From: Aureisphaera galaxeae
GTDB lineage: Bacteria > Bacteroidota > Bacteroidia > Flavobacteriales > Flavobacteriaceae
NCBI RefSeq assembly: GCF_028561275.1
Contig: NZ_JAQQTF010000006.1
Span: forward strand, 248,001-312,000
Direction: 5' to 3'
DNA length: 64,000 nucleotides
The notes under the pieces: generated by a model
What the model was told of the DNA's origin: nothing
Seen by the model: only the letters and a program-made list of their open reading frames with translations
The model's database searches: none
Program-made: the position numbers and the translations under genes
In this document: positions 1 through 64,000 of the stretch, piece after piece
How the letters are laid out: every line of letters begins with the position of its first letter
Numbering within the stretch: position 1 is the stretch's first letter

Positions 1-1901
1 TGTTCTGGCGCCAAAGGAATCTCCTTGAAAGAAGACTGATCTGTCTTTGCAATCTTATTGGCTTGGTCCCTTAATACCGGAAGATTGAATAGATCGAAAA
101 TGTCCAATTCTACCCCGAAGGTGGAATGGATATGGGTGGCCAACTGAATAAGGTGAATACTGTTACCGCCCAACATAAAGATATTGTCGGTCACACTTAT
201 CTTATCCATGTTCAGTACCTTCTTCCAAATGTCCAATAAGTCCTTCTCCGTTTCATTTACGGGAAGTTCTATGTTCGCACTGTGTTGGAAATAGGTCTTA
301 ATTCGCTCATTGAGATCTATGGTATCGATTTTTCCGTTGGAATTCACCGGGAATTCTTCCAAATGGATAAAATGCAGACTCAATAATTCATAGTCGGACA
401 AGAACTTTAGACAATGGGTTCTTATAGCTTCATTACTATCTTCGGATGCTGTGTAAAAACAGATGATGGATTGCACCGATCCGTTTACGGTATGTGGAAG
501 GCATTTTACCATATTCACATCTTCCAGCTCAAGAATGTTTTCTTCAATGGAATTGATATCGCAGCGTACTCCATTCAACTTAACAACCCCGTCTTTTCTT
601 CCTAAAACCACTAGGTTTCGTTCGTTGTCGTACTTTCCGAAATCGCCCGTTTTGTAAATGATATCCCCTCTGTTTCCAATGGGATTGGTCACAAATTTCT
701 GTGATGTCATTTCGGGATCCTTGTAATACCCGCTGGTAAGGAAGGGTGTTTGTATATACACATCACCTACTTCCCCGATATCGCATATATCATTATTTGC
801 ATTCAGAATGAGAATGTTGGTGTTAGAGATAGGCTTTCCAACACAAAGTACTGCAGAAGCATCTCCAGTCATCGTTTCCGGAACGCGGTAAAAGGTCTTC
901 ACCAAGGTCGCCTCTGTGGTTCCGTAAAGGTTAATGATGGTTGTATTTGTCCCATAAAGAGCCCGCCAGTCGCTGATATCCTTTTTGTAAAGCTTCTCTC
1001 CCGCCAATAGCATGTATCGCAGCGATGGGAAGTAATTTCCTGAATGCTGTGAACCATCATTGGCACTCAACATACGCATCATGGTTGGGATGGTATGTAG
1101 GATTGTAATGTCCTTTTCCTTGATCCAGTTTTTTAATTTTCCAATATCATTTTTCACTTCCGTGGAAGGAATGCAAATCCTTGCTCCTTCAATAAAGGGA
1201 AGGAAAATATCCCGTAAGGAAGCATCGAAAGAAAGGGAAGTGAGTTGCCCTATTCTATCAGATGCTGTAATCTCTAGTTCTTTAGATTCCCAATGGATAA
1301 AGTGACTTAAGCTTTTGTGATTTCCAAACACCGCTTTGGGCCTGCCCGTAGAACCCGAAGTAAAGAAGATATAGTTGTTATCATTTCCGTCTACTGGAAT
1401 ATCCAAATTTTCACCATTGTTAATCACAATGTTTCCTTCGGTAATGAAGTTGCCATTTTGCCAATTCATCACTTCGAACTGTAGCTCCTCTTTGCTGTTA
1501 AGGGATAGCAATACCACTTTCGGGATGGCAAATTCGAAATCCATATTGGAAGCTTTAATACGTTCCAAATATTCCCGTGTGGTAAGCACCATTTGCGGGC
1601 GAATGGTATCGTACAAAACGCTCCAATGGTTCATTTTGTACTTCTCGTCCAATGGCAAGTAGATTTTTCCTGCTTTAAAAGTTCCAAGAAGTGCAGAAAT
1701 CTGAAGGGATCGATCATTGAAAAAAGAGCATACCACATCTTCCCTACTAACTCCCAACTGATCCAGAACTCCGGCAATTTGATTGGCATTTCGGTTTAAT
1801 TCCGTATACGTGATCGAACGGGAATCCGATTCTATAGCGATCGCATTGGGTCTTTCTGAGACCGTACGTTCAAAAACTGTATGTAATACTTTTTTATTCA
1901 T
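1..1901 (-). CDS. NRPS subunit Nrp12 (A-T-..., truncated by left window edge)
   Basis: Open reading frame from the ATG at 1899-1901 that stays open to base 1 (about 633 codons); it continues outside the window. It begins directly with an A domain (N-terminus MNKKVLHTVFE), so its C domain must come from the end of Nrp11. The A3 core is near residue 181 and reads FFTSGSTGRPKAV, with KAV instead of the usual KGV. The pocket reads DARHLALLVK by eye, identical to Nrp10, and does not match a code I know. A T domain with LGGNS lies near residue 576, and the last ~20 residues look like a linker into a C domain. Asp235 is present, so an alpha-amino acid is expected. Monomer unknown. Confidence 0.9.
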   Translation of the reverse strand, partial: MNKKVLHTVFERTVSERPNAIAIESDSRSITYTELNRNANQIAGVLDQLGVSREDVVCSFFNDRSLQISALLGTFKAGKIYLPLDEKYKMNHWSVLYDTIRPQMVLTTREYLERIKASNMDFEFAIPKVVLLSLNSKEELQFEVMNWQNGNFITEGNIVINNGENLDIPVDGNDNNYIFFTSGSTGRPKAVFGNHKSLSHFIHWESKELEITASDRIGQLTSLSFDASLRDIFLPFIEGARICIPSTEVKNDIGKLKNWIKEKDITILHTIPTMMRMLSANDGSQHSGNYFPSLRYMLLAGEKLYKKDISDWRALYGTNTTIINLYGTTEATLVKTFYRVPETMTGDASAVLCVGKPISNTNILILNANNDICDIGEVGDVYIQTPFLTSGYYKDPEMTSQKFVTNPIGNRGDIIYKTGDFGKYDNERNLVVLGRKDGVVKLNGVRCDINSIEENILELEDVNMVKCLPHTVNGSVQSIICFYTASEDSNEAIRTHCLKFLSDYELLSLHFIHLEEFPVNSNGKIDTIDLNERIKTYFQHSANIELPVNETEKDLLDIWKKVLNMDKISVTDNIFMLGGNSIHLIQLATHIHSTFGVELDIFDLFNLPVLRDQANKIAKTDQSSFKEIPLAPE

Positions 1902-1924
1902 GATCTATCATTAAAATTTTTAAA

Positions 1925-1953
1925 CTGGCAGTAGGCAATTCCTTTCCTGCCAG
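1925..1953 (-). terminator. hairpin followed by A/T run between Nrp11 and Nrp12
   Basis: CTGGCAG (1925-1931) and CTGCCAG (1947-1953) are perfect inverted repeats of 7 bp with a 15 nt loop. Read on the minus strand the stem is followed by TTTAAAAATTTT and, 23 nt from the stem, by the Nrp12 start codon. It could be a weak intrinsic terminator or attenuator, or just a processing or translation-related hairpin. The 149 bp gap holds nothing else that I recognise. Confidence 0.35.
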
Positions 1954-2050
1954 GATCTGAGCCCAGCTTAGTACTGCCTGTATCTTGTAGGAAATCTTTG
2001 TATCTTGGGAATAGGGTTCGTCCATTTAATGGCAAAGACGAAAGGCCGTT

Positions 2051-5000
2051 TTAGAAATCTTCGTCCAAATTTTGAGATAAGGCATTCATGAACTCGTCGT
2101 GCTCTATCTTCGTATCCTCTCCCTTAATTTCCTGACAATAGGAAACAAGGCTTCGGGAATCATCGGAGGTAATAAGTTCAATGAGTTGCAGGAATTGATT
2201 GCTCAACAACTTCATGTCCTCGGGATCGAACAGATCTGAGTTCACGCTTAACGAATATTGCATTGTATCGTCTTTTATTTCTACATAGAAAGTGACATCG
2301 AATTTTGCCGTGGTGTCGTAGTCTACCTCCTCGCCTACCGAAGTTTTTAATTCTACCTCGCTATTGGCATCATGAGTTACTACCAACATCACATCGAAAA
2401 CAGGGTTTCTGGAGAAATCGGCTTCCAGATTTAGATTTTCAACAATGAGATCGAAGGGATATTCATTGTGTTTGTAACCTTCAATCACATTGGTTTTCAC
2501 TTCCGTTAACAACTGATTGAAATCTTTATCTACTTCCAGTTGGGTCCTAAACGGAATGGTATTGATATATACCCCTATCTGATCTTTTAACTTAGGATTG
2601 TTTCTACCCGAAACTGGACTTCCCACCACGATATCGGTTTGAAAGGAATTGTGATATAGCACCATATTGAGTACTGCCAATACTTTCATAAAAGGAGTGA
2701 TCCCTTCTACCCCAGAATGGTTGAAAAATTCACGAATCGTTTCACTCTTAATCGTATTGTTTACCGAATACCCGTTATAGGTTTTTATAGTCGGACGCTC
2801 CTTGGAGAACACAAAGCTCAACTTGGGAACTTCCCCTTTGAACTTCTCGGACCAGTACTGCTGACTACTATTGAATTTTTCTGAAGAAATCTTGTCCAAT
2901 TGCCATACAGAATAGTCCTTATATTGAATCTCCAAAGGCTCTAGATTAGGTGCTATGCCATATTTGTGATAAATATAGAAAGCCTCATATTCTTTGGTCA
3001 ACTGCTCCAAAGACCAGTTGTCCGCGATGATATGGTGCATATTTCGGTAGAACACATATTCGTCTTCCGATTTGCGAATCAAGGCAATCCTGATAAGTGG
3101 ACCTTGTTCTAGATGAAAGGGAACTTCCGAATCGAACTTTACGAAAGTAGCCAGTTCGGCACCGAAATCGGAGGCTCCCCTAAGGTCTATTTTCTGAATA
3201 TCTACCTTCACTTCCGAAGGTTCTAAAATGTATTGATGTATTTCTCCCTCAGCATTCTTTTTAAAGATGGTCCTAAGGGATTCATGACGCTCTATAATGG
3301 ATAGAATTGCCTTGTCGAAGCATGCTTCATCCACTCCCTTCACCTCGTCATAGGCGAACATATTATAGGCGATCGATCTGTTTTTGTTCTGGCTTAACAA
3401 CCATAGTCTTCTTTGCATTAATGAAATGGGATAGCTTTCCATTTCCGGGGCCTTTTCAATGTCGTCCAAAACATCATTCTTTGATGACTTAATAAGCGCT
3501 GCATGCGACTCTAAGGTGGTATTTACAAAGAAGAGGTTGAGTTCCAACTTCACTCCAAAAGTAGACTGATACGTATTGATCAACTTGATCAATTTAATAC
3601 TGTGTCCGCCTAAGTGGAAGAAGTCTTCCTTCACTCCCAGACCTTCACGACCAAACACTTCACTCCAAATGGCTACGCATTGTTCTTCGACCTCATCCCG
3701 AGGTGCCACATATTCTATTTGTTTGGAAGCAGCTTCCTCGAATAAGGTATTCAGTTGTCTTTTATCTACCTTTCCATTTACGGTAAGTGGTATGTTTTCT
3801 ATAGTTACGAATTGCGCCGGAATCATATACTCGGGCAATACTTTTTTAAGGTGTCCTTTAAGTACTTCGTCGGATTCTTCATTCCGATCCACTACAAATG
3901 CTACCAGTTGTAAGGCATCTTGTACTTCTATGGGTAATACGACTGCTTGTTTTAGCATCCCACTACCTACTAAAGTCTGTTCGATCTCTCCCAATTCAAT
4001 TCGGTAGCCACGTATTTTAATTTGGTCGTCTATTCTTCCCAAATACTCTATAGTTCCTTCGGGAGTCCAGCGACCTAAATCGCCTGTTTTATATATGATT
4101 TCCCCAGTGGTGTTCGGATTTTCTATAAAACGTTCCTGCGTAATTTCTTTCCTGTTGAGATATCCTTGCGAAACCCCTGCACCCCCAATGAACAACTCTC
4201 CCGCACTTCCTATGGGTGCTTCCTTACCATCAGTGTCCAAAATCTGAATATCGGTATTGGCAATAGGGCTTCCTATGAGAATACTCTCATCTTCTGGAAA
4301 TACCTCCTGAACTATACATCCAATCGTTGTTTCTGTAGGACCGTATTCGTTGAATAGTTGAATATCCTCATGAATGTCCTTTACGATTCTCACTTGATCG
4401 TGTTTTAATTGCTCCCCGCCGCAAACGATAAGCCTTAATTTGGTCTCGTCTACGTCTATATCCTTCAAAAGGGATAAGTGGGTGGGCGTTAGCTTTAGCG
4501 TATCCACTTCGGGATGTTGTAGGCTTTCGGTAAGTAATTGTATTACGTCCTTGTCGGCTCCACCAATCCATAACTTCTTACCCCTTGTAAGACTGGTAAA
4601 GATGGAAGTCATGGTTAAATCGAAGGATAAAGAGGTAATTAACCCCCAATTCCCCATATTCGGATCCTTGAAATAGTAGTTATTTGCCCACTGAATGTAA
4701 TTGAGGAGGTTGCTATTGTTTATCAAACATCCTTTTGGATTCCCTGTAGAGCCAGAAGTATAAATACAGTAAATAGTGTCTTCGCTATTTACTTCAACAC
4801 CTGGACTTTCGGCGAACTGATTGGCATAAATTTCGGTATCGGACGCGATTAAGGTAGTTGCTTCTTCCAATCCCAGTTCCGATTTCAACGCTTCATTAGT
4901 AATAATAAGCTTAGCGCCACAATCCTGAGCGATATACTGTATGCGGTCTTTGGGATATTCGGTATCGATAGGAACATAATAACCCCCAGACTTTATGATG

Positions 5001-6520
5001 GCCAATACACTAACGATAAACCATTCAGATCTACCCAATAAAATGCAAACTGCATCTCCCTTGCTTACTCCATAGGAACTGATAAGCTCTTGGGCCAGCT
5101 GATTGGATCGTTGATCCAGTTCTGAATAGCTTATCTCCTCATTTCCTATCAGAATCGCAGTGGCTTCAGGTTGTTCCGATACTTGTTTTTGAAACATCTC
5201 CAAAACAGAAGCATAGGCTTCGAAAGTCTTTTCGGTAGCATTCGCCATGGCGATAATATCAGCTTCTAAACTCGATATAGTTTGAGAAGCTTCCGTTTCA
5301 ATACCGAAAACTTGCTTTAATTGTGCTACCACCAATGGTTCCTTAATTCCAGAGAACTTGGAGGTATCAACATATACTTCCAAAGAGAGTGCATCTCCCC
5401 GATCTATGCAGGTCAACTTCACATCGAAAGCATCTACAATGGAATGAAAATCTTCCAAACGTATCGCCGAGTTTCGGGAATTTCTACCATCGATATATTC
5501 AAATACATAATTGAAGAAAGGATCACCTTGATCTCCGTTTCTTCCCAAGTAGAAGTAATCGGACCAAACATCTATACTTTGAAGGCATTGTGCAATTTCA
5601 TTTTCATTATTCGTTCCAGATTCCTTTACAGGTGCCAAGGTAATGGGCAACGGTTTTGAAACCAGACCAAATGTATTATTCAGCTCCTCGTAGGATCTTT
5701 GATAAGGTAAATAACCTACAGTTACTTTGTCTCCTTCGAATTGATGTAGGTAATCGAACAACCTAGCGAACACATAATGCTCTAGGTTACTGCCGACTTT
5801 GTTTGCTTCGGCACTTAACTGTTCGTATTCACTGCCCACAAACGTTTTCAACACTGTGCGTTTTGGCAAAAAATCACCTTTGGGTGTATCGGTAAACGGA
5901 ATAACTGTCTTTCCTAGATTGTATTCGTAGTTTTTCCAAAAATTAACCCCTTCAATCTCGGGTTCTGCTTGTAATTCATTTTGCCAAGCTGAAAAGTTCT
6001 GATATTCCACCACCTCACGCTCTAAACTCACATAAGCGCTTACATCTACCAGTGCTTGTTTCAAATCGTTATAGAACAACAGACTACTGAAGCTATCCGC
6101 CCAAAAGGAAAAGATCCTAACGATGAGAAGCTTTTGGGAATCCTCATTCACATAGCAGAATCGAACGGCAGCATCCTTTGCACTATCGTATGGATACGAC
6201 AAGTACTGATCTGCAACATCATTCGCATGTTTTCCCGCGAATGTTGAAACTTCATGGAAATCCAAACCAGCAGCAATATCCATAAACTGTCTTGGAAATG
6301 CATAACCCGCTTCCTTCATGGTCTTGAACAACAAGGTCTCATTTTTCTTCAAGACTGCTTGAAGTGCAGATTGCACAACTTCGCTTGTTATAGAGGCATC
6401 TAAAGCTATGGTTAACTGATTGAAAAACTGAGACGTATTCTCAGGATTCAATAACCAAAGATTTCTCTGGTTTACAGACAACTCATAAGTATCAACATTA
6501 TTTAAAATAGCATCCTGCAT
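2051..6520 (-). CDS. NRPS subunit Nrp11 (degenerate C*-A-T-C), Asn-type module
   Basis: 1489 aa, ATG start. The N-terminal C-fold domain (residues ~10-430) has FSFWADS near residue 137 where HHxxxDG is expected, so both active-site His are gone and it is unlikely to condense. It is followed by an A domain (~445-940; SGSTG near 587) whose pocket reads DLTKVGEIGK, close to the Asn code DLTKLGEVGK, then a T domain (LGGHS ~968) and a second C domain (~1040-1460) with HHIIADN, G replaced by N but catalytic His and Asp kept. The C-terminus ends in an acidic tail (EHDEF...LDEDF) like that of Nrp4; both precede A-first proteins. A SyrP-like hydroxylase gene lies just upstream, so the C* domain may be a hydroxylase-recruiting interface domain. 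NRPS identity is certain; the interface role is inference. Confidence 0.95.
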   Translation of the reverse strand: MQDAILNNVDTYELSVNQRNLWLLNPENTSQFFNQLTIALDASITSEVVQSALQAVLKKNETLLFKTMKEAGYAFPRQFMDIAAGLDFHEVSTFAGKHANDVADQYLSYPYDSAKDAAVRFCYVNEDSQKLLIVRIFSFWADSFSSLLFYNDLKQALVDVSAYVSLEREVVEYQNFSAWQNELQAEPEIEGVNFWKNYEYNLGKTVIPFTDTPKGDFLPKRTVLKTFVGSEYEQLSAEANKVGSNLEHYVFARLFDYLHQFEGDKVTVGYLPYQRSYEELNNTFGLVSKPLPITLAPVKESGTNNENEIAQCLQSIDVWSDYFYLGRNGDQGDPFFNYVFEYIDGRNSRNSAIRLEDFHSIVDAFDVKLTCIDRGDALSLEVYVDTSKFSGIKEPLVVAQLKQVFGIETEASQTISSLEADIIAMANATEKTFEAYASVLEMFQKQVSEQPEATAILIGNEEISYSELDQRSNQLAQELISSYGVSKGDAVCILLGRSEWFIVSVLAIIKSGGYYVPIDTEYPKDRIQYIAQDCGAKLIITNEALKSELGLEEATTLIASDTEIYANQFAESPGVEVNSEDTIYCIYTSGSTGNPKGCLINNSNLLNYIQWANNYYFKDPNMGNWGLITSLSFDLTMTSIFTSLTRGKKLWIGGADKDVIQLLTESLQHPEVDTLKLTPTHLSLLKDIDVDETKLRLIVCGGEQLKHDQVRIVKDIHEDIQLFNEYGPTETTIGCIVQEVFPEDESILIGSPIANTDIQILDTDGKEAPIGSAGELFIGGAGVSQGYLNRKEITQERFIENPNTTGEIIYKTGDLGRWTPEGTIEYLGRIDDQIKIRGYRIELGEIEQTLVGSGMLKQAVVLPIEVQDALQLVAFVVDRNEESDEVLKGHLKKVLPEYMIPAQFVTIENIPLTVNGKVDKRQLNTLFEEAASKQIEYVAPRDEVEEQCVAIWSEVFGREGLGVKEDFFHLGGHSIKLIKLINTYQSTFGVKLELNLFFVNTTLESHAALIKSSKNDVLDDIEKAPEMESYPISLMQRRLWLLSQNKNRSIAYNMFAYDEVKGVDEACFDKAILSIIERHESLRTIFKKNAEGEIHQYILEPSEVKVDIQKIDLRGASDFGAELATFVKFDSEVPFHLEQGPLIRIALIRKSEDEYVFYRNMHHIIADNWSLEQLTKEYEAFYIYHKYGIAPNLEPLEIQYKDYSVWQLDKISSEKFNSSQQYWSEKFKGEVPKLSFVFSKERPTIKTYNGYSVNNTIKSETIREFFNHSGVEGITPFMKVLAVLNMVLYHNSFQTDIVVGSPVSGRNNPKLKDQIGVYINTIPFRTQLEVDKDFNQLLTEVKTNVIEGYKHNEYPFDLIVENLNLEADFSRNPVFDVMLVVTHDANSEVELKTSVGEEVDYDTTAKFDVTFYVEIKDDTMQYSLSVNSDLFDPEDMKLLSNQFLQLIELITSDDSRSLVSYCQEIKGEDTKIEHDEFMNALSQNLDEDF

Positions 6521-6574
6521 GATTAGTTTCTTTAAAAAATGACGTGAGAATTAGAAATTAGATGGTGGTGTGTA

Positions 6575-6594
6575 CTTCCATTAAAAAATGGAAG
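6575..6594 (-). other. hairpin spanning the hydroxylase stop codon
   Basis: CTTCCATT and AATGGAAG form a perfect 8 bp stem around a 4 nt loop. The stem includes the stop codon of the hydroxylase at 6581-6583. There is no clear U-tract after it, so it is more likely an mRNA 3'-end stabiliser or processing element than a terminator. Confidence 0.4.
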
Positions 6595-7573
6595 CGATGA
6601 TTTTTCTGTCTCCTTTGTATGGATTACGACCATGGGCCATTAACATATTATCCAAGAACAATACATCTCCGGTTTGCCATGGGAATTCGAAAGTGGCTTT
6701 CTTATATGCCTGGCGGATTTCTTCAATCTCTTCTTTCGAAATGGGACTTCCATCGCCGAAATAGGTGTTGTTGGGAAGATCATCATCCGATTCAATAATG
6801 GAAAGAAAATCTTCGTCATAGGTATACTTATTGAAGAAGTATCCGTGGTTGAACCAAACGGTATCTCCCGTATGTGGGTGATCCCAAACAGCCTTTTTGG
6901 TCCAGGTAAGTACCAATTTGTCTTCATCGGCCCAATTGCAGGTAATTCCTTTTTCCGCACAGATCTCTTCTACTTGATTCTTATCTGTGGTTTGAAAAAC
7001 CTCCTGCCATGGCAATCCTAAGGATTTGGTCAAGTTTCGTACGTACTTCACTCCTAAATCCACAAATTTTTGACGGGTAGCATCGCTTAGGTACTGTAAT
7101 ACCTTTCTGTTATCGGCAATTGGTGTTTCTCCTTGCTCTTCTGCAGGCACGATACAACAAAAAACAATGTTGCTCGGGTGATTGGGATCGTAGGAGCTCT
7201 CACTGTGCATATTGATGCTGTACTCACTCGGATAGGTTGTGGTGTGATACACATTATCCCCAACGGCATAGCGTGGTGAAGATCGCATCTTATATTCTAA
7301 AGGCTTGTCTACAAACAATTTGATAAGATCCTGAAACTTAGCAACAGTATCTATCCCAAAACCCCTGAATAAAATTCCTCCTTGAGATCTAAGTTTGGTC
7401 TTGAACTCTTCCCTGTTCTCATCGATCCAAGCTTTTAAGTTCTTTCCCGAACCGGTAGACAAACCTAGTACCGGGAATCCCATTTCTGGTGACATGATAG
7501 AAAAATCCACGGATTTTCCGTTCGCGGCCGTAGGCGCTTTTGTACTTAGTAATCTATTAACTCTACTTGACAT
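6581..7573 (-). CDS. SyrP-like Fe(II)/2-oxoglutarate-dependent hydroxylase (TauD/TfdA superfamily)
   Basis: 330 aa from the ATG at 7571-7573, which follows an A/T-rich leader; an ATG at 7622-7624 would add 17 lysine-rich residues and is less likely. The Fe ligands are visible as HxE (His123, Glu125 in MHSESSY) and a distal His314 in AHGRNPYKGDR, with the following Arg fitting the 2-oxoglutarate salt bridge. HxE rather than HxD is typical of the clavaminate synthase/AsnO/SyrP branch, which hydroxylates the beta-carbon of amino acids, in SyrP's case while they are loaded on a carrier domain. It sits between Nrp10 and Nrp11. Nrp11 pairs an Asn-type A domain with a dead C-like domain, so beta-hydroxylation of Asn on Nrp11 is the best guess. 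Substrate is inferred. Confidence 0.88.
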   Translation of the reverse strand: MSSRVNRLLSTKAPTAANGKSVDFSIMSPEMGFPVLGLSTGSGKNLKAWIDENREEFKTKLRSQGGILFRGFGIDTVAKFQDLIKLFVDKPLEYKMRSSPRYAVGDNVYHTTTYPSEYSINMHSESSYDPNHPSNIVFCCIVPAEEQGETPIADNRKVLQYLSDATRQKFVDLGVKYVRNLTKSLGLPWQEVFQTTDKNQVEEICAEKGITCNWADEDKLVLTWTKKAVWDHPHTGDTVWFNHGYFFNKYTYDEDFLSIIESDDDLPNNTYFGDGSPISKEEIEEIRQAYKKATFEFPWQTGDVLFLDNMLMAHGRNPYKGDRKIIASIF

Positions 7574-7708
7574 AACTTTTAATTTAATCTTGTTAATTTT
7601 TTCTTCGCTGTGAATATGTTTCATGTAGTTTTCCCGTGTTCTCTCCTATCCCATGCGTTTCGCGGCGTTGGTTTATAATGATGTACGGAAAATTTGGTTC
7701 TTAAATGT

Positions 7709-10700
7709 CTAGGCTGTAAAGGCCTTAAGTCGTTGTAAATTTTTCGACTTCAAGTTCGATTTGGTCTGCTTTTTTAGGTCGATATCCCTTATAGGAAGGT
7801 TGGGCTTCTGCAAAAGCTCTGAGGCTATATTCCCAAAGTCTTTCAGCAAAAGTGCTATGGTATTTCTAGTATAGATATCCGTATTAAACTGCATTGTTAA
7901 CTGTATAAAACCCTCGTACAACTTGGCAGTGATCAAGATGTCTAATTTTGGAGCCGAATGTCCCTTGTAAAGGATCTCATCGAAAGGAATCAATGCCGTA
8001 TCCAGTTCAAAAGACTTTCCTACTTTGTCCTCATATGTAATCATTACGTCATAAATCGGATTCCTATTTGAGGGTGTGCTTAATTCTAAGTCATCTATCA
8101 GCCAATCGAAATAGTATTTTTGGTGTTCAAAACTTTCTAGCGTTGTCCTACGTACTTGTTCAAATATCTCTTGGAACGAATCGTTTTCATTGACCTGGTT
8201 TCGTACTACCACAGTATTGAAGTAGTTCCCTACCTGATTTTCGAACTCACTTCGGTACCTTCCTAAGGATCGAGTGCCTAAAAGTAGGTCGTTAGATTGG
8301 CAGTATTTCTGAAACAAAATGTTCCACACAGTTAGAATCCCAATGAATGCTGTACTTCTCCTTTCTTTAGAGAAATCTACCAGTGCTTTCGAAATACGTG
8401 GTGAAAGGTTTAGTTCCACCAACTGCCCATTATATGTTTTGCTCACCGGTCTTGTTTTTACTTCAGGCAATTCGAATAAGGGAAGGTCTCCAGATAGTCT
8501 TTCCATCCAGAATGCTCTGCTTTCTTCAAATGCCTTTCCAAAACGCTGGGTTTTATGCCAAACGGCAAAATCTTTGTATTGTATCTGCAATGCTGGCATA
8601 TTGGGTGCTTTTCCCTGTTCATATGCCTCATAGAAATGCATGATATTGTTGTGTAGTATATTGAGCGAATGGGCATCGCATATCAATTGATGCGCTCTCA
8701 TATACAGTAAACTTGTATCCTTTGATAGTTGAAAATAGATGACTTTCAACAAAGGGCCTTCTTCAAAATTAAACGGACCCTCGCTCTCCTTGTCTATATG
8801 CAGTTGCATTTCTGAATACGGACTCACACTTTCACTTAGGTTGTGTTTCACAAGAGATACTCTATGTTTTCCTTTGGGTAGGATCCATTGTTTCAATACT
8901 CCAGATTCGTCCTTACCAAAAACCGTTCTGGTAATTTCATGACGATCTACTGTTGCTTGTAATGCTTTATTCAATAATTCAGAATCATACGTTCCTTCCA
9001 ACTCCACCGTGAAGGTCATATCATAGGCAATGGCATCTTTATCCAATTCCGACAATAGATATACCTTGTTTTGAGCTTCCGATAATTCATAATTGGTAGC
9101 TGAAGGTAATGTTGGAATCGTTTCGTTCAAATTGCTGTCCAAGGAAGCGATCAATTCTGCATGTTGTGCAATTGTGGTATGCTCGAACATGTGTGTTAAG
9201 TTTACCTGGACGTTAAATTGTTCCTGATACTTCAGTACCAACTGATTCATGATCAAACTATGCCCTCCCAATAAAAATATGTTTTCGTCGGTTCCTATAT
9301 TTGATTGATCCAACACCTCTTTCCAGATTTCCAAAATAGCTCCTTCCAAAGGGGTTGTAGCTGCTTTTTTTGAATGCTCATCAGTAATGAGTGATTGAGC
9401 ATATTGGTTCAATCTCGCTGTATCGATCTTCCCGTTAGAATTGGTGGGAAGCGCTTCCATGTGTTCGAAATGCAATCCAACCATCTCATAGGCCGATAAT
9501 TTTGCTAAGCATTGATTTCGTACTTCCGAAATTGTCGTGTTAACCGATGCGTAAAAGCAAATGATTACAGATGCTATATCTTCGCGATACGCTACTACGC
9601 ATTTTACTGCGGTTACTGCTTCAAGTTCTAATAGTGTCGATTCTATGGCATTCAAATCGCATCGTACTCCATTTATCTTCAGCAATCCATCTTTTCTGCC
9701 TAAAATCCGAACGGTTCCATCGGGATTAAAGGCTCCGTAGTCGCCCGTATCGTAAATAATGTCCAATTCCTCGTTCAAAGGATTCTGAATGAACTTCTGT
9801 TGGGTCAATTCCGAATCGCGATAATATCCCTTGGATAAATACGGCGTCTTGATATAAATGGTGCCTTCTTCGTTAATGCCGCAGCGCTCGTTCTTTTCAT
9901 TTAGAATTAGAATCTCAGTTTCCGAAATAGGTTTCCCCACACTGATAACATCGGTGAGATCACCATTCAACTTTTCTTCCACCCTATGAAAGGTCTTCAC
10001 CAAGGTCGACTCTGTGGCACCATATAGGTTAATGATTTGCGTGTTATTGCCAAATCGGTCTCGCCAATTCATTACATCCCGTGCATATAGCTTTTCCCCA
10101 GCCAATAATAGATAGCGTAATTTGGGGAACTCCATCACCATTGTTTCCTTCTTGTTCAGTAAAAATCGAATCATGGTGGGAATGGAATGCAGAATGGTAA
10201 TTCCTTCTGCCATCAACCACTTCTTAGCCAATGTTGCGTGTTCCTTTGTTTCTTTCTTTGGAATACAAATACATGCACCCTGCGTCAACGCCAAAAAAAT
10301 ATCCCGTAGGGAAGCATCGAAAGAAAGAGACGTAAACTGTCCTATTCTATCTTCTGAAGTGACATTCAATTCTCTCGCTTCCCATTCAATAAAATGAGCT
10401 AAACTTTCATGGCACCCCAATACAGCTTTGGGTTTCCCGGTAGAGCCGGAAGTAAAGAATATATAGTTAGCATCTTTTCCGTCAATGGAAAGATGTAAGT
10501 TTTCATTGCTTACTGCTGTAGTAGTCTCGACACTTACATATCCCTCATTTTCATTCTTCAAGATAGACCACATCAACTCTTTGTTCTCATCCAAGGATGT
10601 TACGATCAGAAAAGGAATGGTATATTCAAATTCTTGATTCCATCCATATACAATGTCTAAATTCTCTTGTGAAGTAACCAATACCTTGGGGTGGATCTTT

Positions 10701-10993
10701 TCGTAAAGCACACTCCAATGATTGGCTTTGTATTTTTCATCCAAGGGCAAATACACCTGCTTTGCCTTGAAGATCCCCAGCAATGCTTGAATTTGGATTT
10801 CGGCCTCCTTACAGAAGCAACCAACCACTTCCCCATCGCCTACACCTAGCTGTCTCAATACCCTTGCCAATACATTGGCATTGGCATTAATTGCTGAATA
10901 AGTGAAGGTATTCGTAGCTGTCGCCAACGCCACAGCGTTAGGGCTTTTGCGCACGATATTTTCGAAGATTGTATGTACAACCTTGTGCTTCAT
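7709..10993 (-). CDS. NRPS subunit Nrp10 (A-T-C*)
   Basis: 1094 aa, ATG start. It opens directly with an A domain (~1-540; FFTSGSTGKPKAV near residue 181, YDTGD, NGKID) with pocket DARHLALLVK, identical to Nrp12 and close to Nrp5-A1 (DAHHLALCLK). The T domain LGGHS lies near 573. The C-terminal C domain (~630-1070) has HQLICDA near 768 in place of HHxxxDG: the catalytic second His is Gln and the Gly is Ala, exactly as in Nrp9. The tail is basic (KSNLKSKNLQRLKAFTA) and homologous to those of Nrp8 and Nrp9. The next NRPS protein, Nrp11, opens with another defective C domain, so two C-fold domains meet at this junction. Monomer unknown; Asp235 is present, so an alpha-amino acid is expected. Confidence 0.95.
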   Translation of the reverse strand: MKHKVVHTIFENIVRKSPNAVALATATNTFTYSAINANANVLARVLRQLGVGDGEVVGCFCKEAEIQIQALLGIFKAKQVYLPLDEKYKANHWSVLYEKIHPKVLVTSQENLDIVYGWNQEFEYTIPFLIVTSLDENKELMWSILKNENEGYVSVETTTAVSNENLHLSIDGKDANYIFFTSGSTGKPKAVLGCHESLAHFIEWEARELNVTSEDRIGQFTSLSFDASLRDIFLALTQGACICIPKKETKEHATLAKKWLMAEGITILHSIPTMIRFLLNKKETMVMEFPKLRYLLLAGEKLYARDVMNWRDRFGNNTQIINLYGATESTLVKTFHRVEEKLNGDLTDVISVGKPISETEILILNEKNERCGINEEGTIYIKTPYLSKGYYRDSELTQQKFIQNPLNEELDIIYDTGDYGAFNPDGTVRILGRKDGLLKINGVRCDLNAIESTLLELEAVTAVKCVVAYREDIASVIICFYASVNTTISEVRNQCLAKLSAYEMVGLHFEHMEALPTNSNGKIDTARLNQYAQSLITDEHSKKAATTPLEGAILEIWKEVLDQSNIGTDENIFLLGGHSLIMNQLVLKYQEQFNVQVNLTHMFEHTTIAQHAELIASLDSNLNETIPTLPSATNYELSEAQNKVYLLSELDKDAIAYDMTFTVELEGTYDSELLNKALQATVDRHEITRTVFGKDESGVLKQWILPKGKHRVSLVKHNLSESVSPYSEMQLHIDKESEGPFNFEEGPLLKVIYFQLSKDTSLLYMRAHQLICDAHSLNILHNNIMHFYEAYEQGKAPNMPALQIQYKDFAVWHKTQRFGKAFEESRAFWMERLSGDLPLFELPEVKTRPVSKTYNGQLVELNLSPRISKALVDFSKERRSTAFIGILTVWNILFQKYCQSNDLLLGTRSLGRYRSEFENQVGNYFNTVVVRNQVNENDSFQEIFEQVRRTTLESFEHQKYYFDWLIDDLELSTPSNRNPIYDVMITYEDKVGKSFELDTALIPFDEILYKGHSAPKLDILITAKLYEGFIQLTMQFNTDIYTRNTIALLLKDFGNIASELLQKPNLPIRDIDLKKQTKSNLKSKNLQRLKAFTA

Positions 10994-11024
10994 AGGTTCT
11001 ATAAATTCTTTAAGGATTAAAAGC

Positions 11025-14000
11025 CTAACTCTTAAATGATCGTAATCGAGAAAGGTTCTTCGATTTTAGGTTTTGTTTGATTTCATTTTTTAAGTCGACA
11101 TCTTTTATGCTCGCTTCCGGTGCATCCGATAAGGCCATAGTCAGATTTTTGAAATCTTTCAGCATACGCTTCATGGTCTCAGTGCGATAGATGTCGGTAT
11201 TAAATTGTAAATCGGTTCTAAGGTATCCTTGATGCAATTCTACAGTAAGCAGCATATCCAATTTGGGTCGCGAGGTCCCTTTGTTTATCACTTCATCATA
11301 AACAACCCCAGTGCTTAAAGCCGCTTTTGTTGCATCTGCGGTTTTGTCTTCATAGGTGATCATGATGTCGTAGATGGGATTTCTATTAGAGCTCGTATTG
11401 ATCTCCAAATCATCGATCAACCAATCGAAATAATAGTTCTGATTTTCAAAACTCTCCAACATATTGGCCTTCACCTGTTGGAATACCCCCTTTAGGCTAT
11501 CACTTTCCTGCAAGGCGCTTCTTAGTACAACCGTATTTAAATAATTTCCTATCTGATTGATGAATTCAGTTCGGTATCTCCCCAAGGATCTAGTTGCAAT
11601 AGGTAAATCCTTTATTCCCGTGTATTTGTAAAAAAGGATGTTCCATAACGTCATTACGGTCATGAAAACGGTTCCGTTTTCTGCTAAACTGAAATCCGTG
11701 ATTCTTTGGGTGATCTCAGTATTCAGGTTCATTTCCAACAGCAAACCATTGTGGGTTTTAATGCTGGGACGTTGTTTCCCTTCAGGCAACTCGAATACAG
11801 GAAGCTCTCCAGACAATTGATTCAACCAAAATGATTTGCTCTTCGTTATGCCTTTATCCGTTCGTTGCTGTTTATGCCATAAGGCGTAATCCTTGTATTG
11901 AATGGACAACTCAGGAATATTCGGCGTTTTATCTTGGCTAAAGGCTTCATAATATGCCATGAGGTCACGGTGCAATATCTTTAGGGAATGTGCATCGCTA
12001 ATCATTTGATGCGTCCTTATATACAACAGTGTTTTCCCGTTGGGTAACTGAAACAAAAACACTCGCAACAATGGGCCTTCGGCAAAATCAAAAGGGGTTT
12101 CTGCGTCTTTGCTTATATGCAAATTGGCTTCCCGATACGGTCCTGCACTTTGGCTTATGTCTATAGTGACTAACTTTATCGAGTGCTCGTCCTCGCCTAG
12201 AATCCACTGCTTTAATTTACCTGCGGCATCTTTTTTAAACCGCGTTCTCAAAATTTCATGACGGGCCACCACAGCTTGCAAAGCCTTGTTGAAAGTTATC
12301 GGACAAATTTCGTCGTCCAATTCTTCCATGAATTCCATATCGTACTCAATGGAAGCTTTGTCCATTTCCGTAAGCAGGTACAACTTGTTTTGGGCATCGG
12401 AAGGTTCGTAATTCTCTGAAGGCTCCAAAAGCACAATCCCTGTATCCGAACTTTTATCCAGTGATGCAATCAATTCGGCATGAGCTGCAATGGAAGTATG
12501 CTCAAAGAGTTGTTTTAAACTTACTTGAACATCGAACAGCTTCTTATAGCGAATAATGAGGATGTTCATCTTCAGGCTATGACCACCCAAGTGAATGAAA
12601 TCGTCCGTTACCCCGATATTTTCTTTCTTTAGTACACTTTCCCAAATGGTGACCAGTTTTTGCTCCAACTCATTTTGCGGTGCTACATAGGTCACTCCAC
12701 TATCCATGGTCTGATCCCATGGGTCGGGCAATTGTTTTTTATCCGTTTTTCCGTTTTCGGTGAGTGGAAAGCGATCCAATTGAACGAAATGCTGTGGAAT
12801 CATATAATCTGGAAGGAATTCCTCAAGAAACGTTCGTAGTCCCAAATCATTCTGCGTTTCTTGTGACATAAGATAAGCGACAATGACCATTTCATTGGCA
12901 TTGTTTTCCCTCGCTACGATTTCCACTTTTGAAATAGCCTCGTTTTGTAATAGGGCGTTTTCAATTTCGCCAAGGTCTATTCGGTAACCGCGTATTTTAA
13001 TCTGATTGTCTTTCCTTCCGAGAATTTCGATATTCCCGTTGGCCAAGCGTCGTCCCAAATCGCCCGTTTTATAGAGTCTTTCTCCCTTATTCCATGGATT
13101 CTCCATGAACTTTTCCGCTGTCAATTGCGGTGCATATAGATAACCGCGACAGACTGGAACTCCAGCTGTGTAGATCTCTCCCACAGTACCTTCGGGACAT
13201 AGGGTTTCATTTTCATCGACAATATAGATGTGCGTATGTTGAATGGGCCGACCAATGAGCACCTTACTGTCCTCAATTTTTTCGTTCATTCGGTAACAGG
13301 TAGTTACATCCGAACATTCGGTCTGACCATAAGTGTTGATGATTTCAATTTCAGGGTTTAAGTCAAAAAATACATTCACATAACTCGGTGTAAGTCGCTC
13401 GCCAGTTAGGATCAGTTTTCTTAAATGCTTCAGTTTGGATTCATGTCCAATCGCAAAAACGTTATTCAGTTGCGAAGGGATCACCTCTAATAGGCTTACT
13501 TCATTGGCAATGGTTTTATCCAACAGTAGTGAAATATCCTGCAATTCTTCCAAAGTGGTAATAATAACAGTCCCTCCCACGATTAAAGGAGCCCACAGCT
13601 GCCAAATGCTTCCTACGAAGTAGAATTTCGAAGTGTGGCAAATGGAAACGCCTTCTTTCAAATCCAATAAGGCAATCTTGCTGTACAGGTGATTTACAAT
13701 CCCTTTATTTTCCAGCATACAGCCCTTGGGCGTTCCAGTGGACCCCGAGGTGTACACGATATAGGCCAATTTTGAAGGAACCAGGTCAACATCATCTTCA
13801 GCATATTGATCCATCGTGCGAAAGAAAGTATCTATATCTTCTTGGCTCAATACGAATTTGAAGTTCTCCCGAATGGCCTCGAATCGTTCCTTTGGTGTCT
13901 TGGTATCTAAGGGTGAAGGACATCCTCCAACCTTTAGAATAGCCAATAGTACTATGGCGTACCATTCGGAGCGGTCCAATTGAATCCCAAAAATGTCCTC

Positions 14001-14231
14001 TGGTTGAACCTCATAGACTTCATTGATATAGCGTGCCAACTGATTGCTCTTTCTATTCAGCTCGGCATAGGTGATATGTGTATTTCCGAAACTAAGGGCA
14101 ATGGCATCTGGAGTACGCTCCACTTGTGCTAAAACCAATTCCACGATCGACATGGACAATGGGTCCTTGCTTTCTTGGAGTGCTGTGGTTGCAGCATTGT
14201 TAGATTCGTATTTTGTAGTAAGCAAATTCAC
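11025..14231 (-). CDS. NRPS subunit Nrp9 (A-T-C*), A domain lacks Asp235
   Basis: 1068 aa from a GTG at 14229-14231, 11 nt after the preceding stop. The first ~26 residues resemble an inter-domain linker, so GTG is kept, though an ATG at 14151-14153 would place the A domain exactly at the N-terminus. The A4 motif reads FVGSIW, so the Asp235 that binds the alpha-amino group in most A domains is Val; the pocket reads VGWEITTDVK. Val at this position is known for beta-alanine-type A domains, so a beta- or omega-amino acid or other non-alpha substrate is likely. T domain LGGHS near 546. The terminal C domain has HQMISDA near 740, lacking the catalytic His. Basic tail (NLKSKNLSRLRSFKS). It lies just after an aminotransferase/monooxygenase pair that may make its monomer. 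Confidence 0.95.
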   Translation of the reverse strand: MNLLTTKYESNNAATTALQESKDPLSMSIVELVLAQVERTPDAIALSFGNTHITYAELNRKSNQLARYINEVYEVQPEDIFGIQLDRSEWYAIVLLAILKVGGCPSPLDTKTPKERFEAIRENFKFVLSQEDIDTFFRTMDQYAEDDVDLVPSKLAYIVYTSGSTGTPKGCMLENKGIVNHLYSKIALLDLKEGVSICHTSKFYFVGSIWQLWAPLIVGGTVIITTLEELQDISLLLDKTIANEVSLLEVIPSQLNNVFAIGHESKLKHLRKLILTGERLTPSYVNVFFDLNPEIEIINTYGQTECSDVTTCYRMNEKIEDSKVLIGRPIQHTHIYIVDENETLCPEGTVGEIYTAGVPVCRGYLYAPQLTAEKFMENPWNKGERLYKTGDLGRRLANGNIEILGRKDNQIKIRGYRIDLGEIENALLQNEAISKVEIVARENNANEMVIVAYLMSQETQNDLGLRTFLEEFLPDYMIPQHFVQLDRFPLTENGKTDKKQLPDPWDQTMDSGVTYVAPQNELEQKLVTIWESVLKKENIGVTDDFIHLGGHSLKMNILIIRYKKLFDVQVSLKQLFEHTSIAAHAELIASLDKSSDTGIVLLEPSENYEPSDAQNKLYLLTEMDKASIEYDMEFMEELDDEICPITFNKALQAVVARHEILRTRFKKDAAGKLKQWILGEDEHSIKLVTIDISQSAGPYREANLHISKDAETPFDFAEGPLLRVFLFQLPNGKTLLYIRTHQMISDAHSLKILHRDLMAYYEAFSQDKTPNIPELSIQYKDYALWHKQQRTDKGITKSKSFWLNQLSGELPVFELPEGKQRPSIKTHNGLLLEMNLNTEITQRITDFSLAENGTVFMTVMTLWNILFYKYTGIKDLPIATRSLGRYRTEFINQIGNYLNTVVLRSALQESDSLKGVFQQVKANMLESFENQNYYFDWLIDDLEINTSSNRNPIYDIMITYEDKTADATKAALSTGVVYDEVINKGTSRPKLDMLLTVELHQGYLRTDLQFNTDIYRTETMKRMLKDFKNLTMALSDAPEASIKDVDLKNEIKQNLKSKNLSRLRSFKS

Positions 14232-14242
14232 AACGATCGTAG

Positions 14243-15241
14243 TTAGGAAACAATACTAATGGCGGGTTGAAACAGACGGAAGACGGCGGCTATGCGATCC
14301 AATTCTTCCAAATCGGCATCGATTACAAAACTATCCACACCGAGGTCTATGTATTGGCCAATGTACGTGGCAACATCTTCAAAAGATCCTACCAAATATG
14401 GACAGTCGGCGTTAAAATGTTGGAAGGGCTCCATTCTAAACACATCATCTTCGGTTTCTTCTTTCAACAATTTCTTCCAAACGGCGTCCGTATTTAGCAT
14501 GGATAGTTCCAATAGTTCGTCGTATTCTTCATATTCGGGTTGAAATTTGTTCTTCATCACCGAAATGGCTTCCAATCGTGTTTCTCGGGCGATAATCCCG
14601 AAATACATTCCAGTAGATTGAAACATCCCCTGTGTACATTTCGCAAGTGGTTTTCCCATCCTTAGATTGGCCAAATTTCTTTTCTTTCTAATCTTTTGTG
14701 CTTCTGGGGAACTCCCGGCTAAGTAGCCTACCGGGAAAAGAGACTCATCCAATACCGAAGTAAGCTTCAAATTATTGATGGTATAGTAGGTTCCCTGAAA
14801 GTTTACCGGGCTTTTGCTCGATAACAGTTTATATATGATCTCTATGTATTCATCTAAACGATCGTAGCGTTCTGCATGGGATAATTGATCCCCAATGGCT
14901 TCCCTATCAGAGTTGGATGTCCCCGTGATAAAATTTAAATAGGTCTTTCTTTTATAAAACTTGGAAAGCGTGGCAATTTTTTGAGCCACTGTATATGGGT
15001 GAATATATACAGGGTTTACAGCTATAATAGGCGATTGACTCAAACTTTGACCGAAAATTTCCTGACCCAAAACCCAAGGTTCTATGTCGTTGGAATTATT
15101 CTGAAAGAACAGGATCCCATCGAATTTTAGGGCTTCGTTTTTATTGATCATGTCCTGCAGTCGGGAAGCATAGTTGGCATCATCCTCAACTCTTCGAATG
15201 GTGGTAAACACCTTCACTTTATCATTCTTTACAGATTTCAT
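14243..15241 (-). CDS. luciferase-like (LLM class) flavin-dependent monooxygenase
   Basis: 332 aa, ATG start 4 nt after the stop of the aminotransferase gene, so the two are almost certainly co-translated. The fold signature is that of bacterial luciferase/SsuD-like FMN enzymes: an early strand with FDGILFFQNNS, QKIATLSKFYKRKTYLNFITG, and the helix HAERYDRLDEYIEIIYKLL, near the family's usual length. Such enzymes use reduced FMN and O2 to oxidise small or carrier-bound substrates; the reaction here cannot be read from sequence. It sits immediately before Nrp9, whose A domain lacks Asp235, so tailoring of that unusual monomer or of the bound intermediate is plausible. No flavin reductase gene is seen in the window, so reduced FMN must come from elsewhere. 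Confidence 0.85.
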   Translation of the reverse strand: MKSVKNDKVKVFTTIRRVEDDANYASRLQDMINKNEALKFDGILFFQNNSNDIEPWVLGQEIFGQSLSQSPIIAVNPVYIHPYTVAQKIATLSKFYKRKTYLNFITGTSNSDREAIGDQLSHAERYDRLDEYIEIIYKLLSSKSPVNFQGTYYTINNLKLTSVLDESLFPVGYLAGSSPEAQKIRKKRNLANLRMGKPLAKCTQGMFQSTGMYFGIIARETRLEAISVMKNKFQPEYEEYDELLELSMLNTDAVWKKLLKEETEDDVFRMEPFQHFNADCPYLVGSFEDVATYIGQYIDLGVDSFVIDADLEELDRIAAVFRLFQPAISIVS

Positions 15242-15245
15242 GGTC

Positions 15246-16604
15246 TTATAGTATTAGTTGGTGAAGTTCTTCCTGAACCAAAACAATGGATTCACGAATG
15301 GTATTCGCCAAGAATTCGACTTCTTCCTTATTGATGGACAGTGGAGGACAAACAAGAATATGGTCCCCATTAATACCGTCGGCAGATCCTTTTCCCGGAT
15401 ACAAAATGACTCCTCTTTCCAAGGCATTCAAAAAGATGCGTTTACTAACGTCCTTATTCGCTGGGAAGGGTTCTTTTGTAAGTTTATCGCTTACCAGTTC
15501 TATCCCCAAGAGTAATCCTTCTCCCCGAATATCACCCACGATATCCAAGGTTTTTAGTTCATTAAGGCGTTCTCTTAGTAATGCTCCCTGCTCATTTACG
15601 TTGGCTAGAATGTTTCGTGCTTCAATAAAGTCTAAAACATAATTCCCTACGGCGGCTCCCATAGGATTACACGCAAAGGTGTGACCTGCTTTGAACGTAG
15701 TCATTTGCGACTCGAAAACAGAGGCAATACGATTGTGTATGAGCACTGCAGACAGTGGGAAATATCCACCGCTAATTCCTTTTCCAGCGGCAATGATATC
15801 GGGTATCACATCGAATTTTTCAATTCCGAAGGGAGTTCCTAATCGGCCAAATCCTGTCATCACTTCATCCGAAATAAACAGGATGTCGTAGGCTTCGCAT
15901 ATTTCTTTTATTCTTTTGAAATAGTCCTTTGGAGGTGGAACCGCTCCCAGTGCCGCCCCTACTACAGGTTCTGCAATATAGGCTGCAATGGTATCGGGAT
16001 CGTTCTTCTGAATGACTTCCAAAAACTCGTTGATGCATTGGTCGCAATAGTCCTCTTCGCTCATTCCATCTCCATTCCTATATTGGTAAGCGGGTGAAAT
16101 ATGAGGGAAATTGTGCATCCATTGCTCATACATTTTCCTTCTGAAACGCATGCCCCCAACATCCAGGGTAAATATTGAATTCCCGTGATAGCTGAACCAT
16201 CTTGAAACAACCTTGTGTTTCTTGTCGCGCCCAGTCATCTGTTGGTATTGCAGGGCAATCTTTATGGCGTTCTCAACAGCTTCTGTGCCACTGGTTACCG
16301 TCCAAGCCCTTTTAAAACCTTTGGGCGCGAACCTCACCAGTTTTTCGAGATAGTTTTCTACTACAGAAGCACTAAATGCATGGGTTGGCAATACGCTTGC
16401 TTTTAACGCCTGATCCTTTAAGATATCTGCTATAGCTGCATTTCCATGGCCTATATTGGAAACGGCCGCGGATCCCGAACTGGCATCCAAATACCGTTTT
16501 CCCGATTCATCGTACAAATAACTTCCTTCACCATGACTAATCTTGGGATAGGTCTTCTCCATATCGGGACAGACCACCATCGAATGAATTAATGCTGCTA
16601 TCAT
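15246..16604 (-). CDS. class III PLP-dependent aminotransferase
   Basis: 452 aa, ATG start. It has the class III (omega-amino acid type) layout: an N-terminal GSYLYDESGKRYLDA segment, TSGTEAVENAIKIA for phosphate binding, FISDEVMTGFGRLG with the PLP-pyridine Asp, and the Schiff-base Lys275 in AAGKGISGGYFP. Enzymes of this class move amino groups to aldehydes or keto groups, often away from the alpha-carbon. It is the first gene after a 390 bp gap and probably leads a second transcription unit (aminotransferase, luciferase-like monooxygenase, Nrp9, Nrp10, hydroxylase, Nrp11, Nrp12). Being beside Nrp9 it may supply that protein's non-alpha-amino monomer. It clearly differs from the EctB-like enzyme at 35648-36913. 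Substrate unknown. Confidence 0.9.
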   Translation of the reverse strand: MIAALIHSMVVCPDMEKTYPKISHGEGSYLYDESGKRYLDASSGSAAVSNIGHGNAAIADILKDQALKASVLPTHAFSASVVENYLEKLVRFAPKGFKRAWTVTSGTEAVENAIKIALQYQQMTGRDKKHKVVSRWFSYHGNSIFTLDVGGMRFRRKMYEQWMHNFPHISPAYQYRNGDGMSEEDYCDQCINEFLEVIQKNDPDTIAAYIAEPVVGAALGAVPPPKDYFKRIKEICEAYDILFISDEVMTGFGRLGTPFGIEKFDVIPDIIAAGKGISGGYFPLSAVLIHNRIASVFESQMTTFKAGHTFACNPMGAAVGNYVLDFIEARNILANVNEQGALLRERLNELKTLDIVGDIRGEGLLLGIELVSDKLTKEPFPANKDVSKRIFLNALERGVILYPGKGSADGINGDHILVCPPLSINKEEVEFLANTIRESIVLVQEELHQLIL

Positions 16605-16718
16605 CTTGTTTCTTTTTAATGGGTTAATGACGCGCTGTGAAAGAAATTAATGAACGTGTGTTATCCTAATAGAAATACCTAATGTTCTGGTGTAAAACAT
16701 GGGCAAAGAAATCCTTGC

Positions 16719-16735
16719 AAGTATGAAATATACTT
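16719..16735. repeat. short inverted repeat in the intergenic region
   Basis: AAGTAT and ATACTT flank a 5 nt spacer (AAGTATGAAATATACTT). It lies between the candidate promoter and the aminotransferase start and could be an operator or a leader hairpin. A 6 bp palindrome in A/T-rich DNA may also arise by chance. Confidence 0.25.
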
Positions 16736-16896
16736 CTGTGCTTTTTACTAAAAATTAGGAAATTAAGGTGTAAAAAAACTGTGCAAGCATACAGCTACGC
16801 TACTGCTTATCACATAAAACATATATTGATTTTCGGAAAAATGTTGTTGAAGACTTTTTCACTAACAACAATGCTAATATAAGCAATAAATCTTAC

Positions 16897-16927
16897 CAAA
16901 TACAATTTTATAGTGTTTTATTTTCAA
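16897..16927 (-). promoter_or_regulatory. candidate Bacteroidota-type promoter for the aminotransferase-led unit
   Basis: On the minus strand TTG (complement of 16925-16927) is followed after 20 nt by TGTATTTG (complement of 16897-16904). This resembles the Bacteroidota -33 TTTG / -7 TAnnTTTG promoter with one mismatch in the -7 element. Transcription would start about 285 nt before the aminotransferase ATG, leaving a long leader. Only one such pair was judged acceptable by eye, and the motif is loose. Confidence 0.3.
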
Positions 16928-16994
16928 TAAATTTTCGATCAAGCGGCTGTCTAAATTTGATTTATTATACTGATAACCATATAATTATACAGAT

Positions 16995-18596
16995 TTATTT
17001 TACTTTCATTTTAAATCTTGTTTTGTTGCGCTGTCGTAGGTCATTTTTCACTTGGGTTGCGAAATCCAAGTGGGTTATTGGGGTGTCCCAATCCTTCATG
17101 AGCCCCTTTAAGGCATTTTTAAAATCCTTCATCAAGGTGCGGATGGTAGACTCTTCATATACATCTGTATTGAAGTTGATATTGAAGAACATATACGTAC
17201 CATGTTCCTTTACATTAATGAGCATATCCAACTTCGATCTTTCATTATCCTCAAACTTAATGGTATCTATCGTCTCTTGGGTCAATCGTACTCCGTTCAA
17301 GGTATTCTCACCTGTATTGTGATAGGACAGCATAACATCGTAAATAGGATTTCGGCTTGGATCGAAGACCAGTTGTAAATCATCCATTAATCGATCCACT
17401 GGATAGGCCTGATGCTTGGTGCTTTCTAATGTATTATTTTTAATTTCCCCGAATATTTCCTTGAAACTTTTATTGGGGTCTATGCGATTCCTAAGAATGA
17501 GCATATTCATATATACCCCGATCTGGTTTTCCAAAACTGCCTGTTCTCTTCCCGCAATGGGAGATCCAATAATGATATCATTAGACTGGGTGAGCTTGTG
17601 GAACAAAACATTCCAAACTGCTAGGATCCCCATAAATAGGGTCCCTCCCTGTTCATTGCAAAATGCTTTTAGCTTTTGGGTATCTTCTTCAGCAATATAA
17701 CTGGACAGTGTACACCCATTATAGGTAAGCACTTGCGGTCTCGGTTTTTGATTGGGCAAATCCAAAGGCGTTAAATCCCCCGAGAGTTTTTCCATCCAAA
17801 AGGCACGGTCTGCCTTGGATTCTGGTTTTTCTAAATGATCCATTTGCCAGAGCACATAATCCTTATACTGAATATTCAATTCCGGAAGACTGGGCTCTTG
17901 TTGCATCATACTGGCACGATAAAACTCCATGACATCACGCATCATGAGGTCCATGGAAACACCATCGGTAATGATGTGATGTTTGGCATAATACAATGCG
18001 TATTGTTCTTCACTTATTTTAAAGGCACAGGTCCGTAATAGGGGTCCTTTAGACAAATCGAAGGGAATAGCGACATCCTTTTCCGTATAGGTTTGTATCA
18101 CAGAATTAGGATCGGGATGATCGCTCAAATCTTTCATATCTAGCTTATATTCGAATTCCTCGGCTGGAATCACATACTGTTGTGGTTCTCCCTTATCATT
18201 GGTAGTGAATAAGGTACGTAACATTTCATGTCGCAACAGTGTACTTATTATGGCATCTTCCAATAGCTCCAAATTAATAGGTTGCTCTATCCTTAATAGG
18301 TCTGCTACCGTATATGCTATGGATCGTTCAGGCACTTGACTCAAAATCCAAAGCTTCTTTTGTGCGTAGGAAAGTGGATAAAACTGTCTTGACTCCTCTA
18401 CCCTTTTTATTTCCACATTTTGTAATTGAAAATCTTGGAAGTAAGCGATCAATTCGGCTTTACGCGATCGAATTAAATCCACGATTTCCCGAGTAACTAC
18501 CCCCTTGGGAGCTTTAATATCCAACTCGGAAGTACCAGATAGTTTAATCCGTATCTCTTTCTGCTTTAAGAATGCTAATAGTTCGGTAATCGTCAT
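16995..18596 (-). CDS. NRPS subunit Nrp8: stand-alone C domain with TubC docking domain
   Basis: 533 aa, ATG start 12 nt after the Nrp7 stop. Residues ~1-55 form a TubC-type N-terminal docking domain (ITELLAFLKQKEIRIKL, then RKAELIAYF). Residues ~70-500 are one complete C domain with an intact HHIITDG near 206. There is no A or T domain. It fits as a trans-acting condensation subunit: it docks to the Ile-ending tail of Nrp7 through TubC and supplies the C domain that the A-first protein Nrp9 lacks. Its basic C-terminal tail (LRQRNKTRFKMKVK) matches those of Nrp9 and Nrp10. It has its own start and stop and a full domain, so it is not a fragment. A 390 bp gap follows. Confidence 0.93.
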   Translation of the reverse strand: MTITELLAFLKQKEIRIKLSGTSELDIKAPKGVVTREIVDLIRSRKAELIAYFQDFQLQNVEIKRVEESRQFYPLSYAQKKLWILSQVPERSIAYTVADLLRIEQPINLELLEDAIISTLLRHEMLRTLFTTNDKGEPQQYVIPAEEFEYKLDMKDLSDHPDPNSVIQTYTEKDVAIPFDLSKGPLLRTCAFKISEEQYALYYAKHHIITDGVSMDLMMRDVMEFYRASMMQQEPSLPELNIQYKDYVLWQMDHLEKPESKADRAFWMEKLSGDLTPLDLPNQKPRPQVLTYNGCTLSSYIAEEDTQKLKAFCNEQGGTLFMGILAVWNVLFHKLTQSNDIIIGSPIAGREQAVLENQIGVYMNMLILRNRIDPNKSFKEIFGEIKNNTLESTKHQAYPVDRLMDDLQLVFDPSRNPIYDVMLSYHNTGENTLNGVRLTQETIDTIKFEDNERSKLDMLINVKEHGTYMFFNINFNTDVYEESTIRTLMKDFKNALKGLMKDWDTPITHLDFATQVKNDLRQRNKTRFKMKVK

Positions 18597-18608
18597 AACA
18601 ATATCTGT

Positions 18609-21600
18609 CTAAATTTTGAACGACTCCAGTTCTTGGTCTTCTTCAGAATTACTCCAAACGATGTTGGAAATATGGTCTGAAACCACTTCTAAAATAGGAT
18701 TATCGAAAAAGCTCTGAAGGTTGATTTTCACGCCAAATTCCTTTTGGATTTTGGCAATAACACGAATCACTTTAAGACTGTGTCCTCCCAAATCCATGAA
18801 GTTGGAATGCACTCCAATTTCTGAAGTTTCTATGCTCAATACTTCCGCCCAAATGGCGATAAGTTTTTCGTCTACCTCATTTCTAGGTCCAACGACTTCC
18901 GTGCCGGCCCCTAAGGTATCTCCATCCATGGCAAGCAATTGCTTGCGGTCTACTTTACCGTTCACTGTAAGTGGCAGTTGTTCCAGCTTCACATAATGAT
19001 CGGGAAGCATATAGGTCGGTATTTTATCCGTTAAGAACTCCCGAAGGTCTGCGCTGCTTAAGCTCTCATCGCCCACGAGATAAGCGGTTAGGGATCCGTC
19101 CCCTTCATCATTCTTTATCACCACCACTGCCGCGTCCTTAACTTTATCGTGACTCATTAGGCGACTTTCTATTTCGCCCAATTCAATACGATATCCTCGA
19201 AGTTTTACCTGGTTATCGATACGACCATAGCACTTAATGTTTCCGTCATCCAACCATTTTCCGATATCGCCTGTTTTGTACAAACGACTATGCTCGTTAT
19301 ATGGATTCTGAATAAAACGGTCTTCCGTTAGTTCTGGTCGGTTTAGATACCCGCGTGCCAAGCCATTTCCTTCGATGTATATTTCTCCTTTTACTCCAAT
19401 AGGCTGAATCTCCAAAGAATCGTCTAATATGTAAATCTTGGTATTCGCAATTGGCTTTCCTATAAGAATATTCCCGTCATCACAGTTAGAGACTTCATAG
19501 GTAATACATCCCACCGTAGCTTCGGTAGGACCGTATTCATTGTATATTCTCATAGAAGGGTTGAGCCTTTTCAGGGTATCGATTTGCTTTTGTTCTAGCT
19601 GATCTCCACCCACAATCGCTAATTGAATATCTGTAGTACTCACTTCAATTTTATCTAAAAGTGTGATGTGAGCTGGCGTTAGTTTTATGCAATTCAGGTC
19701 GCTTTCAAAATACGCTTTCAGGATTTCGGTGATCTCCATGTCTGGATTCCAAACCTTCAATTTACCGCCTCCCATGATAGGTAGGAACAAACTGGTAACG
19801 GTAAGGTCGAAAGACAAGGAAGTGAAAAGTCCGAAATCCGCTCGATCAACACCCTCTGTAAAGTAATAGCCTTTACACCAGTTTAAATAATTGGTCAATG
19901 AGGCATGCTCAATAAGCACTCCTTTCGGTTTTCCTGTTGAACCTGAGGTGTAGAGCACATAGGCCAGATCGTTTGGACTTGAAATATATCGCTCTCGTTG
20001 CGAATTGAAATCGCCCGCTTTAAAGGTCTCGAGCACCTCTTCATTAATGATCAACTTGCAATTGCTATTCTCCTGGATATAGGCAATACGCTCTTCAGGG
20101 TATTGCGGGTCAATCGGAATGTAAGCCGCTCCCAGTTTTAGAATGGCCAACAAGGAAATTAGGGTGTATTCATTTCTTTCAAATTGCACCCCAACCAATT
20201 CCCCTGGGGTTACCTGATAGGTCTCCGCTAAGAAATTAGCCATCTCATTGGACAACTGGTGTATCGCTTCGTACGTGTATTCCTTTCCGTCATTTACCAA
20301 CAATGCTTCATCGCTATGGGTTTCAATCCTTTCGTAAAAAACATCCAATAATGTCTGCTCTTCTGGAAAAGCAACCTCTGTCTCATTAAAACTTTGCAGT
20401 AATTGCTCTTTTTCAGCACTATCAAGGATAGGATTTTGCTGCAAGGCCACTTCGGGCGCTTCACAGAAGATCTCGATTACCTTTTCAAAATGCGACTTCA
20501 TGTTTTGTATGAGTCGGGTATTGAATCGGTTCGCATTATATTCGAAAGTAAAGGTCAAGGCCGCTTCCGAATAGTGGATCAAAATTCCGAAATCATAACT
20601 CATTTGGTCATGGGTTTCTATGGAATCAATCTGAAGGCTTCCTCCTTCATTTTGTCCCTCGCCCCCATTTTTAACCGCATCCTCCAATGGATAATTCTCG
20701 AAGGTGAGCGTATGATTGAGAAGATCCATGCCCAAATCGGATTGTGCTTGAACTTCAGATAGCTCTATGTAATGATGTGGCGCACTGTCTAAGGTAGTCG
20801 CTTGCAAGGCCTTCAAAATTTCCAATGGGGTATCTCCATCTTCATAACATACCCGTACCGGGATGGTGTTGATGAAGAGTCCCACCATTTCTTCAATACC
20901 CTCTAAGTGTGCAGGACGACCGGAAACAATAGCTCCGAATACATTGTCCTTTTTATTGTTATATCGGGATAGTAAATATCCCCAAGCGGCTTGTACAAAG
21001 GTGTTCTTGGTAACACCGGAGTCTTTACAAACGGTGTCCATTTTTTCATACAAGTCCCCGCTTACTTTTAGTAATTCTATGGATTTATCGTAAGAAGGCT
21101 TCAAGTCGCTTCCTAGATTTTCAAAAGGAATCTGAGAGGCCTCCGAATAATTCTCTAGATACGTCTTCCAGTAATCCAATGAAACAGTTTGATCTACCCC
21201 ATTCAACCACTTAATGTAGCGCGCATAGGGCGTTACTTCTGGTAAATTGGCAGGTATACCATAGGCCTGTTCCGCAAACAGTTTGGAAAACTCGTTAATG
21301 ATGATTCCCATACACCAACCATCCATAAGGATATGGTGATGGCTCCAAATGAACTCCACCTGTCCGTTGCCTAAGTCCACTACTTTCAAGCGCATCTGGC
21401 ACGGTTCCGAAAGATCGAAGCCTTCGGTGCGATCCAATTCCTTTATTTGTGCTACCTGTGCTGCCTTCTCTTCTTGTGACAGTTCTTGAGAAAGCTCTAC
21501 ATAACTCACCTTCGCCTTCACATCACTATGCACAACTTGCAAGGTAGTATCTCCATAAGCATTGGTGAAACTGGTTCTTAAAATCCCGTGTCGATCTACC

Positions 21601-24600
21601 AAGGCTTGATAGGCATTACGCACATGATTCATATTCAATTCCAACCCGCTAAGACTATACGACATCTGCTCTAAATACAGTGCATGCGATGTGTCCGATA
21701 ACCAGTGGAAATAGATTCCGCTTTGTAAAGGTGACAACGGGTACACGTCCCGTACCGTACCATCCTTGTTTATTTCGAATAGATCGGCAATTTCCAATTC
21801 ATCATAGGTAAGATCGGACGGTGTTAGATGTCTTTCTTCAGTATTAGAAAGAGCTTCGGCCAAATCACAAAGCTTCGCTTCGTAAGATGCAGATAGCCTT
21901 TCCATGGTTTCTGGCTGGAAATCCTTTTCAGAATAGGAAACGGTAAGGGTTAACTGTCCGTTTATGGTCATCCCCGAAATGTATAGCAACACTTCACTGG
22001 TATTGCTCGGATCGGAATCCAAACCGATATCTTCAGAAGTATATTCAAACAACAGGGTTTGTTCCTTTTCAGCAGTTACTCCATCCCCGAAATCCCCAAG
22101 ATAGTTGAACTCTACCGTTGGATGAATATCGGACGAGAACGAATCGGTAAAGTATTTAAACAATCCATAACCAATTCCCTTATTCGGTATCTTTCTAAGT
22201 GATTCCTTGACCTGGATTAAGTTCTCGATATTGTCCGCTTTCCCTGCATTCAGTACAAAAGGAAACTCGGAAGTAAACCAACCTACGGTTCTTGTAATGT
22301 CTATATCGTCTAGGATTTCTTCCCTTCCGTGACCTTCCATGGTCAATACACTCTTATCAACTCCTAGAGCTTCCTTAATGGCCAAGCCGAGTCCGGTTAA
22401 CAAGATATCATTAATCTCTGTATTATAGGCTTGATGCACCTGCGTCTGCAATTTTTGAGTAGTCTCCTTGTCTATTTTGAAAGAAACCTTTGTATCTAAG
22501 CTGCGTTCCTCAGTGTTATTGAGATCGACTGGCAAGGAAGGAATTTCTGTTTTACATACCTCTTCCCAGTACGATTGTTCTTTCTGAAATTTAGAACTGT
22601 TCGCATATTCCTTTAATTGCGATGCCCAATTCTGGAAGGAATCCGTCTTTTGTGGCAATCGTAGTAATGCTCCTTTTTGACCTTGTCCATATAATTGCGA
22701 AAGATCTTCGTAGAGTATACGCCATGAGATTCCGTCGATCACAAGATGATGAATGATCAAAGCTAGGTAATCTCCATCGGCCAATCTGAAATGCCCAACT
22801 TTGAACAAAGGACCTTCCTCCAGATCGAAACTCGCCTGTAATTCGGTACCCAAAGCACTCATTTTCGCTTTTCCGTCTTCTTCTGCACTTAGGTCGTAAA
22901 AATGAATGGCATAATTCTTATCACCCAATCCTTTATTGAACTGTTCCCATCCATTGGTACCTTCGGTATAAACCATCCTTAGGACATCATGATGCTCTAC
23001 CAATTTCGAAATACAACGATCTAGTAAGTCACTATCGATAGGTGTCGTACTTCTCAAGGCAATGGATTGATTGTAGTGCTTCGGATTTCTAATTTCATTC
23101 GCTTCGAACAACCAACTCTGAATAGGCGTTAGTACCACTGGACCTTCTACTGGGCCTTGATCAATTTGTCTTGTTTTCAAGGTGATGAGTTTGGCCAAAG
23201 ACTTTAAAAGTGGTACTCGTAGAATTTCATCTACCCGAAGCTTGAAGCCCTGTTGGGTCAATCGGGAAGCTACTTGTATAGATTTAATGGAGTCTCCTCC
23301 AAGATTGAAGAAGTTGTCCAAAAGACTCACACGCTCTTTATTGAGAACGGTCTCACAGACTTCCAATAATACTTTTTCATTTTGGGTAGATCCAGGGACA
23401 TAGGCTACGCCCGAATCCATTCCCAGTGACTTCGGATGAGGAAGCGCTTTGCGATCTACTTTCCCATTGGGGGTAAGTGGCATGCTTTCCAACATCACAA
23501 AATACCTAGGGATCATGTGCGTCGATAAACGACCAGAAAGGTAATTCTGTAAATCTACCGGGGTGTATTCCAATTTACACACTACATAAGCCACTAATTC
23601 GCTATCCCCTTCATCATTCACTACCGTAGATACCACCGCTTCTTGCACTCCTTCCTTTTCTTGAAGACAAGATTCGATTTCACCCAATTCCACACGGTGT
23701 CCCCTGATTTTTACTTGATAATCGGCCCGACCGATAAGCTCGATGGTTCCATCGGGAAGCCATTTTCCCAAATCGCCACTCTTATATAGTGTTTCTCCTT
23801 CCGAAAATGGACTGGGCACAAAACGCTCTGCAGTCATTTCTGGACGATTGAAGTATCCTTTCGCTAGGCTTTGTCCTCCTATATACAATTCGCCAACTAT
23901 TCCTTTCCCTACAGGCTGCAAGACCTCATCCAAAATGAAAATTTGAATGTTCGGGAAGGGAATTCCTATGGGTGTATTTTTACATGAATTCAGGTCGAAC
24001 CCTTTGGTATACTGGAAGTAGCAACTATCAATAGCCGCTTCGGTAAGTCCGTAACTATTAATTATAGCTACACCTTCATATTCCTTGAGGAGATATTTAA
24101 AGTCGTTCAATGTTAGAATGTCGGATCCTAGGATGAGCAATTTTAGGTACTCTAAAGAAAGCCCCTCTTCTTTTGCATACTTTAGGAAGGGAACCAATAA
24201 ACCTGGGGTTCCCTCCAACATATTGATTTTATGCTTGGTGAATTCCTCGTAGAGCTCATTGAAATCCAAGGCTTTTATGTCTTTTACAATCACCATTTTC
24301 CCTCCGTTGAGGATACTTCGGCAGAAGTCTCCGAAGAATACATCGAAAGAAAAACTGGCGATCTGCAGATAAGAAATCTCCAAATCCTGAATGGGATACG
24401 AACGGGACCAAGCTTGTGTGATATTTACCAATGAACGGTGTGGCACCACAACTCCCTTGGGCTTTCCAGTGGATCCCGAAGTATAAATAATATATGCTAC
24501 GTCGTCCGCCTCCACTGATGGTAACGGAACGTCGCACGCTAGATTGGGCAGATAGTCATTGAATTGGTTAATATGCTCTTTCTGAATAACAAGCTTACAC

Positions 24601-27600
24601 TGACTATCGCTTTCCAAATATGAAATCTTCTCTTCCGGATAGGCCATATCGATCGGCACATAAGCACAACCCGATTTTAGCACTCCCAAAACAGCAATCA
24701 ACATCCATTCACTGCGTTCAATTTTGATACCCACTACTTCTCCCTTCTTCACCAGACATACCTCGTTCAGGTAGTAGGAAAACTGATCGGAAAGTCGATC
24801 CAATTCGGCAAAGGTGTACTCATTTTCCTCGAAAACCAATGCAGGGCGGTCGCCATGCAATTGCACTTGTTCTTGGAACAAATTGATAATGGTCTTGTCA
24901 TTAGAATATTCGACCGTAGTATCGTTGAAGGTCGTAATGAGTTCCGTTTTTTCGGCTTCGGATAAATAATTTAACTGATTTACCCGAGTTCCCGGATTTT
25001 CCAAAATTGCCGTAAGCAATTCCTTGAAATGGGCCATAAACCCTTCGATGGTCTCTTGTTCGTAGATATCTGTATTATAGATGATTTGAAAGTCTAAGCT
25101 ATCGCCTACTTCTTCAAAATCGATCTCCAAATCGAACTTAGAAAGACAGGTTCCCTTGTCTTTTATGCGTTGATAGGCGTTTTCATCCTTGATGTTATTT
25201 TCTGGACGTTCCCCAATATTCTGAAGGGTTAATAGAATATCGAAAACGGCACTTCTACTAGTATCTCTTTCCAAGGAAAGGGATTCTACCAGCTTGTCGA
25301 AGGGATACATCTGGTGGCTCAAAGAAGCCAAGGTTTTTTCCTTTACATTTTCGAAAAATGCATCGAAAGAATCTCCTGGGTTTACTTCATTGCGTAAGGC
25401 CAGTGTATTTACATAAAACCCTATCTGATCTTTTAGATCCCCATGATCCCTTCCGGAAACGGGCGCTCCAATAATCATGTCTTTTTGGTTGGTATAGCGA
25501 TAAAAGAGTACGTTAAGTACCGAAAGCAATCCCATGAACAAGCTTCCCTGACGATCTTGGCAATAGCGCTTAAGACCTTGGGTGATTTCAGGGTTAATGA
25601 AAGTCCCCAAACAACGTCCTGCATGACTGAAAACACTGGGACGCGTTTTGTTGGTGGGAAGATCCAATAAAGGTAGCTCTCCTGATAGACTCTCCAACCA
25701 GAATTCTTTGTGGTTTTCATAAGCTTCACTTTCCAAAGATTCTATCTGCCAATTCGCATAATCCTTATACTGAATATTTAATTGAGGAAGGGTTACCGCT
25801 TGATCTTCCAAGTATGCATTGTAATAGGTCATGACATCCCTCGCTAGGATATCCATAGACCAACCATCGCTAATGATATGATGCATATTGTAGTAGAAAA
25901 TATACTGGGTATCACTAAATCGCAACAAGCTCATTCTGAGTAAGGGACCTTCCGCTAAATCGAATGTTTTGTACAAATCACTTTTTACGTACGCATTGGC
26001 ACGATCTAACTTGTCTTCCTCCTCGCGATAATCTTTGTGATCTATGGCAAAGCCAAGGTCTTCCCTATTCAGTACCCACTGCTTTATTATACCTTCTTCA
26101 TCTTCCTTGAATACCGTTCTTAATATCTCATGACGGTCGATCACGGCATGAATCGCTTTTTCAAAGCTCGCCATATCGGAGATCTCAATAGGCGTGGTCG
26201 TTGGCATATTATAGGCCTCCGACCCTCCTTCGAACTGACTCAATACCCACACACGATACTGTGCAGAGGATAAGGCATAGTTAGGTGCGGTTGCAATGTT
26301 CTCAATCTCTTTGTATTCACTTTTCGTGGATTGAGCAATGAGTTTCGCTTGTTTCTCGATGGTATTATGGCTGAAGAATTCCTCCAACTTTAAGGCTACA
26401 TCGAAAGTTTGGTGGATTTTAATTTTTAATTTGATGAACGTGATACTGTTACCACCAATCAGTAAAATATCGTCTTGTATTCCTATGTGTTCTATACCTA
26501 ACAGCTCTTGCCATATCTCCAATAACTTCTCTTCTGTTTCATTGGTAGGAGCAAGGAATTCTGTGGTCGTAGAAGTTTCAAAATCGGTATTCTGGCTTAA
26601 TTTTTTTCGGTCCACCTTACCATTTGAGGTAAGTGGAAGTTCTTCCAACTGCACGAAGTAGCTGGGTACCATGAAGGCTGGAATAAGATCCAAAAGATAG
26701 CTTCGAAGGGATTTCGCCGATACTTCATTATTGGAGGTAACGTACGCCGCCAATTCGTTTTGGCCACCCGTTCCTCGAACGGCCACCACGGCTACTGCTT
26801 CCAAATCATCGCGTTCCTGAAGGTAGTATTCAATCTCTCCCAGTTCAATGCGATGTCCACGGATTTTTACCTGATTGTCTTTTCGACCTACAAATTCCAT
26901 GGTACCATCGGGCAACCATTTCCCTAAATCACCCGTTTTGTACAGGCGTTCTCCGGGAACAAAAGGATGCGGAATGAATTTCTCATCGGTCAATTCGGGT
27001 TTGTTGAGGTAGCCTTTGGCCAAACCAATTCCAGAAACACACAGTTCTCCCACAATTCCCTTGGCACATAGTTGTAAATTTTCGTCCAAAACGAACATTT
27101 GGATGTTCTGTATCGGTGCTCCAATGGGTACATTTACTCCTTGGGGAGTGGCATTCATAATGTGAAGGGTAACGTCATCCGAAGCTTCAGCAGGTCCGTA
27201 GGCATTCACCATCAATACATTGGGATAAGATGAAAACCACGTGTCTATTAGTTCTTTATTCACAGCCTCTCCTGTCACCAAAATATAGGATAGCTGCTCC
27301 AAAGCTTCCGAATACGCTTGAGCTTCCATAAGCGCTTTCAAATAACTTGGCACTACTTGAAGGGTCGTTACATTATCCTCGACAAGACGTTGCAAGAATC
27401 GGTCGATATCCAATAGGGTTTCTTGATCTACGATGCTCGTGGCACCTCCTACCAACAGTCCGTTTAACAATTGCCATACGGATATATCGAAGGTATAGGG
27501 TGCGTTCTGAACGATGACACTTTTAGCATCCAATTCCAATTCATCGATCATAGAATACAGGTGATTCATCATCCCCTGATGCTCAATCATTACCCCTTTG

Positions 27601-29636
27601 GGTTTTCCAGTGGATCCGGAAGTGTAAATGATATAAGCTAGGTCGTCTCCTGTTACTTGTATAGGACTAAATTCGTCTGACTGATTAGGCAATTCTTGTT
27701 TGAATTTTTCAAGAAATGCATTGTCGATCACATAAGGCGTATCGCAATCGTCTATGATGTATTTTTTACGGTCTTCTGGATATACAGGATCCACAGGTAC
27801 ATAAGCGCAGCCCATTTTGAAAATGGCAAGGATACTGGCCAATAACCACTCTGTACGGTCAAGGTTAATGACAATTAAATCGCCCTTCTTCGCATCATAT
27901 ACAGATGTCAGATAATTTGCCAAACGGTTGGATACTTGATCCAATTCCGAATAGGAAAGTTCATTTTCCTTATACCGAACGGCTCTAGTATTTGGATTTT
28001 CCTGTACTTGCTTTTGAAAAACTTGAATAAAGTTCTCGTTTACATCAAAATCGATGGTAGTATCGTTAAAATCGAATAAAAGCTCTTCGCGCTCACCGTG
28101 AGTGAGATAATTGAGGTATCCCAGTTTTTCGTTAGGATTTTCAACAATGGAAATAAGTAATTCCTCAAAATGTCCCATAAGACGTTCTATCATCTCACGG
28201 TCATAAATAGAGGTGTTATAAATCAATTGGAAGTACAATCGATCCCCTACTTCCTCAAAATCGATATCCAAATCGAAATTCGTAGCACAGGTTCCTTTAT
28301 CCTGAACGACACCCGATTCCTCTTTCTTACCTAGGAACCTAGAAGAAACATCTCCCGTATTCTGCAAGGAAAGCAACACATCGAACACCGCATTTCTACT
28401 GGTATCACCATCCAAGGACAGTGATTCTACCAATTGATCGAATGGGTACATCTGGTGATCGTAAGAGGCCAACGTTCTTTGCTTTACCTCATCGAAGAAT
28501 GCATTAAAACTCTGGTCGGCGTCGATTTCATTACGAAACGCCAATGTATTTACATAAAAACCTATCTGATCGTTAAGATCGGCATGGTCCCTACCAGACA
28601 CTGGGGAACCAATAATAATATCTTTTTGCCCTGTATATCTGTATAGCAAGGTGTTCCATGCGGCCAAAAGCCCCATGAAAAGACTGGCTTTTTTATCCTG
28701 ACAGAAATCCTGAAGCCTTTTTGTGATTTCAGGAGCAATGTAGGTAGATAGTTTGTGGCCTTCATACGAAAATACCTTAGGCCGTACCTTGTCACTTGGA
28801 AGATCCAATAGTGGCAATTCTCCAGATAATTGATTCATCCAAAACTCTTCGTGCGCTTTATAGGTGGGCGTTTGCAGTTCTTCCAACTGCCAATGGGCAT
28901 AATCCTTGTACTGTACTTCTAACGGAGACAAGGTCAGCTTCTCCCCTTCTGCATACGCTCTGTAATAGCTTAAAATATCCTTGGTAAGAATATCCATAGA
29001 CCAACCATCACTTATGATGTGATGCATATTGTAATACAGCACATAAGACACATCGGTAATGCGCATTAAGAAAATGCGTAACAAGGGGCCATTTTCCAAA
29101 TCGAATGGCTTATACGAATCCTCTGCTATAAGTGCCTTGGCTTTTTTACGGCCTTCTGGAAGGTTACGGAAATCTTCATGCTGAATGCTGAAATTAAAGT
29201 CTTCTGGGGCCTTTACCCACTGTCTTATTTCATCATTTCCATCCATTTTAAAGACCGTCCGTAAAATCTCATGACGATCGATTACCGAATGAATGGCTTT
29301 TTCGAAACTATCCATATCCCTAATTTCCATGGGAGTAGAGAACGGCATGTTATACGCTTCCGATCCTCCTTCGAATTGACTAAGCACCCATACTCGATAC
29401 TGTGATGAAGACAGGGGGTAATTTTCCGCAGGCGTACAAGGCGTAAGCTTGTTTTGCCCTCGGCTCGAAATTAGATCCGCCTGTAACAGGTAGGACATGA
29501 TTTCTTGCTTGTGTACCTTGATCTCTTCCAATAGATCCGCACTGATCTCGGCAGAATCGGATAACAGTTTAAGGTTGCCTTCGTCTACTTCCAGAAGTAT
29601 GTTATTCTCTGCTATTTTGTTAATTAAGCTAAGCAT
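18609..29636 (-). CDS. NRPS subunit Nrp7 (TubC-C-A-T-C-A-T-E-C-A-T), three modules
   Basis: 3675 aa, ATG start, the largest gene here. Domains: TubC docking (~1-55); C1 (HHIISDG ~205); A1 (SGSTG ~670, pocket DIWQLTADDK, substrate uncertain, YGPAEASDDV region acidic); T1 (IGGNS ~1055); C2 (HHIISDG ~1250); A2 (SGSTG ~1717, pocket DVGEIGSIDK, equal to the classical Orn code and one residue from Dab); T2 (LGGDS ~2110); E (~2140-2580, HHLVIDG ~2296, TVGWFTSEFPF, NYLGDF); C3, D-C-L type (HHHILMDG ~2764); A3 (SGSTG ~3227, pocket DLTKIGEVGK, Asn-like); T3 (LGGHS ~3615). LGGDS before E and HHHILMDG after it are typical of an epimerizing module. Predicted: X - D-Orn/Dab - Asn. The C-terminus ESFKI pairs with the TubC domain of Nrp8. 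Confidence 0.97.
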   Translation of the reverse strand: MLSLINKIAENNILLEVDEGNLKLLSDSAEISADLLEEIKVHKQEIMSYLLQADLISSRGQNKLTPCTPAENYPLSSSQYRVWVLSQFEGGSEAYNMPFSTPMEIRDMDSFEKAIHSVIDRHEILRTVFKMDGNDEIRQWVKAPEDFNFSIQHEDFRNLPEGRKKAKALIAEDSYKPFDLENGPLLRIFLMRITDVSYVLYYNMHHIISDGWSMDILTKDILSYYRAYAEGEKLTLSPLEVQYKDYAHWQLEELQTPTYKAHEEFWMNQLSGELPLLDLPSDKVRPKVFSYEGHKLSTYIAPEITKRLQDFCQDKKASLFMGLLAAWNTLLYRYTGQKDIIIGSPVSGRDHADLNDQIGFYVNTLAFRNEIDADQSFNAFFDEVKQRTLASYDHQMYPFDQLVESLSLDGDTSRNAVFDVLLSLQNTGDVSSRFLGKKEESGVVQDKGTCATNFDLDIDFEEVGDRLYFQLIYNTSIYDREMIERLMGHFEELLISIVENPNEKLGYLNYLTHGEREELLFDFNDTTIDFDVNENFIQVFQKQVQENPNTRAVRYKENELSYSELDQVSNRLANYLTSVYDAKKGDLIVINLDRTEWLLASILAIFKMGCAYVPVDPVYPEDRKKYIIDDCDTPYVIDNAFLEKFKQELPNQSDEFSPIQVTGDDLAYIIYTSGSTGKPKGVMIEHQGMMNHLYSMIDELELDAKSVIVQNAPYTFDISVWQLLNGLLVGGATSIVDQETLLDIDRFLQRLVEDNVTTLQVVPSYLKALMEAQAYSEALEQLSYILVTGEAVNKELIDTWFSSYPNVLMVNAYGPAEASDDVTLHIMNATPQGVNVPIGAPIQNIQMFVLDENLQLCAKGIVGELCVSGIGLAKGYLNKPELTDEKFIPHPFVPGERLYKTGDLGKWLPDGTMEFVGRKDNQVKIRGHRIELGEIEYYLQERDDLEAVAVVAVRGTGGQNELAAYVTSNNEVSAKSLRSYLLDLIPAFMVPSYFVQLEELPLTSNGKVDRKKLSQNTDFETSTTTEFLAPTNETEEKLLEIWQELLGIEHIGIQDDILLIGGNSITFIKLKIKIHQTFDVALKLEEFFSHNTIEKQAKLIAQSTKSEYKEIENIATAPNYALSSAQYRVWVLSQFEGGSEAYNMPTTTPIEISDMASFEKAIHAVIDRHEILRTVFKEDEEGIIKQWVLNREDLGFAIDHKDYREEEDKLDRANAYVKSDLYKTFDLAEGPLLRMSLLRFSDTQYIFYYNMHHIISDGWSMDILARDVMTYYNAYLEDQAVTLPQLNIQYKDYANWQIESLESEAYENHKEFWLESLSGELPLLDLPTNKTRPSVFSHAGRCLGTFINPEITQGLKRYCQDRQGSLFMGLLSVLNVLFYRYTNQKDMIIGAPVSGRDHGDLKDQIGFYVNTLALRNEVNPGDSFDAFFENVKEKTLASLSHQMYPFDKLVESLSLERDTSRSAVFDILLTLQNIGERPENNIKDENAYQRIKDKGTCLSKFDLEIDFEEVGDSLDFQIIYNTDIYEQETIEGFMAHFKELLTAILENPGTRVNQLNYLSEAEKTELITTFNDTTVEYSNDKTIINLFQEQVQLHGDRPALVFEENEYTFAELDRLSDQFSYYLNEVCLVKKGEVVGIKIERSEWMLIAVLGVLKSGCAYVPIDMAYPEEKISYLESDSQCKLVIQKEHINQFNDYLPNLACDVPLPSVEADDVAYIIYTSGSTGKPKGVVVPHRSLVNITQAWSRSYPIQDLEISYLQIASFSFDVFFGDFCRSILNGGKMVIVKDIKALDFNELYEEFTKHKINMLEGTPGLLVPFLKYAKEEGLSLEYLKLLILGSDILTLNDFKYLLKEYEGVAIINSYGLTEAAIDSCYFQYTKGFDLNSCKNTPIGIPFPNIQIFILDEVLQPVGKGIVGELYIGGQSLAKGYFNRPEMTAERFVPSPFSEGETLYKSGDLGKWLPDGTIELIGRADYQVKIRGHRVELGEIESCLQEKEGVQEAVVSTVVNDEGDSELVAYVVCKLEYTPVDLQNYLSGRLSTHMIPRYFVMLESMPLTPNGKVDRKALPHPKSLGMDSGVAYVPGSTQNEKVLLEVCETVLNKERVSLLDNFFNLGGDSIKSIQVASRLTQQGFKLRVDEILRVPLLKSLAKLITLKTRQIDQGPVEGPVVLTPIQSWLFEANEIRNPKHYNQSIALRSTTPIDSDLLDRCISKLVEHHDVLRMVYTEGTNGWEQFNKGLGDKNYAIHFYDLSAEEDGKAKMSALGTELQASFDLEEGPLFKVGHFRLADGDYLALIIHHLVIDGISWRILYEDLSQLYGQGQKGALLRLPQKTDSFQNWASQLKEYANSSKFQKEQSYWEEVCKTEIPSLPVDLNNTEERSLDTKVSFKIDKETTQKLQTQVHQAYNTEINDILLTGLGLAIKEALGVDKSVLTMEGHGREEILDDIDITRTVGWFTSEFPFVLNAGKADNIENLIQVKESLRKIPNKGIGYGLFKYFTDSFSSDIHPTVEFNYLGDFGDGVTAEKEQTLLFEYTSEDIGLDSDPSNTSEVLLYISGMTINGQLTLTVSYSEKDFQPETMERLSASYEAKLCDLAEALSNTEERHLTPSDLTYDELEIADLFEINKDGTVRDVYPLSPLQSGIYFHWLSDTSHALYLEQMSYSLSGLELNMNHVRNAYQALVDRHGILRTSFTNAYGDTTLQVVHSDVKAKVSYVELSQELSQEEKAAQVAQIKELDRTEGFDLSEPCQMRLKVVDLGNGQVEFIWSHHHILMDGWCMGIIINEFSKLFAEQAYGIPANLPEVTPYARYIKWLNGVDQTVSLDYWKTYLENYSEASQIPFENLGSDLKPSYDKSIELLKVSGDLYEKMDTVCKDSGVTKNTFVQAAWGYLLSRYNNKKDNVFGAIVSGRPAHLEGIEEMVGLFINTIPVRVCYEDGDTPLEILKALQATTLDSAPHHYIELSEVQAQSDLGMDLLNHTLTFENYPLEDAVKNGGEGQNEGGSLQIDSIETHDQMSYDFGILIHYSEAALTFTFEYNANRFNTRLIQNMKSHFEKVIEIFCEAPEVALQQNPILDSAEKEQLLQSFNETEVAFPEEQTLLDVFYERIETHSDEALLVNDGKEYTYEAIHQLSNEMANFLAETYQVTPGELVGVQFERNEYTLISLLAILKLGAAYIPIDPQYPEERIAYIQENSNCKLIINEEVLETFKAGDFNSQRERYISSPNDLAYVLYTSGSTGKPKGVLIEHASLTNYLNWCKGYYFTEGVDRADFGLFTSLSFDLTVTSLFLPIMGGGKLKVWNPDMEITEILKAYFESDLNCIKLTPAHITLLDKIEVSTTDIQLAIVGGDQLEQKQIDTLKRLNPSMRIYNEYGPTEATVGCITYEVSNCDDGNILIGKPIANTKIYILDDSLEIQPIGVKGEIYIEGNGLARGYLNRPELTEDRFIQNPYNEHSRLYKTGDIGKWLDDGNIKCYGRIDNQVKLRGYRIELGEIESRLMSHDKVKDAAVVVIKNDEGDGSLTAYLVGDESLSSADLREFLTDKIPTYMLPDHYVKLEQLPLTVNGKVDRKQLLAMDGDTLGAGTEVVGPRNEVDEKLIAIWAEVLSIETSEIGVHSNFMDLGGHSLKVIRVIAKIQKEFGVKINLQSFFDNPILEVVSDHISNIVWSNSEEDQELESFKI

Positions 29637-29682
29637 TCGATGAAATGTTTGGATTCGTTAATTTTTTGATGGCTGCGCTCGT

Positions 29683-29698
29683 CCTAAGTCTCCTTAGG
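29683..29698 (-). other. hairpin spanning the JmjC gene stop codon
   Basis: CCTAAG and CTTAGG are perfect inverted repeats with a 4 nt loop; the stop codon of the oxygenase gene (29694-29696) lies inside the stem. No U-tract follows. It belongs to a set of small hairpins at gene borders in this locus. Confidence 0.35.
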
Positions 29699-30608
29699 CG
29701 ATAAAGGCGAAATAGCTCTTATAGAACTTGAATAGGTATTTGGATGGAATGTTTAGGCACAATCCTAGTGCTAAAATGCTGTTGTAATAGATGTTCGGGA
29801 AAGATGCACCTCCTTTAATGGATGCCCACAGCCCTTTAAGTACCGTCTTCTTGGTATGCCAGTCGATATTGAATGAAATCGAATTGGTGATGCTCTTTAC
29901 CTGGTGAAATGCTCCAGCTGGCATATACAGAATGTCCCCTCCCGTTACTTGGAATCGGTACACCTTGGCATCCTTGAATTTAGGATATTTCACATAGTCC
30001 GGCTTGTCTGGGTTTACACGTGACCATTTCCAATCATAGCGATAGCATTTGTCCATGTCTTCGGCCAATATCAAGGTAAACTCTTTTACCCCCGCTACTT
30101 GAAAGAACAGGTTGTTGGTAAGTAAAGTATCGATATGCATTGGGGTTTTATTTCTTGAGGTTCCGATAAAGAAACAGCAATAGTTCCACCATTTGTCCGC
30201 ATACCATTTCGGGAATAGCTGCAATGGAAATGGAGCCACATCATCTGCCAGATCTGGCATTACTTGAAACATTGGGAAATCATGCAGATAGTGTGTAGGA
30301 TCTTCCGTTTTATCGGAATATTCATATTCCTGCATCAGGGCCACATACTCAGAGAGTTTCATGCTTCGCATGTCCCCTTTTTTAATGTTTCCTTTCTTGG
30401 CTAGAATCTTCTGGTCATGATCGAGATTGCTAAAATACTGGTTACCCCAGATGTGTTTAGCAGGCCAATCGTCCATTAATCCTTTCAGAATTACGGGCCT
30501 ATTCTTGCTCACATATTCTTCATAGAATTTCTCTCTTGTAATACCGTACTCGACTGCGATTTCCGTGTCGACGGCTACTCCTGTCTGAATTAAAATGTTA
30601 TTTTCCAT
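29694..30608 (-). CDS. JmjC / cupin-8 family Fe(II)/2-oxoglutarate oxygenase
   Basis: 304 aa from the ATG at 30606-30608. The frame can be extended upstream only to a TTG at 30696-30698 and the added 30 residues look non-coding. Fe ligands are visible as HxD (His158, Asp160 in MHIDTLL) and distal His235 in GAFHQVKS, inside the small-barrel context RPVILKGLMDDWPA near the N-terminus and GGDILYMPAG near the end, as in JmjC-like cupin-8 hydroxylases. The C-terminal ~25 residues are hydrophobic and aromatic. The family hydroxylates proteins, peptides or small molecules. Lying between the DUF2807 gene and Nrp7, it may oxidise a monomer or the peptide, giving a third oxygenase of this chemistry in the locus. 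Substrate unknown. Confidence 0.85.
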   Translation of the reverse strand: MENNILIQTGVAVDTEIAVEYGITREKFYEEYVSKNRPVILKGLMDDWPAKHIWGNQYFSNLDHDQKILAKKGNIKKGDMRSMKLSEYVALMQEYEYSDKTEDPTHYLHDFPMFQVMPDLADDVAPFPLQLFPKWYADKWWNYCCFFIGTSRNKTPMHIDTLLTNNLFFQVAGVKEFTLILAEDMDKCYRYDWKWSRVNPDKPDYVKYPKFKDAKVYRFQVTGGDILYMPAGAFHQVKSITNSISFNIDWHTKKTVLKGLWASIKGGASFPNIYYNSILALGLCLNIPSKYLFKFYKSYFAFIA

Positions 30609-30739
30609 ATCCTTAATTTCTAATGGGTTAGTATATCTACTTGCGTTTCGACTTATGTGAAGAAAGGCATGAATTGTCCCGCTGGAATGCGCAGACAATC
30701 CACTTAGGGGTTATTAAATTTCTTGAATGAATGTGGGGT

Positions 30740-31432
30740 TTACTTTACTTGCTTTACCGAAGAATCTCCAGAAGTGAATTTGGCATTCAACTTTGCATTT
30801 CCTTTGTATTTTAGTTTGCTATCGCTGCTCGCTTTTACGTTAATGGTTTTGTTCACCGTAAGATGGGCTGTACTATCTTCAGATAAATGGGCATCCAAGC
30901 TTCCTACCGTCAACTCGTAGTTCTTCAACTTGCTATCGTCCGCAAGCTTCAGGTTGAGGTACTCTATATACCCAGATATCTCTCCTTTTGAGTCATCCGC
31001 AAATTGCATTTCGAACTCCTGTACGTTTACGATCCCTTTGAAAGCGGAATCTTGAGAGAGCTTTACTTTAGCCTTTTGGGAGTGAAGCTCGGTTTCTAAT
31101 GTAAGGGTGCAATCATTGGCTGCTGAGAACTTGGAGAAAGGCTTGCAATGAACATATACATTGGTTGTCTCATCTCCTTTTACTACCAAATTCTTTTTCT
31201 TATAAATGATCAATTTATTATCCAAATTTTCTACCCGAATTAATTCCTGTAGATTTTCATTGGCTTCAATGACTATTTGCTGCTTACTTTCAGAAAAGGT
31301 TACGAATACATTTATGTCATTAGCGACTTCCAAAGTGTTGAAATCCGTAAAGGCTATCTGCCTTTTGGTCACTTCAGAGTTCTTTATATGGGTAAAAGCT
31401 TTGCTTTTTTTAAATAATGTTTTAAGTCTCAT
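30740..31432 (-). CDS. head GIN / DUF2807-domain protein
   Basis: 230 aa, ATG start. Residues ~25-225 match the pattern of DUF2807 (head GIN) proteins: FNTLEVANDINVFVTFSESKQQIVIEANENL, then repeated beta-strand units with ADDSK, SEDS, SSDSK and SGDSS turns, which suggests a right-handed beta-helix. Most family members in Bacteroidota are exported or lipoproteins, but this N-terminus (MRLKTLFKKSKAFTHI) has no hydrophobic signal segment or lipobox, so it looks cytoplasmic unless a different start exists. It lies between the racemase and JmjC genes. Function unknown; a scaffold or accessory role in biosynthesis would be speculation. Confidence 0.8.
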   Translation of the reverse strand: MRLKTLFKKSKAFTHIKNSEVTKRQIAFTDFNTLEVANDINVFVTFSESKQQIVIEANENLQELIRVENLDNKLIIYKKKNLVVKGDETTNVYVHCKPFSKFSAANDCTLTLETELHSQKAKVKLSQDSAFKGIVNVQEFEMQFADDSKGEISGYIEYLNLKLADDSKLKNYELTVGSLDAHLSEDSTAHLTVNKTINVKASSDSKLKYKGNAKLNAKFTSGDSSVKQVK

Positions 31433-31490
31433 GGTACTTGTTTTGCTAGTGTTTTATGTTCCAATGGAGTTTTGAAAAGTGGTTTACCAA

Positions 31491-32234
31491 CTAGAAGTAA
31501 AGGCTTTCCATATGCTCTACTTTGCGCTTTAAATTCATTCTTTTTATGACCTCATCGATAAGGACGTCGATCACATCGATGTATGGAATTTTGGGCTGTA
31601 GCTTATCGAATCCTATCTGTACTTCGGTACAGCCACCAATAATGACATCAACTCCTTTTTCGTTTAGGGAGGAAACGGCTTCCTTGAAATGGTCGTAGGC
31701 CTCTGGCACTACATGGGAAGACTTAAATCCCCCCTCCATATAAACCGCTTTCATGAATTCCTCTTCTTGGTCCCTTTCATTCAAAGTGATGAGTTCCAAT
31801 CCAGAATGCTTAAACTTTCTATGAAACAAACCCGACTTTAGGGTTCCCGAGGTGGCCAAAAGACCAATACGTCTGTAGTGCTTGTACTTTGTCTTTAAAA
31901 GGTTAAGTACCAGATCTACCGGATTTAATATTTCTACATCGAATTGCTTCTCCAGACGACTTATTTCGTGATACGAAGTCACGCAGGTAGAAACAATGAA
32001 GGATACATTACAGGCTTGCAACATTTTGATGGAACGAAACAACTCTAAATACGGCGATTCTTCCCCATAAACAATAGAGAGTGTTCTATCGGGAATCTTG
32101 CTATTGTTATGAATCACAAACTCTGGAAAGTCCTGATCCGTTGGAGCCTCTATCCTATCTACCAACTTATTGACAAACAGCAAACCCGCTTTTGTCCCCA
32201 TACCAGAGATGATTCCAAGTGTTTTTTTGGACAT
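31491..32234 (-). CDS. aspartate/glutamate racemase family protein
   Basis: 247 aa, ATG start. It begins with the family signature LGIISGMGTKAGLLF and has both catalytic Cys: Cys84 in STCVTSYH (the usual CNT has V instead of N) and Cys202 in GGCTEVQIG. Members are PLP-independent racemases of Asp, Glu or broader amino acids acting by a two-base mechanism. Length fits the family. Placed between Nrp6 and the DUF2807 gene, it probably makes a free D-amino acid for direct incorporation or for the cell. Because the locus has several Asn-type A domains, D-Asp is a possible product, but an Asn-type pocket would not accept it directly. Confidence 0.88.
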   Translation of the reverse strand: MSKKTLGIISGMGTKAGLLFVNKLVDRIEAPTDQDFPEFVIHNNSKIPDRTLSIVYGEESPYLELFRSIKMLQACNVSFIVSTCVTSYHEISRLEKQFDVEILNPVDLVLNLLKTKYKHYRRIGLLATSGTLKSGLFHRKFKHSGLELITLNERDQEEEFMKAVYMEGGFKSSHVVPEAYDHFKEAVSSLNEKGVDVIIGGCTEVQIGFDKLQPKIPYIDVIDVLIDEVIKRMNLKRKVEHMESLYF

Positions 32235-32260
32235 GATGAATGATTTTGGATGGGTGTTGG

Positions 32261-35200
32261 CTAAATTTCTATCTGAACCATGGAGGCCTTTGCTGCCTTC
32301 ATTTTGTTTTGTTGAATCACGAAATCGATGAATGCACTCAAGCTCTCCACATTGGTATGCGAAAACAGGTTCTTTATGCTCAATTTCACTTCAAATTCTT
32401 CATTCATTCGGGAAATAATCTTCAAAGCATTTAGACTATTTCCGCCCAATTCGAAGTAATCGTCTTTAATTCCTATTTGTGTTCTATTCAAAATGGTTTC
32501 CCAAATATCGATCATACGTTCTTCGGTCTCCGTATTGGGTGCTACATACGCGGCTCCTGTGAGCACATCCGTATTTTCTGGCTTGGGCAATGCCTTTCTA
32601 TCGGTTTTCCCATTAGAATTCAATGGCATTTTATCCAATTGAACAAAGTAGCTGGGCAGCATGTATGAGGGAAGGACGCCAGAAAGATAGTCCCGCATGT
32701 CGCCACTGTTCATTTCACGATCGGCAACAATGTAGGCAGCCAATTGCTTCTGTCCGTCTTCGTCGGCTATGGCCAAGACACAAACTTGTGCGACTTCCGG
32801 AATTTCTTCGAGTGCTCTTTCTATTTCACCCAATTCAATACGGTGCCCACTTACTTTTACCTGATTATCTGCTCGACCTTCGAAAGCGATACTTCCATCC
32901 GAAAGCCACTTGGCCAAATCTCCTGTTCTGTACAATCGTTCTCCTTCTTTAAAAGGATGTAGAATGAACCTCTCCTGGGTTAAATCGGGATTGTTCAGGT
33001 ACCCACGGGAAAGCCCGTCGCCACCCAAATACAATTCCCCAATGACTCCTTTGGGAACCAATTTCATATTTGTATCCAGTACAAAGGCTGTACTATTGCT
33101 TATGGGAAAGCCGATGGGAATCTCACCATTCACTTCATCCACTTCATAAGTGAGGGAAAACGTAGTGTTCTCCGTAGGTCCATAACCATTAATAATAACA
33201 AGCCCTGGATATTGTGTTTTTAGTTTTTGAATATGCGTAGGCGAAAGCTTGTCGCCTCCTACCAATAAAGTCTTCAAGGTTCGGAAAACCGTGATATCTG
33301 CATCTACAATCTGATTCAGCCAACCTGATGTGAACCACATAACGTCTACGTTATTATTTCGAATTTCTTCTCCCAGTTGTTTCACATCCAGTAAGGAATC
33401 CATAGGAGTTACCACTAGGGTTCCTCCGTTTAAAAGCGGTCCAAAGAACTCGAATGTCGTCGCATCGAAGGAAAAGGATCCACTGGATAACAGTACGTCC
33501 GAATCATTGAACTGGTAAAAGTTGGTTGATTTTACCAAGCGAACCACACTGCGCTGCTCTATCATGGCGCCTTTGGGCGTTCCCGTTGATCCGGAAGTAT
33601 ACATGACATAAGCCAGTGCTTCTGGCGAAACCTCAGTTTCGAATGCCGTGCTTGGCAGTTCGTCCCCTTCATCGAAAAAGCGTTGTAAGACAGTAGTATC
33701 TATGGTTACCTTGCAATTACTATCACGCTCCATATAATCGATTCGTTCCTGAGGGTAATTAATGTCGATAGGAACAAAGGCACTCCCTGCTTTTAAAATG
33801 GCAAGGATACTTACCACATGCCAAGGGTTTCTTTCCAGTTTAATCCCTACAAAGTCTTCTTCAGAAATTGCATATTCCTGAGTAAGGAAACGCGAAAGTT
33901 GATTCGAAACTTCGTCCAATTCTTTATAGGTAAATGCGGTATCTCCAGATACCAAAGCTTTGTTATTGGGTGTTGCCGCTACTTGCTCCTGAAAAACACG
34001 AACGATATTGGAATCCCTTGGGTACTCCGTATCCGAAGCATTGAAGATTTCGGTAAGCTCCGCAATCTCCGCATAGGACAAATAATTAACCGCTTCTATT
34101 TTTTGTTGGGGTGCTACGAGTACCTCTTTCAGCAATTGCTTGAAGTGTGTCATCATTTGGGCAATCAACTCCTTTTCGTACACATCACGATTGTAAATAA
34201 TTTGGAAGTTGATCCCGCCATCAATTTCAATGAAATAAAGCGTAAGATCGAATTTGGCCTGTGTCTGTCCCATATCCGAAATTCCGTAGTCACTTTTACT
34301 AGAGGTTACTCCCTCGGTTGCCGAAGCATTTTGAAGGGCAAACATGATATCGAAAAGGGTGTTCCTGCTAGGATCCTTTTGTAATTGTAGATCCTCTATA
34401 AGCTGATCATAAGGATAATTTTGATGTCCGAAATCATTCAAGACATTGGTCTTCACCGCTTCGAAGAAACGCTCGAAGCTCCAAGAAGGATCTAACGTAT
34501 TCCTAACGGCCAATGTATTCACATAGAAACCAATTTGGTCTTCTAATTCTTTGTGTTCCCTACCGGAAACCGGTGTTCCGATGACCATATCCGTCTGTCC
34601 CGTATATCGGTACAACAATACCTTCCAAGCTGCCAAAAGTCCCATAAAAAGACTTCCTCTTTTCTCTTGGGCAAAGGCATTGAGTTGTGTTGTGGTATCC
34701 TTATCTATATAGGTGGACAAGCCCTGTCCATTATACGTCATACGAGCGGGTCGGGTTTTGGAAGAGGGTACATCCAAAGAAGGGATGTTATCCTTAAATC
34801 GTTCGTTCCAATAGGTTTTTGAATCGCTTAAACGATTATCATTTTGCAACTCTTTTTGCCAAGCAGCATAGTCCTTATACTGTACCCTTAAACTCGGTAA
34901 GGACACTTCAGTCCTAGAAGCTATGGCTTTGTAATAGTTCATCAAGTCTTTCTCCATAACGCCCATGGACCATCCATCACTGATGATGTGATGCATATTA
35001 AAATAGAAGGCAAAATGATCTTCTGCCAATTGAATGAGTGTCGTCTTTACAAGAGGCCCATTTTCCAAATCAAAAGGAGTCGTTCGGTCATTTTTCACAA
35101 AGGTCTGTGCCTTTTTCTTAGCATCTTCGGTATTTCTGTAATCCAGATAGTTCATTGCAAACAAATCTGAATCTGCAGGTAAAATGCGTTGCCGTACCTC

Positions 35201-35605
35201 CCCTTGTGGATTCTGGATGAACACCGTTCTCAGGATTTCATGCCTTTCAATCACTTTTTGAATGGCTTCCTCAAGATGGTCTTTTGAATAATTCCCCTTA
35301 AGATCTACGGTATTGTAGAGGTTATAGGCTTTAGAGCTTTCGGGATCCTGACTCAATATCCACAATCGCATTTGGGCATTGGAGAGTTCGTAATCCCGTT
35401 GTTCCCCAACATTCGGGATTCCTTGTTCCCCATTTTGGCCATTGGCTCCATACTTCTGAAGGAATGAGATAATCCCTTCCTTGTTTTCCTTGATCTTGTG
35501 TATGAGTCCTTCAGATATATCTTCATCGAAGCTCAATTCCAGATCATTTCCCTGAAGCGCAACCGTAACGCCTTGCTCTTTCAATTCTTCTAATAGGAGT
35601 ATCAT
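32261..35605 (-). CDS. NRPS subunit Nrp6 (TubC-C-A-T), Val module
   Basis: 1114 aa, ATG start. Domains: TubC docking (~1-50; LLLEELKEQGVTVALQGNDL); C (HHIISDG ~204); A (SGSTG ~669) with pocket DAFWLGGTFK, differing from the classical Val code only by I to L at position 299; T (LGGNS ~1051). The A domain closely resembles the second A domain of Nrp4 (same GSFSFDAT and MWFTSGWLN segments), so the two modules look like duplicates. The C-terminus (ASMVQIEI) ends in the hydrophobic-x-Ile pattern that precedes TubC-bearing proteins, here Nrp7. Three non-NRPS genes lie between Nrp6 and Nrp7. Confidence 0.96.
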   Translation of the reverse strand: MILLLEELKEQGVTVALQGNDLELSFDEDISEGLIHKIKENKEGIISFLQKYGANGQNGEQGIPNVGEQRDYELSNAQMRLWILSQDPESSKAYNLYNTVDLKGNYSKDHLEEAIQKVIERHEILRTVFIQNPQGEVRQRILPADSDLFAMNYLDYRNTEDAKKKAQTFVKNDRTTPFDLENGPLVKTTLIQLAEDHFAFYFNMHHIISDGWSMGVMEKDLMNYYKAIASRTEVSLPSLRVQYKDYAAWQKELQNDNRLSDSKTYWNERFKDNIPSLDVPSSKTRPARMTYNGQGLSTYIDKDTTTQLNAFAQEKRGSLFMGLLAAWKVLLYRYTGQTDMVIGTPVSGREHKELEDQIGFYVNTLAVRNTLDPSWSFERFFEAVKTNVLNDFGHQNYPYDQLIEDLQLQKDPSRNTLFDIMFALQNASATEGVTSSKSDYGISDMGQTQAKFDLTLYFIEIDGGINFQIIYNRDVYEKELIAQMMTHFKQLLKEVLVAPQQKIEAVNYLSYAEIAELTEIFNASDTEYPRDSNIVRVFQEQVAATPNNKALVSGDTAFTYKELDEVSNQLSRFLTQEYAISEEDFVGIKLERNPWHVVSILAILKAGSAFVPIDINYPQERIDYMERDSNCKVTIDTTVLQRFFDEGDELPSTAFETEVSPEALAYVMYTSGSTGTPKGAMIEQRSVVRLVKSTNFYQFNDSDVLLSSGSFSFDATTFEFFGPLLNGGTLVVTPMDSLLDVKQLGEEIRNNNVDVMWFTSGWLNQIVDADITVFRTLKTLLVGGDKLSPTHIQKLKTQYPGLVIINGYGPTENTTFSLTYEVDEVNGEIPIGFPISNSTAFVLDTNMKLVPKGVIGELYLGGDGLSRGYLNNPDLTQERFILHPFKEGERLYRTGDLAKWLSDGSIAFEGRADNQVKVSGHRIELGEIERALEEIPEVAQVCVLAIADEDGQKQLAAYIVADREMNSGDMRDYLSGVLPSYMLPSYFVQLDKMPLNSNGKTDRKALPKPENTDVLTGAAYVAPNTETEERMIDIWETILNRTQIGIKDDYFELGGNSLNALKIISRMNEEFEVKLSIKNLFSHTNVESLSAFIDFVIQQNKMKAAKASMVQIEI

Positions 35606-35647
35606 AACTATATTTTTTTGATTGTGATGAGTAGCAGTTTTCGTTGC

Positions 35648-36913
35648 TTAGTACGTGAGTATCGGTTGTCCGTGCAATTGGTGGATGGTTTCTTGGATCA
35701 AGTCCAAACCGTTGGATAGATTCCTTTCGGTAATGGTAAGTGGGGGTAATAATTTCACCACCTGTCCTTTGTTTCCGCAGGTTTCTATAATGAGGCCTTT
35801 TTCAAAAAGCTGTTGGGATACTTTCTTGGCAAATTCGCCAGATTCAAATTCAATGCCCCAGATCAATCCCATACCGCGTACCGCTTTCACAGCTTCCGAA
35901 TCGGTACGTAATTGATTCAGTTTCTCTTCTACGACCTGTGCTTTTTTCTCAATTTCATTTTGAAAATTTCGGTCCTTCCAGTAATCTAAAGCTGTAGTGG
36001 CACCACATAATGCCAAATTGTTGGCCCTAAAGGTTCCATTGTGTTCTCCTGGGGTCCAAATATCCAATTCCGGCTTCATGAGTACCAAGGAAAGAGGTAA
36101 TCCGAAACCACTAATGGACTTGGATAGCAATACGATATCGGGATAAATTCCTGCTCTCTCAAAGCTGAAGAAATTACCTGTTCTCCCGCATCCTACTTGA
36201 ATGTCATCTACAATAAGTAGAATCCCATTCTCATTGGCAAATTGCTGAAGTCCCACTAACCAGTCTACTGAAGCAACTTTTATACCTCCTTCGGCTTGAA
36301 TAGTTTCTAAAATGATAGCTGCAGGTAGCGTATTCCCAGATCCCTGAGAGGCTACCATTTGCTTTATATACTCCAATGTATCTACATCTTCACCAAAGTA
36401 TCCATCGAATGGGAAAAACAGCACGTCTTGGGCAGGAATATCGTTATGGCGATGTTCCTGACTCCCAGATAAAGCCAAAGAAGAGGCCGTCATCCCGTGG
36501 AAGGAATTGGTAAACGAAAGAATCTTACTTCTTTTGGTCACCTTTCTCGCCAACTTAATAGCTGCCTCTACGGCATTCGTTCCCGATGGGCTTGGAAATT
36601 GTAATTTATAGTCCAATCCGCGTGGTTTTAGCACCGTATCCTGGAACGCGTTGAGGAAGTTCAATTTCATCTCACTGTCCATATCCAAGCAATGTATGGG
36701 TGCATCGGATCCTAAAAAGGCAACTATTTCCTTCTTCAAATAATCGTTGTTATGCCCATAGTTAAGGGCACCCGCACCACTGAAAAAGTCCAAATACTCC
36801 TTCTCATTGTTATCGACAAGAATGTCGTTTTTTGCTTTTCTGAAGGTTGTGGGAAATGATTTTGAATAACCACTTACGTTGGATTCGATATTTGTTTCTG
36901 GTGTTAGATTCAT
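35648..36913 (-). CDS. ectB: L-2,4-diaminobutyrate:2-oxoglutarate aminotransferase (EctB family)
   Basis: 421 aa from the ATG at 36911-36913, the usual length for EctB; a GTG at 37004-37006 would add 31 residues without family support and is rejected. Class III PLP aminotransferase with motifs close to EctB: FFSGAGALNYGHNN, PSPSGTNAVEAAIKLARK, VDDIQVGCGRTG, LSKSISGFGLPL with Schiff-base Lys265, and DIWTPGEHNGTFRANN. EctB makes 2,4-diaminobutyrate from aspartate semialdehyde. No EctA or EctC is present, so this is not an ectoine operon; the product is probably a peptide monomer. The A2 domain of Nrp7, with an Orn/Dab-type pocket and an E domain, is the obvious user. It sits between Nrp5 and Nrp6. 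Confidence 0.9.
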   Translation of the reverse strand: MNLTPETNIESNVSGYSKSFPTTFRKAKNDILVDNNEKEYLDFFSGAGALNYGHNNDYLKKEIVAFLGSDAPIHCLDMDSEMKLNFLNAFQDTVLKPRGLDYKLQFPSPSGTNAVEAAIKLARKVTKRSKILSFTNSFHGMTASSLALSGSQEHRHNDIPAQDVLFFPFDGYFGEDVDTLEYIKQMVASQGSGNTLPAAIILETIQAEGGIKVASVDWLVGLQQFANENGILLIVDDIQVGCGRTGNFFSFERAGIYPDIVLLSKSISGFGLPLSLVLMKPELDIWTPGEHNGTFRANNLALCGATTALDYWKDRNFQNEIEKKAQVVEEKLNQLRTDSEAVKAVRGMGLIWGIEFESGEFAKKVSQQLFEKGLIIETCGNKGQVVKLLPPLTITERNLSNGLDLIQETIHQLHGQPILTY

Positions 36914-37019
36914 CTCAATATTTTTTTGATTCTTTCTGAAAAAGAATGTGTTAGACATAAACATGATGGTATTGCAGAATTGGTAGTTCCGCTTATGCTG
37001 AAACACAGTATCACTGCAT

Positions 37020-37036
37020 TTTCGATCTGCTCGAAA
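37020..37036 (-). other. hairpin 2 nt after the Nrp5 stop codon
   Basis: TTTCGA and TCGAAA pair around a 5 nt loop. Read on the minus strand it begins 2 nt after the stop codon of Nrp5 and lies before the aminotransferase gene. No U-tract follows, so transcription probably continues. Confidence 0.3.
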
Positions 37037-37038
37037 CC

Positions 37039-40000
37039 TTATATTTTGAGGGTTTTGGCTCTCTTTTCTTGGTTTTGAAGTTGACTCGCCTTTAGGATTA
37101 AATCAATCTCATTGGCTATGAAGTGAACATTCGGACTATCGAATAACATCGAAATATTTAGCGTAAGATTGAATATGCTGTTGATGCTGTTCAGTACTTT
37201 AAGAAGCTTGATGGAGTTCATTCCCAAATCGAAGAAATTGTCGTGCGTTCCAATGACATGGGCATTTCTATCCAAAACACTGGCTACAATCTCTACGAGC
37301 TTCTCTTCCAATTCATTTTCCGGAGCCACATATTCAACTCCACTGGAGACCTCCGTATCTGAAGGCTCTGGAAGTGCGGCATAATCTACTTTACCGTTGC
37401 TGGTTAGCGGAATTTCATCCACTGCTATAAAGTAATCGGGAAGCATATAGGCCGGTAGGTAATACGATAAATACAGTCGTAGTTTTCCTAGATCCAATTC
37501 CTGATCGGCAACGAAATAAACAGCCAGTTCCAACTCACTCTCCTTGTTCTCCACTGTAGTCACCACGGCCGATTTAATTTCTTGCCTTTTCTTTAGGTAA
37601 AATTCTATTTCGGCCAACTCTATACGGTATCCGCGAATCTTTACTTGTTCATCCAATCTACCCAGATACTCCATATTTCCACACGGCAACCATCTTCCCA
37701 AATCTCCTGTTCTATAGAGTTTCTCTCCTGCTGCAAAAGGACTGGGTACAAATTTGGAATCTGTAAGCTCTTTGTTATTCAGGTATTCCATCGCCAATTG
37801 CGATCCGCCGATGTAAATTTCACCGGTAACGCCAACAGGCAATAAGGCATCTTCTTTCATAATGTACGCCTGGGTATTGCTTGTGGGTTTCCCAATTAAA
37901 ATCTCACCTTCATCTTCTGAAGTAATTCGCTTGGCGATACAACCTACAGTAGACTCTGTCGGTCCGTATTCATTCCAAATCACACTGTTGTTTCCAAAAC
38001 AAGTAAACAACTTAGCTACGGAATTTTTGGATAACTGCTCGCCTCCAAGAATGAATACACGTTTCTTCTGGGTGTCCATTCCAGATTCTTTAGTTCGGAA
38101 GTCTACGAGTACATCCAGGTGAGATGGCGTGAGCTTAATGACATCGAATTCTTTTCTTGCCACAAGCTCCAACGCTTCCACATCACTTTTAAATTCCGGG
38201 ATGATCTCTATGCTTCCACCCGTAACCAAGGGCGTAAAAATGCTGGTTATCGTTAAATCGAAAGAAACAGAGGTCACCAAAATGAATCGTAAGGATTCTC
38301 GGTCAGTGTAGGTTTCGCTGGCGTACTGAATATAGTTAGTAAGCGCGTCACGCGATATAAGCACTCCTTTGGGCCTACCTGTTGTCCCCGACGTATAAAT
38401 ACAATAAGCGGGCTGCTCATTTACATAAGGTACTTCTGGTGCATCCCAAGGATATTGATCGAATGGGAAATGCGACAGATCTACCGTGGTTATCGATTCG
38501 AACTTCGCTGCATTCGATTCACTGCAAATGACCAATGAGGCCTTGGTATCATCCAATATATAATTTACCCGATCCTGTGGGAAGTTAGCCGCAATGGGCA
38601 CAAAAGCGTTCCCCGATTTTAGGATTCCTAGAATGGCTACGATCAACTCTGGGGATCTGTCAATACAAATCGGAATGAGCATTTCTTCCAAGCCTTCTTG
38701 TGCAAGGTAGTGTGCCAGTTGATTCGATTTACGATCCAACGTTCCGTAGCTCACTTCCTCTCCATTATATGTCAATGCAATGGCATCGGGATTTCGGCGT
38801 ACCTGTGTTTCGAATAAATCCAATATCTGGTCTTCTCCAAAATCTACTTGAGTATCGTTAAACTCCGTGAGTAGAAGGTTGGTCTCTTCTTGCGATAAAT
38901 AGTCAATTTCACCAATCTTCGCTTCGGGTGCTTCAAGAACTGCGTTTACCAATTGTTGGAAGTGATCCAATAGTCCTATAATACGCTCCTTCTCATAAAT
39001 GGCCGTGTTGTAAACGATTTGGAAGTTCAACGATCCACCTACTTCCTGAAGTTCTATCTCCAAGTCGAATTTGGACGTGGCTACGCCTCGATCTACTATG
39101 GTGCCATATGACTCCCCTTTTGTGAAGCGACGATTTTCTGAAGCCACATCATTTTGAAGAACGATAAGCACATCGAAAATGGCGCTTCTACTGGCATCTC
39201 TTATAATGTTCAAATCCTCTGCCAGTCGATCGTAAGGATACATCTGGTGATTGAACGATGCAATGGTATTTTCTTTAAGTCTCTCAAAAAAGTCATTAAA
39301 ACTTTCGGAAGGATTCACTGTATTTCTATGGATCAGTGTATTGACATAAAATCCTATCTGATCCTTAAGATCGATATGATCCCGCCCTTCCACTGGGGAA
39401 CCAATAATAATATCGGTTTGCTGGGTATACTTGTGGAACAATAGTTTCCAAAGCGATAGTATTCCCATGAACAGGGTACCTCCACGCTCCGAGCAATAAT
39501 CTTTAAGTTTCGTTGTCGCATCTGGCGTTAGTGAAGTGGCCAAACAATGTCCACCAAAATCGAACGCCAAGGGACGCACTTTACTACTTGGCAGATCTAG
39601 AAATGGTAATTCTCCTGCCAAATGTTGTTTCCAGAAGGACTGGTGCTCCTTGAAAGATTCACTTTCCAGTTGTTGTAACTGCCAAGCTGCATAGTCCTTA
39701 TACTGAATCTTTAGAGCGGGTAATTTCGGTTCCTGTCCTGTTCGATAGGCCTCGTAAGCCGTCATGACATCCCTAGAAAGTAGTTCTTTGGATTTTCCAT
39801 CACTAATAATGTGATGCATATTGTAATGGAATATATATTCGTTTTCAGACAGTTGTATCAATCCCATGCGAAGCAATGGACCTGTTTCCAAATCGAATGG
39901 AATCTGAACATCTGCAGCAATGTGTTGTTTGGCTAATTCATTGGCATTTTCCAAACCTTGATAATCCTGATAGTCGATGGAAAAAGCCAAGTCTTCCATA

Positions 40001-42120
40001 TTATACACCCATTGTCTTACTTCCCCTTCTTTGTTTTTCTTGAAAACGGTTCTTAGTACTTCATGTCTTTCGATGACATGAATTACGGCGCTTTCGAAAC
40101 TATCCATATCGGTAATTTCCAAACGGGTAGAAAATGGAATATTATAGGCGATAGAGCCTTTTTCTAATTGACTCAATACCCACAAGCGGTATTGGGCAGA
40201 CGACAGAGGATAATTACTAGCCAAATCCACTTTTGGAATGCTCTCAAAGTCGGAAATGTTAGCGCCTGAAATTAGACGTGCTTGATCTTCCAAACGACTC
40301 GAAGTAAATAGCTCGTTGATCGATAATGAAACATCAAACTCTTTATGAATCTTTACTTTTAACTTGATTAATCTAATGCTATTTCCGCCTAACAAAAGGA
40401 AATCATCTGTCGCCCCAATAGGTGCTACTTCCAGTATTTCTTTCCAAATACTAGCGAGTTGTTCTTCCGTTTCATTCATGGGCCTACTGTTATCACCGCC
40501 CAATTGAGGTGTCTCTAAACTTTTCTCTAATGCCACTGCATCTATCTTGCCACTGGTATTCTTCGGAAAATCATCCAATTTCACGAATACAGATGGTACT
40601 TCGTAGTGCGAAAGGAATTGTAGGCAATGACGCCGGATGTCTTCTATTTCCATCACATCCGATTTGAAAAAACAAGCAATGTTGAAGTTGTTGTCCTGAT
40701 CTTGCCTTAAAATACATTTCACCATGTCCACTTGCTCCAATTCTAGGATTGTGGCTTCAATTGAGTTCACATCAACACGGACTCCACTCACCTTTACAAT
40801 GCTATCTTCCCTTCCCAAAATGATCACATTTCGATCGGCGTCGTACTTTCCGTAATCGCCCGTTTTGTAAATCATGTCTTTCTTGGACGTTAATGGGTTC
40901 TGTACGAACCGAAGATTCGTCTGTTCTGGATTCTTATAGTATCCTTGTGTGGTATAGGGTGTTCTTATATACACACTTCCTGTTTCGTTTACACGACACA
41001 GTTCATTGTTCTGATTAAGTACTAAAATCATGGTATTGGAAATAGGCTGTCCCACGCAAAACACATCGGAAGGACCTATGTCTTCTGTATCCTCGATTCT
41101 GTAAAAAGTACTTAAACAGGTAGTTTCTGTAGTACCATAGAGGTTCACGATTTCGGTACGATTTCCAAATCGCGTACGCCAAGCGGTCACGTCTTTTCCA
41201 TATAGTTTTTCACCTGCCAATAGCATATATCGTAATGAAGGGAACTGAAGGTCGCAGGATTCTGGCTTCGAAACATAACTTGATGAGATAAGTCGGAACA
41301 AGGTAGGCACCATGTGTAATACCGTTATCTCTTCTTCCTTAATCCATTGTTGTAGTTTGAATATGTCTTCCTTTGTTTCCGAAGATGGTACAAACAAGGT
41401 GCAACCATTGGTAAAGGCAGCAAAAATATCGTGTAAGGAAGCATCGAAAGAAAAGGAAGCAACCAACCCAATATTGTCTTTCTCTGTAATTTCGAAAGCG
41501 TTATTTACCCAGGAAATGAAATGCGCCAAGCTTTGGTGTTTTCCTAAAACAGCTTTGGGCTTCCCGGTAGATCCCGAAGTGAAAAATATATAATTGGCGT
41601 CGTCCTTATCGATAGTCACTACTGGATTCTCGATAGAAAGTTCAATATTTTGTTCTTCTTTTTCATAGGTATTTCCGTTATGAACATAGACCGAAAAAGT
41701 AATGCTTCCATCGGCATCCACTTCTGGCACTATGGCTTCAGGAATGGAATACTGAAAGGTTTCATCATACGAATTCAGCAACTCAAAATTCTCTTGAGAT
41801 AGCACTATGACCTTTGGACAGATATCCATAAACAAGGATTCCCAATGGTTCTGATTGTATTTTACATCGACGGGCAAATAGATACTACCCGCTTTAAAAA
41901 TACCAAGTAATGAAACCAACTGAGCGATAGGTTCGTTTAGGAAGGCCGCAACAATATCGTCTTTCTTGCAATTCCGCTGAACTAATAGGTCGGCCAACCT
42001 ATTGGCGTTTGCATTAAGATCTGCATAGGACAGAGCCGAAGACTCCGTTTTTACGGCAACAGCTTCCGGGTTAGCAGCCGCAACTTGTTCGAACGCGTAA
42101 TGTATTACTTTGTTATTCAT
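37039..42120 (-). CDS. NRPS subunit Nrp5 (A-T-C-A-T), unknown residue then Asn
   Basis: 1693 aa, ATG start. It opens with an A domain (FFTSGSTGKPKAV ~181) of the same unusual family as Nrp10 and Nrp12, pocket DAHHLALCLK, substrate unknown; its C domain is at the end of Nrp4. Then T1 (LGGNS ~576), C (HHIISDG ~766, intact), A2 (SGTTG ~1243) with pocket DLTKIGEVGK, one residue from the Asn code, and T2 (~1630) with LGMNS, where the second Gly of LGGxS is Met. The Ser that takes phosphopantetheine is kept. The C-terminus (EKRAKTLKI) follows the hydrophobic-x-Ile pattern that pairs with the TubC domain of Nrp6. A SyrP-like hydroxylase gene is next to it and may act on the Asn of this protein. Confidence 0.96.
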   Translation of the reverse strand: MNNKVIHYAFEQVAAANPEAVAVKTESSALSYADLNANANRLADLLVQRNCKKDDIVAAFLNEPIAQLVSLLGIFKAGSIYLPVDVKYNQNHWESLFMDICPKVIVLSQENFELLNSYDETFQYSIPEAIVPEVDADGSITFSVYVHNGNTYEKEEQNIELSIENPVVTIDKDDANYIFFTSGSTGKPKAVLGKHQSLAHFISWVNNAFEITEKDNIGLVASFSFDASLHDIFAAFTNGCTLFVPSSETKEDIFKLQQWIKEEEITVLHMVPTLFRLISSSYVSKPESCDLQFPSLRYMLLAGEKLYGKDVTAWRTRFGNRTEIVNLYGTTETTCLSTFYRIEDTEDIGPSDVFCVGQPISNTMILVLNQNNELCRVNETGSVYIRTPYTTQGYYKNPEQTNLRFVQNPLTSKKDMIYKTGDYGKYDADRNVIILGREDSIVKVSGVRVDVNSIEATILELEQVDMVKCILRQDQDNNFNIACFFKSDVMEIEDIRRHCLQFLSHYEVPSVFVKLDDFPKNTSGKIDAVALEKSLETPQLGGDNSRPMNETEEQLASIWKEILEVAPIGATDDFLLLGGNSIRLIKLKVKIHKEFDVSLSINELFTSSRLEDQARLISGANISDFESIPKVDLASNYPLSSAQYRLWVLSQLEKGSIAYNIPFSTRLEITDMDSFESAVIHVIERHEVLRTVFKKNKEGEVRQWVYNMEDLAFSIDYQDYQGLENANELAKQHIAADVQIPFDLETGPLLRMGLIQLSENEYIFHYNMHHIISDGKSKELLSRDVMTAYEAYRTGQEPKLPALKIQYKDYAAWQLQQLESESFKEHQSFWKQHLAGELPFLDLPSSKVRPLAFDFGGHCLATSLTPDATTKLKDYCSERGGTLFMGILSLWKLLFHKYTQQTDIIIGSPVEGRDHIDLKDQIGFYVNTLIHRNTVNPSESFNDFFERLKENTIASFNHQMYPYDRLAEDLNIIRDASRSAIFDVLIVLQNDVASENRRFTKGESYGTIVDRGVATSKFDLEIELQEVGGSLNFQIVYNTAIYEKERIIGLLDHFQQLVNAVLEAPEAKIGEIDYLSQEETNLLLTEFNDTQVDFGEDQILDLFETQVRRNPDAIALTYNGEEVSYGTLDRKSNQLAHYLAQEGLEEMLIPICIDRSPELIVAILGILKSGNAFVPIAANFPQDRVNYILDDTKASLVICSESNAAKFESITTVDLSHFPFDQYPWDAPEVPYVNEQPAYCIYTSGTTGRPKGVLISRDALTNYIQYASETYTDRESLRFILVTSVSFDLTITSIFTPLVTGGSIEIIPEFKSDVEALELVARKEFDVIKLTPSHLDVLVDFRTKESGMDTQKKRVFILGGEQLSKNSVAKLFTCFGNNSVIWNEYGPTESTVGCIAKRITSEDEGEILIGKPTSNTQAYIMKEDALLPVGVTGEIYIGGSQLAMEYLNNKELTDSKFVPSPFAAGEKLYRTGDLGRWLPCGNMEYLGRLDEQVKIRGYRIELAEIEFYLKKRQEIKSAVVTTVENKESELELAVYFVADQELDLGKLRLYLSYYLPAYMLPDYFIAVDEIPLTSNGKVDYAALPEPSDTEVSSGVEYVAPENELEEKLVEIVASVLDRNAHVIGTHDNFFDLGMNSIKLLKVLNSINSIFNLTLNISMLFDSPNVHFIANEIDLILKASQLQNQEKRAKTLKI

Positions 42121-42291
42121 TTAAATACTGTTTGAGTACAGTTGTCTATTGCACAGCAAAAGACAAACTATGGCATTAGTGAATGGTCTTATGGAATGGG
42201 TTAAAAATGTCAAAGAGCTCAATTCCTTCTTTCGCTTGTTCTATGTGGAAGGAACCGTCGTTTGTTCTATGTAGGTTTGTTATCGTGTTCG
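42121..42291. other. 171 bp gap between hydroxylase and Nrp5
   Basis: Contains the direct repeat listed separately. No acceptable promoter with both Bacteroidota elements at normal spacing was found by eye, and no ORF. Confidence 0.5.
42232..42272. repeat. pair of 15 bp direct repeats downstream of the hydroxylase gene
   Basis: TCGCTTGTTCTATGT (42232-42246) and TCGTTTGTTCTATGT (42258-42272) match at 14 of 15 positions, with starts 26 bp apart. They lie in the gap before Nrp5, about 110 bp before its start codon. They could be tandem regulator sites or a replication-slippage duplication. Confidence 0.5.
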
Positions 42292-43221
42292 TTAGGACAT
42301 GGAAACCAAAACCAATCGATCTCCCGTAAACGAGTTTCTACCATGGCAAACCCGTTCGTTGTCCAGAATAAGTAGTTCGTTGGTGTTCCATTTCGGAGCC
42401 ACTGTCAATGAATCGATAGTCGTAACGATTTCTTCAATGATTTCTACGTCTATGGGAGATCCGTCTCCATAGGTTACGTACATAGGATAGTCTAAAGGGG
42501 ATTCGTACACCGACTGAATTACCTCATAAATCTCATCGCCCAAATGACAGGGATGGAAATGTTCAATTTGGTTGAACCAAACATCTTCTCCAGTATCCGG
42601 ATGCTTATTTAGTCCATGGCGGGATTGTACAATTCGTAAAGAATTATCGGCCTTCCAAGTAAAGTCGATTTCCGAAGCTTTTAGATAAGCTTCAATCTCT
42701 TCTTTGTTAGTGGTTTCATAGGTGTCTTGCCAAGAATTTCCAAAGAATCCATCACCCCCGTGAAGATTCCGGATGTACTTAATTCCCTTGGTTTTAATGT
42801 CATTTACAATGGTGGGGTTCATTTTGTTCAAAATCTCCTTGCTATCCGCCAGTAAAGTTTCTCCCCCAGTTTCAGAAACCGTGATACAGCTTAGGAAAAG
42901 TCTTTTAGGCCATGAAGCAGAATAGGACATCTCATTGTGCATGGTAATGATTTGAGACTTGTCGTATTCGGTAGACGTGTAGACATGGTTTGAAAGTTTC
43001 TTCCTTGGCGAATTTCCATTCACGTAATTCAGGAATTTGCTAGACAAAGCAGCGGTAATGGCTTCGAAATCTTCGGTAGAATTAATCGCTACATTTTTAA
43101 ACTTTAGTGCTCCGTATTTGGACAGTTCCTCGTCTATTTTCTGTTCGTTCTCTTTGTAATATGCAATAAACTCCTGTGGACTTTTTTGCTCACTCAGTGC
43201 TATTTCAAATGGTAAGGTCAT
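42292..43221 (-). CDS. SyrP-like Fe(II)/2-oxoglutarate-dependent hydroxylase (TauD/TfdA superfamily)
   Basis: 309 aa from the ATG at 43219-43221, which is preceded by an A-rich leader. An ATG at 43324-43326 would add 35 residues with a CTKCRKCR stretch; the core family begins after it, so the shorter form is preferred. Fe ligands: His95 and Glu97 (MHNEMSY) and His293 (CHGRNSFTGDR), with GETLLADS and YGDGSPID as in SyrP-like enzymes. It is a diverged homologue of the hydroxylase at 6581-7573. It lies between the aminomutase-like gene and Nrp5, whose second A domain is Asn-type. Beta-hydroxylation of a carrier-bound residue is the best guess; which module it serves is not shown. Confidence 0.87.
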   Translation of the reverse strand: MTLPFEIALSEQKSPQEFIAYYKENEQKIDEELSKYGALKFKNVAINSTEDFEAITAALSSKFLNYVNGNSPRKKLSNHVYTSTEYDKSQIITMHNEMSYSASWPKRLFLSCITVSETGGETLLADSKEILNKMNPTIVNDIKTKGIKYIRNLHGGDGFFGNSWQDTYETTNKEEIEAYLKASEIDFTWKADNSLRIVQSRHGLNKHPDTGEDVWFNQIEHFHPCHLGDEIYEVIQSVYESPLDYPMYVTYGDGSPIDVEIIEEIVTTIDSLTVAPKWNTNELLILDNERVCHGRNSFTGDRLVLVSMS

Positions 43222-43337
43222 AACATTGTTTTTGGTTATATGATTCTTCTCGCCAGAACGACGGTTACATTCGGTAGTATTCTGTGCCTTGTTTCTGCAC
43301 TTTCTGCATTTTGTACAAGCATTCATGACTCATTTGC

Positions 43338-44630
43338 TTACTGGAAAAAGAATTTTTCCCCGCCAAAAGCTGGTTCCAAATCGCTAATCCAAACCGCATC
43401 TGGATTGTACTTCGCGAAGAAGGGTTCCTTTACCCATTCAGGGTTTCTGGCCTGAATGAAGCGCAGGGTAAATACTTTTTCATTGTTAATTTCATTTATT
43501 CCCAAGACCTCAATTTTTCCATAGTCCGTAGACATGCTTGGGCCTTTTACCGTCCTTGCCAAACCACTTACATTTTGATAAGCCTTCTTGTAAATGGCTA
43601 GTGCCCTTTCTAATGTCACTGCGAAGTATTCTTGGGCTCCCGTATCACGTGCTACGAACATATAGTAAGGGATGAGCCCTAAGCTTACTTGCTTCTTCCA
43701 CATATCGGCCCATGCCTTTGCATTGTCGTTTATATGTGTTAGTATAGGCGCTTGGGTTCTTATCTGAACCCCTGTTTTCAATATTCTTTTAATTGCATAC
43801 TGTACTGCCTCCGATTCCAATTCATTGGGATGATTGAAATGCGCCATAAGCGTGAGGTGAAAACCGCTGTTTACGATCCTTTCGAAAAGGCGTAGGGTAT
43901 CATCGGCATCTTTATCCGTTAGGAACTTGTAGGGCCAATATCCTAAAGCTTTAGAGCCCAATCGTATGTTTTGCAGGTTTCCAGGTCGTGATTCCAACAA
44001 AGGATTGATGTACGTTTCCAGTTTTTGGGTTGACATCACCATGGGATCACCCCCTGTGAAAATAACGTCGGTAATGGATGGGTTCTCATTGAGATAATTC
44101 ACCAAAAGTTCGGACTCCTTCATCGCGAATTTCAGATCCTCCATCCCCACAAATTGGGACCACCTAAAACAAAAGGTGCAATAAGCATGACAGGTTTGCC
44201 CACTACTCGGGAAAAACAAGGCCGTTTCCTTGTACTTATGTTGAATCCCTCTTAAATCCTGATCCTCCAAGGTGGCGGTGTTCTTTTCCTGCCCCGATGG
44301 ATTCGGGTTTAATTGATACCGAATGCCATCGGCTACCTTCTTTAGCTCGGCTTTGCTTAAATCCAACGATAATGCATCTTCCATGGTTTTGTAGAAGAAG
44401 TCGGATAACATTCCTTTTTGTGGAAATGTGAGCTGAAAAATGGGGTCTTCCGGGATGTTGTTCCAATCGATCAATTCGTCGATGACGTAATTGTTGATCT
44501 TAAAAGGAAGTACATTTCCCACTACCTCTATAGCGTGCATTTGCTCTTCGGTAAGGTGATTTCTAATCTTCTCCACTTCCCGAAAATTTCGCAATGTGAT
44601 AACCTGGTATTTCTTTTGAACTTCGATCAT
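43338..44630 (-). CDS. lysine 2,3-aminomutase-like (KamA family) radical SAM enzyme
   Basis: 430 aa from the ATG at 44628-44630, which has a strongly A-rich leader; ATGs at 44691-44693 and 44697-44699 would add up to 23 residues. The radical SAM cluster Cys are Cys147, Cys151 and Cys154 (CHAYCTFC), followed by FRWSQFVG, FTGGDPMVMS and a barrel ending in FALRFIQARNP-like text (TLRFIQARNPEW). The Gly-rich PLP loop with Lys of classical lysine aminomutase (PGGGGK) is not present; KGPSMSTDYGK lies at about that place and keeps a Lys. So this is an aminomutase-like enzyme with a changed PLP region. Classical members turn L-lysine (or Glu, Arg) into the beta-amino acid. It sits between Nrp4 and a hydroxylase gene. 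Substrate uncertain. Confidence 0.85.
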   Translation of the reverse strand: MIEVQKKYQVITLRNFREVEKIRNHLTEEQMHAIEVVGNVLPFKINNYVIDELIDWNNIPEDPIFQLTFPQKGMLSDFFYKTMEDALSLDLSKAELKKVADGIRYQLNPNPSGQEKNTATLEDQDLRGIQHKYKETALFFPSSGQTCHAYCTFCFRWSQFVGMEDLKFAMKESELLVNYLNENPSITDVIFTGGDPMVMSTQKLETYINPLLESRPGNLQNIRLGSKALGYWPYKFLTDKDADDTLRLFERIVNSGFHLTLMAHFNHPNELESEAVQYAIKRILKTGVQIRTQAPILTHINDNAKAWADMWKKQVSLGLIPYYMFVARDTGAQEYFAVTLERALAIYKKAYQNVSGLARTVKGPSMSTDYGKIEVLGINEINNEKVFTLRFIQARNPEWVKEPFFAKYNPDAVWISDLEPAFGGEKFFFQ

Positions 44631-44750
44631 TTTATTTTGAATTTTTTGAATCAATATTGATTTTGCCGCTATATACCCACCAAGTTGGGGCATCGTCATC
44701 TTCCCTGTCTAAGCGCTGGGTGTTTAAAATGTGTAGTATTGAAGGTTGAA

Positions 44751-47700
44751 CTAGAAGTCGCTGTCCATGCTCTTCATCATTTCACTGAAAAATGAATCGT
44801 GCTCCTGCAGCTCTTCTTCCTGAATCATAGAATTGATGTAGTCATTCACCGTCAAGGAATCATCCTCGAGTACGGTATCTATAAGGCCCATAAACGTGGA
44901 CAACATTTCTTCTACATCTTGCCTATCATATAGATCGGTATTGAAAATAACATTGCAGTTAATCTTCTCCTTATAAACATTGAAGGTAAAAGTGATATCG
45001 AACTTACTTTTCACCCCTTGGTTTTTGAATCTGATATTGCTCGACCCTTTCACACTTCCACTTGATGCGCCTTGATGTTCGTTAATCACGAGCATAGCAT
45101 CGAATAGTGGATTTCGTGAGAAGTCTTTTCCTTGCCCTAAATCCTCAACCAAAAGATCGAAGGGGTATTCCCGATACTCGAAATTCTCCAGTACTTTGTT
45201 CTTCATCTTCTGAAGCATTTCCTGATAGGTCTCGGTCGTATCGATATCAATACCATAGATCAAGGTATTTACGTAGAATCCAATCTGATCCTTCAACTCT
45301 GCATTCATACGGGCCACCATAGGACTTCCTACAATGAATTCCTTCTGATGCGAGTATCGATTCAACACCATTCCAAACATGCACATAAGGTTCATGAACA
45401 AAGTAGTCTCGGTGCGAGCGGCCAAAGCATTTAAGCCATCCAACGCCTCCTTAGAAACCCTATGCGGAATAAGATCTCCAGTAAAGGTCTTCATTTTAGG
45501 CCTCGGCTTCGAAAACGACAAATCTAAAGTTGGAATGTCTCCTTTAAATTGGTTGAACCAGTACAATTTGCTTATATCCACTTCATTGTTTTTGAAGCGG
45601 TTCAACTGCCAAATGGCGTAATCTTTGTACTGTATGCGCAATTCTGGCAATTCTGGTGTAGTGTCATTCAAGAACGCCTTATAGAAGGCCATTACATCTT
45701 TGGAAAGGACTTCTATAGACCATCCATCACCAATAATGTGATGCATATTGTAATAGAAAATGTAGTCTTCATCCGAAATTCGCAATAGACTTGCCCGTAA
45801 CAAAGGACCATTCACTAAATCAAACTTCGCATAGGAATCCTGAGTGATGTAATCGTTTACTCCTTTTTCGGCATCGGTGCTGGATCTAAAGTCAACCTCT
45901 TCTATCTTAAAATTCAATTCTTCTTTAGATAACACCCACTGTCGATTGTTTCCCTCGGTATCTTCCCTAAAGACCGTTCGTAAGATTTCATGTCTTTCTA
46001 TAGTGGCATGTACAGCTGTCTTAAACTTCTCGATGTCTTGTACATCCTTCAAAACCATAGAGGTAGGCATATTATAAGCCACAGAGCTTTCGTCCATATG
46101 GCTTAGCAACAGCAAACGTTTCTGTGTGACGGATACCGGATAGCTCTCCTCCTCTGGTACTTTCTCGATCTCTACATAGGTATCTTTTTTGGCATTACCA
46201 ATGAGTTCTGCCTGTTCTTTCACGGTGCGATAAGAGAAAATCTCTTTCATGGTGATTTTATAGTCGAACTTCTTATGGAATTCGTTGATAAGGTTCAACA
46301 ACTTCAAGCTATTTCCGCCCAATTCGAAGAAATCATCGGTAATCCCTACCGTTTTTCTATTTAGGATAGCTCCCCAAACTTCGGCTAATTGCGCCTCCAA
46401 TTCATTGGTAGGTGCTTCGTAATCGGCCCCATTAAGGGTTACGCCATTATCAAGAGCCAATAGGGCTTTTTTATCTACTTTTCCGTTGCCGTTCAAGGGC
46501 ATTTCTTCCACTTGAACAAAGGCATGCGGAAGCATATAATCGGGAAGTTCGTTGGAAAGGTAACTTCTCAACGTCGTTACATTCTCTTCCTCTTCCGAAA
46601 CAAAATACGCATTGATCTGCTTCTCTTGATCGGCCACTTCTTCAATCAACACCACCACTTCATTTATGCCTTCCTTGTTTTGTAATTGATATTCTATTTC
46701 ACCAAGCTCAATACGGTGTCCATTTACTTTTACTTGGTTGTCCACACGACCTACGAAGGTCAAAGCTCCATTGGGCAGCCAAGCCCCCAAATCGCCCGTT
46801 CTATATAGGCGTTCCCCTTCTTTAAAAGGATTGGGAACAAATTTTTCTTCGGTTAAATCTGGACGATTTAAATACCCCCGGGAAAGGCCATCTCCGCCCA
46901 AATAAATTTCACCCGTAACTCCAACCGGCACCAATTGTCGTGTTTCGTCCAACACATAGATCGTTCCGTTGCTAATAGGATATCCAATAGGAATATCTGC
47001 TGTCACCTCTTCAATAGGATACGTAGTTGTAAAGGTGGTATTTTCTGTGGGTCCATAGGCATTGATTACATTCAACTCCTTGTGGGCTTTCTTTAATTTT
47101 TCAATATGAATGGGCGACAATCGGTCTCCTCCAACAAGCACTGTCTTTAAAGGCGCAAACAGTTCCAAATGTGTGTCTACAAGTTGATTTAACCATCCTG
47201 AAGTAAACCACATAACCTCTACCGAATTTTGTTCGATTTCCTTCGCTAATCCCCGTGCATCCAACATGGTGTCTTTGGAAGTAATAACGAGCTTGGCTCC
47301 ATTTAACAGGGTTCCGAAGAATTCGAAAATAGTCGCATCGAATGAGAAGGATCCAGTTGTTAGCAAAACATTATCTTCCGTAAGTTGACAATAGTTGGTC
47401 GCTTTCACCAATCGTACAATGCTTTGGTGTTCCACGAGCACTCCTTTGGGTTTTCCTGTAGAACCAGAGGTGTAAATGACATACGCCAACTGATTGGCTC
47501 CAATTGTCAATTGTGGTAACTCCGTTCCGTAGGTTTCCTTAACGGCATCAAATTCTTTTACGAAAGCGGCATCTACAGATAATTGGCAATGGCTATCGGT
47601 TTCCATAAAAGCAATTCGATCTTCTGGGTAATCTACATCTATCGGCACATAGGCACAACCTGCCTTAAGAATGGCGAGGATGGCAACAATATGCCATTCG

Positions 47701-50700
47701 TTTCGATCGAGTTTTATTCCGATAAAATCTTCGGAAGACAGCTCGTAGTTCTGCAGTAGATAGTGCGCCATTTGATTGGACAACGTATCCAATTCAGCAT
47801 ACGTTAGTGTCTTACCTTCGAACACAATGGCTGTAGCCTCTGGTGTCTCCTGTACCTGTTCCGCAAACAATTCCACAACCGATTTTTCCTTTGGATAATC
47901 GGAGATGCTATCGTTAAAACTGACCAGTAATTGTTCTTTTTCTTCTACCGATAAATAATCGATGGCAGCGATTTGTACTTCGGGATTGTTCATTACTTGA
48001 TTCAGTAATTCCTTGAAGTGAATCATCAAGGCCGAAATCATTTCGTTGTCATACACATCGGTATTATACCCTATATGAAAGGATAGCTGATCGCCTTCCT
48101 CTTCGAAAATGACCTGCAAATCGAACTTGGAGGCTCTGTCCTCTTTTAGAATGATTTCTTTGCTGTCCTTTTCGGTCACTTCACCTAAATCTACTTCATG
48201 GTTTTTTGTCTGAAGGGTGAATATGATATCGAAAAATGGACTTCTCGATGGATCTACTTTAGGATCCACATCTTCCACCAACTGATCGAAGGAATATAAC
48301 TGATGCTCGTAAGATGCCAGCGTAGCTTCATGCACCTGATTTTGAAATGCTTTGAAGCTTTTTTCAGGATGTAATGAATTGCGAAGCACCAACGTATTGA
48401 CGTAAAAGCCAATCTGATCGGCTAAGTCGTTGTGGTCCCTTCCAGATACTGGACTCCCTACCACCAAATCTGTTAGCGAGGTGTATTTGTGCAAAAGCAC
48501 CTTCCAAGTGGCCAAAAGCGTCGTAAAGAGACTTCCATTGCCCTCCTTGGCAAACTGATTGACCGAGCTTGTTATTTCTGGTGAAAGATAAGTTCGCTGT
48601 ACAGCTCCCTTATAACTTTTCACTTTGGGACGTTGCTTTCTCGAAGGTAGATCGATAAGTGGAATTTCCCCTTCCAGCTTCGACGTCCAATAATTCTTGT
48701 GTTCCTCAAATTCTGGACGACTCATTTCATTAAGCTGCCACTGCGCATAATCTTTATATTGAATGCGTAATTCTGGCAACTGTGGTTCTGTATCTTGTGT
48801 AAAGGCTTCATAATAGGCAAGAACATCTTTAGATAGTACCTCCATGGACCAACCATCGCTAATAATGTGGTGCATATTGTAATAGAAAGTATATTCTTGA
48901 TCTGAAACCTGAATAATGGCAGCCCGTAATAACGGTCCGTTTTCCAAATCGAAAGGAACTTCGGCATCTGTTGTGATGTAAGCACTACAAGCAGCCTTGG
49001 GATCTTCTTCATTTCTAAAGTCAATAATTTCAATTTCGAAATCCATCTCGTCCGTGGGAATCACCTTCTGCATAACCGCTCCATCCTCTAGGGTGACAAA
49101 TACAGTGCGAAGGATTTCATGCCTATCCACCACAGCTAAAATGGCTTTCTTGAAATCATCGATGGAATGGCTTCCTTTTAGGCTTATCTGAGAAGGCATA
49201 TTGTATGCCTTTGAGCCTCCTTCCATTTGGCTTAGCACCCACAATCTGCGTTGGGCGCTGGATATGGGATAGTATTCCGATTCTTCTACCTGCGGAATCT
49301 CTGTAAACGTAGATTTTTCCTGGGCATTAACGAATCGTGCTTGTTCTTTTATACTTGCATTTTCGAAAATATCCTTCAATCCAATTTTGACATTGAATTC
49401 TTTCTGAAGGCTTGCCATAAGGCGGGTAGCCCTAAGGCTGTGCCCCCCTATTTCGAAGAAGTTTTCGGTGGTTCCGAAGTTGTCCGATCCCAAAATTTCT
49501 TTCCAAATGGCGAAAATGGTCTCTTCAACCGGATTCTCCGGTGGGACTTGGGCGTCGGTATTGGCCGAAAGTACATCCAAAGGAGATGGCAAACTCGCCT
49601 TGTCTATTTTTCCATTGGAGTTGAGAGGAATATGATCCATCACAATAATGAAGGTAGGAATCATATACTCTGGCAATCGCGTAGCGATATAAGATCGAAT
49701 ATCATCCTGGGCAACTCCATTCGCGGCAGAAACATAAGCTACAATGCTCTTATCTCCATCTGTATGTTCAAAAACCTTTACGGCAACCTGCTTCACCTTA
49801 TCGAAGGTCTGCAACTGTCTCTTTATTTCGTCCAATTCTATACGGTATCCCCTAATCTTCACCTGGTCATCTACACGACCCAGATATTCCAGTTCTCCGT
49901 TTTCCATATAGCGAACTAAGTCCCCCGTTCTGTAAAGGGTTTCATTTACTCCAAAAGAATTGGTCTTTAGGAATCGTTCTTCGTTTAGTTTGGGTCGATT
50001 TACGTATCCTCGCGCAAGTCCGGATCCTGCTACATAGAGCTCTCCGGGCATTCCGTAAGGCAATAATTGTTGTTCTTTATTAAGCACATAACATTTTGCA
50101 AAGGACAACGGTTTCCCGATGTTGCTAATGTCGTTCGATAGATCTTCAATCTCCAATTTCTTGTAGGTAACATGGACGGTCGTTTCGGTAATACCGTACA
50201 TATTAATAAGATCTACTTGTGGGTGCTTTTCAGCCCATGTCTTTAATTTATGTGGGTTCAGTGCTTCTCCCCCAAAAACGACATATCGTAAAGATGGCAC
50301 TTCGTTTCCAACTTCAATAAAGTTGTAGAAAGCGGAAGGTGTCTGACTGAATACCGTCGTATTCGTTCTATTCATTAAGTCTGAAAGGTCCTTGGCATTC
50401 TTGGAGTCGGCATCTTCGGCAATACATACCGTACCACCGCTTAAGAGGCTTCCGAAGATTTCCCATACAGAGAAATCGAAGCAATACGAATGGAAGAATA
50501 ACCAGGTATCGTTGGAAGTGACGTTCAGTTTCTCATAACATGAATTGAGCAAACTGATCACATTCCTATTTTCTATAAGCACTCCTTTGGGTTGTCCCGT
50601 GGTACCCGACGTATAAATGATATAGGCCAAATTGGCGGGTGCTATGTTGTTATTGGGATTAATCGAGCTGGCCGATTCTAACGAAAGACTCCACTTATCG

Positions 50701-52331
50701 AAGAAGGCATCGTCGATTACCAATTTGCATTCGGCATCCTGAATGATAAACTCCTTTCGGGAATCTGGATAATCGGGATGAATGGGCACATAGGCCGCAC
50801 CCGATTTTAAAACGGCTAATAGGGTGACAACGATTTCCTCTTTTTCTGAGAGGATTACCGCTACCTTATCTTCCAATTGTATGTTGAGCTTCTCGTTGAG
50901 AACGTTTGCCAACCTACTCGACTTTTCATCAATTTCTTGATAGGTATAGGATCCAGAGGAACAGGTAAGAGCAATATTATCTTTGTTTTTGGCTACCTGC
51001 TCAGCAAATAGGCTTACAATGGTTTGGTCACTTTTGTGATCTTTGAAATCACCCAACTGAATCAGCACTTCGCGCTCCTCTTCGGAAACCAAAGAAATAT
51101 CTCTTAAAGCGGTGTGTTCTTCTGTAACTGTCGTCTCCAAAATGCGTTCAATAAGTTGCATTACAGATTGAACGGTCCCTTTACGGAAATACAAATCGTT
51201 ATACGTTAAAATAAGCTCGAAGCTCTCCTGCTGCTCTTTTACCAATAGATTGAAATCGTACTTACCCCATCCTTCATTATTGGCTGCGGTGTTTTCGTCT
51301 CCTTCTTCATAAGCATCATAGGCAAACAACACATCGAACAACGCGGTTCTACTCATGTCTTTCTTAGGATTGATCTCACTCACCAATCGGTCGAAAGGCA
51401 ATGCCTTAAAGCCTTCGGCTTCTACCCAGGTCTCGTCAACCACCTTATTGATGTCCAATAATGACTTCTCTGTTTCAATCTGGGATCTTAGTACGACAAG
51501 GTTTTCTACTGGTCCCAAAAGGACTTGAGAACTGTCTTCCCTTGGGTTCATGAACGATCCAATCACTATATCAGAGAGACCGCTAAAACGCGCTAGCGTC
51601 ATCTTGTAGGCTGACAAAAACAGGCTTCTTGGGCTTAATCTGTGTTTTTTGGCAAATGCCGCCACTGCTGCTTTGGGTAATTCCATTTTAATGGAATTAG
51701 AGGCGTATTTATGAATTTTATCACGCTCCGTATCGGTAGGCAAATAAAGCACTTGTAGGTTGTGCAGTTTCGATTTCCAATGAAAGATGAGGGATTCCAA
51801 ATCGTCATTGGAAAGGGAATTTTGCCAATCGGAATAGTTACTGTATTTAATGGGCGCTGTAGTTATAGACGCGTTATTCAATACGGAAAGCAACTCCTTT
51901 CGAATGGTTTTCACACTAAATCGATCTACGATGGCGTGGTGCAATACTACTAATACATGTGTTTCCTCCTCTTTTTGCTCTACATACACTTTCATTAGGC
52001 AATCGAAATCCAACGGTACTTGCCTTAGGGATTCCAAGCGTTCAGCAATATTGGTTTCGTTCACTGCGATGCGTGCAAAATCGAAATCGGCTGCAGGTGC
52101 AATTACTTGTGAAACCTTTCCATCTTCGCTTACTAAGGATGTTCGCAATACCTCATGTCGTTGTACCAATGCTTCAAAAGAATTCGACAATTCATTATTC
52201 GAAACTTTACGGTCCAGCTTTAGGTACAATGGAATATTATGGTATATTGGACTGCCATCATACAAATCGTCCTTTTCGAAATAATCTATAAACCATAAAC
52301 GTTGCTGGTGATATGAACTTAATGTTTTCAT
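44751..52331 (-). CDS. NRPS subunit Nrp4 (C-A-T-C-A-T-C), Thr then Val-like
   Basis: 2526 aa, ATG start. C1 begins at residue ~1 (SSYHQQRLWFIDYF) and has HHAIVDR near 130, Gly replaced by Arg; it is of a different lineage from the other C domains. A1 (SGTTG ~575) has pocket DFWSVGMVHK, Thr-like. T1 (IGGHS ~960). C2 (HHIISDG ~1153). A2 (SGSTG ~1621) has pocket DAFWLGATFK, Val-like. T2 (LGGNS ~2003). C3 (~2075-2480, HHIIGDG ~2196, intact) is unpaired in this protein and should serve the A-first protein Nrp5. The tail is acidic (EHDSFF...MDSDF), like Nrp11. The preceding protein Nrp3 ends in its own C domain, so two C domains meet at the Nrp3-Nrp4 junction. No TubC domain at the N-terminus. Confidence 0.96.
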   Translation of the reverse strand: MKTLSSYHQQRLWFIDYFEKDDLYDGSPIYHNIPLYLKLDRKVSNNELSNSFEALVQRHEVLRTSLVSEDGKVSQVIAPAADFDFARIAVNETNIAERLESLRQVPLDFDCLMKVYVEQKEEETHVLVVLHHAIVDRFSVKTIRKELLSVLNNASITTAPIKYSNYSDWQNSLSNDDLESLIFHWKSKLHNLQVLYLPTDTERDKIHKYASNSIKMELPKAAVAAFAKKHRLSPRSLFLSAYKMTLARFSGLSDIVIGSFMNPREDSSQVLLGPVENLVVLRSQIETEKSLLDINKVVDETWVEAEGFKALPFDRLVSEINPKKDMSRTALFDVLFAYDAYEEGDENTAANNEGWGKYDFNLLVKEQQESFELILTYNDLYFRKGTVQSVMQLIERILETTVTEEHTALRDISLVSEEEREVLIQLGDFKDHKSDQTIVSLFAEQVAKNKDNIALTCSSGSYTYQEIDEKSSRLANVLNEKLNIQLEDKVAVILSEKEEIVVTLLAVLKSGAAYVPIHPDYPDSRKEFIIQDAECKLVIDDAFFDKWSLSLESASSINPNNNIAPANLAYIIYTSGTTGQPKGVLIENRNVISLLNSCYEKLNVTSNDTWLFFHSYCFDFSVWEIFGSLLSGGTVCIAEDADSKNAKDLSDLMNRTNTTVFSQTPSAFYNFIEVGNEVPSLRYVVFGGEALNPHKLKTWAEKHPQVDLINMYGITETTVHVTYKKLEIEDLSNDISNIGKPLSFAKCYVLNKEQQLLPYGMPGELYVAGSGLARGYVNRPKLNEERFLKTNSFGVNETLYRTGDLVRYMENGELEYLGRVDDQVKIRGYRIELDEIKRQLQTFDKVKQVAVKVFEHTDGDKSIVAYVSAANGVAQDDIRSYIATRLPEYMIPTFIIVMDHIPLNSNGKIDKASLPSPLDVLSANTDAQVPPENPVEETIFAIWKEILGSDNFGTTENFFEIGGHSLRATRLMASLQKEFNVKIGLKDIFENASIKEQARFVNAQEKSTFTEIPQVEESEYYPISSAQRRLWVLSQMEGGSKAYNMPSQISLKGSHSIDDFKKAILAVVDRHEILRTVFVTLEDGAVMQKVIPTDEMDFEIEIIDFRNEEDPKAACSAYITTDAEVPFDLENGPLLRAAIIQVSDQEYTFYYNMHHIISDGWSMEVLSKDVLAYYEAFTQDTEPQLPELRIQYKDYAQWQLNEMSRPEFEEHKNYWTSKLEGEIPLIDLPSRKQRPKVKSYKGAVQRTYLSPEITSSVNQFAKEGNGSLFTTLLATWKVLLHKYTSLTDLVVGSPVSGRDHNDLADQIGFYVNTLVLRNSLHPEKSFKAFQNQVHEATLASYEHQLYSFDQLVEDVDPKVDPSRSPFFDIIFTLQTKNHEVDLGEVTEKDSKEIILKEDRASKFDLQVIFEEEGDQLSFHIGYNTDVYDNEMISALMIHFKELLNQVMNNPEVQIAAIDYLSVEEKEQLLVSFNDSISDYPKEKSVVELFAEQVQETPEATAIVFEGKTLTYAELDTLSNQMAHYLLQNYELSSEDFIGIKLDRNEWHIVAILAILKAGCAYVPIDVDYPEDRIAFMETDSHCQLSVDAAFVKEFDAVKETYGTELPQLTIGANQLAYVIYTSGSTGKPKGVLVEHQSIVRLVKATNYCQLTEDNVLLTTGSFSFDATIFEFFGTLLNGAKLVITSKDTMLDARGLAKEIEQNSVEVMWFTSGWLNQLVDTHLELFAPLKTVLVGGDRLSPIHIEKLKKAHKELNVINAYGPTENTTFTTTYPIEEVTADIPIGYPISNGTIYVLDETRQLVPVGVTGEIYLGGDGLSRGYLNRPDLTEEKFVPNPFKEGERLYRTGDLGAWLPNGALTFVGRVDNQVKVNGHRIELGEIEYQLQNKEGINEVVVLIEEVADQEKQINAYFVSEEEENVTTLRSYLSNELPDYMLPHAFVQVEEMPLNGNGKVDKKALLALDNGVTLNGADYEAPTNELEAQLAEVWGAILNRKTVGITDDFFELGGNSLKLLNLINEFHKKFDYKITMKEIFSYRTVKEQAELIGNAKKDTYVEIEKVPEEESYPVSVTQKRLLLLSHMDESSVAYNMPTSMVLKDVQDIEKFKTAVHATIERHEILRTVFREDTEGNNRQWVLSKEELNFKIEEVDFRSSTDAEKGVNDYITQDSYAKFDLVNGPLLRASLLRISDEDYIFYYNMHHIIGDGWSIEVLSKDVMAFYKAFLNDTTPELPELRIQYKDYAIWQLNRFKNNEVDISKLYWFNQFKGDIPTLDLSFSKPRPKMKTFTGDLIPHRVSKEALDGLNALAARTETTLFMNLMCMFGMVLNRYSHQKEFIVGSPMVARMNAELKDQIGFYVNTLIYGIDIDTTETYQEMLQKMKNKVLENFEYREYPFDLLVEDLGQGKDFSRNPLFDAMLVINEHQGASSGSVKGSSNIRFKNQGVKSKFDITFTFNVYKEKINCNVIFNTDLYDRQDVEEMLSTFMGLIDTVLEDDSLTVNDYINSMIQEEELQEHDSFFSEMMKSMDSDF

Positions 52332-52368
52332 TCTTTTGAAATATTAAATGGTATGTATTGTTGTGTAG

Positions 52369-52386
52369 CCCATGAAAATTCATGGG
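52369..52386 (-). other. hairpin between Nrp3 and Nrp4
   Basis: CCCATGAA and TTCATGGG form an 8 bp inverted repeat with 2 nt between the arms (a 7 bp stem with a 4 nt loop is realistic). It is in the 84 bp gap, 38 nt before the Nrp4 start codon. No U-tract, so not a clear terminator; a processing or translation element, or an operator, are alternatives. Confidence 0.4.
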
Positions 52387-52415
52387 ACATTCTAAGGCGG
52401 AAAGGCCTGTTATCA

Positions 52416-55400
52416 TTAGAAATTAAAACTGGGTATAGAAGCCTTGTCTATTAGGCTAATCTTATGAATCTCGGCAGTGGGCTGTTCCAAAAGCTGTGTA
52501 AGGCATTTTTTGAACCTATTGCCTAAATTGGAGATCTCTTTTGTATCGAATACCTCCGTTTGATACTCGATGGTAAACGAAATGTGATCGTCGTATTCGT
52601 ACAGGTAAAAACAAATAGGAAACTTGCTTTTACGAGTAGGTTGTGGCTTAGGAGTGAATGTTATGGCACTAAACTCTCCTTCGGATTGAGTGGCTTCGGA
52701 ACAATGCACGATGTTTAAATACACATCGATCCTATCGGCTAGGTTGAAGTTGTACTCCCTTTCAAAATCCTCTATAATGCTATCGAAAGGGTAAAACGCA
52801 GCATCCATAAGTTGCAATTGCTCCTTGGCATTCTCCTGTAAGAAGTGCGTTACTTGCTGTTCATCTTTTACGTTGATTCTAATAGGCAACATATTGAGGT
52901 ACAATCCTACCTGTTGCATAAGATCTGGATGATTGCGCAAACTAATAGGCAAGCCTACTACTACATCTTCCTGTCCGGTAGTTTTGTGAATCAGAACTCC
53001 CAACGCGGATGACATCAGGCTCATCAACCCCACGCCTCCCTCGGCGCTGTATTTCTTTAGCGATTGTACCAGATCGGCATCGAAAGAATCACTAAAAGCA
53101 CCTCCTTCGAAATCGGAAGCGTTCCTTCCATTGATCCAATTACTTTTGGACTGAATTTTTTCTAAGTAGGTCTTTAAAAATGCCTTCTGAGGCGCAAATT
53201 CGTTATGTACCAATTTCTTGGTAATCCATGCAACATAATCCTTATTCTGAACCGGTAAGGGTTCTACTTGTAACAGTCCTCCGTGCTTTAAGGCATCGTA
53301 GGTCTGCTGAATTTCCTTAATAAGTATTTCATACGAACCGAAATCCCCAATGATATGGTGCATCACATATGACATGACATAGGTATCTTCCGATGTCAGA
53401 AGCAGTAACACTCGGAACAAAGGCGCATTTCCTAAGTGAAAACCGGCAGCCTTAAAGTGCTCCAATGTTTGTTCTATGGTCTCAGAGGACTCCGATTGAA
53501 AACGGAATACCGAATCGATATCGATGGTATCTTTTATGAACTGTACCACATCCCCTTCTTGAGTCACCGAAAAATAGGTGCGAAGCGCTTCATGTCTATT
53601 GCAAATATGGGCAATGGATGCTTTCAGTATTTCTACATCCAAATCTCCCGCCACTAAGTAGTCGGATATCATATGATGAGCCATAGAGCCTTCTTCCGAT
53701 TGGGAAGCGATCCAAATGCGCAACTGTTCGTTAGAGACAGGATAGCCAGTTTTGGACAGTGCAATGGGTTGAATGGTATCGGTCATTCCACCTTTGTTTT
53801 CCTTCAGTATCTCGGCCAATCCGCTTATGGTAGGGTTTTCATAGAATCGCTTCACTGCGATCTTTATATTGAATTCTTGTTGAATGAGGGAAATCATTTT
53901 GAATACCTTCAAGCTGTTTCCTCCCAATTCGAAGAAACCATCGGTAACTCCCATTTCTTCCCTACCCAAAACGGTCTGCCAAATGGCCACCAGTTGTTCT
54001 TCGGTTTTTGAGCGAGGAGCTACATAATCATTTCCTGTTTGCGTCCCAGACTTATCGTAAGTGGCCAATTTCTTTTTGTCCACCTTACCATTGGTTGTTA
54101 ATGGAAAAGCGTCTAAGGAAACGAACACATTCGGGATCATATAATTGGGCAATTTCTCTTTTAGGAATTCCCTAAGGTTTTTAATGCTTTCGGAATTTTC
54201 GGAAACATAGTACGCCACCAACTCCATTTCTCCTTCGCTCGACGTTTCTACGAGCACCACCACTTCATTTATTCCTTCTTTGCTCTGTAATGTAGTTTCA
54301 ATTTCACCCAGCTCTATACGATGTCCACGTATTTTTACTTGATCGTCGGTGCGGCCCAGAAATTCAATGGTTCCGTCCGGTAACCAGCGACCTAAATCTC
54401 CTGTTTTATAAAGGTTTTCCTCAGATTTGAAGGGACTAGGAATAAACCGTTCTTCGTTTAGATCGGGACGATTGTAATATCCTCTTGCCAAGCCATCTCC
54501 TCCTAAATAAAGTTCCCCTGTTACGCCAATAGGCACTATGTTGAGGTGAGTGTCTAACAAGTAACAGGTACTGTTCGAAATAGGTATTCCAATAGGAATA
54601 TTTTTCACTGTACTCGGCCCCTCTTCTACTGCATAGTAAGTGGAAAAGGTAGTATTCTCCGTAGGACCATAAGCGTTGTGAACGTTTACGGTTGGATATA
54701 GTTTCTTAAATTTTCGGGCATGCGGGGTTGAAGCCTTCTCGCCTCCAAATAAAATGTATTTCAATCTACCTAAAGAAGGTAGTTCTGCATCGGTAATGGC
54801 ATTGAAGAAGACCACTGTTAAAAAGAATACATCTACTTCATAATCGTTAATAAGGGTATCCAGTTTCGGCAGATCCAAATAAATATCCTTGGGTGCAATG
54901 ACCAAGGTTCCCCCGTTTAGCAATGCGGCATAAATATCGAAGGTGGAACCATCGAATGAAAAATTGGAAAGCCCCAAAACAACGGTTCCTCTTTTAAGCC
55001 CTACGTAGTTGGTGTTTTTTACCAATCGAATGATCCCCATTTGCTCGATCATAACCCCTTTCGGTCTTCCTGTGGAACCCGAAGTATACATTAAGTACGC
55101 CAATTGGTTGGGCGATAGGGTCAATTCTGGAACTGAAGCTGGATATTGATCCTTTTCTTCTTTAAAACGCTCCAGGACATCGGCATCTATGGTAAGCGAG
55201 CAATTGCTATCGCTCTCCATATATTCGATACGCTCTGTTGGATAGTCCATATCGATAGGTACATAGGCGGCCCCTACTTTCAGGATCGCCAGAATGGATA
55301 GTACCGACCATTCGCTCCTTGGGATTCTAATCCCGATAAAATCTCCTTTGTAAATTTCGTAGTTGGAGAGTAAGAAATGAGCCATTTTATTGGACAAATC

Positions 55401-57104
55401 CTCCAACTCTTGATAGGTCCACTCACGATCTTCGTAGATAACTGCAACCGCATCGGGTGTTTGACTAACCTGATCCCTAAAGAGATCTACCAAGGTTACA
55501 TCTTTTGGATACGCCACCGTGGTATTGTTAAAATCCCCTAGGATTTCCCATCGCTCCTCTTCAGACAGGTATTCAATCCGTTTTAGGGGAGTATTGCTTT
55601 GATCGATAAGTGCCGGAATTAATTGTTTGAAGTGATTCAAAAACCGCTTTAACATCCCCATTCCATACACATCGGTATTATAGGTTAGTTTTAAGGACAA
55701 TTGTTCTCCCTCTTCCCTAGCGATGATTTGAAGATCGAACTTAGCGGTTCCATCATCCAAAGTCTTTATACTTTCAGAATCCTTAATTTCCGTAGCCTCG
55801 AAGTCTTCATCTACCCTATTTTGAAGGGTAAAGATAACATCGAACAAAGCACTTCGGGAAGGATCTCCTTTGATATTAAGGTCTTCTATGATCTGATCGA
55901 ATGAATACGCCTGATGTTCAAAATCATTCAGGGTAGATTCGCATAATTTCTTGTAGAATTGAGCAAAACTGTCGTTAGCGTCTATCGAATTGCGTAAAAC
56001 AAGGGTATTGACATAGAGTCCAATCTGATTGAGTAAATCCGAATGATCGCGTCCCGAAACAGGTGTTCCCACCATGATATCTTCCTGACCTGTATATTTG
56101 GAAAACAGCACATTGTACACGGCCAAAACCGCAGTAAATAAACTTCCTCCATGGGCTTGTACCCACTTATTGAGTGCTTGTGTCGCTTCTTTTGAAAGGT
56201 AGGTCTGTAGGGCCGCTCCTTTATAGGTTTTAATGCTCGGTCGTTGCTTTCTTGTAGGTAGATCTAATAGAGGAATCTCACCTCCTAGTTTTTCTTCCCA
56301 GTACTTTTTATGTGAATCGAAAGCGGGTTGTTGGCTTTCGTTCCTATACCAAGCCGCATAATCTTTATACTGAATGGAAAGTTCGGGCACGTTGGACTCG
56401 GTATTGTTTTGATAGGCTTCGTAGTAGGCCAAAACATCCCTGGATAATATATCCATAGACCAACCATCGCTAATGATGTGATGCATGTTGAAATAGAACT
56501 CGTATTCCATTTCTTCCAATCGGAATAGCTTGGCTCTCAGCAAAGGCCCCTGCTCTAAATTAAAGGCTACCTGCTTGTCGGCGGTAATGATCGAATGACA
56601 AGTACCTTCTGCATCACTTTCATTTCGTAAATCATGGTAATCGATAGAAAATTGGAAGTCTTCAATCTCTTTTACTTGTTGCATGACCGCGCCAGTGTCC
56701 GTTTCAAAAAATACGGTACGAAGAATATCATGTCTTTCAATAACAGCATAGAGTGCCTTTTTGAAATTTTCGATATCGTAAGCTCCAGAAAGTCTTACCT
56801 GAGAAGGCATTTGATAGGCTTTGGATTCTTCTTCGTATTGACAAAGCATCCACATTCTACCCTGTGCGCTGGAAACCGGATAGGCTTCCTGTTTGGGTTG
56901 CACAGGAATAGCTGCTTGGGTATCGCTGGCATTATCCAATAGCGTCAAATATTCGATCAACCCTTCTTTGTTGGCTCTAATGGCTTCCAAAAGTTCAGGG
57001 GCAATCGCCTCACCGTAGGTAATGAGATCTAATTCTCCTTGATCCAATACCAATTGGGCATTGCTCTTTCTTAAATCCGATAGTATTTTCAAAAGTTCTT
57101 CCAT
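52416..57104 (-). CDS. NRPS subunit Nrp3 (TubC-C-A-T-C), Ile/Val-like module
   Basis: 1562 aa from the ATG at 57102-57104; the frame reaches a TTG at 57126-57128 but that start crowds a 9 bp hairpin and is rejected. TubC docking (~1-55; EELLKILSDLRKSNAQLVL). C1 (HHIISDG ~207). A (SGSTG ~674) with pocket DGFFLGATFK, typical of branched aliphatic residues such as Ile or Val. T (LGGNS ~1058). A second C domain (~1100-1550) has HHIIGDF near 1248, Gly replaced by Phe but His and Asp kept. The next protein, Nrp4, starts with its own C domain, so one of the two is surplus. The C-terminus (SIPSFNF) lacks the Ile-ending pattern, consistent with Nrp4 having no TubC domain. Confidence 0.95.
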   Translation of the reverse strand: MEELLKILSDLRKSNAQLVLDQGELDLITYGEAIAPELLEAIRANKEGLIEYLTLLDNASDTQAAIPVQPKQEAYPVSSAQGRMWMLCQYEEESKAYQMPSQVRLSGAYDIENFKKALYAVIERHDILRTVFFETDTGAVMQQVKEIEDFQFSIDYHDLRNESDAEGTCHSIITADKQVAFNLEQGPLLRAKLFRLEEMEYEFYFNMHHIISDGWSMDILSRDVLAYYEAYQNNTESNVPELSIQYKDYAAWYRNESQQPAFDSHKKYWEEKLGGEIPLLDLPTRKQRPSIKTYKGAALQTYLSKEATQALNKWVQAHGGSLFTAVLAVYNVLFSKYTGQEDIMVGTPVSGRDHSDLLNQIGLYVNTLVLRNSIDANDSFAQFYKKLCESTLNDFEHQAYSFDQIIEDLNIKGDPSRSALFDVIFTLQNRVDEDFEATEIKDSESIKTLDDGTAKFDLQIIAREEGEQLSLKLTYNTDVYGMGMLKRFLNHFKQLIPALIDQSNTPLKRIEYLSEEERWEILGDFNNTTVAYPKDVTLVDLFRDQVSQTPDAVAVIYEDREWTYQELEDLSNKMAHFLLSNYEIYKGDFIGIRIPRSEWSVLSILAILKVGAAYVPIDMDYPTERIEYMESDSNCSLTIDADVLERFKEEKDQYPASVPELTLSPNQLAYLMYTSGSTGRPKGVMIEQMGIIRLVKNTNYVGLKRGTVVLGLSNFSFDGSTFDIYAALLNGGTLVIAPKDIYLDLPKLDTLINDYEVDVFFLTVVFFNAITDAELPSLGRLKYILFGGEKASTPHARKFKKLYPTVNVHNAYGPTENTTFSTYYAVEEGPSTVKNIPIGIPISNSTCYLLDTHLNIVPIGVTGELYLGGDGLARGYYNRPDLNEERFIPSPFKSEENLYKTGDLGRWLPDGTIEFLGRTDDQVKIRGHRIELGEIETTLQSKEGINEVVVLVETSSEGEMELVAYYVSENSESIKNLREFLKEKLPNYMIPNVFVSLDAFPLTTNGKVDKKKLATYDKSGTQTGNDYVAPRSKTEEQLVAIWQTVLGREEMGVTDGFFELGGNSLKVFKMISLIQQEFNIKIAVKRFYENPTISGLAEILKENKGGMTDTIQPIALSKTGYPVSNEQLRIWIASQSEEGSMAHHMISDYLVAGDLDVEILKASIAHICNRHEALRTYFSVTQEGDVVQFIKDTIDIDSVFRFQSESSETIEQTLEHFKAAGFHLGNAPLFRVLLLLTSEDTYVMSYVMHHIIGDFGSYEILIKEIQQTYDALKHGGLLQVEPLPVQNKDYVAWITKKLVHNEFAPQKAFLKTYLEKIQSKSNWINGRNASDFEGGAFSDSFDADLVQSLKKYSAEGGVGLMSLMSSALGVLIHKTTGQEDVVVGLPISLRNHPDLMQQVGLYLNMLPIRINVKDEQQVTHFLQENAKEQLQLMDAAFYPFDSIIEDFEREYNFNLADRIDVYLNIVHCSEATQSEGEFSAITFTPKPQPTRKSKFPICFYLYEYDDHISFTIEYQTEVFDTKEISNLGNRFKKCLTQLLEQPTAEIHKISLIDKASIPSFNF

Positions 57105-57135
57105 CTTGCGAATGATGCTTTTGTGCAATGGTTGT

Positions 57136-57159
57136 ATTTCCCGAGATGATTCGGGAAAT
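57136..57159 (-). other. 9 bp hairpin between Nrp2 and Nrp3
   Basis: ATTTCCCGA (57136-57144) and TCGGGAAAT (57151-57159) are perfect inverted repeats around a 6 nt loop, the strongest stem seen at a gene border here. No U-tract follows on the minus strand. It lies 31 nt before the chosen Nrp3 start. Confidence 0.45.
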
Positions 57160-57213
57160 GCCTTCCATTAAAAATGTTGTATTTGGCTTGTGTTCCTCCT
57201 TTTTGATAAGGGG

Positions 57214-60200
57214 TTAGATTCTAATTTTTTGAGCGGCTTGTTTATTGCTCTTTTGCTCTTTTTCCCAAAGGATCTGATTAATAAGTTCTGCCAATTGGGA
57301 AATATTTCTCAGTTTGAAAATGGATGTGAAGTCGATATTTAAATGGAAAATCGTATTCACTTTAGTAAGCATACTTACTGCTTTTAGGCTATGTCCTCCC
57401 AAATCGAAAAAGTCGTCCTTAATTCCGATCTTTTCTTTATTGAGCACCGCTTCCCAAATTTCCACGAGGGTACGTTCTACCCTGTCCCTAGGTGCTTCAT
57501 AAACGGCACTTACCGAAAGGGTTTCAGCAGACATGCTTAACAGCAATTTGTGATCTAATTTTCCATTGGGGGTTAAGGGTAATTTTTCTAGTTGAATGTA
57601 TTGTGCAGGGATCATGTATTGCGGTAGAAAGGAAGCCAAATAGTCTCGTAAACTACTCGCATTCTCTTCAATATTGGCCACCAAAAACGCAATCAATTCA
57701 CTCGGCTGTCCTTCTGTTTCTTTTACGCGTACGGCTACATCGGTTACGCCTTCCTTTTTTCGGAGCAATGTTTCAATTTCTCCTAATTCGATTCGGTATC
57801 CGTTCACCTTTACCTGATCGTCTTTCCTTCCCACAAAGTCGATGGTACCGTCGGGTAACCACCGTGCTAAATCGCCACTTTTGTACAAACGCTGGGTAGG
57901 ATCGAACGGATTCGCAATAAAACGATCCCGAGTAAGGTCTTCTTTGTTGAGATACCCTCTTGCTACTCCTTCTCCAGAAATACATACTTCCCCTACCACC
58001 CATTTGGGCTGTAACTTCAGATCATCCGTAAGAATATAGACCTGCTCATTCAGTAAAGGCTTCCCAATCGTTAGATTGGTCGGTCCCAGTACTTGAGTGG
58101 CCGTACTCCAAATGGTTGTTTCCGTAGGCCCGTATGCATTGATAATCGTAATTCCCTTAAAATCGTCCAAATGTTTCAACAAGGATTTTGGGAATGATTC
58201 GCCTCCTAATATCATTAATTTGAGATGCGGTAGGTCATTCGTTAAGAATATGTCCAACAACTGATTGAATCTAGAAGGGGTGATCTGTAATACCTCTACT
58301 TGGTCCTTTATTAACCTTTCAACATATAGCTGTGGAGATAGTAATTCTTTAGCGTTAAATAAGACAAGTTCTTTCCCAGAACAAAGGCTTCCGAATATTT
58401 CAAAAAATGAAATATCGAACACCACATTAATAGTAGCCGCTATGGTATCGTAATCGTTCAGATTAAGGATCCCATCCCTATTCTGAATTAAAGAAACCGC
58501 ATTGCCGTGTTCTATCATTACTCCCTTGGGTTTCCCTGTAGATCCGGAAGTGTATATGATATACGCCAAATTATGGGGCGCGATAGCCACATCGGGCGCG
58601 GTATCTTCCCAGGTATCTTTTGCAAATGCCTCTAGGAGTTCAGCATTGATGGTTAGTTTGCAGTTACTGTCATTGATAATATAAGACAGTCTGTCCGCTG
58701 GAAAATTAGGATCCAAAGGAACATAACCAGCTCCCAGTTTCAAAATAGCCAATATGGATATAATGAGCATTTCATTTCTTTCTAACAGTACACCAATCTT
58801 ATCCTCTACATCAACATCGTACTGTGCGCTTAAAAAGTTTGCAAGTCTGTTGGATGCTACATCCAATTCACCGTACGTAAATGGGCGGTCGTTAAACCGT
58901 AAAGCCACATGATCCTTTTGGGTATAGACCTGTTCTTTAAACAAGTCGATAAGCGTTCTATCGGTGTTATGTTTGAATGTGGTCGCATTAAAATCGTAAA
59001 CCAATTCCCGTTGCTCTTCTTCAGAAAGCAATTCAATTTGAGATAATGGAAGTTCGGGTGCTGCTACCCCATTAATGATCATTCTTTCAAAATGGGAAAC
59101 AAGCTGTTTTACATAGGCTTCGCTATAGATATCGGTATTGTAATCCAATACCAGTTTTAATCCTTTGTCTTCTTCCACAAAAGAGAAGTTCATATCGAAT
59201 TGACTCGTTTCCTTCTTTTTCTCGTAGGGTTGAATGGAAATTCCATCCATTTCATGTCCTTGGGAAGACAGTAGGTTTTTTTGATTCTGAAAAACCACCA
59301 TTACATCAAACAAAGCAGATCTAGAAACGTCTCTTTTTACCTCGATAAGATCGACCAAATTGTCGAAGGGAAAGGATTGATATTTATAGGCATCTATAAG
59401 TGTTTCCTTTTGTTCCGTAAGTAACCCTTTGAAGCCAGCATCTGCATTGAAGGTTGTTCTAATGGCCAAGGTATTGAGGTATAAACCAATTTGATGTTCC
59501 AAGTCGGGATGTTCCCTCCCAGCTACTGCGGTACCCAATACAATGTCCGAAGCATTGCTATATCTGTAAAACAAACCATTTATTCCCGCCATAATGCCCA
59601 TAAATAAGCTCGCTTCCTGCTCTTGGGTAAATTGGGAAAGGTTTGTATAGAAGACATCGGAAAAGCGGTATTCCATCGAATCACCGTTATACGTCTTTAC
59701 CTTGGGACGCTTCTTAGTCGAAGGAATGCTTAAAACAGGGATTTCTCCACTGAATTTTTGTTGCCAATACGTTTTTGCCGTTTGTAATCTTTGTTCCTGT
59801 GCATCGCCTTCCATCCATTCTGCATAATCCTTATACTGGATGGGCAATTCTTGCCATTGCGGAGTTTGTTCTTTTTGCAACGCATTGTAGCATTGCACGA
59901 TTTCCTTGGAAAGCACCTCCATGGACCAACCATCGCCTACTATGTGGTGTAGGTTGAATAAGAGGATATGTTTGTTTTCATCGCATTTTAGCACGCCCAC
60001 CTTGAGCAGTGGAGCTGTAGCTAGATCGAAGGGTTTCGATCGATGTTCCGAAATAATCGCATCTAATTTTTCCGGTGATACATTACTAACATCTTGATAA
60101 TTGATGGAAAAATCGAGTGCATCTTCAGAAACAATATATTGTCTTAGGGTTCCACTTTCATCCTGACGGAAATAGGTTCGCAAACTCTCATGACGTTCAA

Positions 60201-60537
60201 TGAGCATCTTAAAAGCTTCGGAAAATATGGAAAGGGTAAAAGGCCCGGTAAATTCCATACAATTGGAAATATTATAGGCGGCATTTCCTCCTTCGAATTG
60301 ACTCAAAGCCCACAATCTTTTTTGAGAAGAAGTTACGACGTAACTCTCTTGCTCCTCAACCTTAGGAATCCTGGCATTAGCAGCGATTAATTGCATTAAA
60401 TACGCCTTGTTTGCCTTAATTTCTTCCAGTAGTTCTTGGGTTAAGGTCCCTTTAGGTGCATTTACCTTTAGATTGCCTTCCACCACTTTGAGCTGAACAC
60501 CCAATGCGGATAACTTATGTATCAATTCGTTTTTCAT
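57214..60537 (-). CDS. NRPS subunit Nrp2 (TubC-C-A-T), Gly-like module
   Basis: 1107 aa, ATG start. TubC docking (~1-52; ELIHKLSALGVQLKVVEGNL). C (HHIVGDG ~196, intact). A (SGSTG ~662) with pocket DIFQIGAIWK, seven of ten positions as in the Gly code DILQLGLIWK; Gly is a moderate prediction. T (LGGHS ~1046). The C-terminus (NKQAAQKIRI) has the hydrophobic-x-Ile ending and precedes the TubC-bearing Nrp3. The gap to Nrp1 is 43 bp, so the two are in one transcription unit. Confidence 0.96.
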   Translation of the reverse strand: MKNELIHKLSALGVQLKVVEGNLKVNAPKGTLTQELLEEIKANKAYLMQLIAANARIPKVEEQESYVVTSSQKRLWALSQFEGGNAAYNISNCMEFTGPFTLSIFSEAFKMLIERHESLRTYFRQDESGTLRQYIVSEDALDFSINYQDVSNVSPEKLDAIISEHRSKPFDLATAPLLKVGVLKCDENKHILLFNLHHIVGDGWSMEVLSKEIVQCYNALQKEQTPQWQELPIQYKDYAEWMEGDAQEQRLQTAKTYWQQKFSGEIPVLSIPSTKKRPKVKTYNGDSMEYRFSDVFYTNLSQFTQEQEASLFMGIMAGINGLFYRYSNASDIVLGTAVAGREHPDLEHQIGLYLNTLAIRTTFNADAGFKGLLTEQKETLIDAYKYQSFPFDNLVDLIEVKRDVSRSALFDVMVVFQNQKNLLSSQGHEMDGISIQPYEKKKETSQFDMNFSFVEEDKGLKLVLDYNTDIYSEAYVKQLVSHFERMIINGVAAPELPLSQIELLSEEEQRELVYDFNATTFKHNTDRTLIDLFKEQVYTQKDHVALRFNDRPFTYGELDVASNRLANFLSAQYDVDVEDKIGVLLERNEMLIISILAILKLGAGYVPLDPNFPADRLSYIINDSNCKLTINAELLEAFAKDTWEDTAPDVAIAPHNLAYIIYTSGSTGKPKGVMIEHGNAVSLIQNRDGILNLNDYDTIAATINVVFDISFFEIFGSLCSGKELVLFNAKELLSPQLYVERLIKDQVEVLQITPSRFNQLLDIFLTNDLPHLKLMILGGESFPKSLLKHLDDFKGITIINAYGPTETTIWSTATQVLGPTNLTIGKPLLNEQVYILTDDLKLQPKWVVGEVCISGEGVARGYLNKEDLTRDRFIANPFDPTQRLYKSGDLARWLPDGTIDFVGRKDDQVKVNGYRIELGEIETLLRKKEGVTDVAVRVKETEGQPSELIAFLVANIEENASSLRDYLASFLPQYMIPAQYIQLEKLPLTPNGKLDHKLLLSMSAETLSVSAVYEAPRDRVERTLVEIWEAVLNKEKIGIKDDFFDLGGHSLKAVSMLTKVNTIFHLNIDFTSIFKLRNISQLAELINQILWEKEQKSNKQAAQKIRI

Positions 60538-60580
60538 AAAATACGTCTGGATAAGTGAATCTCTGAATTAATTGGGTAGC

Positions 60581-63500
60581 TTAAATCACTACCTCATCAT
60601 GATCTCCATTCAACACCACATTCTCTTGAGTTTGGGAAACAGAAAACTGTAGTAATTGGCCCAAATCCCGAATGTTTTGTGTGTCGTATAAATTTTCAAT
60701 GGATAGTACCGTATTGAAGGCTCTGTTCAACTTGTTGATAAGGACCACGGCTTGGAGGCTATTTCCTCCCAACTCGAAAAAGTTATCTTTTACTCCTACC
60801 TCATTTTGCTCGGCATTGAGCACCTCTGCCCAAATAGCAACCAGCCTTTCTTCCATCTCATTTTCGGGTGCTACGAAAGGCACTTTCATAATTTCCGAAA
60901 GCTTCGGTATAGGCAATTCTTTTCTGTCTATCTTCCCTGTTCTTGTTAATGGGAACGCTTCTACGGGTACAAAAATGGTTGGTATCATATGCTTAGGTAA
61001 TATATTCTTCAATTCTTGTTTCAGGGTGTCGACATTACAACTACCCTGGGTCTTTATGTAGGCAATTAGGTGTTGGTTGTCGCTTACTTCTTTCAGTAAT
61101 ACGATAGCCTCTTCTATGACTTCTAATTGTTCTAATTGAAATTCAATTTCCGCGAGTTCGATCCGTATTCCATTCCACTTCACTTGCGTATCCTTACGCT
61201 TCACAAATTCGATCTCTCCAGAAGGAAGCATCCGACCAATATCGCCCGATCTGTAAACCCTTCCGTTTCCTTCAACGGGATCTTCTCCAAAAACGCGATT
61301 CGTTAATTCTTCCCGATTCAGATACCCTAAGGACAAATAATCACTTTTGAATACGATTTCCCCTTCTTCATACATTCGTGCTTTGGTATTCGCGTCAGTG
61401 AGCAGAAAAACTTCGGTATTCATAACGGGCATTCCTAAAGGCACTGCATGACGTGTAATTTCAGAATCATGGGACAAGAACTTCTGGGAGACAATAGTTG
61501 ACTCTGTTGGACCATAATCGTTAATAAACAACGCTCCTCTTTTAAAGTGTTTTTTGAACAAATCGAAATCGGATTTGTAACAGGCCTCCCCACCCATGTC
61601 GACAATTCTAACGGTATCGAGCACTTCGTTCTCGCTCAATCCTTTCAGAAAGTGTCGGTAGATGGTTGGAACCATATGTATGATGGTGATTCCTTCTTGG
61701 CGTAACCATCCATTCAGCATATTCAATCCTTCTTCGGCTACGTTGTAAAGGCTTACGGTAGCACCATTTAAGATGGCTCCATAAATATCCTTCACCGAAG
61801 CATCGAAGGTAAAGGTGGAAAAGACACTTAGGTTATCTTCTGGGTTAATATGGGTATTGTTCGTGTACACCTTGATGTAATGCAATACGTTACGATGGTT
61901 CTGACGAACACCCTTAGGTAATCCTGTAGAACCCGAAGTATACAACACATACGCTTCCTGTTGTGGATCTATTTCCCTGTTTAGATTGGGAATGCTATCC
62001 GCTTGCGGTTCATTCGTTAGTTCAATTATTTTCAATTCCGCATTTTCTTCAAGCAATGCGTTCACTTTTGCCACTGTTTTCGGAGTGCAGACCACAATAT
62101 CACAGGAAGCATCTTCCACGATATATTGAATCCTGCCTATCGGATTGCCATGATCTATTGGCACATAGGCACAACCTGCTTTTAAGGCTGCCAACATACC
62201 TATAACACATGAGGCATCATGTTCCAAGACAAGGGCAACACGTTTTGTGTCGCTCCCTTGATGCTCCACAATCTGGGAGGCAAGGGCATTGGCCCTATTA
62301 TTCAATTCTTTATAGTTAAGCGTGTTAGATCCCGCAGCAACAGCAATATGTTCGGGGAACTTTTCTACTTGAGCTTCGAACCGACTAACCAGGGTCGTTT
62401 CTGTTTCTATCGTTTCAAAAACGGAGAAGGTATTCGTCGGTTTCGGATCTTCTGTTTGTGGTACAAAAGACTCGAATATTTCAATATCTGATAAGGCTCG
62501 AGAATCGTCTTCGACCACTTGAGAAATGATAGAAGTATACGCTTCCATCCATTGAGCAATGGTTTCCTGTTTGAATAAGGCTGGATCGTAAACACAGTTC
62601 ATGGAAATGCCATTGTCATAACTTTTCAGATAGCATTCGAAATCGAACTTAGGAGCGGCATCCAAGGATCCACTCTGCACCTCAAAATCCTCAATTTTAG
62701 TTTCATTATTGGAATGGAAGTCTAACAAATTCAGAAATACCGAACTCAAAGGAAAACGTCCTTGATCCTTACTCTCATCAAGATCCGATAATAATTGTTC
62801 GAACGGATAATTCTGATTGATCAATGCCCCTTTTAAGGTATCATTAATTTGAGCTAAGAAAGTGGAAAAAGTAGTGGTTACTTTTACCTGATCCCTTAGC
62901 ATGAGGGTATTTAGGAAACACCCTACCATATTCTTTAACTGATAATGGTTTCTATTCGCTGCCGGAATCCCTAAGATGACATCTTTGATTCCGGTAAGTC
63001 TGTTCAGTAAAATCTTCAGTCCCGCTACGAAAATGGCAAAAACACTCACTTTGTGGTCTGTAGATAACTGAAATATCTTTTCCTTAAGCCCTTCATCCAA
63101 ATACATGGTATAATAGGAGGAAGACGATTGATTGTCCTTGGCTTTATTGGCGTAATCCAACGGCAATTGTAGGTACGGATAGTCGCCTTGAAATTGCTCT
63201 ATCCAATACGAACGTTGATTCAACAACTTTCCAGATTGGATCAAATCGTTCTGCCACGCCGCATAGTCTTTAAAGTGCACCTCAACATCGGGTAAGCTTA
63301 ACTCCTTCCCTCTCTTTTTGGCTTCGTACAACTCCAAGAGTTCTTTTTGAATGATCCCGATAGAGAATCCATCGCTTATACTGTGATGAATATTGAAAAA
63401 CAGCTCACACCCCGCTTCATTCTTAAACAATGCTATTTTATAAAGAGGAAAGGCTTCCAAATCAAATTCATAATTAAAAACCTGATTTTGGACGTGGATC

Positions 63501-64000
63501 ATGTCCCCGTCTTCTACGAGTGGAGTTTTTATTAGTTGATTTGGAAGAACCTTCTGTTTTGGGATACCGTTGTCCTCTACGAACACGGTTCTCAAAACCT
63601 CGTGCCTCTCTATAAGTTTGTTGAATGCATATTGAAATGCAGTAATATCTAAATCGTCCGGTAAGTCTAAAGTGCTGTAAATATTGAATTCTTTGGACTT
63701 CCCTTGTATTTTATGAAGGAGCCAATACCGAAGCTGCGATGGCGAAACATCGTATAATTCCTGTTCGGGTAAGGCTTCTATCTCTTCTAAGGTCGAAGGA
63801 TTGGCAGATGCTATTAGCGTTCCATGATGCTTTAAGGTCGTATTGGCGTAGACTTCGTTTAAGTCTAAGTCTACATGGAACTCCCTTAGGTATTCATTGA
63901 TTAAACGAATAAGCAATAAACTATGTCCGCCCAATTCGAAAAAGTCATCGAAAATACCAATGGTTTCTTTCTCTAATACTTCCTTCCAGATGCCAACCAA
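60581..64000 (-). CDS. NRPS subunit Nrp1 (T-C-A-T, truncated by right window edge)
   Basis: 1140 codons including the stop lie in the window; the frame is open at base 64000, and the first codon (TTG) is internal Leu, not a start. Domains seen: the end of a T domain (LGGHS ~25) of a preceding module; C (~80-510, HHSISDG ~205); A (SGSTG ~687) with pocket DAKHDGDIVK, unknown, with Asp at 299 and 322 that could suit a basic side chain; T (LGGNS ~1076). The A domain shares DA-x-H with the Nrp5-A1/Nrp10/Nrp12 family but has the normal KGV in its A3 core. The C-terminus (NGDHDEVVI) fits the tail pattern that pairs with the TubC domain of Nrp2. Confidence 0.95.
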   Translation of the reverse strand: MVGIWKEVLEKETIGIFDDFFELGGHSLLLIRLINEYLREFHVDLDLNEVYANTTLKHHGTLIASANPSTLEEIEALPEQELYDVSPSQLRYWLLHKIQGKSKEFNIYSTLDLPDDLDITAFQYAFNKLIERHEVLRTVFVEDNGIPKQKVLPNQLIKTPLVEDGDMIHVQNQVFNYEFDLEAFPLYKIALFKNEAGCELFFNIHHSISDGFSIGIIQKELLELYEAKKRGKELSLPDVEVHFKDYAAWQNDLIQSGKLLNQRSYWIEQFQGDYPYLQLPLDYANKAKDNQSSSSYYTMYLDEGLKEKIFQLSTDHKVSVFAIFVAGLKILLNRLTGIKDVILGIPAANRNHYQLKNMVGCFLNTLMLRDQVKVTTTFSTFLAQINDTLKGALINQNYPFEQLLSDLDESKDQGRFPLSSVFLNLLDFHSNNETKIEDFEVQSGSLDAAPKFDFECYLKSYDNGISMNCVYDPALFKQETIAQWMEAYTSIISQVVEDDSRALSDIEIFESFVPQTEDPKPTNTFSVFETIETETTLVSRFEAQVEKFPEHIAVAAGSNTLNYKELNNRANALASQIVEHQGSDTKRVALVLEHDASCVIGMLAALKAGCAYVPIDHGNPIGRIQYIVEDASCDIVVCTPKTVAKVNALLEENAELKIIELTNEPQADSIPNLNREIDPQQEAYVLYTSGSTGLPKGVRQNHRNVLHYIKVYTNNTHINPEDNLSVFSTFTFDASVKDIYGAILNGATVSLYNVAEEGLNMLNGWLRQEGITIIHMVPTIYRHFLKGLSENEVLDTVRIVDMGGEACYKSDFDLFKKHFKRGALFINDYGPTESTIVSQKFLSHDSEITRHAVPLGMPVMNTEVFLLTDANTKARMYEEGEIVFKSDYLSLGYLNREELTNRVFGEDPVEGNGRVYRSGDIGRMLPSGEIEFVKRKDTQVKWNGIRIELAEIEFQLEQLEVIEEAIVLLKEVSDNQHLIAYIKTQGSCNVDTLKQELKNILPKHMIPTIFVPVEAFPLTRTGKIDRKELPIPKLSEIMKVPFVAPENEMEERLVAIWAEVLNAEQNEVGVKDNFFELGGNSLQAVVLINKLNRAFNTVLSIENLYDTQNIRDLGQLLQFSVSQTQENVVLNGDHDEVVI

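Follow-up and report, generated by a model that had tools for sequence, protein, structure and literature searches.

The first domain of the nonribosomal peptide synthetase (NRPS) protein Nrp11, encoded in a 64,000-nucleotide stretch of Aureisphaera galaxeae DNA (the window), is a condensation-fold domain that has lost the HHxxxDG motif, here termed C*. On comparative sequence evidence, we consider it likely (probability of about 0.75) that C* is an interface-type domain that recruits the neighboring TauD-family hydroxylase to carrier-bound Asn. The hydroxylase gene lies directly upstream of Nrp11, giving the module order C (Nrp10), TauD, C*-A-T (Nrp11); an earlier note on this DNA had singled out positions 5230-7573, which span nearly all of C* and the hydroxylase gene. 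In the proposed assembly order (C, TauD, I-A(Asn)-T-C), the terminal C domain of Nrp10 would make the peptide bond into the Nrp11 module, and C*, a condensation fold without catalysis, would dock the hydroxylase and help to present Asn on the next carrier to it. The β-hydroxyl group would be added to Asn while on the T domain rather than to free Asn, and β-hydroxy-Asn would be expected in the final product.

Table 1. Features of the Nrp11 locus (window coordinates).
Feature	Position	Strand	Details and basis
Nrp11	2051-6520	minus	ORF, 1489 aa, C*-A-T-C
C*, N-terminal HH-less condensation-fold domain of Nrp11, putatively interface-type	5216-6520	minus	aa 1-435; profile and tree placement, AF2 model, Foldseek
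FSFWADS in place of HHxxxDG in C*	6092-6112	minus	aa 137-143; alignment with other window C domains
SyrP/TauD-like Fe(II)/2-oxoglutarate dioxygenase	6581-7624	minus	347 aa; Pfam TauD PF02668, E 3.2e-41; alignment
Nrp11 A domain, code DLTKCGEIGK (Asn-like)	3755-5194	minus	code via motif-anchored alignment
Nrp11 carrier (T) domain	3485-3688	minus	predicted hydroxylation site of loaded Asn
Nrp11 C-terminal condensation domain	2123-3439	minus	motif HHIIADN; alignment
C domain ending Nrp10 (A-T-C)	7760-9097	minus	motif HQLICDA; expected bond-forming C before the C*-A-T module

A diverged condensation-fold domain beside a hydroxylase gene

Alignment bore out the claim of the earlier note that the N-terminal domain of Nrp11 carries FSFWADS in place of HHxxxDG, and among 18 aligned C-fold domains of the window only C* lacks both His residues. 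Two others deviate, with HQMISDA and with the HQLICDA of Nrp10; the latter lacks the second His, which is usually held to be catalytic, an observation that runs against our preferred reading. When all 18 were scored with a profile made from 11 of the window's C domains, C* reached 33.8 bits versus 104.7-672.5 for the other 17, of which 11 are themselves profile members and six are not (104.7, 145.3, 183.1, 282.5, 490.5, and 619.0 bits). C* is therefore far diverged, by more than the loss of one residue. The motif is not a chance product, since domains with 42% and 38% identity to C* read FSLWADT and FSLWADS, respectively, and both likewise adjoin close kin of the hydroxylase. The AF2 model of C* has a condensation fold (pLDDT 78.5, pTM 0.81, from an input alignment that includes ordinary C domains; a model from only two sequences, with pLDDT 42.2, was discarded), and its best Foldseek matches are C domains, with a TMq of about 0.73 to LgrA.

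The adjoining gene was confirmed as the SyrP-like hydroxylase that the earlier note had described (Table 1). H140, E142, H331, and R340, presumably its catalytic residues, are conserved in all four aligned TauDs. The cluster holds two more TauD genes (window positions 42292-43326 and G000:C16:238849-239787), neither followed by an HH-less domain.

Phylogenetic placement and gene order

For tree building, C-fold rows were filtered to 300-650 aa, leaving 169; the 70-row tree was built after removing 12 name prefixes of long-branch rows, two interface-like rows (G783 and Janthinobacterium) among them, and it sampled ordinary C domains from beyond the window at random. HH-less domains that follow hydroxylases, C* included, form one group (20 of 20 rows, SH-aLRT 98), which contains both β-hydroxy-Asp modules of cyanochelin B, CcsI and CcsL. 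HH-less domains of Methylocystis and, in an analysis other than the 70-row tree, of Janthinobacterium join this group as well, which may therefore extend to the proteobacterial domains of the 2019 interface-domain definition. The phylogenetic test set beforehand was whether C* falls among ordinary LCL domains with a recent active-site loss. It does not: a clade of C* with Bacteroidota and local LCL domains was rejected (lnL 49.9 lower, p-AU 1.1e-5, for 29 hand-picked rows), and that identity for C* was ruled out. In a profile-profile comparison, likewise proposed in the earlier note, C* is nearer to the cyanobacterial members of this group (E 7.6e-38) than to the LCL domains of the window (E 1.1e-13).

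The gene order at the locus recurs elsewhere. Searching 72,556 plasmids with C* alone (E<=1e-5) returned 20 places in 11 records, and in all seven records opened, of the 11, the best place was the NRPS domain that comes first downstream of a TauD; in three of the seven one gene intervenes, given as a methyltransferase twice and as hypothetical once. An HH-less domain directly follows 21 of 38 TauDs examined, a biased rate because most were gathered by similarity to the hydroxylase or C*, and a TauD precedes 21 of 23 HH-less domains. Three of the 38 instead precede a C domain with HH, and after six an A domain comes immediately, so an HH-less partner is not obligatory for TauDs of this family. 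Bacteroidota, cyanobacteria, and proteobacteria all include loci arranged as C, TauD, dead C-like domain, A, T; in G673, about 20 kb separate the HH-less domain from its TauD. Distances between interface-type domains and between hydroxylases are correlated (Mantel r 0.68, 20 pairs, 0 of 2000 permutations).

Whole-genome alignment searches scored at most four candidates per genome, such that NRPS-rich genomes may hide more; the G554 and G783 loci were found via the hydroxylase and not via C*; and of two contig scans, one was without matches and the other gave two loci, on the G001 contig and on a contig from Balneolales. An 18-row interface profile (A4) proved unspecific, with ordinary C domains of the A. 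galaxeae genome itself reaching 233.6 bits. Across 395 genomes of the class (at most four candidates scored in each), only existing members of the profile exceeded 300 bits, and for the Eleftheria plasmid, where the best score was 233.6 bits, no interface domain is claimed.

The strongest alternative, which we nevertheless regard as unlikely, is that C* is a C domain in decay or with a purely structural role, and that its neighboring TauD acts elsewhere, on another module or on T-bound Asn without C*. The two further TauDs of the cluster suggest that such enzymes can work here without an HH-less partner, and C* is the faster evolving of the pair, with 42% identity between sister clusters versus 72% for the hydroxylase. 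Against decay, the C*-TauD pairing is conserved in G001, G669, G595, G554, and the Balneolales contig with compatible tree shapes, recent decay from a local LCL domain is rejected by the constrained tree, and the cyanochelin cluster has the same gene order.

Adenylation codes and matching hydroxylase residues

The Asn-like pocket ascribed to the Nrp11 A domain in the earlier note was recovered by motif-anchored alignment (Table 1); we take the code to be an ordinary Asn code, and position 322 to mark Asn when occupied by E and Asp when occupied by H. Such a code argues against a second alternative, improbable in our view, in which the TauD hydroxylates free Asn in the manner of AsnO, the A domain takes 3-hydroxy-Asn, and C* is incidental. 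The kinship of the hydroxylase also weighs against it, since every one of its closest relatives precedes an HH-less domain and the cyanochelin B hydroxylases are related more distantly, as does a PDB sequence search (E<=0.01), in which none of the three sequences returned bears the name of a free-Asn hydroxylase. Precedents for this alternative do exist: in excerpts of PMC8471579, AsnO and OcfG are free-Asn hydroxylases that feed an NRPS. Least credible of all is that C* keeps some chemistry without HH, such as an unusual condensation needed because of the HQLICDA motif of Nrp10: D142, in the motif region, is indeed kept in 18 of 18 aligned interface-type domains, but the HH pair is replaced variously by FS, PA, PS, SS, SA, SP, or LP, and the HH-less domain is present although HHxxxD persists in the C-fold domain ahead of the TauD at 19 of 21 TauD-then-HH-less loci (HQ in this window, unresolved in G554).

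Asn as the substrate is also backed by the pairs of hydroxylase and module. An Asn-like (E-type) code occurs in six of six pairs on the branch of the Nrp11-associated hydroxylase, and hydroxylase position 203 is occupied by D in all 13 pairs with an Asp code and by G or S in all 10 with an Asn code. This position was chosen by a scan of all columns on 19 pairs, and the link, although it holds in 23 of 23 pairs, rests on two or three independent changes (sign test p 0.5). The 23 pairs exclude TauDs that have no module immediately downstream or whose codes are unassigned or of another type, such as those of Trichormus and Nostoc carneum (code unassigned), Methylocystis, G783, and Vibrio europaeus; the codes of the G783 and Methylocystis loci, each with a TauD and an HH-less domain, match neither Asp nor Asn, and the uncounted V. 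europaeus TauD, which is not beside a module, has D at 203 in a locus whose only DxTK-E code is DATKIGEVGK. Positions 260 and 263 break the rule in Bradyrhizobium (Q and L despite an Asn code) and partly in Nostoc sp. NIES-3756.

The proposal in the earlier note of a Bacteroidota interface-type domain for Asn is thus supported, at the level of sequence, by the HH-less grouping, the rejected LCL placement, the six E-type pairs, and the code-tracking residue. We lean towards the broader view that interface domains form a general recruiting platform beyond siderophore Asp, with Asn-coded pairs in Bacteroidota, cyanobacteria, and Bradyrhizobium in which a change from H to E at A-domain position 322 goes together with one from D to G or S at hydroxylase position 203. 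A pair with an Asp code and a pair with E322 lie near each other in each of Nostoc sp. UHCC 0926, Nostoc sp. NIES-3756, and Leptolyngbya boryana (in L. boryana, the E322 code is DATKIGEVGK), so on this view matched hydroxylase and module partners must be distinguished within one cell. Such native pairs offer material for swap tests, and position 203 a candidate rule for separating Asn from Asp interface modules. At the present locus, a compact hydroxylase and a C*-A-T protein provide a test system for asking how a hydroxylase picks out a single Asn carrier within a large synthetase. Gene-cluster structure prediction could also benefit, as a C*-type domain might be misread as an extra bond-forming domain.

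Comparison with known systems

NRPS interface (I) domains have a C fold without HHxxxDG, a TauD/SyrP-type hydroxylase alongside, a position preceding the A domain for the modified residue, and a separate upstream C domain. They come from the synthetases of β-hydroxy-Asp/His siderophores, for which they were reportedly defined by Reitz et al. in 2019, and they bind the hydroxylase and are needed for hydroxylation. C* resembles them in fold, missing motif, TauD-family neighbor, and position. It differs in that the substrates of the known siderophore systems are Asp or His whereas the Nrp11 code is Asn-like, in its occurrence in Flavobacteriaceae, and in its FSxWAD[ST] motif, as opposed to the PALCAD-type motif of the cyanobacterial domains compared here. 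The known examples are siderophore synthetases; the Nrp11 cluster, which includes a TonB-type receptor, may or may not encode one.

A second C-fold domain that binds an oxygenase is the teicoplanin X domain (4tx2/4tx3), a partner of OxyB onto which the C* model superposes (TMq 0.69-0.70). Glycopeptide X domains recruit P450s and are located in the last module, whereas C* precedes an A domain and has a TauD neighbor; its TauD neighbor and N-terminal site rule out its being such a domain.

The interface domain is named in antiSMASH 8 (PMC12230676), and PMC10212144 has it among the subtypes of C domains. Excerpts of PMC12819058 describe HynE (hypeptin) as a TauD enzyme that β-hydroxylates Asn on the T domain, and HynE and PflD (flavipulchrin) are, like the predicted role of the Nrp11 hydroxylase, TauD enzymes for β-hydroxy-Asn, a residue found in antibiotics and lipopeptides such as laxaphycin B, hypeptin, and the flavipulchrins (PMC12819058 and PMC8471579, in part). 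Partial texts on interface domains, hydroxyasparagine, cyanochelin, hypeptin, laxaphycin, and Pedobacter lipopeptides yielded no link between an interface domain and Asn.

Cyanochelin B provides a further comparison. CcsI and CcsL (Leptolyngbya sp. NIES-3755, AP017310) share with Nrp11 the order C-TauD-I-A-T and HH-less domains of the same group, but their modules carry Asp codes (DLTKLGHVGK and DLTKFGHVGK) with β-hydroxy-Asp in the product, and at positions 203, 260, and 263 their hydroxylases have D, Q, and L versus G, H, and F in the TauD beside Nrp11. Judged by these likenesses, the Nrp11 locus most likely represents a variant, directed at Asn, of the interface-domain system known from hydroxy-Asp iron-scavenging molecules.

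Setting, motif and fold of the N-terminal domain of Nrp11

The NRPS cluster fills the window (contig coordinates G000:C16:248001-312000) on the minus strand of a 4.59 Mb genome. The earlier note had proposed that the N-terminal condensation-fold domain of Nrp11 (C*) lacks an active site, and alignment bears this out: FSFWADS stands where HHxxxDG is expected, and C* is the sole domain without either histidine (HH-less) among the 18 aligned C-fold domains of the window. Scored against a profile from 11 window C domains, C* reaches 33.8 bits; the second-lowest score, 104.7, belongs to a domain that lies ahead of another C domain and groups with epimerisation (E) domains. The second histidine is missing from the C domains ending Nrp10 (HQLICDA) and the 11025-14231 protein (HQMISDA), which form a pair with support of 100 in a 70-row IQ-TREE analysis. 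An HQIISDG C domain is present in Bradyrhizobium locus L117.

Features of the cluster, in window coordinates unless a contig is named
Feature	Coordinates	Strand	Organization
A-T start of next protein after Nrp11	3-1901	minus	last in transcription order
Nrp11	2051-6520	minus	C*-A-T-C
TauD dioxygenase	6581-7624	minus	between Nrp10 and Nrp11
Nrp10	7709-10993	minus	A-T-C; first in transcription order near cluster end
NRPS protein	11025-14231		A-T-C
Cupin_8 protein	29694-30698		within NRPS cluster
DUF2807 protein	30740-31432		within NRPS cluster
Protein starting with A domain	37039-42120		
Second TauD	42292-43326		followed directly by A domain, code DAHHLGLCLK
Weak radical-SAM match	43338-44699		beside second TauD
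HHAIVDR C domain	51075-52325		start of 44751-52331
HHIIGDF C domain	52437-53750		end of 52416-57128
Third TauD	G000:C16:238849-239787		beyond window
TonB-dependent/OMP beta-barrel receptor (L017)	G000:C16:239887-242370		within cluster; adjoins third TauD

An AF2 model of C* (pLDDT 78.5, pTM 0.81) was built from an alignment of 18 rows drawn from the window and two further loci; these rows are mostly ordinary C domains, so the model confirms fold rather than function. The best Foldseek matches were C domains (LgrA, TMq 0.73), and the teicoplanin X domain, both by itself and in complex with OxyB, was among the best 50 (TMq 0.69-0.70).

Elsewhere in the cluster, Nrp10, the protein after Nrp11 and that at 37039-42120 each start with an A domain and lack a C domain ahead of it; the codes are DARHLGLLVK or DAHHLGLCLK. 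The HHIIGDF and HHAIVDR variant C domains meet across a gene border; the matching positions in G001, a genome from the same genus, read HHIIGDF and HHAIIDR, and G669, a further genome of the phylum, has a stand-alone HHVVADR relative. A small protein in the G001 cluster (348745-349407) resembles, by eye, a member of the Cupin_8/DUF2807 pair. A thioesterase, an ABC transporter and a PPTase lie beyond the receptor.

Phylogenetic placement and distribution

In a FastTree phylogeny of 169 domains, 22 of the 23 domains flagged as HH-less fell in a single group. With an IQ-TREE mixture model and 70 rows, from which long branches had been removed, all 20 retained interface-type rows formed one group (SH-aLRT 98), and the window, G001 and G669 domains joined those of G595, G554 and Balneolales (SH-aLRT 95). 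The alternative that C* is an ordinary Bacteroidota LCL domain, set beforehand as the reading to be checked, is rejected: among 29 chosen rows, constraining the three domains from Flavobacteriaceae to group with eight LCL domains of Bacteroidota was 49.9 log units worse (p-AU 1.1e-5). The profile comparison called for by the earlier note, with the window, G001 and G669 domains as query, places C* nearest the interface-type groups (E 7.6e-38 for cyanobacterial and 2.5e-30 for other members), ahead of variant C (7.4e-18), window LCL (1.1e-13), DCL (1e-9), cyanobacterial LCL (3.9e-9) and E domains (0.0084). In a single-profile ranking, ranks 1-17 were interface-type throughout and the first intact C domain came at rank 18; Balneolales ranked 19, Methylocystis 20 and G554 36, behind 16 intact C domains, and G783 and Janthinobacterium were absent from the best 40. 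Given the low ranks of far members, their membership rests on tree and gene order more than on pairwise score.

Genome searches scored at most four candidates per genome, such that homologue counts are minima. A full-length homologue occurred in at least one other of 99 genomes (own included), namely G001 (42%, E 3.5e-105), and at least two more of the 99 gave weak matches. Among the candidates scored, the 397 family genomes added only a weak match in G225, and the 395 phylum genomes added G669 (E 2.4e-115), G595 (1e-25), G673 (7.5e-23) and matches from 1e-10 to 1e-6. At the weaker loci, readable domains have the HHxxxD motif except HTILYDG (G225) and SHILVDG (G095); the three G029 loci yielded no domain of sufficient length. 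C* homologues are thus rare among the Bacteroidota genomes searched, a sample rather than a census; G554 and G783 were found via the hydroxylase alone.

Association with the TauD hydroxylase

In G001 and G669, a TauD (72% and 60% identical to that of the window) immediately precedes the HH-less domain. The least biased test of this link is a plasmid search with C* as the only query, which found matches at 20 places in 11 of the 72,556 records, each of them from cyanobacteria. The best place was examined in seven of the 11 records, and in all seven no other NRPS domain separates the matched domain from a preceding TauD gene or fused TauD, although one annotated gene intervenes in three (a methyltransferase in Trichormus and Gloeothece, a hypothetical gene in Nostoc carneum); the motifs are PALCADS (three times), PAICADT, PALCGDG, PALCADT and SALCADV. 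Among the matching records is the Leptolyngbya sp. NIES-3755 plasmid for cyanochelin B, on which both CcsI and CcsL start with an HH-less domain with a hydroxylase ahead. Passages of PMC12628792 assign beta-OH-Asp to these modules and equate CcsL with BAU16061; gene order points to BAU16012 as CcsI.

Across the collected loci, 38 TauD domains are followed by an HH-less domain (21), a C domain with HH (3), an A domain (6), another TauD (2) or nothing in range (6). Conversely, 21 of the 23 flagged HH-less domains follow a TauD, the exceptions being the G673 domain, whose TauD lies at a distance of ~20 kb, and a DNLLVDA domain of the Leptolyngbya cluster, which is probably its heterocyclisation domain. 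Plasmids outside this count hold two further HH-less domains after a fused TauD (NPLAADR in Variovorax, SALRADA in Bradyrhizobium), as well as two TauDs ahead of a C domain reading HHIAGDY. The second window TauD, 74% identical in G001, has no HH-less domain after it.

The six Bacteroidota/Balneolales TauDs beside interface domains form one clade (SH-aLRT 87 with 38 rows; bootstrap 99 and SH-aLRT 98 with 23 rows), whose branching order is compatible with the interface-domain tree. Partner distances correlate across 20 pairs (r 0.68, 0/2000 permutations), within cyanobacteria (11 pairs, r 0.43, 0/2000) and within Bacteroidota/Balneolales (six pairs, r 0.76, 2/2000); common descent of whole clusters could by itself explain this correlation.

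Substrate and comparison with known systems

The A-domain pocket of Nrp11 was described earlier as Asn-like, in keeping with its code, DLTKCGEIGK. The A domains after the interface domain read DLTKCGEVGK in G001 and G669, DLTKVGEVGK in G595 and Balneolales, and DLTKAGEVGK in G554; CcsI and CcsL read DLTKLGHVGK and DLTKFGHVGK. We take the E322-type code to denote Asn and the H-type Asp. A column scan of the hydroxylases in nine Asn-coded and 10 Asp-coded pairs found three separating columns: 203 (G in 9/9 versus D in 10/10), 260 (H in 8/9 versus Q in 10/10) and 263 (F in 8/9 versus L in 10/10). Four pairs added after the scan fit at 203: the three Asp-coded ones (Variovorax, Azospirillum oryzae, Vibrio harveyi) have D, and the Asn-coded Bradyrhizobium pair has S. 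The Bradyrhizobium pair departs from the pattern at 260 and 263. Position 203 thereby agrees with the code in 23/23 pairs, which represent only three changes on the tree and two to three independent pairs (sign test p 0.5). In four of the 13 Asp pairs, a C domain with HH, and no HH-less domain, lies between TauD and A. A Vibrio europaeus TauD with no module beside it has D at 203, yet the sole code of this type in its locus is E322.

Interface domains are named by antiSMASH 8 (PMC12230676), and I is listed as a C subtype in PMC10212144. Passages of an eLife 2026 paper name hydroxylase families and mention several unreported clades, of which the present system could be one. HynE is reported, in a passage of PMC12819058, to hydroxylate Asn on a T domain, and hydroxylation of carrier-bound Asn is therefore already known. 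A search of open-access papers turned up no passage that connects an interface domain with Asn. Given its grouping with HH-less domains that follow TauDs and the Asn-like code, C* is most likely an interface-type domain, predicted to serve beta-hydroxylation of carrier-bound Asn, and the Bacteroidota version first suggested from the sequence is supported. The interface domain family is defined by fold, motif loss, partner, place, grouping and an Asp/His siderophore substrate. C* shares the fold, the lost motif, the kind of partner, the place and the grouping with interface domains from synthetases of beta-hydroxy-Asp siderophores and would work as they do; its module departs from them in an Asn-like code where theirs call for Asp or His.
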